Assembly: GCA_029548445.1 (NCBI GenBank) | Contig: JAKPNJ010000087.1 | Span: 1-42,881 of the forward strand | DNA from: Bacillota bacterium | GTDB taxonomy: Bacteria; Bacillota; Clostridia; Saccharofermentanales; UBA5734 | DNA: 42,881 nucleotides | Direction of reading: 5' to 3' | Part shown: positions 1-42,881 of the stretch, piece by piece | Layout: each line of letters opens with the position of its first letter | How positions within the stretch are numbered: position 1 is the first letter of the stretch | Position numbers and translations under genes: made by a program | The notes under the pieces: generated by a model | What the model was told of the DNA's origin: nothing | The model's input: the letters and a program-made list of their open reading frames with translations, nothing else | The model's database searches: none

Positions 1-1750
1 ATAGCGCGTTTACGCTGATGCGGGTATGCCGGTCATCCAGGATGCAGGCAGCTTCCTCGAGATGGGTCATGTCCAGCCTGGCTGCATGGAGGGCGGCTGC
101 CCCGTTCGTCCAGGTGGTCATGGCATCCCGGCCGGGGTCGGTCCGAAACAGCGTGGCAACATATTCCCTGACAGACCTGTGGACCCGATGCAAACTGCGC
201 CGAAGGCTCCGGAGACGCCTGGACATGGCCAGCCGGCCAGACAACGCCAGGGTGGCCGAGACGAGGCCGGCCGACAGGAGTCCGAGAATCGCCCAGCCGG
301 TGTCATCGGCTCGTGTCAGGACCCGCAGGGCTTCGAGAAGGATCGGGACAAGCCCGATGGCCAGGAGCAGGATCCCGACCGTTCTCTTCGTTGGCCGTTG
401 TTTCAGTTTCTCCTCGATCATCCGGGATTCCGTCTCGATGTGGACGAGGGAATGCGCCATGGCTGGCCGTTGGGCGGACCTCCCCCCTTCCTTCCTGGAC
501 AGGGCGTCCATCAGGTCGGCCAGGGAGGCGCCGGTTTGGCCGCGGTATATCGAATCGGCATGGTTGGCCAGGTTGGGAGCGCGGGCATTGCGGACCATAC
601 CGTCCAGGACGGCGTCGGAAGTTGAATGCCCCATCATGACGGCCCGAAGCACGGCCAGGTACACTCTCCGATCGCGCTCCCCTTCCCGGATTCCGGTGAG
701 AAGCCGATGGATGGCCTGGGCTTTCCTCGCCTTCGCCTCGTGAACCTGGCTTTGGATGAACGCTTTTCCTGCACCGGATTCCGCAATTCGTCCGGCAGCT
801 CCCTGGGTCCGTTCCCGGTTCTGCAACATGCGTCCGGCCAGGTCCGCGGACGTCTCGGCGAACCGGAAACCTGCCTGGCTCCGGTCGAGCTCCCGGAGCA
901 GGCGGCCCGCATAGGACACATATCCGCTTCGGATCCTGCGCCAGAGTCGTCGGTCCTGGTCCTTCTCCGCCTCGTCTGCCGGAACGGCTTTCAGCTCCGA
1001 TCCATCCACCGGGGGAGGGTCTCCGGGGGTAAACGGCTCGATCTCTCCTCCTGCTTCTTCCGGCAATTCCCCCAGAAGCTGCTCCTTCGCACGGTTCAGC
1101 ATGGATGGGGACGAGGCCGTTTCCAGCTGCCGATCCAATTCTTCGAGCCCTTGCCGCGCCCGGGCCAATCGCCAGGCGCACCGGGCGATCTCGGGCACAA
1201 CGCTCGCCTCCGGATCGGCCAGCCCGACAATCACGTCCCGAACCTGGTCCGGGCTCCCGGAATCCGAATGGCAGATGGCCTTCAGGATCAGGAGTCGGGC
1301 GAGTTCACGGTGGATGGCCAAAGGGTCCTGGACCAGGATGCAGCGGTGGTTCAGGATACAGGTGGTCCCGGACCCGATCGGTCTCCGCTTGTTGCAGCGG
1401 GAACAGGGGGAGATGTCCCTGGGCGCGACGAGATGAATGGTCGGCGGCGGGATACCGGCTCGACGGCACAGGTCCTCGACTGCCTTGGCCATCCTGTCAC
1501 AGGCTGATTCGGACCGGGAAGGACCGGTTTGTTGAAACAGGAAAATGCGGACGCGGGAGGCAGATTGGAGCCGGTCGAGTTCCCGCAGCATGCTTTCCGC
1601 CAGGATGGAAGGCGGGATGTTCCCGAGGTGCAGCGTTGGATCGGACGCAAGCGGAAAGCGCAGGTCCGGGTTGCAGTCATAGAAGACGGCTCTCCCCCGA
1701 TGGAGGAGGTCCGCATCCTCGCGGGAAACGGGCAGAACCAGGCATGACAT
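1..1750 (-). CDS. Uncharacterised protein with a two-TM hairpin, tubulin-operon partner (3' end outside window)
   Basis: Absent from the ORF track because it has no stop before the window edge. I checked the minus frame codon by codon from ATG at 1750 to base 2 and found no stop. Starts MSCLVLPVSREDADLLHRGRAVFYDCNPDLRFPLASDPTLHLGNIPPSILAESMLRELDRLQ; contains PCSRCNKRR..CILNHRCIL, then a hairpin RTVGILLLAIGLVPILLEALRVL / GWAILGLLSAGLVSATLALSGRL. Begins about 12 nt after the tubulin-like stop. Confidence 0.85.
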   Translation of the reverse strand, partial: MSCLVLPVSREDADLLHRGRAVFYDCNPDLRFPLASDPTLHLGNIPPSILAESMLRELDRLQSASRVRIFLFQQTGPSRSESACDRMAKAVEDLCRRAGIPPPTIHLVAPRDISPCSRCNKRRPIGSGTTCILNHRCILVQDPLAIHRELARLLILKAICHSDSGSPDQVRDVIVGLADPEASVVPEIARCAWRLARARQGLEELDRQLETASSPSMLNRAKEQLLGELPEEAGGEIEPFTPGDPPPVDGSELKAVPADEAEKDQDRRLWRRIRSGYVSYAGRLLRELDRSQAGFRFAETSADLAGRMLQNRERTQGAAGRIAESGAGKAFIQSQVHEAKARKAQAIHRLLTGIREGERDRRVYLAVLRAVMMGHSTSDAVLDGMVRNARAPNLANHADSIYRGQTGASLADLMDALSRKEGGRSAQRPAMAHSLVHIETESRMIEEKLKQRPTKRTVGILLLAIGLVPILLEALRVLTRADDTGWAILGLLSAGLVSATLALSGRLAMSRRLRSLRRSLHRVHRSVREYVATLFRTDPGRDAMTTWTNGAAALHAARLDMTHLEEAACILDDRHTRISVNAL

Positions 1751-1761
1751 GCAGCTGTTCC

Positions 1762-4700
1762 CTACTCCCGGTGGCCTTTGCGGAACGAATTGCGATTCAG
1801 CCACTGCCGGATATTGGCGGCCTGGTTGGCGAGGAGCGGGATCGGCGATTCGAGCCCCATGGAAATGAATCCGCCAGGCTCCCGGATGTAGTCCTGGATG
1901 GCCTCGATGGCCGCCCCGTGGAGGACGGCGCCATCGGTCGCATATTCCGTCGAGGTCAATCGTGCGATGATCCGGGCGACATTCTCCTGGAGGACTTCGC
2001 AAAGCAGTTCGGCGATCTGGCTCCTGGCGGCGCCACGCTCCGCACTTTCCTGGAGGGAAAACATGAGGACCAGGTCGGCGATGTTCGACACGCGGCTCAT
2101 GTCGGTTTCGGATGGATTGCCGGTTCCCGTCGCATCGGACAGCAGCGTGACTCCGAGGAGACGATCGAGGTGGAGCGGGCTTTTCCGGAAATCGAATACG
2201 CCCAGCGTCGGCTCATTCAGGACCGCGGCAATGTCGGCATCCAGCTGGCGGACGATCCGTGGATTTTCAAAGAGCCGGAGAAAGAGATGATAGAGATTGT
2301 AATGCCGTTCGTCCGTCTGGAACACCATGGGGGTGGTTCCCGCAACGAACATGGGACGGTTGTCCACGGGCCGATACATTTCCGTGATGAAACCGAGGGC
2401 AATGCCGAACAGCAGGACCTTGCCCACTTTTTTCCTGTATGCCGCCGCATCGGACTCGAGGAGGTCCGGCAGGCAGGTGGGTCGGATCCATCGCTTGTCG
2501 ATATGGGGATTGACTTCCCGCGTATCCGACTCGGCGTATCGTTCCAGTTCCCGCAGCAGCTTCATCACGCGGGCATCATAGGCCTGCCGGTATTCCGCCC
2601 CTTCGCGGGCAATGCGCGGCAGGGCATCCGCCACCAGGTCATAGGTGTTGCGATACAGGATGATTTCATAGGGGCTGAAGCCTTCTTCCAGGTATTGGAC
2701 CGTCGGGCCCAGGCACTCCGTCAGGACATCGGCGCCGATGCCATCGCGGACGGAAGCCGGCATGCAGGCAAACATCTGGCTGCAGGCGGGATTGAAGGCA
2801 TCCAGGTTGACGGCCGAATTCCTGTCCAGGGTCTGGAAGAATCCCTTCCACAAGTTTCTTGCATTGGGGGACGGATGGGAATGGCAGAGCCGGTCGTGCA
2901 GCATCGCCGCCACATCGATCCGCAGGTCCAGTGCCGCCAGGCGGCTCCTGTCGCGGCGGATCCCCGACAGGTAGTTCTCGACATAGGTATCCTGCAGGAT
3001 GCTGTCGTAATCGGATGTGTCCAGGCTTCCGTTCTGTCCGATCAGTGTATCTTTCATGATGGACCGGACGTACAGCCGCCGATAGAATGTCCGGCTGGCC
3101 TGGTCCCCCAGGGCGATGTCGTCCACCTGGCGGCGCACATGATTGTACAAGGCGGATTTCTCTTCATAGCTGTCGAACAGGTAGCGGTTCGACCGATTCC
3201 CGTCGTTTCGATGCCGGTTGCCCAGGTCGACCAGCGACCGCTGGAAACGGGTGATCATGGCATCCAGGGAATGGAAGAACTGCTCGTACTCCCGGACCAG
3301 GCCCTCCAGCTCAATGAGCATATCCGACAGAACCCGCTCCAGGAGTGCATCCGAGAAGAATCGATCGATTTCCTGCAGCAGGTCCTGGGTCGTCTTGGCG
3401 TAGTCCGACAGGGAGTCCCAAAACTCGTTCCGCCTGTTGTACGTCTTCCTGACCTGCGCGAGGCGATTGCCCAGGTGGCCGATTTCGGACCGGATGCTCT
3501 CCTTCTGGTCGCGAATGCGTTTTTCCAGGTTTTCGGACCAGGTCACCTCATCGCCAAGCTTGTCGCGTATGGCCGTTTTCAACAAGTACAGGAACGCCCG
3601 GGCAGCAATGGGATTCAGCGGCGTGGGACCGGACAGGTAGTGATTCAGGCTCGCGGGGTTCCGCTCGATGTACGACTCCCTGGTGACCTCGTCGTCGGAA
3701 CGGAGAATGCTGGCCGCCAGGGCCCGATGGTTCTGGGCCACGACCCGCTCGACCCGTTCCATATAGGTACGAAGGGCATCGGGTATCTTCTCGGCCCGAC
3801 CGAGGTACTGATCCTTCATCGCCGTTTGCCCCCGCATCCCCGGCTGGACGGAGAAAACGGCCCGCTCCCGGCGCTCGGCGATGTCCTGTTGCTGGCTGGA
3901 CAGGCGCCGAATGGGTTCCTCGATGGCGTCGAGGAAGGCATCAACCCGGGTGCAGTACCGGGCCGGTTCTTCCGATGCAAGACCGTCCGGTCGGACATTG
4001 AGGGAGTCGAGAATATCCTTGAAAAATGGCTCTCCTTCCTTGATCTGCAGCAGCTCGACATATCGGCGGTGAATCTCGGGCCGAAGCGAAAGGGCGTCGC
4101 CCTGGGACCGCCGACGCTCGTATTCCTCGAGTTCTCTCTCGAATTCATGGTCCAGGGTCCGCCATCGCTCGCTGACATGGTTCATCGACGCCCGCGTCGA
4201 GACAAAATGCAGGATGTCGTCAAACGGGTAGACCAGCTTGGACAGGCCGAACCCGCCAAACCGGTTGAGTCCGTCCTGTCGTTGGCTGGCCTTGACGATA
4301 TTGTCTTCATTGGAATTGATCTGGGAGCCGAGTACCGTAAAGAGCTGGACATAGACGGCATCGGCTGTCGCATCGAGATGGGCCGAGAAATCGACGAGTG
4401 TCTCGCCATTGGCATTGCTTCCCTCCCGCAGGAAAAGGAAGTCGTATGGGGGGATCAGTGTGTCGCCGTCCCAGAGCCCCTGGAGAACGGGGCGCTCGAA
4501 ATAGAGCTCCTGCAGGGCCTGTGCTTTCTGCATGCGGACCAGCCCGACATACTCCTTGATCGTGGCATAGGCGTTGGCCCGGATGTCCTCCCGCTCCGAC
4601 TCCGGGATCGGAAGGCTTGCGAAGCAGCTGGGCATGAGGAATGTGCCCCGGACCGTCATGTTCTGGAGATGGACGATTTCCCGAATACGGGACTTGACGT

Positions 4701-5181
4701 GGAGCGCGACGGGAAGGCAGAGGCCCGATCCGGTCCCTCCCGCCAGGGATCCGACAATGTGGATATGGGCCGCAACGCCCTCCCCCTGGTTGTCCACCCG
4801 GATGATATTCTGGATGCTCCGGTCCAGCGGGGTCATGCGGCCCTCCCGAACCCCGATGTCAAACAGGAGCCGGGACAATTGGCGGACCTGGGCGGCGCCG
4901 GTATTCAGCGGCTTGATCCCCAAGGCCGGATAGTTGACGAACCATTCGTCCAGGTTCAACGGTTTCCGATACTTGTCGACTGTTTGGTTCACGGTCCGTG
5001 CGTCCGTCAGGTCGCAGGCGGAAATCCGGCGGTCCCGCGTAACCGCCTGGTCCGTATCGATGACGACGAAATGGACGCGATCCCGATGCCCGATGCCATG
5101 CTCCCGCCGGAATCGTTCCGCAACGCTGCGCACGATGGTGCTTCCCGTACCGCCAAGACCGATCAGCAGAACCTTGTCCAT
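1762..5181 (-). CDS. Tubulin/FtsZ-like GTPase superfamily protein (Tubulin_2-like), 1139 aa
   Basis: N-terminal MDKVLLIGLGGTGSTIVRSVAERF and the tubulin signature loop HIVGSLAGGTGSGLCLPVALHVKSRI. RBS aggaggt upstream of ATG. Confidence 0.85.
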   Translation of the reverse strand: MDKVLLIGLGGTGSTIVRSVAERFRREHGIGHRDRVHFVVIDTDQAVTRDRRISACDLTDARTVNQTVDKYRKPLNLDEWFVNYPALGIKPLNTGAAQVRQLSRLLFDIGVREGRMTPLDRSIQNIIRVDNQGEGVAAHIHIVGSLAGGTGSGLCLPVALHVKSRIREIVHLQNMTVRGTFLMPSCFASLPIPESEREDIRANAYATIKEYVGLVRMQKAQALQELYFERPVLQGLWDGDTLIPPYDFLFLREGSNANGETLVDFSAHLDATADAVYVQLFTVLGSQINSNEDNIVKASQRQDGLNRFGGFGLSKLVYPFDDILHFVSTRASMNHVSERWRTLDHEFERELEEYERRRSQGDALSLRPEIHRRYVELLQIKEGEPFFKDILDSLNVRPDGLASEEPARYCTRVDAFLDAIEEPIRRLSSQQQDIAERRERAVFSVQPGMRGQTAMKDQYLGRAEKIPDALRTYMERVERVVAQNHRALAASILRSDDEVTRESYIERNPASLNHYLSGPTPLNPIAARAFLYLLKTAIRDKLGDEVTWSENLEKRIRDQKESIRSEIGHLGNRLAQVRKTYNRRNEFWDSLSDYAKTTQDLLQEIDRFFSDALLERVLSDMLIELEGLVREYEQFFHSLDAMITRFQRSLVDLGNRHRNDGNRSNRYLFDSYEEKSALYNHVRRQVDDIALGDQASRTFYRRLYVRSIMKDTLIGQNGSLDTSDYDSILQDTYVENYLSGIRRDRSRLAALDLRIDVAAMLHDRLCHSHPSPNARNLWKGFFQTLDRNSAVNLDAFNPACSQMFACMPASVRDGIGADVLTECLGPTVQYLEEGFSPYEIILYRNTYDLVADALPRIAREGAEYRQAYDARVMKLLRELERYAESDTREVNPHIDKRWIRPTCLPDLLESDAAAYRKKVGKVLLFGIALGFITEMYRPVDNRPMFVAGTTPMVFQTDERHYNLYHLFLRLFENPRIVRQLDADIAAVLNEPTLGVFDFRKSPLHLDRLLGVTLLSDATGTGNPSETDMSRVSNIADLVLMFSLQESAERGAARSQIAELLCEVLQENVARIIARLTSTEYATDGAVLHGAAIEAIQDYIREPGGFISMGLESPIPLLANQAANIRQWLNRNSFRKGHRE

Positions 5182-5197
5182 TGGAGACCTCCTGGTG

Positions 5198-7363
5198 CTA
5201 TTTGATAAATTCGCTCGTTTCGGTATAAAGATAGACTTCTTGGGGGAGCGCCGCTTTCCGGAGCATATCCTCCGACTGAAAAACCGTTATCCTGTCCCCG
5301 GGGCCGATCCGAACCGGCGCTTTCCCGGACCCGGCTTCCTTGCGGACAGCCGCAGCGCCGATGGTCATGCGGCCTGCAAACTGCTGGACAGTTGCGTAGT
5401 CCAGCAGGACATGGTTCTTGCCGGTGGCCACGATCCGGATCGATCCGATCCGGCAGGACTCGGGGATCCAGGGAACCAGCCAGCGGGTGACAAAGCGCCG
5501 GCCCAGGTAGAACATGCTTTGCAGCTGTCCGACCAGCCTGTCGTACTGCTTTCTTTGCAGGAACTTCAGTTGGGTGGGTGTGTCGATCTGGTAGAACGCC
5601 ACCGCATGGTTCCTGGAGAATCTCTTCTTTGCAATGAGACCGGTCACATAGGCAATCGCGGCCAGTCCGGCCAGGACGAGGAGAATGAACACCGACCACT
5701 TGATCCACCAGGAAATGTCGGCGATGTCCAGCAGGACCGTATGGTCGGCCTGTTCATGGGGACGGTCCGTCTTCAGCCGCATGGACACCCGGATCTGTCC
5801 CACCTGGGTTAAAGGCATGAACGGATGCATTTCAGGCTGGAGGAGAAAAACGCCCTCCGCTGCGTCCCGCCTGGCGGAAAGCCGGGCCCCTCCGCTGTCG
5901 AGAATGTCCAGGGTCATCCGGGCCACCTCTTCGGGCGTCGCCCGGACACCTTCGATATAGGGGACCAGGCGGATCGGCGGTGTCGACCCCAGCGCTCCGT
6001 ATGAGGATCGCCATACCCCCCCGATTTCGTCCCGCAGCTCGATCTTTCGGACATCGAAAACTTCGAACTGGATCTCCTGCTCCGTCCGATAGAAGTCCTC
6101 GATCTCCGCTGTGGCCCGGATTGACATGGGTCCCTTCTCCAACTCGAAATGGACGGAGGGATCATCGAACGTCCGCGTGACCCCATTCTGTTCGACAACG
6201 ATCCGGTAGCGGAGGGCATCCGGCATCAGGTCCGCCGGAATGACGCGGCCTGATACGGCATCCGTGAACTCAAGCCGCAGGGAGAACCGGTCTCCCATCC
6301 GGAAGACGGCGGTATCCGGATCCGTGACAACCACGTCGTTCTGGAGGATTTGGATGCGCGAGAAGACCGCCGGCTCATACAGGACCTCGATGGCCTGGGG
6401 ATCGACGTCCCCCGAGAAGTGCACTTCAACGTCTCCGGGAGGAATGACATCCTGCAGGTCCTTCGGAAAGACCTGGGCCAGGCACCCGAAGATCATGCCC
6501 GCCGGACTTTCCATCCGGTAGATGTCTTCGGCGCTGTACTCCATGGAGACCCCGCCGATGGTGACATTGGAAACGCCGATGGCCCTGTTTTGCGACAGGA
6601 TGACCAGTTTCCTCAAGCTTAGTTGGTTCCGGAAGAGGATGCTGTCTTCCCTGGCCTCGAGATACCGGGCACTGGCCCTGGCCCGGCCGCTGACCAGGTC
6701 CGCGATTTCCTGCATCCGCGCGACGATTTCGTCGGCTTGCGACTGGTAGGCAAAGAATCCATTCTCCGGTTCGGACTGGAATATGGCCGCATCCGACCCG
6801 ATGGCGAAATAGGCGACCCGGGGGGTTACCTCCGGAACGACAGCGGTCCTGGCGAACTCCTTCAGCCGGCGCTCGACCTGTGCCGGGTCCTCGGCCCTGT
6901 CCCTGGACCTCTGCATGATGCCATCGGACAGGACGATCAGCCAGCATTCGGTATTGGGCAGGATCCGTTTCTTCTGATCCCTGAATACGTCCATGGCGGT
7001 TTGCACCGCTTCATAGGGCGTATATCCCCCTCCCTCCGGCGCATACCGGAGCGCGTCGATGGCGGACTGCCTGTCCTCCTGGATTGGAACCTCCACGGCC
7101 GTATCGGGTTTGCCCATACGGGTAACATACAGGATGTCCTGGCGGTCCAGCAGGGCGCACAGGGTCTGGAGCGCATAATTGGCCTGGTCGCTCTTGCCTT
7201 CCTGCTGCATCGATCCGGAATCGTCATAGACGATGGATATAAAACGCTGCGGATACAGGAAAGCGGCGGACACGGGTACACGGGGACACAAGGCGAGCAG
7301 GACGAGCACCAGGGTCAGCGCCTGGAAAACTGGATGGCCTCCCTGTCTCAGACTCCGCTCCAT
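5198..7363 (-). CDS. Exported von Willebrand factor A domain protein with C-terminal TM segment and cytosolic tail
   Basis: Signal peptide (FQALTLVLVLLALCPRVPVSAA), MIDAS motif FISIVYDDSGSM, later TM WWIKWSVFILLVLAGLAAIAYVTGLI followed by about 130 aa of tail. Confidence 0.85.
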   Translation of the reverse strand: MERSLRQGGHPVFQALTLVLVLLALCPRVPVSAAFLYPQRFISIVYDDSGSMQQEGKSDQANYALQTLCALLDRQDILYVTRMGKPDTAVEVPIQEDRQSAIDALRYAPEGGGYTPYEAVQTAMDVFRDQKKRILPNTECWLIVLSDGIMQRSRDRAEDPAQVERRLKEFARTAVVPEVTPRVAYFAIGSDAAIFQSEPENGFFAYQSQADEIVARMQEIADLVSGRARASARYLEAREDSILFRNQLSLRKLVILSQNRAIGVSNVTIGGVSMEYSAEDIYRMESPAGMIFGCLAQVFPKDLQDVIPPGDVEVHFSGDVDPQAIEVLYEPAVFSRIQILQNDVVVTDPDTAVFRMGDRFSLRLEFTDAVSGRVIPADLMPDALRYRIVVEQNGVTRTFDDPSVHFELEKGPMSIRATAEIEDFYRTEQEIQFEVFDVRKIELRDEIGGVWRSSYGALGSTPPIRLVPYIEGVRATPEEVARMTLDILDSGGARLSARRDAAEGVFLLQPEMHPFMPLTQVGQIRVSMRLKTDRPHEQADHTVLLDIADISWWIKWSVFILLVLAGLAAIAYVTGLIAKKRFSRNHAVAFYQIDTPTQLKFLQRKQYDRLVGQLQSMFYLGRRFVTRWLVPWIPESCRIGSIRIVATGKNHVLLDYATVQQFAGRMTIGAAAVRKEAGSGKAPVRIGPGDRITVFQSEDMLRKAALPQEVYLYTETSEFIK

Positions 7364-7413
7364 ATCCGCCGGCCTCCGGGTCCGCTACATTCTCCTGAAA
7401 ATCGTATCCTGGC

Positions 7414-7899
7414 TCAGCTGATCTCCGACGGATCGAGATATCCCTTGGCCACCGCGAAGAACTTGTCATCGTACCGCTCGACGGTCGAGTGGATGACCCG
7501 GATGACCAGGGGGATCAGTTCGATGCCGATGATGCTGTCGACAAAGGGGATGTTGACATCGAATTCCGGCATGCCATCGCGGAAATCCATGGAGAAGTAC
7601 CCGATCATCATGCCGTAGTTGGCCCTTGCCAGGGCCTCGCAGAAGACCGGGAATCGTTCCTTGTCCACCTTGAGCTGGAAGAAGCTGGAGAACAGGAGCA
7701 TTTCCCGCTGGGCATTGACCGAAATCACCATCTGGTGCTCGAGGTCCTTTGTCCTGTAGTGGAACGAGTAACGGAAATTTTCCTCGTCCACCTTCAGGCC
7801 CTTGATCTCGAAATCCTGCATGACCTGTCCGATCATGTCGAAAAGGCCCCGGGCCTTCTCCATCTTCTCCTGCGGGATCGTTTCATTGGAATCGCTCAT
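7414..7899 (-). CDS. YbjN-like / type III secretion chaperone-like small protein
   Basis: 161 aa; fold-like pattern NFRYSFHYRTKDLEHQMVISVNAQREMLLFSSFFQLKVDKERFPVFCEALARANYGMMIGYFSMDFRDGMPEFDVNIPF. Confidence 0.65.
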   Translation of the reverse strand: MSDSNETIPQEKMEKARGLFDMIGQVMQDFEIKGLKVDEENFRYSFHYRTKDLEHQMVISVNAQREMLLFSSFFQLKVDKERFPVFCEALARANYGMMIGYFSMDFRDGMPEFDVNIPFVDSIIGIELIPLVIRVIHSTVERYDDKFFAVAKGYLDPSEIS

Positions 7900-7911
7900 G
7901 CTCGTCTCCTT

Positions 7912-10209
7912 TCATTTTTCGGTCCGGAATCCGATGGGATTCGACATCCGGACCTTGGCTCTCTTGTTCTCCTCTTCCTTCTGGATTTCCTGGATCGCCT
8001 GCAGGACATCGTCCGTTTCCATCGTCCGCAAGGCCTCCGGGTCCAGCTGGTTCGTCCGGATCACCCTTTCCGCCAGCTTGGCTGTAGCCCGTTCCACCAG
8101 GTTCCGGACATACCGGCCGTTGCCGAAGTCCTCGTCGCTTTTCCGGAGCGGGAGGGACTGGAAATGCCGCTGGATTTCCTGCTCGGCGCCTTCCGAGATG
8201 CGGATCGAGGGTCCGGCCAGTCGATGGAATATCTGGACGAGCTCGCCGGAAGTGTAGTCCGGAAAATCGATGTAGTGGGCGACACGGCTGTTCATGCCGG
8301 GATTCGACTGAAGCATGGACTTCATTTCGTCCCGATATCCGGCCAGGATGACGACCGTGTCATGCCGGTGGGCTTCCATAAAGGAAATCAGGGTGCTGAT
8401 TGCCTCCTTGCCGTAGGCGTCCCGTTCGTCGAGCATCAGGGAATAGGCTTCATCGATGAACAGGACCGATCCGACAGCCTTTTCACAGGCGCGGGCGGTC
8501 AGCTTGGCCGTATGACCCATATAGGCGCCGATGAGGTGCTCCCGGGAGACCTCGAAGAACTCCCCGTGCTTCAGGAGACCCAGTTCCTTGAAAATGCGGC
8601 CGAGCAGACGCGCCACGGATGTCTTGCCGGTGCCCGGATTGCCCGTGAAGGCCATGTGCAGGCTGTTGTCCCGGGCGAGGCCGCCAGTTTCCTGGATCAG
8701 GCGGTTCCATTTCTGGAACCGGGCGATTTCGAGCACCTTCTTCTTGACCTCGTCCAGTCCGATGAGCTGGTTCAGTTCTCCCTCGGCGGTATCGACACCC
8801 GGTTTCATCCTCTCCTTCACGAGACCGGACAACACGTTCCGGACCGAGGTCCGGGATTCCTCGGCGGAGTCGGACTTGAGATTCCGGCTGGCCAGGAACC
8901 GATAGGCCAGTTCCCTTGCGATCTTGTCGGCTGTCTCATACTGATAGAAGCGGCCGTCCGACCGTTCCTGGTCGATCAGGCTCCGGACCAGGGATCGGCA
9001 GTCCTCGTCGGTATCCAGTTCGATGTCAAATTCCTTGAGCCTTTTTCGTACATGCTGATACAGCTCCTCGTCGCCGGGAATGACGATTCGGACAGGTTCG
9101 AGAAAGAATCGGTCCGAAAGCTTTCTCCTCAGCTTTTCGAAATATCCTTCATCATCGGACAGCAGCAGGAAGACCATGACATTTTTGTCTTCCTGGCGGT
9201 ACAGCCGCTCGATCACCAGGTCCAGCGCCTCGAGTCCCCGGGTCGAATCCGCCGGAAGGGGGACGATACAGACCGATCCGTGGCGCTTCGAGAAGGTCTC
9301 CTCGAGCTGCCGACCGATCTCGGTCTTCCCGTTTTGCAGTTCTTCCCAATCGATATCGATGGTGCGAATCGGATCCATCCTGGCCGAGTCCAGGACATGA
9401 TACTCACCCAGGATTGTCCGCAACAGATGGTAGGCCGGATCCAGGGTCAGGCCCGGTGCCGATTGGACCAGGAGGTGGGGTACGCAGTTCTTTCGACGCT
9501 CCGGGGGGACCTGGGCCAGGGCGGCCGCAATCCTGCCAAGGGTTCGGGCGAACCCCTCGAGCCCGGGAACGCGCTCCAGGAGCCGAAGCTGGGATGCAAC
9601 GCCATCCTGGGAGGGAGTCGCAACGGGCTGGCCGGGCAACTCCTCGGCCCTTTCCGGCTCGTCCGGACTCTCGACAGGAACGGGCGGTTTCGCCTTCCCG
9701 GGAGGCTCCGCGTTCCCGGGAAGTTCCGGCGGAATCTCGATCCCCGGCTCGGCCCCCTTGAGGGATCGAAGGAATGCGTCGGTCTCGTTCCGCAGTTCCT
9801 TCGGGAGATAGCCCGAGCCGCACAGGGTCAGGAGATCGGGCAGGTCGTCCGGGGCGACCTTGAGGATGCGGACATATACCTCCTGCGGCGCCAATTCCAG
9901 GCGATCACTTATCCGGCCGCGGAATAGGCCGGTATCGGGCAGCAGGAGGGAGTCCATTGGCGCCCCATGCGAATCGGGCGACCCGGGCAGGACCAGGAGA
10001 AAGTGGTGGGTGTCGACTGCCCGATGCAGGACGAACAGGCGCCCTCCCTCTTCCTTCAGGTCGAAGGGAAGCGCATCCACTACAAGGTCGCGAAACTGGA
10101 ATGTTCGGTTCAGGAGATTGTTGACCCTGGGGATTCGGATACTGTCCTTTGAGATGCGAATGACGAGGCGTACGATTCCTTGGTGATCCGGTCCCGGCTG
10201 CTCCGTCAT
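7912..10209 (-). CDS. CbbX/SpoVK-type AAA+ ATPase with ~450-aa N-terminal extension
   Basis: Walker A FTGNPGTGKTSVARLLG, Walker B SVLFIDEAYSL, sensor VVILAGYRDEM, C-terminal FGNGRYVRNLVERATAKLAERV. ORF track starts at 10215; ATG at 10209 has better RBS spacing from gggag. Confidence 0.9.
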   Translation of the reverse strand: MTEQPGPDHQGIVRLVIRISKDSIRIPRVNNLLNRTFQFRDLVVDALPFDLKEEGGRLFVLHRAVDTHHFLLVLPGSPDSHGAPMDSLLLPDTGLFRGRISDRLELAPQEVYVRILKVAPDDLPDLLTLCGSGYLPKELRNETDAFLRSLKGAEPGIEIPPELPGNAEPPGKAKPPVPVESPDEPERAEELPGQPVATPSQDGVASQLRLLERVPGLEGFARTLGRIAAALAQVPPERRKNCVPHLLVQSAPGLTLDPAYHLLRTILGEYHVLDSARMDPIRTIDIDWEELQNGKTEIGRQLEETFSKRHGSVCIVPLPADSTRGLEALDLVIERLYRQEDKNVMVFLLLSDDEGYFEKLRRKLSDRFFLEPVRIVIPGDEELYQHVRKRLKEFDIELDTDEDCRSLVRSLIDQERSDGRFYQYETADKIARELAYRFLASRNLKSDSAEESRTSVRNVLSGLVKERMKPGVDTAEGELNQLIGLDEVKKKVLEIARFQKWNRLIQETGGLARDNSLHMAFTGNPGTGKTSVARLLGRIFKELGLLKHGEFFEVSREHLIGAYMGHTAKLTARACEKAVGSVLFIDEAYSLMLDERDAYGKEAISTLISFMEAHRHDTVVILAGYRDEMKSMLQSNPGMNSRVAHYIDFPDYTSGELVQIFHRLAGPSIRISEGAEQEIQRHFQSLPLRKSDEDFGNGRYVRNLVERATAKLAERVIRTNQLDPEALRTMETDDVLQAIQEIQKEEENKRAKVRMSNPIGFRTEK

Positions 10210-10243
10210 TTCCATTCTCCCGTCGTTGTCTCATTCTTTAATC

Positions 10244-10272
10244 TTTATACCAATTGACACCCGGATGGTCAA
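10244..10272 (-). promoter_or_regulatory. Sigma70/SigA-type promoter for the AAA+/YbjN/vWA/tubulin block
   Basis: Minus strand TTGACC-17 bp-TATAAA (-35 at 10267-10272, -10 at 10244-10249), directly upstream of the AAA+ start and downstream of the NACHT stop. Confidence 0.6.
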
Positions 10273-10305
10273 TGGAAGCCTGCGATGGATCGACATAAGA
10301 ACCAT

Positions 10306-13269
10306 CTAAGAAACATCGATCCACCCGGGTTCATCCACCGAAACGAATGTGAGTGCTTCAACAGGTACATATGCGCTGTACTTAAAGGCATTCAAATGGT
10401 CATTCTCATTGTGATTCAGATAGAACTCAGTCCACCACTCGAGTAGGCGTGGCAGTTGTTGCCCTTTGGGGTTAGGTGGCATCATTTTCTCAATTATCCC
10501 GTGCAGCAAAGACTCATTCGTCTCAGTATCATTAGCCTCTCTACGAAAACCATCAAAAATATCAAGCAGGGGTTCGTATTCATGATATCCCCAATCTATC
10601 AGTAACTGCATGGCTTTCTCTAAAATCGGACGAGCTGCCAAACAAGTCAGTCTCTTCTCATAGAATATAGCCAGTTCCTTCTCGCAGCGATTTTCATGAT
10701 GTAAAGCATGCAAAGAGTCAACCGAATATCGAAAAGCAAGTATGATGCAAAGGACTGGCAACGTCAGGTCAAAGTCAAGACCTGTCGGTTTCTCATGACA
10801 CATGATACTGAATGCTCCTGCATAAGATTGACTGTAACTGATTTGTAGATCAAAACGAATATCAGTTTGCGGGGCGCTGCAAAAGAAAAGTCGAATCATA
10901 CGAAAAGTCGCAATTTGGATCTCGTTCCATAGGCTTCGTATACTATGTCTTGCATCCGGGAAACTGGCAGAAGCAAGCAAATAACATTCGACGAAATGGG
11001 TGTCCAATCCCCAGTATGTGGTGTTGTATATCTCCTCGAACGGCCTATTTTCAAATTTGCGAAATAACGGGTCCAAAAAATCGGATCGAACATCAAGGAT
11101 TTCAAACTTCCTAATCGTAGGCGATTTTTCGCTGGATACTATTGAAATCTCTTGTGCATTGATAATACTATTCGGTGCCGGAGGAGACTCAATCCACTTG
11201 TACGAGAATATTCTGGTTCCACTCATCCATTTCCTTAAGACAAGTCGGGTTGCCGGGTTGGCGATAACCTGGGTTGCCTTGCCTTCGCCTGGTTTTGAGC
11301 AGTTCGGGTTATACTCGATACGAAGTGAATCCTGAACCCCAAGCACTGTCAGTTCATCGAGTGCCTCCTGCACCAAGGCTTTGGCATCCTCATACTGATC
11401 CCAGACCATTGAATCATCCAGCGGCAGGGTAACGGACAACCGCTCGAGATGGAAGGCAGCGAGAGACCGAAATTCCCGGACCGGGTTGCCGACGAGGTTC
11501 AGGACTCGCAGGTCCTGCAGCTCCGGAAGGGCTGGGATTTGGGCAATCCGGTTGTTCTCCAGGTCCAGTTCCGCGATATTGCCGAAACGAGGAATGAGGT
11601 CGAGTGTGTCGAGACCGCGGCCGGACAAGTCCAGGATCCCATCGCGGGCCAGGTCGAAGGCGTCGTCTGCATCGAGCCGGATTCCGCCCAACTCGATCGA
11701 TTCGACTGCCAGGACATAATCGAGAATGCTTCTTGCAGTCAATGGCGCCGCGTCGGACAGGACCAGGTCAGGCCTGCCGACAATGGCCGAAAGAAAGGAT
11801 TCCTCCTCCGTCATCCGCGGGCTGTCAATCGACAACACAAGGTCGTTCCGAACCGACTCATTTCGATGGAGGGCCTTCGCATATAAGCCCGGAAGATCCG
11901 GCAGGCCCTGCCTTTCGATCCAAGCATATCGGTCCTGAAAAGTGAGTCTGGCATTCGCAAGATAATCGGCCATAAAGAATTGGTAGAGGATCCGGTGCTG
12001 GAATTCCAGTCGATCCTCGCCGCACACCCGCATAAGGTTGCGGGTAACGAGACTGATACGGCCTATATGGTTCAAGGGATCCAGGGAAGCGGCTTCTTCC
12101 CTGGACAGGCTGTATTCCTGCCGTTCGGCCATGTGCGCGATGCAAGCCCGAAGATATGCCAGCGATTTCTCCCGATAGGCCTCCAGATTGTCCGGCATCT
12201 CGCGTTCGAGTCTCACAAGAATCCTGTGTTCTCTCGGAATCCAGTACTCATTGACCATGCGGTCGATCATGTCAAAGACATGATCCCGGGTCATGTCACG
12301 ATCGCTGCAGACAGAAAAGAAGATGTCGGCGTATTGGATCAGGAAGGGTATCCGAAACACCGGGCAATCCGTCGACCGCAGATACCGGCGCATCCTGGCG
12401 ACATTCTTTCGGAGCGGTGTACCGATTCTCGGGAGGACTGGGTCTTCAAAGACCCTGTTGTCGCAACGGCGATACAAGTTCATGATCTGCCGATTGTCAA
12501 ACTCATCAATATCAAACAGGGCAAATCCGGGCCGTCCGGCGATGGGATCCGCGACCCGGGATGCATTCGACCGAAACGGTTCCGCCCGGGAGGAAATGAA
12601 CAACTGGGCCAGCTTTTCGCCGACCCTTCGATCATCGTGAATGAAGGTTCGGATCCGATCGAACAGGACTTCGGCCTCTCCCACCTCGTCCAGCTCCCGG
12701 ATCTCGTCGAATCCGTCCAGGAATACGCGCACCTCGGGCGCTGTCGATTCCCGAATCATGTCCCGGAGGATGGCCAAATGCGCATCGAAAGTCGTTCCGA
12801 TCGCATCCAGGGTCATGAAAATGACGCCGTGGTTCGCGAGGGTGTCCCGATCGCTGCGCCGCACCCATTTCTTCCGAAGCCGGAAGGCGAGCTGCTGCAT
12901 CAGGATCGATTTCCCGATGCCGCATTCACCGAGGATAAAGACCAGAGGCTCATGCCGGATCAGTCGCATGAACTGCCTGAACCCCAGTACATCGCCGCTT
13001 CGCAGGTTTTCCCTGTAAGCCTTGGGAGAAGACCGGATCCGGATCCGATGCGGAACATATCGCCTAAATTGTTTTCGGAATTCCCGACGCCCCTGCGGAT
13101 CAGTCAGCCGGCAGGCTTTCGCCAATCCGTCGAGAACTTTGCGCCGGCCCGTCAGGATACGCTGGACTACGAAAATCCCCCCATATATCAGGGGAACCCA
13201 TTCCAGAATCTGCAAAATGTTCGCGAGGTCCGACAGCTCGGGGGGCAGGATATGGAAGAAGCGAATCAT
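10306..13269 (-). CDS. NACHT-type STAND NTPase with leucine-rich repeats and distinct C-terminal domain (bacterial NLR-like)
   Basis: N-terminal hydrophobic segment WVPLIYGGIFVVQRIL; Walker A FILGECGIGKSILMQQLAFRL; Walker B VRVFLDGFDEIREL; LFISSRAEPF; LRR stretch LDLSGRGLDTLDLIPRFGNIAELDLENNRIAQIPALPELQDLRVLNLVGNPV; then about 330 aa with no recognised motif. Confidence 0.85.
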   Translation of the reverse strand: MIRFFHILPPELSDLANILQILEWVPLIYGGIFVVQRILTGRRKVLDGLAKACRLTDPQGRREFRKQFRRYVPHRIRIRSSPKAYRENLRSGDVLGFRQFMRLIRHEPLVFILGECGIGKSILMQQLAFRLRKKWVRRSDRDTLANHGVIFMTLDAIGTTFDAHLAILRDMIRESTAPEVRVFLDGFDEIRELDEVGEAEVLFDRIRTFIHDDRRVGEKLAQLFISSRAEPFRSNASRVADPIAGRPGFALFDIDEFDNRQIMNLYRRCDNRVFEDPVLPRIGTPLRKNVARMRRYLRSTDCPVFRIPFLIQYADIFFSVCSDRDMTRDHVFDMIDRMVNEYWIPREHRILVRLEREMPDNLEAYREKSLAYLRACIAHMAERQEYSLSREEAASLDPLNHIGRISLVTRNLMRVCGEDRLEFQHRILYQFFMADYLANARLTFQDRYAWIERQGLPDLPGLYAKALHRNESVRNDLVLSIDSPRMTEEESFLSAIVGRPDLVLSDAAPLTARSILDYVLAVESIELGGIRLDADDAFDLARDGILDLSGRGLDTLDLIPRFGNIAELDLENNRIAQIPALPELQDLRVLNLVGNPVREFRSLAAFHLERLSVTLPLDDSMVWDQYEDAKALVQEALDELTVLGVQDSLRIEYNPNCSKPGEGKATQVIANPATRLVLRKWMSGTRIFSYKWIESPPAPNSIINAQEISIVSSEKSPTIRKFEILDVRSDFLDPLFRKFENRPFEEIYNTTYWGLDTHFVECYLLASASFPDARHSIRSLWNEIQIATFRMIRLFFCSAPQTDIRFDLQISYSQSYAGAFSIMCHEKPTGLDFDLTLPVLCIILAFRYSVDSLHALHHENRCEKELAIFYEKRLTCLAARPILEKAMQLLIDWGYHEYEPLLDIFDGFRREANDTETNESLLHGIIEKMMPPNPKGQQLPRLLEWWTEFYLNHNENDHLNAFKYSAYVPVEALTFVSVDEPGWIDVS

Positions 13270-14042
13270 GGATCCCTCATGGCAGCGAAAGACTATGAAA
13301 CGGCGTTCATCGCTCCAATGACGATCGCACGACCCATCGGAACGAATCCAGCTTCTTGGGTCTTATTGTACCGTATAAGGCGTGCTACTGCGAGACGCAA
13401 TCAAACGAAGAACCCAGCCTGCCGATACACGCCGATGCTCAATCCCCTCTACGCGGGGCAAAGAAAGACTACGCTTCTAATAGCATTTCTCTGAATCCGA
13501 GTGCAAGGACGGGGCATTGCAGTCACCCACCCTTTCACGAACGGCCTTGCTCAAGCCAGATACGCCCATGATAGCCGGTTCGGTAACCCTTCTTCATGTA
13601 ACAATCCTCACATCCTGTTGCTCCATCAGGTATATGTTACAGAATGATGACAGCCTTTGCCGCTTGCTTTATTGCCGTATCCATTGTCCGGATAAGCCTT
13701 TGTGACCGTCTATCCAGGGAGGAAGTCCCGATGAAAGGAGGTCCAGCCACAACCGGTCAGGCCAGAACAAGGCATGGCGTAATCAGGAACTTGCAGCACA
13801 TTGCGAAAGGACGTTGAGAATCCGTTCAGACACAATTGATTCCTGACACGGCGGTGAGGCTCCCCTGCTGACGAATCCGAGATAAGGCGGACAGTCCGTC
13901 AGCAACAGAGTACCCAAGCGACTCGAATTCAATCCGATCATCCGATGCGATGAACTATCGACTGTCCCACATAGGGCAGGCGTGCCATTCCGTCCGCATA
14001 TCAAGGCGAATGAGAAACTACTGATTGGGAGGCAAGGAACCG

Positions 14043-15860
14043 ATGGGGAAAGGCCCTGACCAACCAAGCATCCAGGAACTCGAGGGATTGGCGGAAGAAT
14101 ACGATACCCTCATGGAAACAAAGGAGGAAGAGAACGAGAAGACACCGAGTTTTGACGAACTGATCCGGAAGGTGTCTCGAATCCCCGGATCAGCTAGGTG
14201 TGTGGAAGTCCTGGTCGAACTGGACAGGATTCTCGGCCAGATGCCCGAGGAACAGCGCCTCCAGAATTGCCCGGGATTCCTGGTCCGGCTCCGGCCCAAG
14301 GGGATGGACATCAACTCCCTCTATGAGGCCATGCATGCCCTCAATGTCAGGCACAAGGTCCTGAAGCCGCCGGTGTCGAAATTCCCGTTTGAACTCGATA
14401 TGGATTGGGCCCGCTTCGAGAAGGATCCCCGGGACTGCCATACGGGTCTCCTGTTCGCAAGGATCAACCACGGATCGGCCCTGGCGATCTTCGAGATTCC
14501 AAGGGACATCGTGACCCGTCTCTCCGTGCTGGACGCGGTCATGGCCAAGTACGCGACATTAAGGGGAAAGTTCACCTACTGTATCGTCATCCAGGACCCC
14601 CTGGATCCCGAGGAACTCCAGCAGATCCGATCGGTTCTGGACAAGCACCTGTACACGATCACCCTGGACATCCAGCCGACCGACGAGGAACTGGTTGGCG
14701 CTATCCTGGACGGAGCCAGGGAATCCGGAGCATCATTGACAAGCGAGTCCGAACTGCGAAACCAGCTGATCGAATCCCTGGCCAGGGAGAAGGAGGGCAA
14801 GGATTTCAACTTCTCCACTTTCGCGGAACGGGCGACTATGGTCCTGCTGTATGGCGACCTGGCCCGGTCCCATGCTCCTATGGAGGCAGCACCCCTGCCG
14901 GAAGACCATATCCAAAAAAGAGAGGAGATCGCCAAAACCCGCCTGCAGGGAAGCCTTCGGAAGCTGGATCGGTTGGCAGGGCTTGCGGATCTGAAGCAGA
15001 AGGTCCGTGAGATCCTGATGTTCCACCAGTGGCGCCAAATGGCAGGCGTCGAGGATGAGGACGTCGGAAACCCGAGCCTCCACATGGTCTTTCTGGGAAA
15101 TCCGGGTACGGGGAAAACCCTCGCGGCCCGGCTGATCGGGGAGATATTCCGGGAGGCCGGCATCCTGACACAAGGGGACTTCCATGAGGTCACTCGAACG
15201 GACCTGGTCAGCCAATATATCGGACAAACGGAGCAGAAAACATTGGAAGTATGCAATAAGGCGATCGGATCCGTGCTCTTCATCGACGAAGCATACGCCC
15301 TCTACTCGGAGGAAAAGGGCAGGGACTTCGGAGAACAGGTCATCAACACCCTTCTTCCCTTCATGGAAGAGCATCGCAGGGACACGGTGGTCATCCTCGC
15401 GGGATACACAAACGAGATGCTGCGGCTTCTCTCGATGAATCCGGGACTTCGGAGCCGAATCGCCCACACCATCGCATTTGCAGACTACATGGCCGAGGAA
15501 CTGACCGAGATCTTCCTCCAGCAGATGGGGGAGGCCCTGACCCTGGCGAACCCGGCCAGAAGCCGGCTCGAACGGCACTTCGAACGGATCGCCAGCCTCA
15601 CCCGCACGGATTCCAGAATCGGGAATGGGCGGTATGCCCGAAACCTCTATGAACGGTCCATCCTGAAGATGGCCGAACGGGTTGTCCGGGATGGCATCCA
15701 GGATGCCGAGAGACAACGAATGCTGGTTGAGGCGGATATCGAAGCCGCTTCCCAGGAACTCCTCAAGGGGGTGCTGGATCCGAATCTCAGAATCATCCGG
15801 CCCATCGGATTCCAGGGGCTGTCCCAGGAATCCACGGAACGTGACAACCGGATCGCCTAG
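14043..15860 (+). CDS. Second CbbX/SpoVK-type AAA+ ATPase with a related N-terminal extension
   Basis: Walker A FLGNPGTGKTLAARLIG, Walker B SVLFIDEAYALYS, VVILAGYTNEM, IGNGRYARNLYERSILKMAERV. RBS gggagg at 14027 favours ATG 14043 over the tracked 14025. Confidence 0.9.
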   Translation: MGKGPDQPSIQELEGLAEEYDTLMETKEEENEKTPSFDELIRKVSRIPGSARCVEVLVELDRILGQMPEEQRLQNCPGFLVRLRPKGMDINSLYEAMHALNVRHKVLKPPVSKFPFELDMDWARFEKDPRDCHTGLLFARINHGSALAIFEIPRDIVTRLSVLDAVMAKYATLRGKFTYCIVIQDPLDPEELQQIRSVLDKHLYTITLDIQPTDEELVGAILDGARESGASLTSESELRNQLIESLAREKEGKDFNFSTFAERATMVLLYGDLARSHAPMEAAPLPEDHIQKREEIAKTRLQGSLRKLDRLAGLADLKQKVREILMFHQWRQMAGVEDEDVGNPSLHMVFLGNPGTGKTLAARLIGEIFREAGILTQGDFHEVTRTDLVSQYIGQTEQKTLEVCNKAIGSVLFIDEAYALYSEEKGRDFGEQVINTLLPFMEEHRRDTVVILAGYTNEMLRLLSMNPGLRSRIAHTIAFADYMAEELTEIFLQQMGEALTLANPARSRLERHFERIASLTRTDSRIGNGRYARNLYERSILKMAERVVRDGIQDAERQRMLVEADIEAASQELLKGVLDPNLRIIRPIGFQGLSQESTERDNRIA

Positions 15861-15898
15861 AATCGATCTGCAGGAGGACTGTACGGAATGGAGGCGGC

Positions 15899-18478
15899 AT
15901 GATGCATCGATCGGAACTGAGAGCCCACTCGGTCCATGGCACGGGAAGTGCCTGTACCGTGGAGCGATTGGCGGCATGGGCGGCGGGGCAAGGGCTGGAG
16001 GCCCTTGCCATCGCCGACTACCGGAGCACGCTGGCAGCATCGGAGATCTCCCGGTTGTTGCCCGAGATCAGGAAACGGGAGAACCCGCTCAAGCTGGTCA
16101 TCGGGACCGTGCTGACCATCCATGACGACTCCGAGACCATGGACGGGTTTGATATCGTCCTTCTGGCCCGGAATGCCGCCGGTTTTCGCAACCTGAACGG
16201 CCTTCTCTCGGCAAGCGGGACCGATCGCGGCACAAAAAGTGCGAGGCTTGTCCGCAGGGACATCCAGGATCGGCGGGAGGGGCTCCTGGTCGGGGCCTCC
16301 TCCTTCCGGGGGGAGTTCTCGCATCCGGGGACCGGGCAGTACGGCGATACGGAACTCGAGTCCCGTATTGGGTTCTATGACTACATCGAGATCCTGCCCC
16401 CTGTCTTTGGCCCGGACTTCACGGACCCCGCGTCCCTGATCCGGATTGCGGACCGCTTGGGGGTTCCGGCAGTCGCGGTGGGAGACCAGCGGGCGGTGGA
16501 CGAAGCCGACCTGCTGGCCTTAAAGATTCTCTACGAGAACCAGGTTTTCAAGTCCTCCGCCTATCCCCTGGAGGGCTTCCGTAATGGGCGTCCCGGTATC
16601 GGATGGACAACCGGCGCCATGCTGAAGGCGATGTCCTTCCTGGGAGCCAGGACAGCCTATCGGATCGTCGTGGAGAATCCCCGAACGATCGCCAGTCGGA
16701 TCGAATCGTTCGATCCCATGGAAGAAGGGGGAAGCGAGCAGCAAAGTGCCCCAATCCGTGAAACAGCCCTCGATGGCATGCTGCGGGAAGCGCTGGTGCG
16801 GTATGGAAATCCCCCGCCTCCCGAAGTCACGGAACGGCTTCGGAACGAGCTCGGGTGGATCGGCCGGAATCGGCTTGCAGCAGGCATCGAATGGGTTTGG
16901 AATCTATCGTCCGCAGCCCGGCAGGATGGGCTGCCGCTCGAACTGGGCGGGGTGTTGGGAGGCACCCTGGCCGCGAGCCTGCTGGGCCTGACGGAGGTCA
17001 ATCCCCTGGCGACCCACATTCTCTGCCCTGCTTGCAGGAAAGCCTGGTTCCCGTCCAGTCCGGAGTATCGCAAGGCCGCGGACCTGGTATGCCCGATCTG
17101 CGGGGGTCCCTGCCGGGACGAAGGGGATGATCTCCCCTGGGCCCTGTTTCCCGAGTCAATCAACGCAATCGAAAGCCTCCTGAAGGTCAGGGGGCCCCTG
17201 GATTGCATCCCCCCGCTGGTTGAGCGTCTGCGGGAGTGCGACGGCGTCCAGGAGGTCTTCCGGGTCCTGGGCCAGTACCGGATTGGGTATATCCATGCCT
17301 ATCATCTCGTCAGCAGGATTCCGGCAGAAGAAGATTTCTGCCGAGATCCGCTGCTGGATGCCTTCGATATCGACGATGTCATCGAGAGAGTCGCCGCGAT
17401 GTCATCCTCCATGCGGGTCCATCCGAAGCGCCTGGCCGTAGTGCCTTCCGGAGTCAATCCCCACGGCCTCTCCCCTATTTATCAAACGGTCTCCGGCCAC
17501 CAGGCCCTCCTGATGGACGCCGTTGCAGCCAATGGGACGCCAACCAGGATGGATGTGGAGCGGGATCTCTCCCTGACACTGGTTCACGACCTCATGTTGC
17601 GGACCGGCGTGGAACCCGGGGATCTGCGATCGGCCGGCACTGACCCGATTGCCATTTCACTGTTCGAATCCGAACAGGCCCTGGGGATCGACCTGTCGGC
17701 TCTCGGGTGTCATGTCGGCACACTGGGAATTCCGGTGTTCGGTTCCCGGAGCGCCAGAAAAGTGCTCAAGGAGTACCCAGTCTACGACTTCCCGGATCTT
17801 GTGGGGATGTGCGGTGTTCTGGATGGATTCTGGGTCTATCCGGATTCCAGGGTCGAGTTCATTCGGCACCTGTCCGATCGAGCGGAGGGCATCGCCGCAA
17901 CCGTCGAGGACGCGCATCGGTGCCTGGTTCAACACGGTGTAGCCCCAGCACAAGCGCTGGACCTCATTCGCCTGATCCGGAGGGGAGTGGCGAGAACCGA
18001 CGAGGAATCGGAGGAACTTGGGATGTCCCTCCGGTCGATTCGATGGCCGTCCTGGATGGCCGAATTCTACCTGAGCATCAACTCCCTGATGGGCAAGGCC
18101 GCCGCCATCCAGCAGGCGCGCCGCGTGTTGGCACTCGCATGGTTCAAGATCCACTCACCCGAGGCCTACTACCGATCCGTGCTCGGCCGCTGTCCTGGCT
18201 TCGGAACAAGGGAGATCGGCCTTGTACGGAAAGGCCCTCAGGCCATTCTGGATGAACTTCGGAGAACCAGTCTCGTCCAGACCTCGGGACAAGTCAATGG
18301 AAAGCGCGAAGCCCTGGCCATCGCCTACGAAATGATCTTGAGAGGAGTCGAAATCGATGGAGAGAAAGACGAATGGAGCGCAGCCTGCCGGCAAGGGAAA
18401 GGAAAAGTCTATCGAGCCGAACTCGGGAAAAGCCCGGCAACTAACCGAAGGGTTCAGAACCTTCCTGAAGCGCTTTGA
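15899..18478 (+). CDS. PolC-type DNA polymerase III alpha homolog, exonuclease-less and predicted catalytically inactive
   Basis: Colinear with PolC: eroded PHP domain (IADYRST, GFDIVLLARNAAGFRNLNGLLS, GLLVGASSFRGE, FYDYIEILPP), zinc ribbon LCPACRKAW..CPICGGPC, LTEVNPLATHILCP, VHPKRLAVVPSG, VGTLGIPVFGSR, FKIHSPEAYYRS. Catalytic PDIDLNFS equivalent is absent. Confidence 0.8.
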   Translation: MMHRSELRAHSVHGTGSACTVERLAAWAAGQGLEALAIADYRSTLAASEISRLLPEIRKRENPLKLVIGTVLTIHDDSETMDGFDIVLLARNAAGFRNLNGLLSASGTDRGTKSARLVRRDIQDRREGLLVGASSFRGEFSHPGTGQYGDTELESRIGFYDYIEILPPVFGPDFTDPASLIRIADRLGVPAVAVGDQRAVDEADLLALKILYENQVFKSSAYPLEGFRNGRPGIGWTTGAMLKAMSFLGARTAYRIVVENPRTIASRIESFDPMEEGGSEQQSAPIRETALDGMLREALVRYGNPPPPEVTERLRNELGWIGRNRLAAGIEWVWNLSSAARQDGLPLELGGVLGGTLAASLLGLTEVNPLATHILCPACRKAWFPSSPEYRKAADLVCPICGGPCRDEGDDLPWALFPESINAIESLLKVRGPLDCIPPLVERLRECDGVQEVFRVLGQYRIGYIHAYHLVSRIPAEEDFCRDPLLDAFDIDDVIERVAAMSSSMRVHPKRLAVVPSGVNPHGLSPIYQTVSGHQALLMDAVAANGTPTRMDVERDLSLTLVHDLMLRTGVEPGDLRSAGTDPIAISLFESEQALGIDLSALGCHVGTLGIPVFGSRSARKVLKEYPVYDFPDLVGMCGVLDGFWVYPDSRVEFIRHLSDRAEGIAATVEDAHRCLVQHGVAPAQALDLIRLIRRGVARTDEESEELGMSLRSIRWPSWMAEFYLSINSLMGKAAAIQQARRVLALAWFKIHSPEAYYRSVLGRCPGFGTREIGLVRKGPQAILDELRRTSLVQTSGQVNGKREALAIAYEMILRGVEIDGEKDEWSAACRQGKGKVYRAELGKSPATNRRVQNLPEAL

Positions 18479-18713
18479 TGGAAAGGCGAAGCATGAGGAG
18501 TTCAAGGAATTCCTGGAGTCGTATTCTGAAATGCTCATCGGAATGCATGGACGTCTCGTTGAACACAATGCCGACTTGAAGACGATCCGGGAACGCCTCG
18601 AGCACACGGAACAAAGTCAGGCAAGGCTTGGAAAAATGCTGGTTGGCCTGTTGGTCCTTTCCGCTGTGGCCGTGGTCGTCGCCATGACGGCGCTCCTCGT
18701 CTCACTCGGATGA
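18357..18713 (+). CDS. Small coiled-coil protein with C-terminal TM anchor
   Basis: 118 aa; RBS gaggag before ATG; helical HGRLVEHNADLKTIRERLEHTEQSQARLGKMLVG then LLVLSAVAVVVAMTALLVSLG. Overlaps the preceding CDS by 122 bp in another frame. Confidence 0.6.
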   Translation: MERKTNGAQPAGKGKEKSIEPNSGKARQLTEGFRTFLKRFDGKAKHEEFKEFLESYSEMLIGMHGRLVEHNADLKTIRERLEHTEQSQARLGKMLVGLLVLSAVAVVVAMTALLVSLG

Positions 18714-18756
18714 GTCGGCCGAACGATCGGCAAGGCGGCATCCGGTTGGGGGGCAA

Positions 18757-19668
18757 GTGCGAATGGAACTGGATCCCAGGATCAAGGAAATCAGGGACTA
18801 CTACGTAAAAAGGCGCAACACTCGAGAGGACACCCTGGCGGCGGGCCTGGGCATGGCCGGCGAATGGCTCGATCAAATGGACGATATCGACCATCTGCCG
18901 GAGCCGCTCAAAGAAGCCTTCCGGCTCGCGTTCCCAAGCATGACGGAATCGGACATCGAGCACCTGGGCGAGGCAGGTAAAGCCGGCGTACTGCAGGCCT
19001 GGAAGGGCAAGTTGTTCGAGGTCATGGTCCGGGACCAACTGAATGCCGGCGTGCCTGTGGGCGAGCTGCGGCTGGCAGTCGGCGAGAAGGCCGTACTGGC
19101 CGAATCCCTCAACGAACCTGGCTGGGATCTCCGGATCCTGGACTGGCGGGGTGTGGAAACCGGCAAGTACCAACTCAAGGCAACCGTATCCGAGGAGCAT
19201 GTCCGGGAATCGCTCCAGCGGTATCCCGACTTCCGGATCATTGCCACGGACGATGTATCGATGGAGGATATCCTGCCCGGGGGACACACGAACTCGAGCC
19301 TGGCTGGCCAGGTGTCCGATGCCATTGATGACCTGGCAGCCCATGACCTGCAGGACATCCTCGGGGACCTGCTTCCCTACCTCCCCTTTATCCTGATCAT
19401 CGGGTCGGAAGGATTGCGGGCCGCGATCGGACGGAAGCCCCTGGTCAGGGCTTTCGTCGACGCGGGAGTCCGCGGCGCCAAATGTCTCAGCGCCCGGACG
19501 GTTGGATTCCTGGTCCTGTCCATAGGACTCGGGCCGCTCTCCATTCCCGCTTCCATGGCGACCCGATATGGCATCGACCGGGCGCTCTGGACGTTCCGTG
19601 AGAAGGCATTGCTCAGGCAAAAGACAGAGGAGATCCGCGGATTGCCGAAGTTTCGGCGATCCCCTTGA
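18757..19668 (+). CDS. Putative PD-(D/E)XK nuclease-like protein with hydrophobic C-terminal region
   Basis: Motif spacing WKGKLFEVMVRDQL...PGWDLRILDW...GKYQLKATVS matches E..., D..., QxK of the restriction-endonuclease fold; hydrophobic LPFILIIGSEGL and FLVLSIGLGPLSIPASMA. Start GTG 18757 or ATG 18763. Confidence 0.65.
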   Translation: MRMELDPRIKEIRDYYVKRRNTREDTLAAGLGMAGEWLDQMDDIDHLPEPLKEAFRLAFPSMTESDIEHLGEAGKAGVLQAWKGKLFEVMVRDQLNAGVPVGELRLAVGEKAVLAESLNEPGWDLRILDWRGVETGKYQLKATVSEEHVRESLQRYPDFRIIATDDVSMEDILPGGHTNSSLAGQVSDAIDDLAAHDLQDILGDLLPYLPFILIIGSEGLRAAIGRKPLVRAFVDAGVRGAKCLSARTVGFLVLSIGLGPLSIPASMATRYGIDRALWTFREKALLRQKTEEIRGLPKFRRSP

Positions 19669-19735
19669 TCTGTCAATTTTCGTGTGGCATTGTCAATTAA
19701 AAGTCATCATTTCTGATATGACATCGGAGGTGCAG

Positions 19736-21517
19736 ATGGACGGACTCATGGACGGCTTCATTGAACTGACGAAAACGATGGACCCCGGCACCCAGGTGCG
19801 CGTGACCTGCACGGGCCAGGCGAACAAAGAAATCAGCGGCGAATTGGTTGGATGCCAGTGGAACCTCATCATCCTGCAAACGGGTTCGTCCCGGGTCGCG
19901 ATTCGGGCGGACCAGGTCGTCTCGCTGGAGTACCCGAACGGCCATGCGATCGGCCAGATGGAGTCCATACCGGTCAGATCCCTATCCAGGCAGGAAGTTC
20001 CGGTTGGTCCCGTGGGACCGGGTCCCTCTCCAGTCGCTTCAGCATCCGGTGTCCATTCGGAAAACACGGAGCCCAGGAATGAAAATGAAGAGGAACGTCA
20101 GGCCTACAATCCCGTCCGGCTGGACCAGCAGCTGCTGTTCAGGATCGGGCAGGAATTGAAGCTGAGTTGCCACGACCGACACGGCCGCAAGTGGGAGCAC
20201 CTGCAGGACTCGATCCGGTACCTGATGAAGGTCCACGAATTTGATGACCGCTTCGGGCGATCGGCTCCCCTGATCAAGAAACTGGACGGGATCCTCGCCA
20301 AGTGCAGTGCCCCGTCCCTGTCTCTCCTGCGCGCCTATCTGCTCCACCTGTCCGGGAAGAAAGGCGACGCGCATCGCTATCTCATGGAACTCGGACTTCG
20401 GAAGGAACTGATCGACCTGGTCGTTGTCTGCGAAGGGCCGGAAGGCTTCCTGCCGGAGTACATGACGCCATATCTCTTCGAATCCCTCTCCATTCCGGGT
20501 CCGATTCAATGGATGATCGAGAATGATCCGCTGCCAGGCAGGCCGAGAACGGAGGAGGATACATGGCAACGGCTTGCTGGTCGGATTGTGGAACTCCAGG
20601 CAAGCATAAGCCAGCCATCAGTCCTGGGCGATTCCCATGTTCTTCTGGATTCCCTGGGCAGGTTGTCCTGCAGTACCGGAATCGGACGAATCATGCCCAG
20701 TACGACGATCAGTCGCAACACCTCCTATGCGCGGCATGTGGAACCGCTGAAGCCGGTTCCGGGAGGCCCGGACAATCCGATTCATTCATTCTTGAGCGAC
20801 CGTGGCCTTATCATCAAGGATACGATCCAGAATCCGACCTTCTACCTCTATGACAAACCGGATGTCATGAAGATCATCGAGTACATCGGGCTGCACTACG
20901 AGTGGATTCTGCCGGTCTATCGGGCCATTCGGAGCTGCATGCAGGATGGAGGCAAGTTCACCTTGAACTGCACCGGCTACAACAACAAGATCATCACAAC
21001 CTGCATGCAGTTCTGTTCCCTACTGCAGCAGGCGGGTTTCATGACGGGATACAAGTATTCGAACAATCCCCATATCCAAATATCCGGAAAAGTCTCCTCT
21101 GCGCCTGAGTTCCAGGGCCTGATGTCCGGAGGGTGGCTGGAGTACTATGCCCATTCGATGATCGAGGAAACGTTGCTGGAGATCGAAGCCAGCAAGGGAC
21201 CCTACGAATGGACGGCTACCCGCAATGTCTCGGCGGTGCTTCGGGATGGGACTGAAGTCGAATTCGACATCCTCGTTCTTGCAGATGGCATTCTGTACTG
21301 GGTCGAGGCCAAGACAGGGGTGTACAAGGATTCGATTACCAAGTACAACTGCCATGCCACGCATTTGGAGATGGATCGGTCCAGGGCATTCCTCCTGGCC
21401 ACAGAGGCTACGAGTGTCGACATCCGGAAGGACCACGGGTTGATCACTGTGGTCGACCTGACGACTTTCCGGGAGCGCTTTCGGTCCAGTGTATCAAGGG
21501 GGCTTCGGATGGCGTAG
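19736..21517 (+). CDS. LSm-like N-terminus, helical middle, Card1/DUF1887-like PD-(D/E)XK nuclease C-terminus
   Basis: RBS ggaggt precedes ATG 19736 (tracked start 19568 is an extension). N-term GTQVRVTCTGQANKEISGELVGCQWNLIILQTGSSRVAIRADQVVSLEYP; C-term GGWLEYYAHSMI...VEFDILVLADGILYWVEAKTG. Confidence 0.7.
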   Translation: MDGLMDGFIELTKTMDPGTQVRVTCTGQANKEISGELVGCQWNLIILQTGSSRVAIRADQVVSLEYPNGHAIGQMESIPVRSLSRQEVPVGPVGPGPSPVASASGVHSENTEPRNENEEERQAYNPVRLDQQLLFRIGQELKLSCHDRHGRKWEHLQDSIRYLMKVHEFDDRFGRSAPLIKKLDGILAKCSAPSLSLLRAYLLHLSGKKGDAHRYLMELGLRKELIDLVVVCEGPEGFLPEYMTPYLFESLSIPGPIQWMIENDPLPGRPRTEEDTWQRLAGRIVELQASISQPSVLGDSHVLLDSLGRLSCSTGIGRIMPSTTISRNTSYARHVEPLKPVPGGPDNPIHSFLSDRGLIIKDTIQNPTFYLYDKPDVMKIIEYIGLHYEWILPVYRAIRSCMQDGGKFTLNCTGYNNKIITTCMQFCSLLQQAGFMTGYKYSNNPHIQISGKVSSAPEFQGLMSGGWLEYYAHSMIEETLLEIEASKGPYEWTATRNVSAVLRDGTEVEFDILVLADGILYWVEAKTGVYKDSITKYNCHATHLEMDRSRAFLLATEATSVDIRKDHGLITVVDLTTFRERFRSSVSRGLRMA

Positions 21518-21714
21518 AACAGCAACAAGGCATGAGGGGGGGGGAAGGGATATGACGACTGGCAAGCAACCTTATCCCATGTACCGCTGCCTTGTTAGTC
21601 GGGATAGCATCCGATCCTGGTGAATAGGGTTCCAACCATTGTGCTATATTCAGGGAAAGCCATGTTTCGCAAAACGGGACTGGCTTCTGATAGCCGAACG
21701 GAGGATGGAATTTC

Positions 21715-22431
21715 ATGAAGCCGGACCGGGAGCTGGTCGTCGAAACCCTGATGCAGGAGCACCAGACTGCGCACCAGCGCGTCTTCAACCAGGTCAAGCT
21801 GTACGAGTCGACGAACATCCGGATCCTGATGCTGATGGGGGTTCTGCTGTACTTCGGGATATCCGGGTTTGGCCTTCTGGATGACCGGTACCTCTTCCAT
21901 ATCACCAACATCGTCTTCCTCGTCATCATCCCCTTTATCGCCACGGCCTCGGTGGCCATTACCGCCGCGAACCTGGTCAAGATCATGGTCCTCGGCCTCT
22001 TCCTGAAATCGGTCGAGGACAAGGTCAACCGGGTCCTGGAGACCGAGGCGGTCCATTTCGGATTCGCGAAGGGCCAGGTCCTGGACTGGGAGAGATGGCG
22101 GCTCGAGGACGGGTATGCCAACCGTCGGAACATGATGTCCGAGCTGACATTTTCCGCCATCCTGGTCGTCACGTTCTTTCTCACCTCGGTCCTGGCCGTC
22201 GTCCTCCGTCTCCAGTTCCTGTTCGAGGCGGCGCCCGAATATGCGGTGTTCCCCCTGGTGGTGTCGTGCCTCAACGGCGTCCTGTTCATCGCCACTGCGA
22301 TCGTCTCCATCCTCCTGGTTGTCTCGAAGCGTCGGGAGGTCATGATTCGCACCGGCATCGTGCCGTCTCCCGATCCCGTCCCGGTTGTCCCGGGTGCTGC
22401 GCCTCCCGAACCCGACGGATCCGCCGGATGA
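21715..22431 (+). CDS. Multi-pass (about 4 TM) membrane protein of unknown function
   Basis: RBS ggagg; hydrophobic segments ILMLMGVLLYFGISGFGLL, IVFLVIIPFIATASVAITAANLV, LTFSAILVVTFFLTSVLAVVLRL, FPLVVSCLNGVLFIATAIVSILLVV. Confidence 0.7.
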   Translation: MKPDRELVVETLMQEHQTAHQRVFNQVKLYESTNIRILMLMGVLLYFGISGFGLLDDRYLFHITNIVFLVIIPFIATASVAITAANLVKIMVLGLFLKSVEDKVNRVLETEAVHFGFAKGQVLDWERWRLEDGYANRRNMMSELTFSAILVVTFFLTSVLAVVLRLQFLFEAAPEYAVFPLVVSCLNGVLFIATAIVSILLVVSKRREVMIRTGIVPSPDPVPVVPGAAPPEPDGSAG

Positions 22432-22487
22432 CAGGCGGACCGGTCCGGCCTGTCCGATGCAGGAGAATCCGATGGAGGAGAGTCGTC

Positions 22488-23294
22488 ATGTTCCTTGCGA
22501 TCGCAGTCGTCCTATTGGCCGGTATCGCCCTGGTGTCCCTCGGCGTGACGCGATACGACTTCTTCGTCCCTGTGGAATTGCCGTGGATGCACAGCATTCC
22601 GATCGCCCATCGCGGCTTGTTCGACGCCCACTTGGACGAAAACTCCGCGGGAGCGATCTTGAACGCGATCCGGAACGGGTATGCCGTTGAACTGGATCTC
22701 CGATGCACGAAAGATGGCGTTCCTGTCGTCATCCATGACAACACGTTGAAGGCGACCTTTGGCCTGCCCGGCAGGATTTCCGGCATGACGCTCGGGGAAG
22801 TCTCGCACCTACAGCTGCCGAAATCCGGCGAGGGCATCCCGACGTTGCAGGACATCCTGGACCTGGTCGACGGCCGCGTTCCCTTGCTGATCGAAATCAA
22901 GCATTACGGGTTCCCCGGACGGTTTGAAGAAGCCGTCCTGGCCGTCCTGGAAGGATACCGGGGCGATTATGCCCTTCAATGCTACAACCCCCTCGTGTGT
23001 CGATGGCTTCGGAAGCGTGCGCCCGGGATGCCGGTCGGCCTCCTGCTGAACGACCTGCCGGGGTTGCATTTCGAACTGGCCCGACGTGTCAAGGACAACC
23101 TCTTCAGCGCGATCTGCCGACCGAATTTCCTAACATACAACATCGAGTATGTGTCGGACGGCATGCTGGACCGGCATCGATCCAACGGTCTGGTCGTCCT
23201 TGGATTCGGACTGGACAGCACGGATCTGGCGAGCGGTGCCTTCAAGGCCAAGGTGGACAACATCATTTTCGAGCTGGCGGCCGCCCCCCCCTGA
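22488..23294 (+). CDS. Membrane-anchored glycerophosphodiester phosphodiesterase family protein
   Basis: MFLAIAVVLLAGIALVSLGV anchor; IPIAHRGLFDAHLDENSAGAILNAIRNGYAVELDLRCTKDGVPVVIHDNTL and PLLIEIKHYG are GDPD motifs. RBS ggaggag at ~22474. Confidence 0.9.
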   Translation: MFLAIAVVLLAGIALVSLGVTRYDFFVPVELPWMHSIPIAHRGLFDAHLDENSAGAILNAIRNGYAVELDLRCTKDGVPVVIHDNTLKATFGLPGRISGMTLGEVSHLQLPKSGEGIPTLQDILDLVDGRVPLLIEIKHYGFPGRFEEAVLAVLEGYRGDYALQCYNPLVCRWLRKRAPGMPVGLLLNDLPGLHFELARRVKDNLFSAICRPNFLTYNIEYVSDGMLDRHRSNGLVVLGFGLDSTDLASGAFKAKVDNIIFELAAAPP

Positions 23295-23334
23295 TGGCCA
23301 GCGGTTCGCTCTTTCCTCACACGGTTGTGCAAAA

Positions 23335-23364
23335 GACCCCCGGGTCCGTTGGGATCCGGGGGTC
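23335..23364. terminator. Bidirectional intrinsic terminator between convergent GDPD and solute-binding protein genes
   Basis: aaaa-GACCCCCGGGTCC-gttg-GGATCCGGGGGTC-ctttc; 13-bp stem with one wobble, A tract on one side and T-rich on the other. Confidence 0.8.
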
Positions 23365-23396
23365 CTTTCATGCCGTACGAGGCGTTTGTCAGGCGA

Positions 23397-25106
23397 TTAA
23401 TCCGTGACGGACTTGTACCAGTCGTTGACTTCCTTCGTGACCTGTTCGCCACCGTCCTTGAGCCAGTTGGCAACGAAGGCATCGAAGCCCGCCGCGTCCA
23501 CCTGCCCGTAGAGCATCTTGGTATAGGTCTCCAATTCGGCCTGGAACAACAGGGACCACTTCTCCGTCATGGTCACCGTGGGCGCGCCGGTGAAGGCATT
23601 CTGGGTCCTTTTGTCGGCCTCGGCCATGATGACCTTGGCCGCCATCCGGGTCTCCAGGGACCGCTCCACCGCCATCCGTTTCTCGAAGGGTGTCACAGGA
23701 TCGAGGCCATCCGCCAGCTTGATCAGGGCGTCGAAATAGCTGGACGGAATGCGGGCGGGATTGCCGGGCATCATGGTCAGGAAATTGAAGTAGGAGTAGT
23801 CATAATCAATCCCGTTTTCCTTGAGCTTGGTCTTGTCGTTGGTCGGGACGCCGTCGATGATCTCCCAGTCGTATCCCTGGGCGAACCCGTATTCGAACAC
23901 CCCGCCGACAGGGGGATTGGCATAGTTCTCCAGCAGGTAGTTATAGTACATCCAGTAGGCTTCCGGGTGTGCGAAGTCCTTGTTGATCAGCATCACGCCG
24001 TTGGCGGCGGTGATATCCATGGTCGCCCCCATCTTCCCGTCCGGGCCTGCGATCAGGCCGACCGGCACGACTTCGGCATCCGGGAATTCCGCCTTGACGC
24101 CGTTGCAGGGCCAGTCCATAACCCAGTTGCCGCCGCCGATGACGCCGGCTTTCCCCTGGACAAAGATCTGGGTGGCCGTAAATTCATCCCATGTCGCCAC
24201 GTCCTGGGGAATATACCCCTTGTCCATCCAGTCCTTGAGCTTCAGCAGCGCGTCCTTGGCGCCCGGCTGGATCGACCCGTACGCCAGGGAGCCATCGGGC
24301 ATGGGATTCCACTGCATGGGGACCGTCCCGTATGCACCGAAGAACCAGTCCATGGTGGACAGCCAGGTCTTGGCCCCGTTCTTGAACGAGAACGTAAAGG
24401 GGAAGACTTCCTCGGGCGTAAATCCGTCCGGATTCTCGTACTTGAATTTCTGCAAGACGACCTCCAGGTCGTCCACCGTTTTGGGGATGTCCAGGGAGAG
24501 CGCGTCGAGCCAGTCCTTACGGATCCACATAAGGGTGTCGGCGTTGTGGGCATACTCGAGAATCGGAATGCCGTAGGCGACCCCGTCCTTCATGAAGGGG
24601 TAGAAAATTTGCGGGTTGGCCTCGGCATGCTTCTTGTACTCGGTACCGGCGTACTTTTCATACGTCTCCATGATCGGCATGAACTTGCCGGATTCGATGA
24701 GCTGCCCTACCGTCACCGGATCCTGGGTATAGACCACCACGTCCGGCAGGGTTTCGTTGCTGGAGATCATAAGCTGCAGCTTGGTCCGGTAGCTGTCCGC
24801 ATCGGCGGGTTCCAGCACATATTCGATCCGGATGCCGAACTGGTCCAGGGCCCACCGGGTATGGGCGTTGTCGTTCAACGTGTCGTTGTACAGATAGACA
24901 GGGTCGCCGACCCGGGATACGGCGGTCATGGTGATGGGCGGATCGAACTTGCCCAGTTCGAAGGGCGACTTCTCCGCCGTGGTGGGGGTCGCTCCCGAGG
25001 TGGGGGCCGGGGTGTTCGTCGGTGTTGTGCCGCAGCCGGCCAGGATCCCCAGGATCATGGCGATGGACAGCACAAGGGTCGCGATGGTCTTGGCTCTGCG
25101 TGTCAT
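23397..25106 (-). CDS. Extracellular solute-binding lipoprotein of a sugar ABC transporter (LplA/YtcQ type)
   Basis: Lipobox LGILAGCGTT; RBS aaggagg before MTRRAKT; solute-binding features; upstream of two LplC/LplB permeases. Confidence 0.9.
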   Translation of the reverse strand: MTRRAKTIATLVLSIAMILGILAGCGTTPTNTPAPTSGATPTTAEKSPFELGKFDPPITMTAVSRVGDPVYLYNDTLNDNAHTRWALDQFGIRIEYVLEPADADSYRTKLQLMISSNETLPDVVVYTQDPVTVGQLIESGKFMPIMETYEKYAGTEYKKHAEANPQIFYPFMKDGVAYGIPILEYAHNADTLMWIRKDWLDALSLDIPKTVDDLEVVLQKFKYENPDGFTPEEVFPFTFSFKNGAKTWLSTMDWFFGAYGTVPMQWNPMPDGSLAYGSIQPGAKDALLKLKDWMDKGYIPQDVATWDEFTATQIFVQGKAGVIGGGNWVMDWPCNGVKAEFPDAEVVPVGLIAGPDGKMGATMDITAANGVMLINKDFAHPEAYWMYYNYLLENYANPPVGGVFEYGFAQGYDWEIIDGVPTNDKTKLKENGIDYDYSYFNFLTMMPGNPARIPSSYFDALIKLADGLDPVTPFEKRMAVERSLETRMAAKVIMAEADKRTQNAFTGAPTVTMTEKWSLLFQAELETYTKMLYGQVDAAGFDAFVANWLKDGGEQVTKEVNDWYKSVTD

Positions 25107-25215
25107 GTGTTTCCTCCTTGCATGTTTCGGTTTTGTGGTTTCGAATTCCTGGAGCAACGATGGCCGGAATCACCTCCCTGTCGTTCGGACCGCTTCCCTG
25201 CGGGGTGTGCGTCGA

Positions 25216-26088
25216 CTACTGCTTGACTGCGCCTAGGACGATGCCACTGATGAAATACCGCTGCAGGAACGGATAGACCAGCAGGACGGGGATGGCGCCG
25301 ATGAAGATTTGGGCGGCCTTGAGGGTTCGCTGGCTCAGCCGGGCCATGACCTCGGGACCGACAATCCGGAAGTCCTGCTGGACGATGATGGTCTGCAGGA
25401 CGGAGGCCAGGGGGAGTCGGTTCTTGTCGCCGATGTAGATCAGGCCGTCAAAGTAGGAATTCCAGTGGAAGACAATGGTGAAGAGGGACACTGTGGCGAT
25501 GGCCGGCAGGGATAGGGGAAGGTAGATCCGGAAGAAGGTTGCCAGGTGGCCGGCTCCGTCAATCAGGGAGGCCTCCTCCATCTCCCTGGGAAGGGAGCGG
25601 AAGAAGTTCAGCATCAGGATGATGTTGTAGGCGCTGGCCAGGGTCGGCAGGATCAGGGCCCAGAACCGGTTGATGAGTCCCAGCTTGACGATGAGCATAT
25701 AGGACGGGATCAGGCCGCCGCTGAACAGCATCGTGAAGATCATGAACCAGATGTAGACGTTGCGGCCGACGAGCGTCCGTTCATCCTTCGACAGGGCATA
25801 GGCAGCCATCAGGGTGATGAACATGGTCATGGCGGTCCCGACCGCGGCCCGAAGGACGGAGATGGTCAGGGCTCCGACGAAGAGGCGGCTGGAGAATGTC
25901 CGGAGGTAGGCCTCCGCGTTGAACCCGATGGGCCAGAAGGAGACGAGGCCGGCGTTGGCCGGGGCGCTGGCGCTGAAGGAGACCGCCAGGAGGTGCAGCA
26001 TCGGCAGCAGGCAGAGAAGGCCGACGGCAGCCATGAAGATCGAGTTGACCGCATTGAAGATTCGGTATCCGCGAGTCTTGTAGTACAT
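25216..26088 (-). CDS. Carbohydrate ABC transporter permease (LplC/YtcP type)
   Basis: 290 aa, six TM-like segments, EEASLIDGAGHLATFFRIYLPLSLPAIATV EAA loop. Confidence 0.92.
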   Translation of the reverse strand: MYYKTRGYRIFNAVNSIFMAAVGLLCLLPMLHLLAVSFSASAPANAGLVSFWPIGFNAEAYLRTFSSRLFVGALTISVLRAAVGTAMTMFITLMAAYALSKDERTLVGRNVYIWFMIFTMLFSGGLIPSYMLIVKLGLINRFWALILPTLASAYNIILMLNFFRSLPREMEEASLIDGAGHLATFFRIYLPLSLPAIATVSLFTIVFHWNSYFDGLIYIGDKNRLPLASVLQTIIVQQDFRIVGPEVMARLSQRTLKAAQIFIGAIPVLLVYPFLQRYFISGIVLGAVKQ

Positions 26089-26103
26089 GGTGCGCCTCCT
26101 TTC

Positions 26104-27063
26104 TCAAAAAATCCGGTAATTGGTGAACCGGTACGCCAACCGATACGAAATCGTGATGAGGATCAGGCCGATGAAGGACTTGAACAGGCCTACCGCCGCC
26201 CCGAGGCTGTATTTGCCGGACAGGAGGCCAATGCGGTAGACAAAGGTGTCGATAATGTCGGCTTTCTCATACACCATGGGGTTGTACAGGTTGAAAACCT
26301 GGTCGAAGTTGGCGTTCAGGAGGCCGCCCAGGGCCAGGGTGGCGACCACGACCGTGATGGGCACCAGGGACGGGATGGTGATGTGGAGGGTTTGGCGGAA
26401 TCGATTGGCACCATCGATTTCCGCCGACTCGTACAGGTCGGGGCTGACCGTGGTGAGCGCCGCGAGATACAGGATCGTGTTGAACCCGAAGCTCTTCCAG
26501 ACATCGCTGAAGATGACGGTCAGCCGGAACCAGAAGCCGTCTCCCAGAAACATGATCCGCTCCATGCCAAGACGAGCCATGACGGTGTTGACCAGTCCCT
26601 GGGTGGACAGCATGTCCAGGAGGATGCCGGCCAGGGTCACCCAGGACAGGAAATAGGGCAGGTAGACGATGGTCTGGACGGTCCGCTTGTAGCGCCGATT
26701 CCGGACTTCGTTCAGCAGGATGGCGAACCCGAAGGGTATGAGGATGTTCAGGACATACTTTGAAAGGGAGAAGACCAGGGTGTTTCGGAGAACCTTCAGG
26801 AAGTTGTCGTACCCGAAGAGAAAGCGAAATTGGTCCAGTCCCACCCAGGGGGAATTCAGGAAGCCGAGGCCGGGCTTGAAGTTCTGGAACGCCATGACGA
26901 TGCCCGCCATGGGCAGGTAACTGAAGATAAAGAACAGGATGACGGCCGGCCAGACCATCAGGTGCAGGACCCAGTTCCGGCGCAGGGAGGACAGGGCTGT
27001 CTCCCGGTTGCGCCTTCGGGCTCCCGCGTGCAATTTTCGATTTCGCCACATCCTTGTATTCAT
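26104..27063 (-). CDS. Carbohydrate ABC transporter permease (LplB/YtcP partner type)
   Basis: Start MNTRMWRNRK (ATG 27063), overlapping the upstream TGA as ATGA; YESAEIDGANRFRQTLHITIPSLVPITVVV EAA loop. Confidence 0.9.
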   Translation of the reverse strand: MNTRMWRNRKLHAGARRRNRETALSSLRRNWVLHLMVWPAVILFFIFSYLPMAGIVMAFQNFKPGLGFLNSPWVGLDQFRFLFGYDNFLKVLRNTLVFSLSKYVLNILIPFGFAILLNEVRNRRYKRTVQTIVYLPYFLSWVTLAGILLDMLSTQGLVNTVMARLGMERIMFLGDGFWFRLTVIFSDVWKSFGFNTILYLAALTTVSPDLYESAEIDGANRFRQTLHITIPSLVPITVVVATLALGGLLNANFDQVFNLYNPMVYEKADIIDTFVYRIGLLSGKYSLGAAVGLFKSFIGLILITISYRLAYRFTNYRIF

Positions 27064-28337
27064 ATCGACAGGCTCTCCTCCATGGCGATTCGGCACCATT
27101 CCACGGCATTGGCCGCAGAACCGCCCAGGGTGTGGTTGTCTTTCATGATGATTTCCATGCGATTGTGCCGGGCAGCGGCCAGGGTTTCCCGCAGGCGGGA
27201 GCGGATGGCGCCGAAATCGGGCGTCGGGGTTGCGAGGTAGGCGGGATTGGGCTTGTACGAGAAGATATACCTTTCTCCCAATCGCTCGGCCATCCCCGGG
27301 ACGCTGGCCCAAGGCGATACCGACACCCTGCGGAGGCGGGGAACCTGCAGGACGTGCTGCCACCGGGCGTCCAGGGGCTCACAGCAGCCATAGCAGTTCA
27401 GTCCGAACCGGTCCAGGACCGGCACCTGGTAAGGCAGGACAAACTCGGCGAACATCTCCGGGGATACGCAGGTCGTCTCCTGGCTCTCCCCAAATCCCCA
27501 CATGTCCCGAGTCCGGACATGGCCGGCAAAATCCGGGGCCGGCAATTCCCGGGACCATCCGAAGCCTCCGGATCCGACGTAGGTGCCGTCGTTGTTGAGG
27601 GCCAGGAGGTCTTGCTGCTCCAGCCGGTCCAGAAGGGACAGGGTCCCGTCCCGAAGAAAGGCCATCAACGAATGGAGCGAGTCGCTGTTGTCAAGAAAAT
27701 CATACAGAACCTGTGACAGGCCCCTGAGATTGACCAGGGTCCAGGTCATGCCCAGGGTCCACCACCAGGTACTGTGCCGCCGGACTTCCAGGATGTCCCC
27801 GAAGACCTCCCGGGCCAGGTCCAGCAAATCCCGGCTGTCGGCTTCGTCCACCTCGACCTGCGGGAACCGCAGGCGATCCATCATGGCATAGTCCGTGAGC
27901 GGCGCTTCCCACACATAGGAGCCCTGTTCATCATGCTGGATTTTCCGTTCCGAAAGTCCCCACCCGGTCAGCCGAGACACATGGGGAACCCTGAACACCG
28001 CCTCGATTACCTTGTCGTCCCGCATCCCCTCGGCCCAGAAGATCTCTTTCCTGAGCAGCATCTCCCAACTGCGCGCCATATCGCCCCGACAGGCGAGAAC
28101 GGACTCGGGCAGGATCTCGGTCCATCCGTGCTCCGGATCGCAGAAGACCACGGGACGTGTGGCTTTCAGCTCGTTGTGGTCCAGCCACAGCTGGCGCTTC
28201 TCCGCCTCAATGGGACGTTCGGACAACTCCCGGACCCGATGGGCCAGCTCCCGCAGAAGAACCCGGTCCGACGCCGCGATGCCCTCTTTCGCCGTCCATC
28301 CGTCCGATCCGATGCGCGAGGCAGAATGTGCGATCAT
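27060..28337 (-). CDS. Uroporphyrinogen decarboxylase (URO-D)-like family protein
   Basis: Start MIAHSASRIG; GLNCYGCCEPLDARWQHVLQVPRLRRVSVSPWAS is typical of URO-D-like proteins found in glycoside catabolic loci. ATGA overlaps at both ends. Confidence 0.8.
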   Translation of the reverse strand: MIAHSASRIGSDGWTAKEGIAASDRVLLRELAHRVRELSERPIEAEKRQLWLDHNELKATRPVVFCDPEHGWTEILPESVLACRGDMARSWEMLLRKEIFWAEGMRDDKVIEAVFRVPHVSRLTGWGLSERKIQHDEQGSYVWEAPLTDYAMMDRLRFPQVEVDEADSRDLLDLAREVFGDILEVRRHSTWWWTLGMTWTLVNLRGLSQVLYDFLDNSDSLHSLMAFLRDGTLSLLDRLEQQDLLALNNDGTYVGSGGFGWSRELPAPDFAGHVRTRDMWGFGESQETTCVSPEMFAEFVLPYQVPVLDRFGLNCYGCCEPLDARWQHVLQVPRLRRVSVSPWASVPGMAERLGERYIFSYKPNPAYLATPTPDFGAIRSRLRETLAAARHNRMEIIMKDNHTLGGSAANAVEWCRIAMEESLSI

Positions 28338-31300
28338 GGGTCGCTCCTTCGAAGGATCGTTCGATCGAATTTCATGCGGCCCAGCCAGGCTGAAACGGAT
28401 TGCCGGCTGGCCGGGCGGAACCGGATTCCGATCCCGTCGCATCCTGCAAGCGGAGTCGGGAGAATCACTTCCGTCACCGGTGTTGGTTGGGGCGCAGGAT
28501 CCGTATCGGTCACAACGGATTGCAAATTGGCTGCATAGGAAACCGCCCGGACAGTCGAGGACCCGATACGCTCCGCTGTCCGGCCGTTCGGATCGAGTCG
28601 AAGTACCTCGACGATCCCGTCGGCCATGGCATGGAGCTCCATGAGGATCCGGTCTGCGACCAGGCCGGGGGCAAGCCCCCGGATCACGACAATCCGCTCG
28701 TTTTCAAGGGAGAGCCCTGGTGTCCCGTACCAGGAACCGACCTCCCAGGTCGTATGGACAGGCACCTCCACGGTGGAAGAGGACCGACCGGCCAGGGTTC
28801 GGGCCTGCAGGGCGATCCGATGGGGGCCGCAGGAAGGGACACGAACCAGGATCGTCCAGGGGATTCCGCCAAATACGACCTGTTCCCTGGACCACAGGCA
28901 GGTTCCGTCGTCATCGGACACCCGTGCTTCGAGGATGGCGGTCCGGTCGATGGTGCCGGAAATGGGAAGATCTCCGGCAGGCACTGTCTTTCCGAAGGAA
29001 GGTGGGTCCACATGGAGCACGGGAAATGCCTCACAGGGATCGGGACCATCGTTGGATGCGGCTTTTTCCGGAACCTCGAACACCATGGACCGCCTGGCCA
29101 GGGCCGGGCCGTCCGGTGTCTCCCGAATGCGGACGTCGATCCGATGCCGGCCTGGACGGCAATCCTTCGGGATGACCAGAGGGCATGGGATCGGCCCGAT
29201 CCGTTCGTCGTCCCCGTCGAAAGAGATCCAGGCGCTGGACCCGGACGGTGCGTCCTGGACCGAGATGGTCAGGACCGAACCTGGCAGCAGGAAGGTTGGC
29301 CGATCCATCCTCTCCGGCAGGTCAATGCGGGGGGCGGCCCATTCGCCGCGAATGGCGCACCGGACCATCCGGAAGAACAGCAGGTCGCTCAAGCCTGTAT
29401 CCTGGTCCACAGGATAGGCCGCATCCAGCAGGAGGACGCCGTTCCCGATCCGGATCAGGCCGATCAGGGTTCGAAGGTGGGTGTGTCGGGCCATCCAGGC
29501 TCCGAAGGAGGCGGTGGGGAAGCGGCTGGTGAAGGGCGAGAAGCCCGTTGGATCGGTTGGTACTTCCCATCCGGTGGTGCCGATGGTGCCGCCGGAGGGT
29601 AACGCCTCTGTGCCGACCAGGTAGTCCAGGTAGCCCCAACCATTTCCCTTCCAGCCGTCGGACTGGGGACAATCCCACGCATCCGGCGCCTGCTCGAGGA
29701 GGCCGAGGCGGGCCAGTTCGTTCCCCCAGGCCGGATTGAACCGCACAAGCAGGGTACTTCCGTCTTCCCGGACCCGGCGGATCGCGTCTTCCAGGATCTC
29801 CGGGGATGGCAGGTCCCCCATGAGGATCATATCCAGGCGCGCCAGGCCTGTCCGGAAGTCCGGCAGGTCGAGTCCCGCTTCGGACAGGGCGGCACGGGCG
29901 GCCTCCCACCCCGTTACGGCACCGGCCGCTCCGGCCAGGTCCGGCCGATAGGAAGCGCGGTTCCGGAGCAGCACCTGTTCGCCGCCCTCGGCCAGGATTT
30001 GACCCTCGCGATCTTCCAGCCTGGCTTCCAGGGTGGCGTGCCCTGCCTTCATCCAGTCGGGCATCGTCACGTCGAAGCGGTCCGCAATCTTCTGGCTGTA
30101 AACGGAACCGCCGACAACCGCCACATCCAGCGCATTTTCCAGGTTTCGGCAGCGCCCGTCTCCATCCCGGAGCCGGAATCGCAATCGATAGGCCCCGGCC
30201 GGAATGGCGCCCTCATGCAGGAGGTCGATCCGGAACGCGGCCGTCTGCCCCGCCCGAACCTCCCGAACGCCGTCCCTCCGGCGGATGGCAACCTGGACCG
30301 GGCGGTTCCAGTACGCCATGTCTCCAGCCGGCCCCTTCAGGTTGCGGGCTTCATCACACAGGGCCGAATCCCATTCATCGGGGCACATGGGCCCGTTGCT
30401 CCACCCGTTGATCGCATACCCGTCCGAGTGGTCGGACAACTGGATCTGTTGTCCCAGTCGCCCGTCCATGTACATGAGACCCCGGGCGGCCTGCCTCGAC
30501 AGGTCTTCCGGGACCGCAGCCATCCGGCTGCCGAAACAATCGGGCCGCATCCGCCGGTGGTAATCCGACAGGAGATTGCAGAGGGGCTGGTAGATCCGGT
30601 TGTCGTATCCCAGGCGGTCCGGCAGGTTGCGCTGCTGATCATGTCCCGTCGCTACCCAATTGGACGGGCCGGTATAACAGCCGGATTCGCCCCAATACCT
30701 TAGGCGGCTCCAGTCCTCGACCATGTGGCTTGTAAACACCTTGTGGTCGTCGAACCGGGCGGTATTTTCAACTTCATGGTGATCGAAAAAGTCATGGCGA
30801 ATCTCATTTTCATATGGACGGAGATGGGCAATGTCCTTCCCGTCGTGGGAGTGGGAGGAATTGATGACCAGGCGGGTGCCGTCCTCCCGATGGATGTCAC
30901 GAAGGGCCTCCTCGCGATGGGGATTCCAGGCATTGTCCTCGTTGGCCAGGCTATACCACAGAAGACTCGGGTGGTTGCGGTCCCGTCGAACCATCCGCCG
31001 GATCTTCTCGCGCATGAACGCCAGGCCGAGAGCGGTTGTCGACAGGTCCTCTCCCTGCTGGAAGTGGAAGGCCCCAGGTTCTTCATACAGGTACAGGCCC
31101 AGGGCATCGGCACATTCCAGCACCCGCGGTTCGCCCAATCGTCGATGGAAGTTGATGCCGTTGTGACCGGCGGCTCGTGCCGCCAGCACGCTTTTCAGCG
31201 CCTGTTCGGGCGTTGCGTAGTTGCCGCCGTCGGAATAGTAACCCCAGTCGATGGCGGATCGATGCCGAATCCGGACACCGTTGAGAAACAGGTTCGGCCG

Positions 31301-32308
31301 CCCAGCCTCCGGGCGAACCTCGACGGTCCGGAACCCAAACCGGGCGATAAATCGATCAAGGATATTGTCCGGACTGTTCGTCCGTTCCGGGGTATCGCCG
31401 AGGATCTCCAGAACCGCCCGGTACAGCACTGGCTGTTCCAGGGACCAGAGCCGGGCAGCCGGAACCGAGATGGAATGGGCCAGGGTCACCCCCCCGGATC
31501 GTTCGCCTCTTTCCCAGGCTTGTTCCGGGACTCCTTCCGTCCAGGTCTCCCGATAGATGTCCGCCCCACCGTCAACGGAGGAGACAACCAGATGGAAACG
31601 AAGGTTGTCCGTATCGGGACGGATGCCTTCCACCCGGACGACCAGGGTCAGGTTCCTTCCACCCGCCGGGAGTTCGTTGCGAATGAAAAGGTCCTCGATA
31701 TGCAGCGGGTTCATGACCTCCAGGGTTACATCGCCGCAGAGCCCGGTATAGTCGTGGCTGTTGGGAAGGACCTGGTCGTCCCATCGGACGAACCAGTAAT
31801 CTTCCCATCCCCGATTGCCGCCCACATTGGTGATCCGGACTGCGATCCGGTTCTCTGCCCCATACTTGAGAGCCCCCGACACATCGATGGAGAAGGGTGT
31901 TTCAGCAATCACGTCGTATCCGACCAGTCTCTCGTTGACGAAGACTTCTGTCCTGAGCCTGGCCTTTTCGAAACAGATCCGAACCAGGCGGCCAGCCCAT
32001 TCGGAAGGAATCTCCACATCTCTCCAAAACCAGCAGACACCCCGAAATGTTCCGTTGTTCCGGCCGTCGCCCAGATACTCCTCCACATTGGCCGGAACCG
32101 AAACAGCCAACCCTCGGTTTGCATCGAGTCCCGACCAACCGCAGGAAGGCGGATGGACCGGCAGTTCGTCAATTCGGAAGGTTCCCGGAAGATGCAACCG
32201 GTCGCGCTCATACTCCGCCGCCGAATCGACCCACAGGCGCCATCCCCGGCCGGATAGGGATCGGGAATCATGCGGCATGTCGACGGACATTCTCGTATCC
32301 AGTTTCAT
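28334..32308 (-). CDS. Large glycoside hydrolase family 2-like protein (beta-galactosidase/glucuronidase superfamily)
   Basis: GH2 sugar-binding start GRGWRLWVDS..., WFWRDVEIPSEWAGRLVRICFEKARLRTEVFVNERLVG; catalytic-like LLWYSLANEDNAW and LRYWGESGCY; about 1324 aa with a long C-terminal region. Confidence 0.85.
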   Translation of the reverse strand: MKLDTRMSVDMPHDSRSLSGRGWRLWVDSAAEYERDRLHLPGTFRIDELPVHPPSCGWSGLDANRGLAVSVPANVEEYLGDGRNNGTFRGVCWFWRDVEIPSEWAGRLVRICFEKARLRTEVFVNERLVGYDVIAETPFSIDVSGALKYGAENRIAVRITNVGGNRGWEDYWFVRWDDQVLPNSHDYTGLCGDVTLEVMNPLHIEDLFIRNELPAGGRNLTLVVRVEGIRPDTDNLRFHLVVSSVDGGADIYRETWTEGVPEQAWERGERSGGVTLAHSISVPAARLWSLEQPVLYRAVLEILGDTPERTNSPDNILDRFIARFGFRTVEVRPEAGRPNLFLNGVRIRHRSAIDWGYYSDGGNYATPEQALKSVLAARAAGHNGINFHRRLGEPRVLECADALGLYLYEEPGAFHFQQGEDLSTTALGLAFMREKIRRMVRRDRNHPSLLWYSLANEDNAWNPHREEALRDIHREDGTRLVINSSHSHDGKDIAHLRPYENEIRHDFFDHHEVENTARFDDHKVFTSHMVEDWSRLRYWGESGCYTGPSNWVATGHDQQRNLPDRLGYDNRIYQPLCNLLSDYHRRMRPDCFGSRMAAVPEDLSRQAARGLMYMDGRLGQQIQLSDHSDGYAINGWSNGPMCPDEWDSALCDEARNLKGPAGDMAYWNRPVQVAIRRRDGVREVRAGQTAAFRIDLLHEGAIPAGAYRLRFRLRDGDGRCRNLENALDVAVVGGSVYSQKIADRFDVTMPDWMKAGHATLEARLEDREGQILAEGGEQVLLRNRASYRPDLAGAAGAVTGWEAARAALSEAGLDLPDFRTGLARLDMILMGDLPSPEILEDAIRRVREDGSTLLVRFNPAWGNELARLGLLEQAPDAWDCPQSDGWKGNGWGYLDYLVGTEALPSGGTIGTTGWEVPTDPTGFSPFTSRFPTASFGAWMARHTHLRTLIGLIRIGNGVLLLDAAYPVDQDTGLSDLLFFRMVRCAIRGEWAAPRIDLPERMDRPTFLLPGSVLTISVQDAPSGSSAWISFDGDDERIGPIPCPLVIPKDCRPGRHRIDVRIRETPDGPALARRSMVFEVPEKAASNDGPDPCEAFPVLHVDPPSFGKTVPAGDLPISGTIDRTAILEARVSDDDGTCLWSREQVVFGGIPWTILVRVPSCGPHRIALQARTLAGRSSSTVEVPVHTTWEVGSWYGTPGLSLENERIVVIRGLAPGLVADRILMELHAMADGIVEVLRLDPNGRTAERIGSSTVRAVSYAANLQSVVTDTDPAPQPTPVTEVILPTPLAGCDGIGIRFRPASRQSVSAWLGRMKFDRTILRRSDP

Positions 32309-32358
32309 TCCGAGAGCCTCCGGGGAAGACGCTGATCGTGAAGAGCAGGCACACATGG

Positions 32359-32388
32359 ATCATAGCGCATTTGATTCTGGTTCGTCAA
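32359..32388 (-). promoter_or_regulatory. Promoter for the GH2/UroD/permease minus-strand operon
   Basis: Minus strand TTGACG-18 bp-TATGAT. Confidence 0.5.
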
Positions 32389-32614
32389 CATAGTTTTCTA
32401 ATAAACTTTTCTTATTCGCGCAACATCCTATTCATCCCTCTGGTTCAGACATTCATATATGAATTCTGCTTTATTGCACGATCGGCAAACGGCTGTCGAT
32501 TCGCATTATGCAGATGTTTTCCCCGGTGATCGTGAAGAACGCAAGCCTTTTACGCCATGGAAGGGTGATGCCGTTTGGAGATTTCTAGTTTGTCCATTCA
32601 GTTTGTCAACTCTA

Positions 32615-32642
32615 TTGCGTATATGGAGGACTATGATATAAT
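32615..32642 (+). promoter_or_regulatory. Promoter of the ROK regulator gene
   Basis: TTGCGT-16 bp-TATAAT, with AGTTTGTCMA repeats immediately upstream. Confidence 0.45.
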
Positions 32643-32682
32643 CCAACCATGCAGGGAGGCTTCCCTGCCATGGAGGCGAATC

Positions 32683-33912
32683 ATGAGGGGGATTTCGGAA
32701 CATACGCCCAGTACCGTGAGAGTCAACAACCGGCGCCTGCTGCTCAACCATTTCGTCGAGTCCGAGTCCCTGATCGTATCCCAGATCCAGCAGGACATTT
32801 CCCTGAGCAAGACGACCCTGATGAAGATCGTCGACTACCTACTCGAGCGTGGCCTGATTCTGGAGAGCGGAAAAGTCAGCTCAACCGAGGTCGGCGGACG
32901 CAAACCCCTGAGTTACCGATTCAATGCCGATTACGGATACTGCATCGCCTTCCATATCTTTCCGGATGAATTGTACTCGGTTATCACGGACCTGCGGATC
33001 TCGATCCGAGCCGCCCACTCCGAACCACTCCACCCCGACATCTCTTTCGAAGACACCGTCCGGCTCATGATCCGGTCCGTATCGATCCTGCAGACCGTCA
33101 TCGGAACCACCGTGGATCGGATCATCGGCATCGCGGTCGGTTCCCACGGCCTGACAAACTACGAGGAAGGCACAACGCGAATATCTCCCCACTTCAAAAA
33201 CTGGCCGAAGGAAGCCAGGATCCGGGACTCCCTGGCCCAGGCTTTTCCCCAGATCCCCCATATCGTAGTCGATAACCAAATCCGGTTCCAGGCCCTGGCG
33301 GAGCAGACAAGGGGGATTGCCAGGGGACTGCGGAACCTGGTCGTCATCGAGGCAGGGATTGGCCTGGTGGCGGGCATCATCGTCAAGGACGAAATCAAGC
33401 GCGGGTCCCATTCCATTGCCGGTGAAATCGGCCATATGGTGCTGGCTCCCATGTCTGAAGAGATTTGTGCCTGTGGTGCCAAGGGATGCTTCGAGTCCAT
33501 GGTATCAGTGGAACGTGTGCTGCGAATCGCGACAACCTGGCGATCCCGTCACCCGGAATCCATCCTGTTCGCCGGCGACGAGACGCCTGACATGCCGGGC
33601 CTCTTTCGGGCAGTGGAGATGGGAGACCGGCTGGCCAGGCTTCTTCTGGATGAGGTGGCCCGCTGGTTTGCCATCGGGATATCCAATACCGTCCTGATGT
33701 ATGACCCGGACCTGGTCGTTCTCCAGGGTGTGTATGCCCAGGGCGGACCCGCTCTTGTGGACGCCATCGTGAAACATTGCTACGAGTTGTCGCCGGTCCT
33801 GGAATCGATCGGGGTCAATCTCGCCTTGTCCACTCTCGGCAAAGACCGCGGTGTCATCGGTGGCGCGTCCATGGTCATCTCCCGATTCATGAACGCCCTT
33901 TCCATGGACTGA
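32683..33912 (+). CDS. ROK family transcriptional regulator (NagC/XylR type)
   Basis: N-terminal wHTH (SQIQQDISLSKTTLMKIVDYLLERGLI), ROK zinc motif CACGAKGCFESM; start after RBS ggagg. Confidence 0.92.
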   Translation: MRGISEHTPSTVRVNNRRLLLNHFVESESLIVSQIQQDISLSKTTLMKIVDYLLERGLILESGKVSSTEVGGRKPLSYRFNADYGYCIAFHIFPDELYSVITDLRISIRAAHSEPLHPDISFEDTVRLMIRSVSILQTVIGTTVDRIIGIAVGSHGLTNYEEGTTRISPHFKNWPKEARIRDSLAQAFPQIPHIVVDNQIRFQALAEQTRGIARGLRNLVVIEAGIGLVAGIIVKDEIKRGSHSIAGEIGHMVLAPMSEEICACGAKGCFESMVSVERVLRIATTWRSRHPESILFAGDETPDMPGLFRAVEMGDRLARLLLDEVARWFAIGISNTVLMYDPDLVVLQGVYAQGGPALVDAIVKHCYELSPVLESIGVNLALSTLGKDRGVIGGASMVISRFMNALSMD

Positions 33913-34047
33913 CAAGATTCCGTCTTGCCGGTCATGGGGGATCCGGATGATAATGGCAACGGACGGACCCCATCGAACGGGGCGCCGCCGGGTGCCGGCC
34001 TGTGTCGCCGGATGCCGGCATGTGACGCCGCAGACAGGAGGACCCCC

Positions 34048-35166
34048 ATGTGGATCGATTCCCGTGGCACGCTCGTGGATACGCCGACCCTGCGGGCCGG
34101 TTGTATCGGCTGCGGATCCCATGCGTTCCGCAACATCTATCCGGCCCTGCAGTTCGCCCCGGTGGAACTGGCGGCGGTCTGCGACCTTTCCCTGGACAAG
34201 GCCCGGGCCTTTGCCTCGACATTCGGGGTCCCCACGGCGTACGCGGATTACCGCGACATGCTGGAAAAGGAGTCCCTGGACGCCGTGTTCGTGGTGGTGG
34301 GGTATGACCGGAACGGCCGGCCCCAATATCCCGCCATCGCCGCCGATTGCCTGGAGGCCGGCTGCCACGCCTGGATCGAGAAGCCCCCGGCGGCCACGGT
34401 GGCGGAACTGGAAGCCCTGGAGGCCGTCGCCCGGAAAACGGGCCGGCAGGTCGCCGTCGGCTTCAAGAAAATGTTCGCCCCGGCCAACGAGAAGGCCCGG
34501 GACCTGATGGACGACCCGTCATTCGGCGCCGTGACCCTGGCCAATTTCCAGTATCCCCAATCCATCCCGACGACGGAGGAATTCCGTCGGTATATCGGGG
34601 AGAAGTCGTTCGACTGGGAGGTCCTGGCCTTCCTGGACCACCTGTGCCACCCGGTGTCCCTGCTCGTGTTCCTGATGGGCCCGCCGGATGCCGTTTGTTA
34701 CGAGCGGAGCGCCAGCGGCGCCGGTGCTGCCCTCTTCCGTTTCGAGTCGGGAGCGGTGGCGACCCTCTCCCTGAACCGGGGCGCCGCCCTCAACGGGGGC
34801 ATGGAGCGAACCTTGCTCCTGTCGGACCAGGGACGGCAGATCCTGGTCGAGAACAACATTCGGGTCTCGTATCTCCAGGGGCCGGCCGGATTGGAGTACG
34901 GCCGCTCCCCGGATTTCTACGAGGGGGCTCCCGGCCAGGCCTCCGCGTTCTGGGAACCGGAGTTCTCCCTGGGGCAGCTCTACAACAAGGGGCTCTTCCT
35001 GCTGGGCTACTGCGGGGAGATCCGGGAATTCGCCGCTGCGGTACTGGAGAACCGGCCGCTCCGGAAAGGGCACCTGGCCCATGCCCGACAGGTGACACAA
35101 GTGTTCGAAGCCTTCTCGGAGGGCCCGGGCCGGTTTGTCCGGATCCCGCGGCAGGACAGGACCTGA
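34048..35166 (+). CDS. Gfo/Idh/MocA family oxidoreductase
   Basis: LRAGCIGCGSHAFRNIYPAL Rossmann motif, WIEKPPAATVAELEAL (EKP motif); RBS ggagg before ATG 34048. Confidence 0.92.
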   Translation: MWIDSRGTLVDTPTLRAGCIGCGSHAFRNIYPALQFAPVELAAVCDLSLDKARAFASTFGVPTAYADYRDMLEKESLDAVFVVVGYDRNGRPQYPAIAADCLEAGCHAWIEKPPAATVAELEALEAVARKTGRQVAVGFKKMFAPANEKARDLMDDPSFGAVTLANFQYPQSIPTTEEFRRYIGEKSFDWEVLAFLDHLCHPVSLLVFLMGPPDAVCYERSASGAGAALFRFESGAVATLSLNRGAALNGGMERTLLLSDQGRQILVENNIRVSYLQGPAGLEYGRSPDFYEGAPGQASAFWEPEFSLGQLYNKGLFLLGYCGEIREFAAAVLENRPLRKGHLAHARQVTQVFEAFSEGPGRFVRIPRQDRT

Positions 35167-35219
35167 CCGGTCCGGATGCTGATGAATCAGAACCAGTGAA
35201 TCGGGAGGAGCCGTGACCC

Positions 35220-35744
35220 ATGCATCTGGAAGCCGAAACCACCATGACCCAAGCCCTTCTGCGACGCTTCATGACCTACCAGTTCCTTCGGAGGCGGGGA
35301 TCCTGGCAGGTGAACCTTTTCCTGATGCCATCCCTGCTGCTCTTGCTTCTGGCGGTTGCAGCCTTCACGCAGTCCTGGGATGGCGTATCCATCCCCCTGG
35401 TCGTGATGCTGGCCCTGATGTCGGTGTTCGTTCCGCTTTTCCCCTCCCTGGTCGCCAGGATGAGCTTTCGCCGGGCGCCCGCCGATCTCCTGACCCAGCA
35501 CTTTACCTTCGACGACGAGACCTTCGATGTGGAGAACAACCGCAGCGACCGGATCCAGGGGACGACCCACGCCCGCTATGACGGCCTGGTGTCGGCGGTG
35601 GAGACCCGGGAGGATTTCTTCCTGTATATCCAGAAGCACCAGGCCTTCCTGGTGGCCAAGGCGGATTTTCGGGTCGGCGATCCTGCTGACCTGTCGAAGG
35701 CGCTGGCGGATGCGCTGGGGGCGAAGTTCAGGAAGGTTCCATAG
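35220..35744 (+). CDS. YcxB-like membrane protein
   Basis: Two TM segments then TFDDETFDVENNRSDRIQGTTHARYDGLVSAVETREDFFLYIQKHQAFLVAKADF, a YcxB-like C-terminal pattern. Confidence 0.7.
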   Translation: MHLEAETTMTQALLRRFMTYQFLRRRGSWQVNLFLMPSLLLLLLAVAAFTQSWDGVSIPLVVMLALMSVFVPLFPSLVARMSFRRAPADLLTQHFTFDDETFDVENNRSDRIQGTTHARYDGLVSAVETREDFFLYIQKHQAFLVAKADFRVGDPADLSKALADALGAKFRKVP

Positions 35745-35764
35745 AGCGAGCCCACAGGCGGCTG

Positions 35765-37198
35765 CTACAGGAAACGAAGACCGGAGACGAACGGCCCGAC
35801 ATGAAAGCGGGCCCGGTCGGAGGCCGACAGGGGGGTCCCATCGGCGTGGAAAGCCCGGATCGTCATGTTTTCCACCTGGTGGTCCTTGTCATACCCGACA
35901 AAATGACCCCGGGCGTCCGCCGGCACCTGGATCCGGTCAAACCGAATGTCCCGGATGTGGCCGGGTTCCGGGTCCTTCGACCAGAAGTCCTTGACGATCA
36001 TGGCCACCATGACATACTGGTCCTCTTCCTCGATCCGGATATCTTCGAATGCGATGTCCGATACCGTGGCGCTGTCGCAGACCACGAGGCACAGGGAACC
36101 CAGTTCCGTGGTCCAGGTGGCCATGCTGTGCAGGACGTCGCAATCCCGGAAGACGACCTGCCGGATATCGGACCGGGTCTCGCAGCAAACGCCGAAGCAG
36201 CGGACCTTGTCGTTCCATACGATGCAGCGTTCGACCACAACCTCTCCGGCGCCCCCAAGCGGAGGCGGCTGCATGGACTTCAGGCAAATGGCGTCGTCTC
36301 CGGTCCGGATCAGGCAATCCGACACCCGAACGCCGATCGTGTCGACCAGGTCGATCCCGTCGCTGTTCTCCCGGTGACCGAAGATCTTCACATTCCGGAT
36401 CTCGGCCTCACGGCACCCAAACAGGGCGAGGCTCCATTCGGGGGAACCGACAATCGTGATGTCCCCGATCCGGATGTCCCGGCAGTTCCGAAACTGGATG
36501 GGACTCCTTGCGTGCCATCCCAGGGTCGACAGGTCCAGGAGGCCCCGACCCCGGATCGAGACGCCCGCCAGGTTCCGGCCGACGACGAAATCCCGGTAGC
36601 AGGCTTGTCCGGCCCAGTCCTTCAGGACCACCGGGGCTTCGCCTTCCGGGATGTGGGACCGGAGCACCGCGCCCCGTTCGAGGTAGAGCGTCATGCCGTC
36701 GGCCAGGTCGATCCAGGGGACGGAATGGACACCGGGCCCGAACCATAGGACGGACGGGTCGGCCGGGTCGGGCCGGTCGGTCTCGACTGGGTCCAGGCTC
36801 AGGAAGAGGGGACGCTCGCTTCCCTCCCCCGCCTCGACCACCCGGTGGCCCGGCGAATCCAGCGAAAAGACCAGGTCCCCATCCATCCGGGCTGCCGTTG
36901 TGCCCCTGTGCGCGGGCAGGATCCGGGGTTCTCTCCCGGGGCCCGCAGCCCAGGTCGGCCGAAGGCGGATCCGGACCGGTCCGTCCCGGCGATCGGGCCA
37001 GTCGGCCGAGGCGAAGGACAAGGGTCCCCCGTGGGTGATGGCAATGGCGTACACCGGAATTTCCCGGTCCTCGATCCAGGCCCGCCAGTCGGGTGACAGG
37101 ACGACTCCCTCCGGGTCGGCGGCATGGGGTTCGTCCCCCTGCCGGCGGAGACGCCCGGGGTCCAGCGGGGGCCGGATCGAGGCGGGAATCGGGTTCAT
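35765..37198 (-). CDS. Glycoside hydrolase family 28-like (polygalacturonase superfamily) protein
   Basis: Right-handed beta-helix repeats and catalytic-type motifs RENSDGIDLVD and GDDAICLKSM. Start MNPIPASIRP, ATGA overlap with the upstream gene. Confidence 0.85.
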   Translation of the reverse strand: MNPIPASIRPPLDPGRLRRQGDEPHAADPEGVVLSPDWRAWIEDREIPVYAIAITHGGPLSFASADWPDRRDGPVRIRLRPTWAAGPGREPRILPAHRGTTAARMDGDLVFSLDSPGHRVVEAGEGSERPLFLSLDPVETDRPDPADPSVLWFGPGVHSVPWIDLADGMTLYLERGAVLRSHIPEGEAPVVLKDWAGQACYRDFVVGRNLAGVSIRGRGLLDLSTLGWHARSPIQFRNCRDIRIGDITIVGSPEWSLALFGCREAEIRNVKIFGHRENSDGIDLVDTIGVRVSDCLIRTGDDAICLKSMQPPPLGGAGEVVVERCIVWNDKVRCFGVCCETRSDIRQVVFRDCDVLHSMATWTTELGSLCLVVCDSATVSDIAFEDIRIEEEDQYVMVAMIVKDFWSKDPEPGHIRDIRFDRIQVPADARGHFVGYDKDHQVENMTIRAFHADGTPLSASDRARFHVGPFVSGLRFL

Positions 37199-39528
37199 GG
37201 GCCCTCCCTCAGGATGAACTTGGCCTGGGATCCGGCTGCCCCATCCTGGATGAGATAGGTCAGCCGAATCCGACCGGTCCATCCCGTGGGCGCGTGCTTC
37301 TGCAGATCCAGGACCAGGCAGCCTTCCCGTTCGGCGATCCGGTAGACGATGGAGGCGGGCGCCTTCGTCCCCCAAGGCAGGACGGGATTTCCTTCCTGGC
37401 CGGCCAGGGCATAGAGAACCGAATTCCGGAACTCGTCCCCGACACCGTATTCGATCCGGATCCCCAGGGCCTTGGCCGCGCTGGGGGACGCGACGCCGGT
37501 GGTGGTGAAATCGATGTGGAGGGGATCCGCATCCTTGCATCCGTCCAGCAGGACACCGCAGGCCGCGGCGCCGCGGCTTTCGGAACCCATGCCCACCCAG
37601 GCCGAGCGGCTCCGCTCGTGCATGTCGGCACAGGGATGGTTGTCTCCCCGGTCGGGATACCAATAATCCTTGCGGACGATGGTCCCGGGACCTGCCTGTT
37701 CGGTCTCGAACTCGGCGCGGCCTGTCCCGTTGCTGATCTCGATGTACACCGAGCCATTCACCTGGATGTCCAGGTCGAGCTTGAGTCCCTGGGTCGACAC
37801 GCCGGTTTCCTTGCGCAGGATGCGCGGCGGGTCGGTGGCGGGATCGGATGGCTTCAGCGCATCGCTGATGGCGTAGACCGTGACATCCGCCTTCCGGAAC
37901 GGAATCCGGTCCAGCAGGACCTTGACCTGCCGTTCTGCGTTGCCGACATTGTAGATCACAAGGCCCGCCCGCTGGCCGTCGCATCCGGCCAGGGTCTCGA
38001 TGTCGGCCATCTTTTCCGTTGCATCCACCCGGTCCACCGGCAGCCGGGCATAGGTCCAGAGGGCCCGGTAAGCCGGGAAGCGCTCGCGGGTATCGTAGGA
38101 GATCAGGGAGAATCCGCTGGCCTGCTCGGACTCGGATCGCTCGTTGAATGTACAGGCCCAGAAGACCTGGGTCACGTCCGTGGCCCGGACCAGGCGTTCA
38201 ATCGCCCGGTACACATGCTTCACCATCAGGGAGTCGCTGTAGGTCGGGTCTCCCGGCTGGATCACGTTGAACTCGTTCAGGTGCTGCTGGACGGTGTCCC
38301 ACGCGGGATCCGCGGACAGGGCCTGCCGGATGGGGAACAGGTAACTGGCGTCGAAATTCGACAGGGAGCCGTTCTTGCCGTAGTAGTGCCAGGAAATGAA
38401 GTCCAGGGGGGCGGAATCCTCCCGGATCGCGTCCAGCAGCTTCTTCATGTTCCCATTGGAGACCATCTGGCCGATATACGCAGCCGACGCGCCGCCCACC
38501 AGGGCGTCCGGATTCGCCTCTCGAATCCCGGCCACGCCGTGGAGGTACATCTGGATGTACGCATTCCAGGTTCCCGTATAGAAGACCGTTCCGAAATCGG
38601 GCTCGTTCCAGATCTCATGGCCGGACAGGCGAATGCCGTTCTTCAGGAAATAGCCGGCGATGTTCCGGCACAACTCCTGCCACTTGCCCATGTCCGACGG
38701 CGGTTTCTTCCAGTCCCCCCCGTTTCCGGTGTACTGGGTCGAGGCAAAATAGACGTAGTAGGGGTTGATCCGGTGTTCCACCAGCCGGCGGGCGATCAGG
38801 TCCGGCATGACGAATTCCGAGTCCTTGCCGCCATTGGTCAGTCGATACCCGATGCCGCCGTACCCCATGAACAGGTCGATCCGCATGGATTCGGGCTGGA
38901 GGGCCATAACGGACGGCAGGCTGGACAGGGAGGTGTTGTTGAAACTGCCGGCAGGCCCGTACAGGTTCTGCCAGGTCCAGGTGGGGCTGAACTGGCTGAA
39001 TTTTTTCAGCCAGGGAATTTTCCGGCTGGGGGAGGAAAAATCGACATAGACGGCGTTGTCGGCTGTCAGGTCCAGGGCGTTGTAATGGGGCTCATCATCC
39101 GGAAGATAGGGATTATTGGGATAGGGCGATTCGTCATGCCGACCCAGCAGGGGGCCGGGCGTCACCACCGCCCCCGTGGGAGCCGGGGTCGCGGTGGCGC
39201 CCTGGGTCGGAGGCGGGGTCGGATCCGCAGGCGTCGACGACGGGGCGTCCGACGGGGTCGCGCCACTCGTGGGGTTCTCTCCTGTCGGCGAGGCCTCCGG
39301 CCATGTGGCCGTCGGCTCCTGGCCTGGCGAGATCGGCTCCGTCACCGATGGATCCGTGGGCCCGGACGTCGGTTGTCCGTCCGTCGGGATCCCGGAGGTT
39401 GGGGAAACCGGTCCCTGGCATCCCCCCAGCAACAGGCCCAGGCAGAGGGCCAGGGCGAGGGGCCGAAGGCGGCCCGGACGACGGACGGCCGGGCTGGACA
39501 GATGGTTCTGGGCGGATGTGGCCGGCAT
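37195..39528 (-). CDS. GH39-like (clan GH-A) glycoside hydrolase lipoprotein with P/T/S-rich linker
   Basis: Lipobox LLLGGCQG, long Pro/Thr/Ser linker, SGHEIWNEPDFG acid/base motif, LDFISWHYYGK, HLNEFNVI. RBS aaggagg before ATG 39528. Confidence 0.75.
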   Translation of the reverse strand: MPATSAQNHLSSPAVRRPGRLRPLALALCLGLLLGGCQGPVSPTSGIPTDGQPTSGPTDPSVTEPISPGQEPTATWPEASPTGENPTSGATPSDAPSSTPADPTPPPTQGATATPAPTGAVVTPGPLLGRHDESPYPNNPYLPDDEPHYNALDLTADNAVYVDFSSPSRKIPWLKKFSQFSPTWTWQNLYGPAGSFNNTSLSSLPSVMALQPESMRIDLFMGYGGIGYRLTNGGKDSEFVMPDLIARRLVEHRINPYYVYFASTQYTGNGGDWKKPPSDMGKWQELCRNIAGYFLKNGIRLSGHEIWNEPDFGTVFYTGTWNAYIQMYLHGVAGIREANPDALVGGASAAYIGQMVSNGNMKKLLDAIREDSAPLDFISWHYYGKNGSLSNFDASYLFPIRQALSADPAWDTVQQHLNEFNVIQPGDPTYSDSLMVKHVYRAIERLVRATDVTQVFWACTFNERSESEQASGFSLISYDTRERFPAYRALWTYARLPVDRVDATEKMADIETLAGCDGQRAGLVIYNVGNAERQVKVLLDRIPFRKADVTVYAISDALKPSDPATDPPRILRKETGVSTQGLKLDLDIQVNGSVYIEISNGTGRAEFETEQAGPGTIVRKDYWYPDRGDNHPCADMHERSRSAWVGMGSESRGAAACGVLLDGCKDADPLHIDFTTTGVASPSAAKALGIRIEYGVGDEFRNSVLYALAGQEGNPVLPWGTKAPASIVYRIAEREGCLVLDLQKHAPTGWTGRIRLTYLIQDGAAGSQAKFILREGP

Positions 39529-39569
39529 GGTTCTCCTCCTTGTCGTGTCGCGTCTCATGCGCAACGGCT

Positions 39570-41675
39570 TCATGTGCATGGTCGGCCCGTGAAGGACAGG
39601 ACAGCGCCACAGAACGGGCCGGTTCCATCCAACAGGACCCGGGCGCCCTGCTTCCGAACGGCCAGGGCCGTTTCGCCAAACCACGCCGTGAGGTCGGCGG
39701 ATGCCAGCATCGGGATCTCCAGTTCGAGGGTCGATCCGACATCGCCGAATCCATGGACGACGGCCACGGCGTCCCCGGAATCCCGGGACAGGACGACGAC
39801 ACACTGCCATCCCTCCGGTCGGCTGTAGGACAGGACGGGCGGCCCCAGGCGCCGGGAACGGCCGTCCCGAAGGAGGGGTGCCATCTGTCGGTAGAACGCC
39901 GTGGCGGCCCGGACCCGTTCCTTCTGCCAGTCGGCCAGGCGGTCCAGGGGCCCCGAAAGACACAGCCGGCCCAGGAACCCGGCTGCCAGGGAGTAGACCA
40001 GGCGCCGTTCGGTGTCGGTCTCCCGGAGAACCGCCCAGATCTGGCTTTGCCTGGGCAGGACCGCCCGATGCAGGTTGGCGGCGATGATGGGGATATCGAC
40101 GCATTCATGGGAGTCGGAGAAGGAGGCCATGGAGCAGAGGGCCATCATGGACGGCTCCAGGCGGTGGCCGCCCGAGGAACAGTTTTCAACCACCAGGTCC
40201 GGCTGGTCCTCCCGGAGCCCTGCAAAAAAGCGCTGCATGGCCAGGGCCTGGAGGCGCAGGGATTCGGCGGGATACTCCCCTTCTTCCCCGTCGCACTCGA
40301 TCCCGAAGGTCTCGTTGTAATCGATCTTGACATACCCGAATCCGTTTTCGCGCAGGAAATCGTTGACGCTCTTTTTCAACCGGGCGACGACGGCCGGATT
40401 TCGGAAGTTCCAGAAAACCCGGTCGCTGGCGGACAGGACCCGGCCCCGAAGCGTCAGGAAACAGCTGGGATCTGCGGCAAACAGGGGCGATTTTTTTCCG
40501 ACATTCTCGTACTCGAACCAGATGCCGGGTCGGAGCCCCGCTTCCCGGATCCGGTCCGTCGTCGCGCGGATGCCCTCGGGAAACCGGTTTCGGCTGGGCG
40601 TCCACTGGCCGAAACTGTCGGCCCAATAGGAATCGGAGTACCAGCCGGCATCGATGACGAAGTACTCGGCGCCCAGTTCCCGGGCTGCATCCAACTGGGA
40701 CATCGCCCGTTCGTGGGTCGGGTTCCCCCAGCTGTCACAATATTCGTTATAAATAACCGGCAAATGCTCCTCCGATTCCGGCAGGCCGGAAAGAACCCGC
40801 CGATGCTCGTCCAGGAGCCGGTCGCACCCGTCGTCCAGGTCGCCGCGGCAAACGGTCAGGATCGCCTCCGGTGTCGAAAAGGACGTTCCGGGCCGGATCT
40901 CCTTCTCCCAATGGCCGAACTCATGGTCGGCGAGGCCCCCCGACAGGGAAAGCCCGTCCTTCCTTCGGTAGGCTTCCATCTGCCAGGACGCGCACCAGGC
41001 CAGCTGGGCAGCCCACAGGACGCCCCGCCGCGTGTCCTCGGCCGCGACAAAGGGAAAGAAACGCCGGACCGGCAGGGTCCCCACCTGGCCGAACCGCTCG
41101 CTCTTGGGGGCCCAGCGGGACCAGGACGGATCCAGCTGCAGGTCTTCCGCCACATGCCGGTCGTGGCGCCCCTCGGCGCTCCAGTAACTGCGGAGTCGAT
41201 GGATCACGAGGCTGCCGGGTGCTTCCCCGGATTCGAACGGGGTCAGGCCGGAGAGGGAAAAACTGGCGGCCATCTGGAGAACCGGCGTGGATTCGCCGTT
41301 GTTGTCGATCGTGAGACTGGACCGAAGGCTGCGGTTTCCGTGATGCACCAGGGTGTGGACCGCCGACACGTCGTCGCTGCCGAGAAAGTACGTCCGGACG
41401 GTTGTCCGGCCACCTTCCCGCTCCTCCTCCTGCCGAAGGAACCGGAACCGGAGCAGGCTTTTCGAATTGCGCATGGATACGCCGGCCGTGTACGGGCAGC
41501 CGGGCTCGTCCTCCGCGAAGTGGATCTGGAGAAGGGATTCCCTTTCCTGCCAGGCATCCGGCTCGATGCACGCTTCCATGCCGGAGGGAACCAGGAGCAA
41601 GGACATGCAATCTGGTCCACCATGATAGATGGCCGTCATATCCCCGAAACGGTATTCCTGCCTGTATTCAGACAT
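39570..41675 (-). CDS. GH36-type alpha-galactosidase
   Basis: YFVIDAGWYSDSYW, GFGYVKIDYNETFG (nucleophile motif), VENCSSGGHRLEPSMM, SFSDSHECVD. RBS aggagg before ATG 41675. Confidence 0.9.
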   Translation of the reverse strand: MSEYRQEYRFGDMTAIYHGGPDCMSLLLVPSGMEACIEPDAWQERESLLQIHFAEDEPGCPYTAGVSMRNSKSLLRFRFLRQEEEREGGRTTVRTYFLGSDDVSAVHTLVHHGNRSLRSSLTIDNNGESTPVLQMAASFSLSGLTPFESGEAPGSLVIHRLRSYWSAEGRHDRHVAEDLQLDPSWSRWAPKSERFGQVGTLPVRRFFPFVAAEDTRRGVLWAAQLAWCASWQMEAYRRKDGLSLSGGLADHEFGHWEKEIRPGTSFSTPEAILTVCRGDLDDGCDRLLDEHRRVLSGLPESEEHLPVIYNEYCDSWGNPTHERAMSQLDAARELGAEYFVIDAGWYSDSYWADSFGQWTPSRNRFPEGIRATTDRIREAGLRPGIWFEYENVGKKSPLFAADPSCFLTLRGRVLSASDRVFWNFRNPAVVARLKKSVNDFLRENGFGYVKIDYNETFGIECDGEEGEYPAESLRLQALAMQRFFAGLREDQPDLVVENCSSGGHRLEPSMMALCSMASFSDSHECVDIPIIAANLHRAVLPRQSQIWAVLRETDTERRLVYSLAAGFLGRLCLSGPLDRLADWQKERVRAATAFYRQMAPLLRDGRSRRLGPPVLSYSRPEGWQCVVVLSRDSGDAVAVVHGFGDVGSTLELEIPMLASADLTAWFGETALAVRKQGARVLLDGTGPFCGAVLSFTGRPCT

Positions 41676-41736
41676 CCTGAAACCTCCTGGCATAGCCATC
41701 ACATGGATTCATGTTTCCTGCTGGATTTCCCGAAAC

Positions 41737-41766
41737 TTGACGCAGGTCCATCCTCGACCCTATAAT
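41737..41766 (+). promoter_or_regulatory. Sigma70/SigA-type promoter of the AraC regulator
   Basis: TTGACG-18 bp-TATAAT. Confidence 0.65.
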
Positions 41767-41781
41767 TCCACTGAACAGAGG

Positions 41782-42687
41782 ATGCCTGGAGCGTTTTTCG
41801 GGCCCCCGAATACGAGGTGTGTTGTCTTGGAAAGGCGAACCGGAAGCTCCCTCAACAACGAGACGTTTATCAACTACTGGACCGAGCAGGCGACCCATTT
41901 CGACCTGTATGTGATGGAATGCGGCTATGAGAAATGTGACCCGCTCCATTTCTGGGGTCCGGCCGTCAAGCGGTTCCACAGCATCCACTATATCCTTTCC
42001 GGTGAAGGCGAGCTGCACATGAACGGACAGACGTTCCGTCTGGGCCGCGGGGATGGTTTCTACCTGTCGCCCCGCCAGGTCGTCCATTACATCGCCTCCG
42101 AATCCAACCCCTGGGAGTACCGGTGGGTGTCCTTCAACGGCAGCCAGGCCCAAAGCACCATGAACCTGACGACCGTATCGGACCAGAATCCTGTGTTCCA
42201 CTTCGACCGGGACGACCGCTTCGCCCGGACCATGTGCGAAATCTATGACTGCTCCCATTCCGGCCATGTGGCCGATTTCCTCCTGACCGGCCGGCTGTAC
42301 CTCTTCATGGCGGATTTCGTATCCCTGTTCCGGAATGAGAGCCATGCGGATTTCGAGGCCAGCCGGGAATATGTCTCCCAGGCGCTGCGTTTCATCGAGG
42401 GCAACCTGCAGAAGGGTTGTACGGTCGAATCCCTGACCCGGCACCTGGGACTGAGCCGTACCTATATTTACAAGATTTTCATGAAGCATGTCGGCATGTC
42501 CCCGACGGACTACATGGCGAACCTGCGGATCAGCCATGCCAAGGACCTGTTGCGGTCCAGCCGCTGTTCGGTATCGGAGGCGGCCCTGTCGGTCGGATAC
42601 GACGACCCGTTTTATTTCTCCAAGGTGTTCAAGAAGATCGTCGGAAAGTCGCCGGCGGCCTACCTGAAGGATATGCTGGCGGAGTAG
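41782..42687 (+). CDS. AraC family transcriptional regulator (cupin sensor + HTH)
   Basis: Cupin-like HSIHYILSGEGELHMNGQTFRLGRGDGFYLSPRQVVHYIA and AraC HTH CTVESLTRHLGLSRTYIYKIFMKHVGMSPTDYMANLRISHAKDLL..VGYDDPFYFSKVFKKIVGKSPAAYL. ATG 41782 or TTG further in; track start 41629 is an extension. Confidence 0.92.
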   Translation: MPGAFFGPPNTRCVVLERRTGSSLNNETFINYWTEQATHFDLYVMECGYEKCDPLHFWGPAVKRFHSIHYILSGEGELHMNGQTFRLGRGDGFYLSPRQVVHYIASESNPWEYRWVSFNGSQAQSTMNLTTVSDQNPVFHFDRDDRFARTMCEIYDCSHSGHVADFLLTGRLYLFMADFVSLFRNESHADFEASREYVSQALRFIEGNLQKGCTVESLTRHLGLSRTYIYKIFMKHVGMSPTDYMANLRISHAKDLLRSSRCSVSEAALSVGYDDPFYFSKVFKKIVGKSPAAYLKDMLAE

Positions 42688-42725
42688 GCCGGGTTCCCCA
42701 GGCCTTCTCCATCGCCCCTGAACGG

Positions 42726-42760
42726 AGGCCCGGGCGCGGGACCTGCCCACGCCCGGGCCT
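42726..42760. terminator. Strong hairpin between convergent AraC gene and right-edge CDS
   Basis: Perfect 11-bp stem AGGCCCGGGCG ... CGCCCGGGCCT with a 13-nt loop; weak T tract. Confidence 0.6.
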
Positions 42761-42790
42761 TGCCATCATCCAGGAGAGGTTCCTGCAGGA

Positions 42791-42881
42791 TCAGGACCGT
42801 TTCCGGGCGGTTACCAGGGTCACGACGCCGGCGCCCGCCATCAGCAGCAGGCCCAGGGAGAAGGGATCGGCGGTCGTGGGG
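42791..42881 (-). CDS. C-terminus of a surface protein with sortase-like sorting-signal architecture (5' part outside window)
   Basis: Minus-strand translation of the edge: PTTADPFSLGLLLMAGAGVVTLVTARKRS*; hydrophobic span and basic tail ending at the stop. Not in the ORF track because it is partial. Confidence 0.55.
   Translation of the reverse strand, partial: PTTADPFSLGLLLMAGAGVVTLVTARKRS

What the first reader, a model, noticed from the sequence alone, without database searches (positions are those of the whole stretch)
10306..21517. Candidate new conflict/defence system: divergent NACHT-LRR block and AAA+/pseudo-PolC/TM/two-nuclease operon
Around a ~770-bp gap are a STAND sensor-type NTPase and, divergently, a closely spaced operon: AAA+ (38 bp) pseudo-PolC (overlap) small TM (43 bp) PD-(D/E)XK-like (67 bp) LSm-Card1-like nuclease. 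Sensor, remodelling ATPase, nucleic-acid-binding scaffold, two putative nucleases and a membrane anchor are parts typical of bacterial immune or NTP-dependent conflict systems. I do not recognise this gene order from any named system.
Basis: inference. Interest (0 to 1): 0.87.

Follow-up and report, generated by a model that had tools for sequence, protein, structure and literature searches.

The report
Dead polymerase operon with two nucleases
In one uncultured Firmicutes-like bacterium, a catalytically dead copy of the replication polymerase sits in an operon with an ATP-driven remodelling protein and two nucleases; one nuclease and its membrane partner form a mobile pair that other bacteria carry, sometimes inside a known antiviral (BREX) locus, so the operon is probably an antiviral locus, though the full set was seen in no other genome searched.

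Summary
14043-21517(+) is a tight five-gene operon: SpoVK/CbbX-type AAA+ (w6); pseudo-PolC (w7); coiled-coil/TM protein (w8); PD-(D/E)XK-type nuclease with hydrophobic tail (w9); and a protein ending in a CARF-less Card1/Can2-type nuclease (w10). A NACHT-LRR protein (w5) is divergent. w7 has lost its first catalytic Asp, most PHP metal ligands, the HhH region and the clamp motif; both nuclease active sites look intact. No other genome searched holds the five-gene set: w10 orthologues were absent from 399 phylum and 98 nearer genomes, and w7 matched only true PolC. But w8-w9 is a portable pair: all 24 loci found (at least four phyla) carry a coiled-coil gene directly upstream of the nuclease, and four place the pair between PglX and PglZ-BrxL of BREX loci. 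w6 is a paralogue (34%) of the AAA+ in the adjacent tubulin/vWA/YbjN operon, which resembles published NTP-dependent conflict systems that carry inactive enzymes as decoys. Best reading: a composite, lineage-specific conflict locus with pseudo-PolC as replisome decoy/sensor, AAA+ as switch, nucleases as effectors. Defence is inferred from context, not tested.

The parts
10306..13269 (-). w5: NACHT/STAND NTPase with a short LRR stretch and an unassigned C-terminal region
   Evidence: Walker A residues 114-121, Walker B 182-190; Pfam NACHT 7e-4, AAA_16 1.9e-4, LRR_4 6.6e-5, all below gathering score; lowest GC3 of the genes tested (0.60); no full-length relative in 57 close genomes
13270..14042 (.). 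773-bp gap between divergent w5 and w6, presumably carrying both promoters
   Evidence: no Rfam family in the window; no notable repeats or sigma-70-like sites in the gap
14043..15860 (+). w6: SpoVK/CbbX/EccA-type AAA+ ATPase with an N-terminal domain shared with w4
   Evidence: 34% identity with w4 over 574 columns including the N-terminal domain
15899..18478 (+). w7: pseudo-PolC, with PHP, palm, thumb and fingers regions only; catalytic and PHP metal residues degraded; no Exo insert, N-terminal domain, HhH region or clamp motif; Cys4 zinc site kept
18357..18713 (+). w8: coiled-coil protein with C-terminal TM helix and motif EFxExYxxxLxGMH; partner of w9
   Evidence: profile built without w8 finds it at 7.4e-10, about 30 bits above any other window ORF; same gene upstream of w9 homologues
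18757..19668 (+). w9: PD-(D/E)XK-type nuclease (E88, D124, Q139-L-K141) with a C-terminal hydrophobic helical domain; PADLOC PDC-M72B
19736..21517 (+). w10: N-terminal beta-rich segment (possible LSm, unconfirmed), helical middle, winged-helix-like segment plus Card1/Can2-type nuclease (E469, E509, D511, E524, K526); no CARF domain detected
7912..10215 (-). w4: paralogue of w6 heading the adjacent YbjN/vWA/tubulin operon; probable part of the same composite locus
7414..7899 (-). w3: YbjN-like protein
   Evidence: Pfam YbjN above cut-off; a relative lies next to a w4-like AAA+ in locus L077
5198..7363 (-). w2: vWA-domain protein with two hydrophobic helices
   Evidence: Pfam VWA 6.1e-5, just under cut-off; helices
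1762..5181 (-). w1: Tubulin_2 GTPase-like protein with long C-terminal extension
   Evidence: Pfam Tubulin_2 3.4e-48; homologues near vWA genes in L090, L092 and L094

Best explanation
A lineage-specific composite conflict (probably anti-phage or anti-plasmid) locus. Inferred mechanism: the dead PolC is a decoy or sensor for replication, bound by invader proteins that normally capture the host replicase, or itself binding abnormal primer-template. The CbbX/SpoVK-type AAA+ ring w6 works as an ATP-driven switch that remodels the w7 complex. The outputs are two nucleases: w9, held at the membrane with its coiled-coil partner w8, and w10, a Card1-type nuclease freed from cyclic-oligoadenylate control because no CARF domain was found. 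The NACHT-LRR protein w5 is probably a parallel sensor. Shown here: gene order, domain identities, loss of polymerase and PHP active sites, intact nuclease residues, and w8-w9 as a portable pair found inside BREX loci elsewhere. Inferred: that the five genes act together, what w7 binds, what the nucleases cut, and defence itself.
For: Tight co-directional genes with short gaps and one overlap. w7 is related to PolC over 735 residues, yet its first catalytic Asp, the surrounding motif, the FPKAHA motif and most PHP ligands are changed, and the HhH region and clamp motif are absent, while the Cys4 site and the third Asp remain: a conserved shape without polymerase chemistry. All 24 w9 loci found in GTDB genomes, across at least four phyla, have a w8-type or shorter coiled-coil gene directly upstream; in L052-L055 the pair lies between PglX and PglZ-BrxL genes, three of these also with PsyrT-PsyrA; some other flanks hold type I or II restriction-modification genes. 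PMC12839542 reports that PD-(D/E)XK nucleases, stand-alone or fused, are the commonest auxiliary effectors of BREX loci. w6 is a full-length paralogue of w4 in the adjacent tubulin/vWA operon; PMC7159879 describes firmicute tubulin-vWA conflict systems and inactive enzymes acting as decoys. No Cas1 in this 97%-complete genome, so w10 is unlikely to serve a local CRISPR locus.
Against: The five-gene set was seen once. w7 and w10 have no orthologue in the genomes searched, so their link to w8-w9 rests on adjacency alone. No expression or phenotype data. The w9 fold has no significant PDB match and the w10 model is poor. The flank comparison around w9 had no matched control set, and many w9 loci lie among ordinary metabolic genes. 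The state of w7's second catalytic Asp is alignment-dependent.
Confidence: 0.42

Rival explanations
1. Mosaic island: w6-w7, w8-w9 and w10 (and w5) are separate units that landed next to each other. Each may act in defence on its own; there is no joint mechanism.
For: w8-w9 occurs without w6, w7 or w10 in all 24 other loci; w10's nuclease relatives in Zoogloea and Dechloromonas are 324-329-aa proteins with no convincing relative of another window gene nearby; w5 has the lowest GC3.
Against: Short gaps, one overlap and a single strand suggest co-transcription; w8-w9 lies internally, between w7 and w10, not at an end; the paralogous AAA+ genes w4 and w6 tie the two operons together.
Confidence: 0.33
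2. A repair or translesion module: w7 is a dead polymerase used as a replisome adaptor, like inactive ImuB beside DnaE2, w6 remodels the fork, and the nucleases process DNA.
For: Inactive polymerase homologues serve in mutasomes (PMC12926913, PMC3919608); w7 keeps a PolC-like core with its Cys4 site.
Against: No clamp motif and no HhH region in w7; the membrane-tethered nuclease pair and its presence in BREX loci fit repair poorly; no w7 orthologue in close relatives.
Confidence: 0.13
3. Decaying foreign genes: w7 is a degenerating PolC copy and the cluster has no function.
For: Found in one genome; polymerase active sites lost.
Against: 859 codons open with coding-type GC3, a Shine-Dalgarno-like site, structural motifs and Cys4 site kept; nuclease catalytic residues intact.
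Confidence: 0.06

Closest known systems
NTP-dependent conflict systems of Kaur et al. 2020 (PMC7159879): GAP1-N2 tubulin/vWA systems and MoxR-vWA ternary systems
   Same: tubulin plus vWA proteins, STAND or AAA+ NTPases, membrane parts, and catalytically inactive enzymes proposed as decoys
   Different: no MoxR, GAP1 or VMAP component identified here; the AAA+ is SpoVK/CbbX type; the dead enzyme is a replicative polymerase, and 'PolC' does not occur in the text of that paper
PADLOC candidate PDC-M72 (component B)
   Same: w9 and the homologues scanned match PDC-M72B
   Different: no adjacent gene scanned matched a component A; the coiled-coil partner w8 is not named by PADLOC
Auxiliary nuclease effectors in BREX loci (PMC12839542)
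   Same: w8-w9-type pair lies between PglX and PglZ-BrxL in L052-L055; PD-(D/E)XK-type nuclease
   Different: the window holds no BREX core gene
Card1/Can2 CARF nucleases
   Same: nuclease region with GGWLEYY, E-F-D and EAK motifs
   Different: no CARF domain detected; N-terminal and helical parts unlike Card1; no Cas1 in the genome
Nuclease-protease pairs shared between immune systems (PMC12799240)
   Same: a two-gene nuclease unit reused by different immune loci
   Different: the partner here is a coiled-coil TM protein, not a protease; the nuclease is not of the metallo-beta-lactamase type
Exo-less PolC of Clostridia/Negativicutes (PMC3919608)
   Same: uninterrupted PHP; several of the best w7 matches are PolC with 1,160-1,270-aa open frames
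   Different: w7 lacks the N-terminal domain, HhH region, clamp motif and active sites
SpoVK-type ATPases in CoCoNuT/TerY-P extensions (PMC11090510)
   Same: SpoVK-family AAA+ in a vWA-containing conflict locus
   Different: no McrBC or TerY-P components identified here

Membership tests
PolC DNA polymerase | homology across PHP, palm, thumb and fingers | tested here: met
   735-residue alignment, 9.6e-55
PolC DNA polymerase | catalytic PDID motif and conserved active-site residues | tested here: not met
   first Asp replaced, DLNFSGEYQ and FPKAHA lost; third Asp kept
PolC DNA polymerase | HhH region and C-terminal clamp motif | tested here: not met
   w7 ends before both
SpoVK / CbbX / EccA equivalogues | score above the curated cut-off | tested here: not met
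   226.7 vs 422.95; 206.2 vs 459.25; 194.9 vs 466.65
PDC-M72 (PADLOC candidate) | component B | tested here: met
PDC-M72 (PADLOC candidate) | component A in the neighbourhood | tested here: inconclusive
   no adjacent gene scanned matched a component A, but the system's full definition was not available
PD-(D/E)XK nuclease (w9) | alpha-beta-beta-beta-alpha-beta core with E, D and (E/Q)xK | tested here: met
   but no significant PDB fold match and no nuclease assay
Card1/Can2 | nuclease motifs | tested here: met
Card1/Can2 | CARF domain | tested here: not met
   matches cover only the nuclease part of the profiles; the structure model is too poor to exclude a divergent one
BREX | PglZ plus BrxC, PglX or BrxL in the locus | tested here: not met
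   none among the window genes scanned
Kaur-type NTP-dependent conflict system | MoxR-vWA couple, or GAP1 GTPase with tubulin/vWA | tested here: inconclusive
   tubulin and vWA present; MoxR and GAP1 not identified; the contig ends beside the operon
Anti-phage defence system | reduced phage or plasmid propagation | not testable with these tools
   needs an experiment

The most novel reading that the evidence does not exclude
A new type of prokaryotic immunity in which a catalytically dead replicative polymerase acts as bait or sensor for replisome attack and, through a CbbX/SpoVK-type AAA+ ring, unleashes a membrane-tethered nuclease pair and a CARF-less Card1-type nuclease.
Probability: 0.22. 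Interest if true: 0.86.

Novelty: new variant of a known kind. Interest (0 to 1): 0.6.

Why it matters
If right, a dead copy of the bacterial replicase serves as an immune bait, and replisome takeover by phages becomes a testable trigger. Independently of that, the w8-w9 pair is a compact nuclease module with intact catalytic residues, found across several phyla and inside BREX loci, and known so far (as far as these tools show) only as an uncharacterised PADLOC component, so it can be tested at once.

Tried and rejected
Orthologues of w10 in plasmids and IMG/VR, and of w7 in plasmids, IMG/VR and Chloroflexota: only true PolC, or nothing; the Chloroflexota search had no positive control. w9 in plasmids, phages and IMG/VR: nothing. 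A sporulation or housekeeping reading of w6: rejected on NCBIfam cut-offs and rarity. An ordinary type III CRISPR effector reading of w10: no CARF found, no Cas1 in the genome. Single-sequence AF2 of w10 was too poor to search folds. Structure and profile searches of w9 against the PDB gave no significant match. Rfam, repeat and promoter scans of the divergent gap gave nothing useful.

Full report
Observation. The window is a whole contig (G000:C265) of a 3.03-Mb, 97%-complete assembly. Its PolC-bearing relatives, and L038, a locus from a record titled 'Clostridia bacterium' whose contig has the same length as the G383 contig of the same phylum, suggest a Bacillota-like host; the host was not identified directly. 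The described genes are present with the stated spacing, most with Shine-Dalgarno-like sites and all with coding-type third-position GC.

w7. It aligns with G. kaustophilus PolC over 735 residues. In an alignment with 23 PolC sequences, the host's own PolC among them, 105 of 259 near-invariant columns are kept. The first catalytic Asp and the rest of PDIDLNFSGEYQ are gone (the second Asp position depends on the alignment), FPKAHA has become MGKAAA, and conserved PHP residues at 8, 16, 41, 71, 85 and 198 are changed. The Cys4 zinc site and third Asp remain. The N-terminal domain, Exo insert, HhH region and clamp motif are absent. Several of the best matches are PolC with open frames of 1,160-1,270 aa and an uninterrupted PHP, consistent with the exo-less PolC of Clostridia and Negativicutes (PMC3919608). 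No orthologue of w7 itself was found in 98 close genomes or 399 genomes of the phylum.

w8-w9. w9 matches PADLOC PDC-M72B. One GTDB scan gave 24 loci in Bacillota, Bacteroidota, Chloroflexota, Pseudomonadota and one Saccharibacteria bin. All have a coiled-coil gene directly upstream; most of these end in a TM helix and share the motif of w8, which a profile built without it finds at 7.4e-10. In the L049 and L052-L056 group (mostly Burkholderiales/Rhodocyclales) the upstream gene is a shorter coiled-coil without TM. Two distant relatives from the phylum search (L036, L037) have a different gene upstream. E88, D124 and K141 are invariant and Q139 nearly so; the AF2 model shows the expected core. 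None of the 24 loci has a convincing w6, w7 or w10 homologue within the fetched flanks.

BREX context. L052-L055 share PglX-, PglZ- and BrxL-type genes around the pair. In L054 the order is PglX (E=0), PsyrT (2.6e-296), PsyrA (6.3e-139), coiled-coil, PDC-M72B nuclease, a 310-aa gene, PglZ (3.9e-304), BrxL (1.6e-303). L053 has the core genes but different genes in the place of PsyrT-PsyrA; L049 and L056 share only parts, L056 being cut by its contig end. PMC12839542 states that PD-(D/E)XK nucleases, stand-alone or fused, are the most prevalent auxiliary effectors in BREX and BREX-related loci. This is the strongest evidence for a defence role of any part of the operon.

w10. PADLOC CARF_PDDEXK profiles match the nuclease part only, and Can2 aligns weakly over the same motifs. 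Two relatives, 324-329-aa proteins beginning with a zinc-ribbon-like segment, were found in Zoogloea and Dechloromonas genomes; the catalytic residues align. No orthologue was found in 399 genomes of the phylum or in 98 closer relatives. The LSm assignment could not be confirmed.

w6 and the neighbouring operon. w6 and w4 are paralogues along the whole length of w6. w4 heads an operon with YbjN, vWA and Tubulin_2 genes; a w4-like gene lies beside a YbjN-like gene in a genome of the same order. Tubulin homologues in other genomes lie near vWA genes. PMC7159879 describes firmicute tubulin-vWA conflict systems and proposes that inactive enzymes act as decoys. The window fits that grammar, but its switch and dead enzyme differ.

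Synthesis. Shown: a compact operon with a dead PolC, an AAA+ with intact Walker motifs and two nucleases with intact catalytic residues; a portable w8-w9 pair used in BREX loci. Inferred: joint action and defence. Unresolved: whether the operon is one system or a mosaic. Neither w7 nor w10 was found in a second genome, so synteny cannot decide.

Noticed in passing
L052-L055; L054 2627-16343: BREX-type operon PglX, PsyrT, PsyrA, short coiled-coil, PDC-M72B nuclease, unassigned 310-aa gene, PglZ, BrxL. The 310-aa gene has no Pfam or PADLOC match and also occurs beside the pair in L049 and L056.
   Followed up: partly
window 1762-10215(-): Adjacent operon Tubulin_2, vWA, YbjN, AAA+ (paralogue of w6), with a further gene running off the contig start (2-2002, possible TM helices).
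   Followed up: partly
L098 1132-2106, L099 997-1986: Card1-type nucleases with an N-terminal zinc-ribbon-like segment and no CARF domain detected, in Zoogloea and Dechloromonas genomes.
   Followed up: partly
L051 11324-11785, L058 11319-11936: Phage terminase small-subunit-like genes directly beside the w8-w9 pair on the opposite strand, perhaps a prophage or remnant.
   Followed up: no
L036 7764-11307, L037 7255-10837: Distant w9 relatives without a w8-type gene; the upstream gene is a 212-222-aa protein of another kind.
   Followed up: no
window 21715-22431: Protein with about five hydrophobic helices just downstream of w10 (197-bp gap), no confident family; overlaps the start of the GDPD ORF as listed.
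   Followed up: no

What the first reader, a model, noticed from the sequence alone, without database searches (positions are those of the whole stretch)
15899..18478. Catalytically eroded, exonuclease-less PolC paralog inside an AAA+/nuclease operon
The protein aligns end to end by eye with the PHP-palm-fingers part of PolC. Pairs (recalled PolC / this protein): HVTLLAQNETGLKNLFKLVS / DIVLLARNAAGFRNLNGLLS; ITEVNPLPPHYVCPNCKH..CPRCG / LTEVNPLATHILCPACRK..CPICG; QHPGGIIVVPD / VHPKRLAVVPS; NVGTIGIPEFGTRFVRQML / HVGTLGIPVFGSRSARKVL; AYFKVHHPLLYYA / AWFKIHSPEAYYRS. The PDIDLNFS segment with two catalytic aspartates is replaced after DDLPWALF by PESINAIESLL. PHP ligands are lost (HLHT to RAHS, TDH to ADY). 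The exonuclease insert in the PHP domain is cleanly missing between LTIHDD and GFDIVLL. The C-terminal region with the clamp-binding motif is also absent. The four zinc Cys and the scaffold are kept, and the ORF is intact with a good RBS. That pattern suggests selection for a non-catalytic role such as a DNA/primer-terminus sensor, replisome decoy or scaffold, rather than decay. I know of no described immune or conflict system built on an inactive PolC.
Basis: partly seen in the sequence, partly recalled or inferred. Interest (0 to 1): 0.93.

Follow-up and report, generated by a model that had tools for sequence, protein, structure and literature searches.

The report
Dead DNA-polymerase copy in defence-like locus
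A bacterium that already has a normal copy of its main DNA-copying enzyme (PolC) carries a second, stripped-down copy that has kept the enzyme's shape but lost its active site; it sits in a gene cluster that resembles bacterial immune systems, which suggests it acts as bait or scaffold rather than as an enzyme.

Summary
Window 15899-18478 (+) is an intact 859-aa PolC paralog. It has the PolC fold (Foldseek to 3f2b, E 2e-38), no NTD/OB, no exonuclease insert and no (HhH)2/clamp-binding end. Two of three catalytic Asp are lost (D552 remains), as are the SRGSVGSS and fingers motifs and 6 of 9 PHP ligands; all four zinc Cys remain. Loss is concentrated at the active site: invariant PolC columns are kept 20% there and 53% elsewhere (p 2e-6), which argues against neutral decay. 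The genome has a separate intact PolC. No ortholog turned up in the genomes sampled. One second case did: a 683-aa eroded, exo-less PolC in Anaerovibrio lipolyticus LB2005, which also has two intact PolCs. Both eroded copies lie in loci with a SpoVK-type AAA+, a vWA protein and a nuclease; none of 39 ordinary PolC loci does. Exo-less PolC is already described (Timinskas 2013). Inactive host enzymes as decoy effectors in AAA/vWA/tubulin conflict loci are already predicted (Kaur 2020). A dead replicative polymerase in that role was not found in the literature searched. Best reading: a polymerase-shaped bait or adaptor handled by the adjacent AAA+. The dead paralog is shown; the role is inferred.

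The parts
15899..18478 (+). catalytically dead, exonuclease-less PolC paralog (859 aa; PHP + palm/thumb/fingers scaffold; residues 820-859 are probably an unconstrained tail)
14025..15860 (+). AAA2: SpoVK/CbbX-type AAA+ ATPase with a ~300-aa N-terminal extension, 38 bp upstream of the PolC-like gene
18357..18713 (+). 118-aa coiled-coil protein with one C-terminal membrane helix; own RBS (AGGAG just upstream of its ATG), overlaps the PolC-like 3' end by 122 bp
   Evidence: sequence; frame composition and spacing
18757..19668 (+). 303-aa restriction-like protein, weak match to candidate defence family PDC-M72B (E 1.5e-6)
19730..21517 (+). 595-aa protein with a C-terminal PD-(D/E)XK nuclease domain resembling those of CARF/Card1 nucleases (weak, E 4e-6); no CARF domain shown
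10306..13269 (-). 987-aa NACHT-like NTPase with leucine-rich repeats, divergent
   Evidence: weak: LRR_4 7e-5, NACHT 7e-4
7912..10215 (-). AAA1: 767-aa SpoVK-type AAA+, paralog of AAA2 (34% over 564 aa, N-terminal extension included)
5198..7363 (-). 721-aa vWA protein with apparent signal peptide and a membrane helix (vWA outside)
1762..5181 (-). 1139-aa Tubulin_2 (PF13809) protein with long C-terminal extension
21715..22431 (+). 238-aa membrane protein at the edge of the locus; membership uncertain

Best explanation
The gene encodes a catalytically dead PolC kept for its shape. SHOWN by computation: PolC fold and descent; loss of the polymerase active site (2 of 3 Asp, phosphate-binding and fingers motifs), of most PHP ligands, of exonuclease, NTD/OB and clamp-binding parts; intact ORF; active-site-biased erosion; a separate intact PolC in the genome; position in a tight + strand array AAA2 - PolC-like - membrane coiled-coil - nuclease-like - nuclease, divergent from tubulin/vWA/AAA1/NACHT-LRR; a second, less eroded PolC in another bacterium in a SpoVK/MoxR/vWA/nuclease locus. 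INFERRED: the locus is a conflict (anti-phage or anti-element) system. The PolC-like protein is its polymerase-shaped bait or adaptor: it presents surfaces of host Pol III alpha to an invader protein that attacks or recruits the replicase, or to a replisome partner. The neighbouring SpoVK-type AAA+ loads or remodels it, as CbbX-type ATPases remodel their client. Engagement then frees the co-encoded nucleases and membrane protein to act.
For: Fold and homology. Motif losses and retained zinc Cys. Active-site columns kept 19/93 against 55/103 elsewhere, p 2e-6. Separate intact PolC. AAA2 38 bp upstream; membrane gene overlapping with its own RBS. Defence-like neighbours: padloc weak hits PDC-M72B and CARF-PDDEXK, NACHT-LRR, Tubulin_2 and vWA. 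Second case: Anaerovibrio lipolyticus L055, 683-aa eroded PolC beside MoxR-like AAA, vWA (DUF2201), DUF2779/Cas4-like nuclease, SpoVK AAA and IetA-like AAA, in a genome with two intact exo-less PolCs. None of 39 ordinary PolC loci from the same scan, most with 10 kb flanks, has any of these neighbours. SpoVK-type AAA followed directly by a C-family polymerase also occurs in about ten large phage or prophage contigs, with two polymerase types only 22% identical behind the same AAA lineage. Precedent for inactive host enzymes as decoy effectors in AAA/vWA and tubulin/vWA loci: PMC7159879.
Against: No experiment. No ortholog of the window protein, so selection is inferred from the pattern of loss, not from dN/dS. 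No named defence system matches; padloc hits are weak and partial. The two eroded PolCs differ: Anaerovibrio's keeps all three Asp and SRGSVGSS, so it might not be fully dead, and their common descent cannot be resolved (branch length about 10, long-branch join). Their loci share the kinds of gene, not orthologous sets. The SpoVK-type AAA domains are no closer to each other (about 41%) than to ordinary CbbX. IMG/VR files the Anaerovibrio region as a provirus, so that copy may belong to a mobile element rather than to host defence.
Confidence: 0.45

Rival explanations
1. Dominant-negative replisome poison: on activation the AAA+ releases the dead polymerase into the replisome, where it displaces PolC from shared partners and halts host (and phage) replication as an abortive response.
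For: PolC scaffold with conserved core and zinc site but no catalysis; dominant-negative use of inactive enzymes is one mode proposed for such loci (PMC7159879).
Against: The parts through which PolC is held in the replisome (NTD, clamp-binding end, (HhH)2/OB) are missing in both eroded copies, so competition would be weak.
Confidence: 0.2
2. Accessory (non-defence) partner of a mobile-element or host replication or repair module: SpoVK-type AAA plus a C-family polymerase-shaped protein works in replication or repair, with the inactive subunit as a structural scaffold (as ImuB is an inactive Y-family partner of DnaE2).
For: SpoVK-type AAA next to active-looking DnaE-type polymerases in about ten large phage/prophage contigs; inactive polymerase subunits are known scaffolds, e.g. 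ImuB (PMC12926913).
Against: The locus lacks other replication or repair genes; neighbours are vWA, tubulin-like, NACHT-LRR and nucleases; no such partner in hundreds of relatives.
Confidence: 0.14
3. DNA or primer-terminus sensor: the dead polymerase still binds primer-template DNA of invaders and signals through the AAA+ to the nucleases.
For: Polymerase cleft fold retained; nuclease genes downstream.
Against: SRGSVGSS, GQHPGG and fingers motifs lost, thumb motif eroded, (HhH)2 and OB absent; net charge of the cleft region no more positive than in PolC.
Confidence: 0.1
4. Relic: a duplicated polC in the course of decay, still open by chance or recency.
For: Very long branch, no ortholog; many catalytic residues gone.
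Against: About 7.5 stop-making changes expected for every 0.1 neutral changes per site; with d = 0.3 the chance of none is about 1e-10. Loss is concentrated at the active site. Frame-specific GC is coding-like (0.66/0.47/0.72). RBS present. A similar copy in a comparable locus elsewhere.
Confidence: 0.08

Closest known systems
Exonuclease-less PolC (Clostridia/Negativicutes subgroup, Timinskas et al. 2013, PMC3919608)
   Same: PolC-type sequence without the exonuclease insert in PHP
   Different: Those are complete polymerases; the survey required an intact active-site region. The window protein has lost the active site, NTD/OB, (HhH)2 and clamp motif.
MoxR-vWA ternary and GAP1-N2 tubulin/vWA conflict systems with inactive host-enzyme effectors (Kaur et al. 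2020, PMC7159879)
   Same: AAA+ and vWA genes, Tubulin_2 protein with long C-terminal extension, membrane vWA, and a catalytically dead copy of an enzyme whose active form is in the same cell
   Different: The window AAA+ are SpoVK-type, not MoxR; no VMAP/iSTAND, GAP1 or GTPase recognised; no PolC or other replicative polymerase is named as effector in that paper's text
ImuB / inactive Y-family polymerases
   Same: Catalytically dead polymerase kept as scaffold for partners
   Different: Different polymerase family, clamp-binding retained, SOS mutagenesis cassette with DnaE2 and ImuA
IetA-type (IetAS) defence AAA+ plus effector pairs
   Same: AAA+ gene next to an effector-like gene; IetA-like AAA also in the Anaerovibrio locus (E 4e-32)
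   Different: Window AAA+ only weakly IetA-like (1.4e-8 and 9.8e-10); partner is a PolC scaffold

Membership tests
C-family DNA polymerase, PolC group | PolC fold and sequence descent | tested here: met
C-family DNA polymerase, PolC group | three catalytic Asp | tested here: not met
   only the third Asp (D552) remains
C-family DNA polymerase, PolC group | SRGSVGSS and fingers dNTP-binding motifs | tested here: not met
   GGVLGGTLA and SLMGKAAAIQQ instead
C-family DNA polymerase, PolC group | four-Cys zinc site in the polymerase region | tested here: met
   C376, C379, C398, C401
C-family DNA polymerase, PolC group | PHP metal site (nine ligands) | tested here: not met
   three of nine kept: H10, D40, D196
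C-family DNA polymerase, PolC group | (HhH)2 and clamp-binding C-terminus | tested here: not met
   alignment ends before both
Exonuclease-less PolC (Timinskas 2013) | no Exo insert but intact polymerase active-site region | tested here: not met
   Exo absent, but active site lost (definition)
MoxR-vWA ternary conflict system (Kaur 2020) | MoxR-class AAA+ | tested here: not met
   window AAA+ are SpoVK/CbbX-type; a MoxR-like AAA is present only in the Anaerovibrio locus
MoxR-vWA ternary conflict system (Kaur 2020) | vWA protein | tested here: met
   vWA 6e-5; homologous to vWA genes beside Tubulin_2 in L027 and L032
MoxR-vWA ternary conflict system (Kaur 2020) | VMAP or iSTAND third component | tested here: inconclusive
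   weak NACHT/STAND-like NTPase with LRR at 10306-13269; no VMAP model tested
GAP1-N2 tubulin/vWA conflict system (Kaur 2020) | Tubulin domain with C-terminal extension plus membrane vWA | tested here: met
   Tubulin_2 E 3e-48; vWA with membrane helix; same pair in L027 and L032
GAP1-N2 tubulin/vWA conflict system (Kaur 2020) | GAP1 protein and GTPase | tested here: inconclusive
   no Pfam hit in the window or in the L027/L032 neighbours, so the test has little power
Both Kaur 2020 classes | inactive copy of an enzyme whose active form exists in the same cell | tested here: met
Any of the above as anti-phage defence | protection against phage or plasmid | not testable with these tools
   needs experiment

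The most novel reading that the evidence does not exclude
A previously undescribed kind of bacterial immune module in which a dead copy of the replicative DNA polymerase is the bait: it was recruited more than once from host PolC, is handled by SpoVK-type AAA+ ATPases, and guards the replisome against phage or element proteins that attack Pol III alpha.
Probability: 0.3. Interest if true: 0.92.

Novelty: new variant of a known kind. Interest (0 to 1): 0.7.

Why it matters
Replicative polymerases are among the most constrained proteins in bacteria; the 2013 C-family survey describes the three catalytic Asp as absolutely conserved (PMC3919608). A PolC that has discarded catalysis but kept its fold and zinc site, beside AAA+, nuclease and vWA genes, would extend the idea of inactive host enzymes as decoys to the replisome itself. 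It would point to invader proteins that target Pol III alpha, and could be tested directly by using the dead protein as bait for phage factors.

Tried and rejected
Searches for close orthologs: family (23 genomes), order (188), class (391) and phylum (399) samples with the full protein or a discriminating fragment, viral contigs, plasmids and phages: only the window itself, ordinary PolCs, or the Anaerovibrio case. The one genome-wide scan used seeds from a block shared by the two eroded proteins; it returned 40 loci, 39 ordinary PolC and one eroded. The PolC-profile survey of 391 genomes listed only top hits, so it could not show eroded copies. Placing the window protein in a tree failed (branch about 10, saturated); joining it with the Anaerovibrio copy is suspect as long-branch attraction. 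Apparent phage PolCs without Exo (H18, H36) were looked at: H18/L004 is a bacterial contig (dxr, rseP, ispG beside a complete exo-less PolC) and was rejected as a relative of the finding. Descent from DnaE was rejected on scores. The N-terminal parts of AAA2 and the Anaerovibrio SpoVK AAA could not be shown homologous. No solved structure matched the 19730-21517 protein by sequence.

Full report
WHAT IS THERE. The ORF at 15899-18478 (+) is intact and encodes 859 residues. NCBIfam matches the PolC model NF001688 at 7e-71 but at 239 bits against a cut-off of 873; DnaE models match at 3e-14 or worse. Pfam sees PHP (7e-10) and DNA_pol3_alpha (3e-5). phmmer aligns residues 83-817 with the G. kaustophilus PolC structure 3f2b (1e-54). 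An AlphaFold2 model from a 28-row alignment has pLDDT 71.5 and pTM 0.66, and its Foldseek matches are PolC structures first (3f2b E 2e-38, TM 0.77 on the query) and DnaE next.

WHAT IS LOST AND KEPT. In alignments with the genome's own PolC and with 26 other PolCs the protein lacks the N-terminal/OB part, the exonuclease insert, and everything from the (HhH)2 region to the clamp motif. PDIDLNFS, SRGSVGSS, GQHPGG, SHGTDVW and KYMFPKAHAAAY are all gone; the third catalytic Asp survives (TRMD). Three of nine PHP ligands survive. The four zinc Cys, EVNPL..H, GTLGIP..G and many Gly/Pro/hydrophobic positions survive. Of columns at least 95% conserved in PolC, 19 of 93 in active-site motifs and 55 of 103 elsewhere are kept (p 2e-6; PHP columns are left out of this count because the exonuclease insert was misplaced there). 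A gene drifting freely would lose both classes alike.

NOT A PSEUDOGENE. Random point changes in this ORF make a stop in 2.9% of cases: 7.5 expected stops per 0.1 changes per site, and a chance near 1e-10 of none at 0.3. Codon-position GC is 0.66/0.47/0.72, like its neighbours. The last 40 residues are an exception: the next gene (18357-18713) starts inside with its own AGGAG, and its frame is the coding-like one there.

THE GENOME HAS A REAL POLC. G000:C69 encodes a PolC of about 1300 aa with PHP, Exo, all catalytic motifs and a QLDFFSL end.

THE LOCUS. On the + strand: SpoVK/CbbX-type AAA2 (38 bp upstream), PolC-like, a 118-aa coiled-coil membrane protein, a 303-aa protein weakly like candidate defence family PDC-M72B, and a 595-aa protein with a C-terminal PD-(D/E)XK domain like those of CARF nucleases. 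On the - strand: a Tubulin_2 protein, a vWA membrane protein, AAA1 (paralog of AAA2) and a NACHT-like/LRR protein. Tubulin_2 + vWA pairs recur in two other genomes of the same order (L027, L032), without PolC-like; a Card1-type nuclease lies beside the one in L027.

A SECOND CASE. Searching viral contigs and then the genome collection with seeds shared with the first hit gave one more eroded PolC: Anaerovibrio lipolyticus LB2005 (L011 = L055; 683 aa), also without NTD, Exo and C-terminus, with PHP ligands lost, GQHPGG and SHGTDVW damaged and part of the thumb deleted, but with three Asp and SRGSVGSS still present. It lies beside MoxR-like AAA, vWA/DUF2201, SpoVK-type AAA, a DUF2779/Cas4-like nuclease and an IetA-like AAA. 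That genome has two further, complete exo-less PolCs. Without the window protein in the tree, the eroded copy groups with them and one other exo-less PolC in a fully supported set, so it is most simply a local descendant of resident PolC. The window protein is too diverged to place, so one or two recruitments remain open. None of the 39 ordinary PolC loci from the same scan has such neighbours.

A LEAD ON THE PARTNER. Among 77 SpoVK-type AAA loci from viral contigs, about ten large phage or prophage contigs carry the AAA directly before a complete C-family polymerase. Behind the same AAA lineage stand two polymerase types only 22% identical. Pairing of SpoVK-type AAA with Pol III alpha-like proteins thus recurs, though these phage contigs are related to one another. 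The simplest inference is that AAA2 acts on the PolC-like protein.

AGAINST THE LITERATURE. Exo-less PolC is known (6% of PolCs; PMC3919608). That survey discarded fragments without an intact active site, so copies like this one would have been missed. The 2026 survey discusses inactive Y-family and PolX proteins and inactive PHP domains; a search of its text found no inactive PolC (PMC12926913). Kaur et al. 2020 describe AAA/vWA and tubulin/vWA conflict systems in which inactive versions of cellular enzymes serve as presumed decoys or dominant negatives (PMC7159879). The window fits that grammar, but its AAA+ is of another class and no GAP1/GTPase or VMAP was recognised, so it is not filed as a member.

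VERDICT. A dead PolC paralog kept for its shape: about 0.9 (inference from the evidence above). Part of a conflict-type locus: about 0.55. Bait or adaptor handled by AAA2: about 0.45, with replisome poison, non-defence scaffold and DNA sensor as rivals.

Noticed in passing
L095:9896-14990, L109:9782-14118; also L097, L098, L099, L100, L104, L106, L107, L152: SpoVK-type AAA gene directly followed by a complete C-family DNA polymerase (DnaE-type) in large phage/prophage contigs, with two polymerase types only 22% identical behind the same AAA lineage.
   Followed up: partly
L055 (G947:C1) 9968-12019, and G947:C1 about 133465-135717 and 166626-168878: Anaerovibrio lipolyticus LB2005 carries three polC-type genes on one scaffold: two complete exo-less PolCs about 33 kb apart and one eroded copy in a MoxR/vWA locus.
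   Followed up: yes
L027 and L032: Tubulin_2 + membrane vWA gene pairs with large membrane proteins in the same order; a Card1-type nuclease gene lies beside the L027 locus.
   Followed up: partly
window 18357-18478: The membrane coiled-coil gene overlaps the PolC-like 3' end by 122 bp; frame composition suggests PolC-like residues 820-859 are unconstrained.
   Followed up: partly
L004 (MT836562.1): GenBank 'Bacteriophage sp.' contig that is bacterial chromosome (dxr, rseP, ispG, exo-less polC).
   Followed up: yes
L006 (NZ_CP045273.1 plasmid): A Priestia megaterium megaplasmid PolC keeps the polymerase active site and Exo but has lost PHP ligands (ELQTFS, TDVS) and carries an insert in the zinc-site loop.
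   Followed up: no
window 13270-14024: 755-bp intergenic region between the two divergent arrays, a likely place for regulatory signals; not analysed.
   Followed up: no
window 22500-42881: Right half of the contig looks like an ordinary sugar-utilisation region (ABC transporter, glycosidases, regulators).
   Followed up: no
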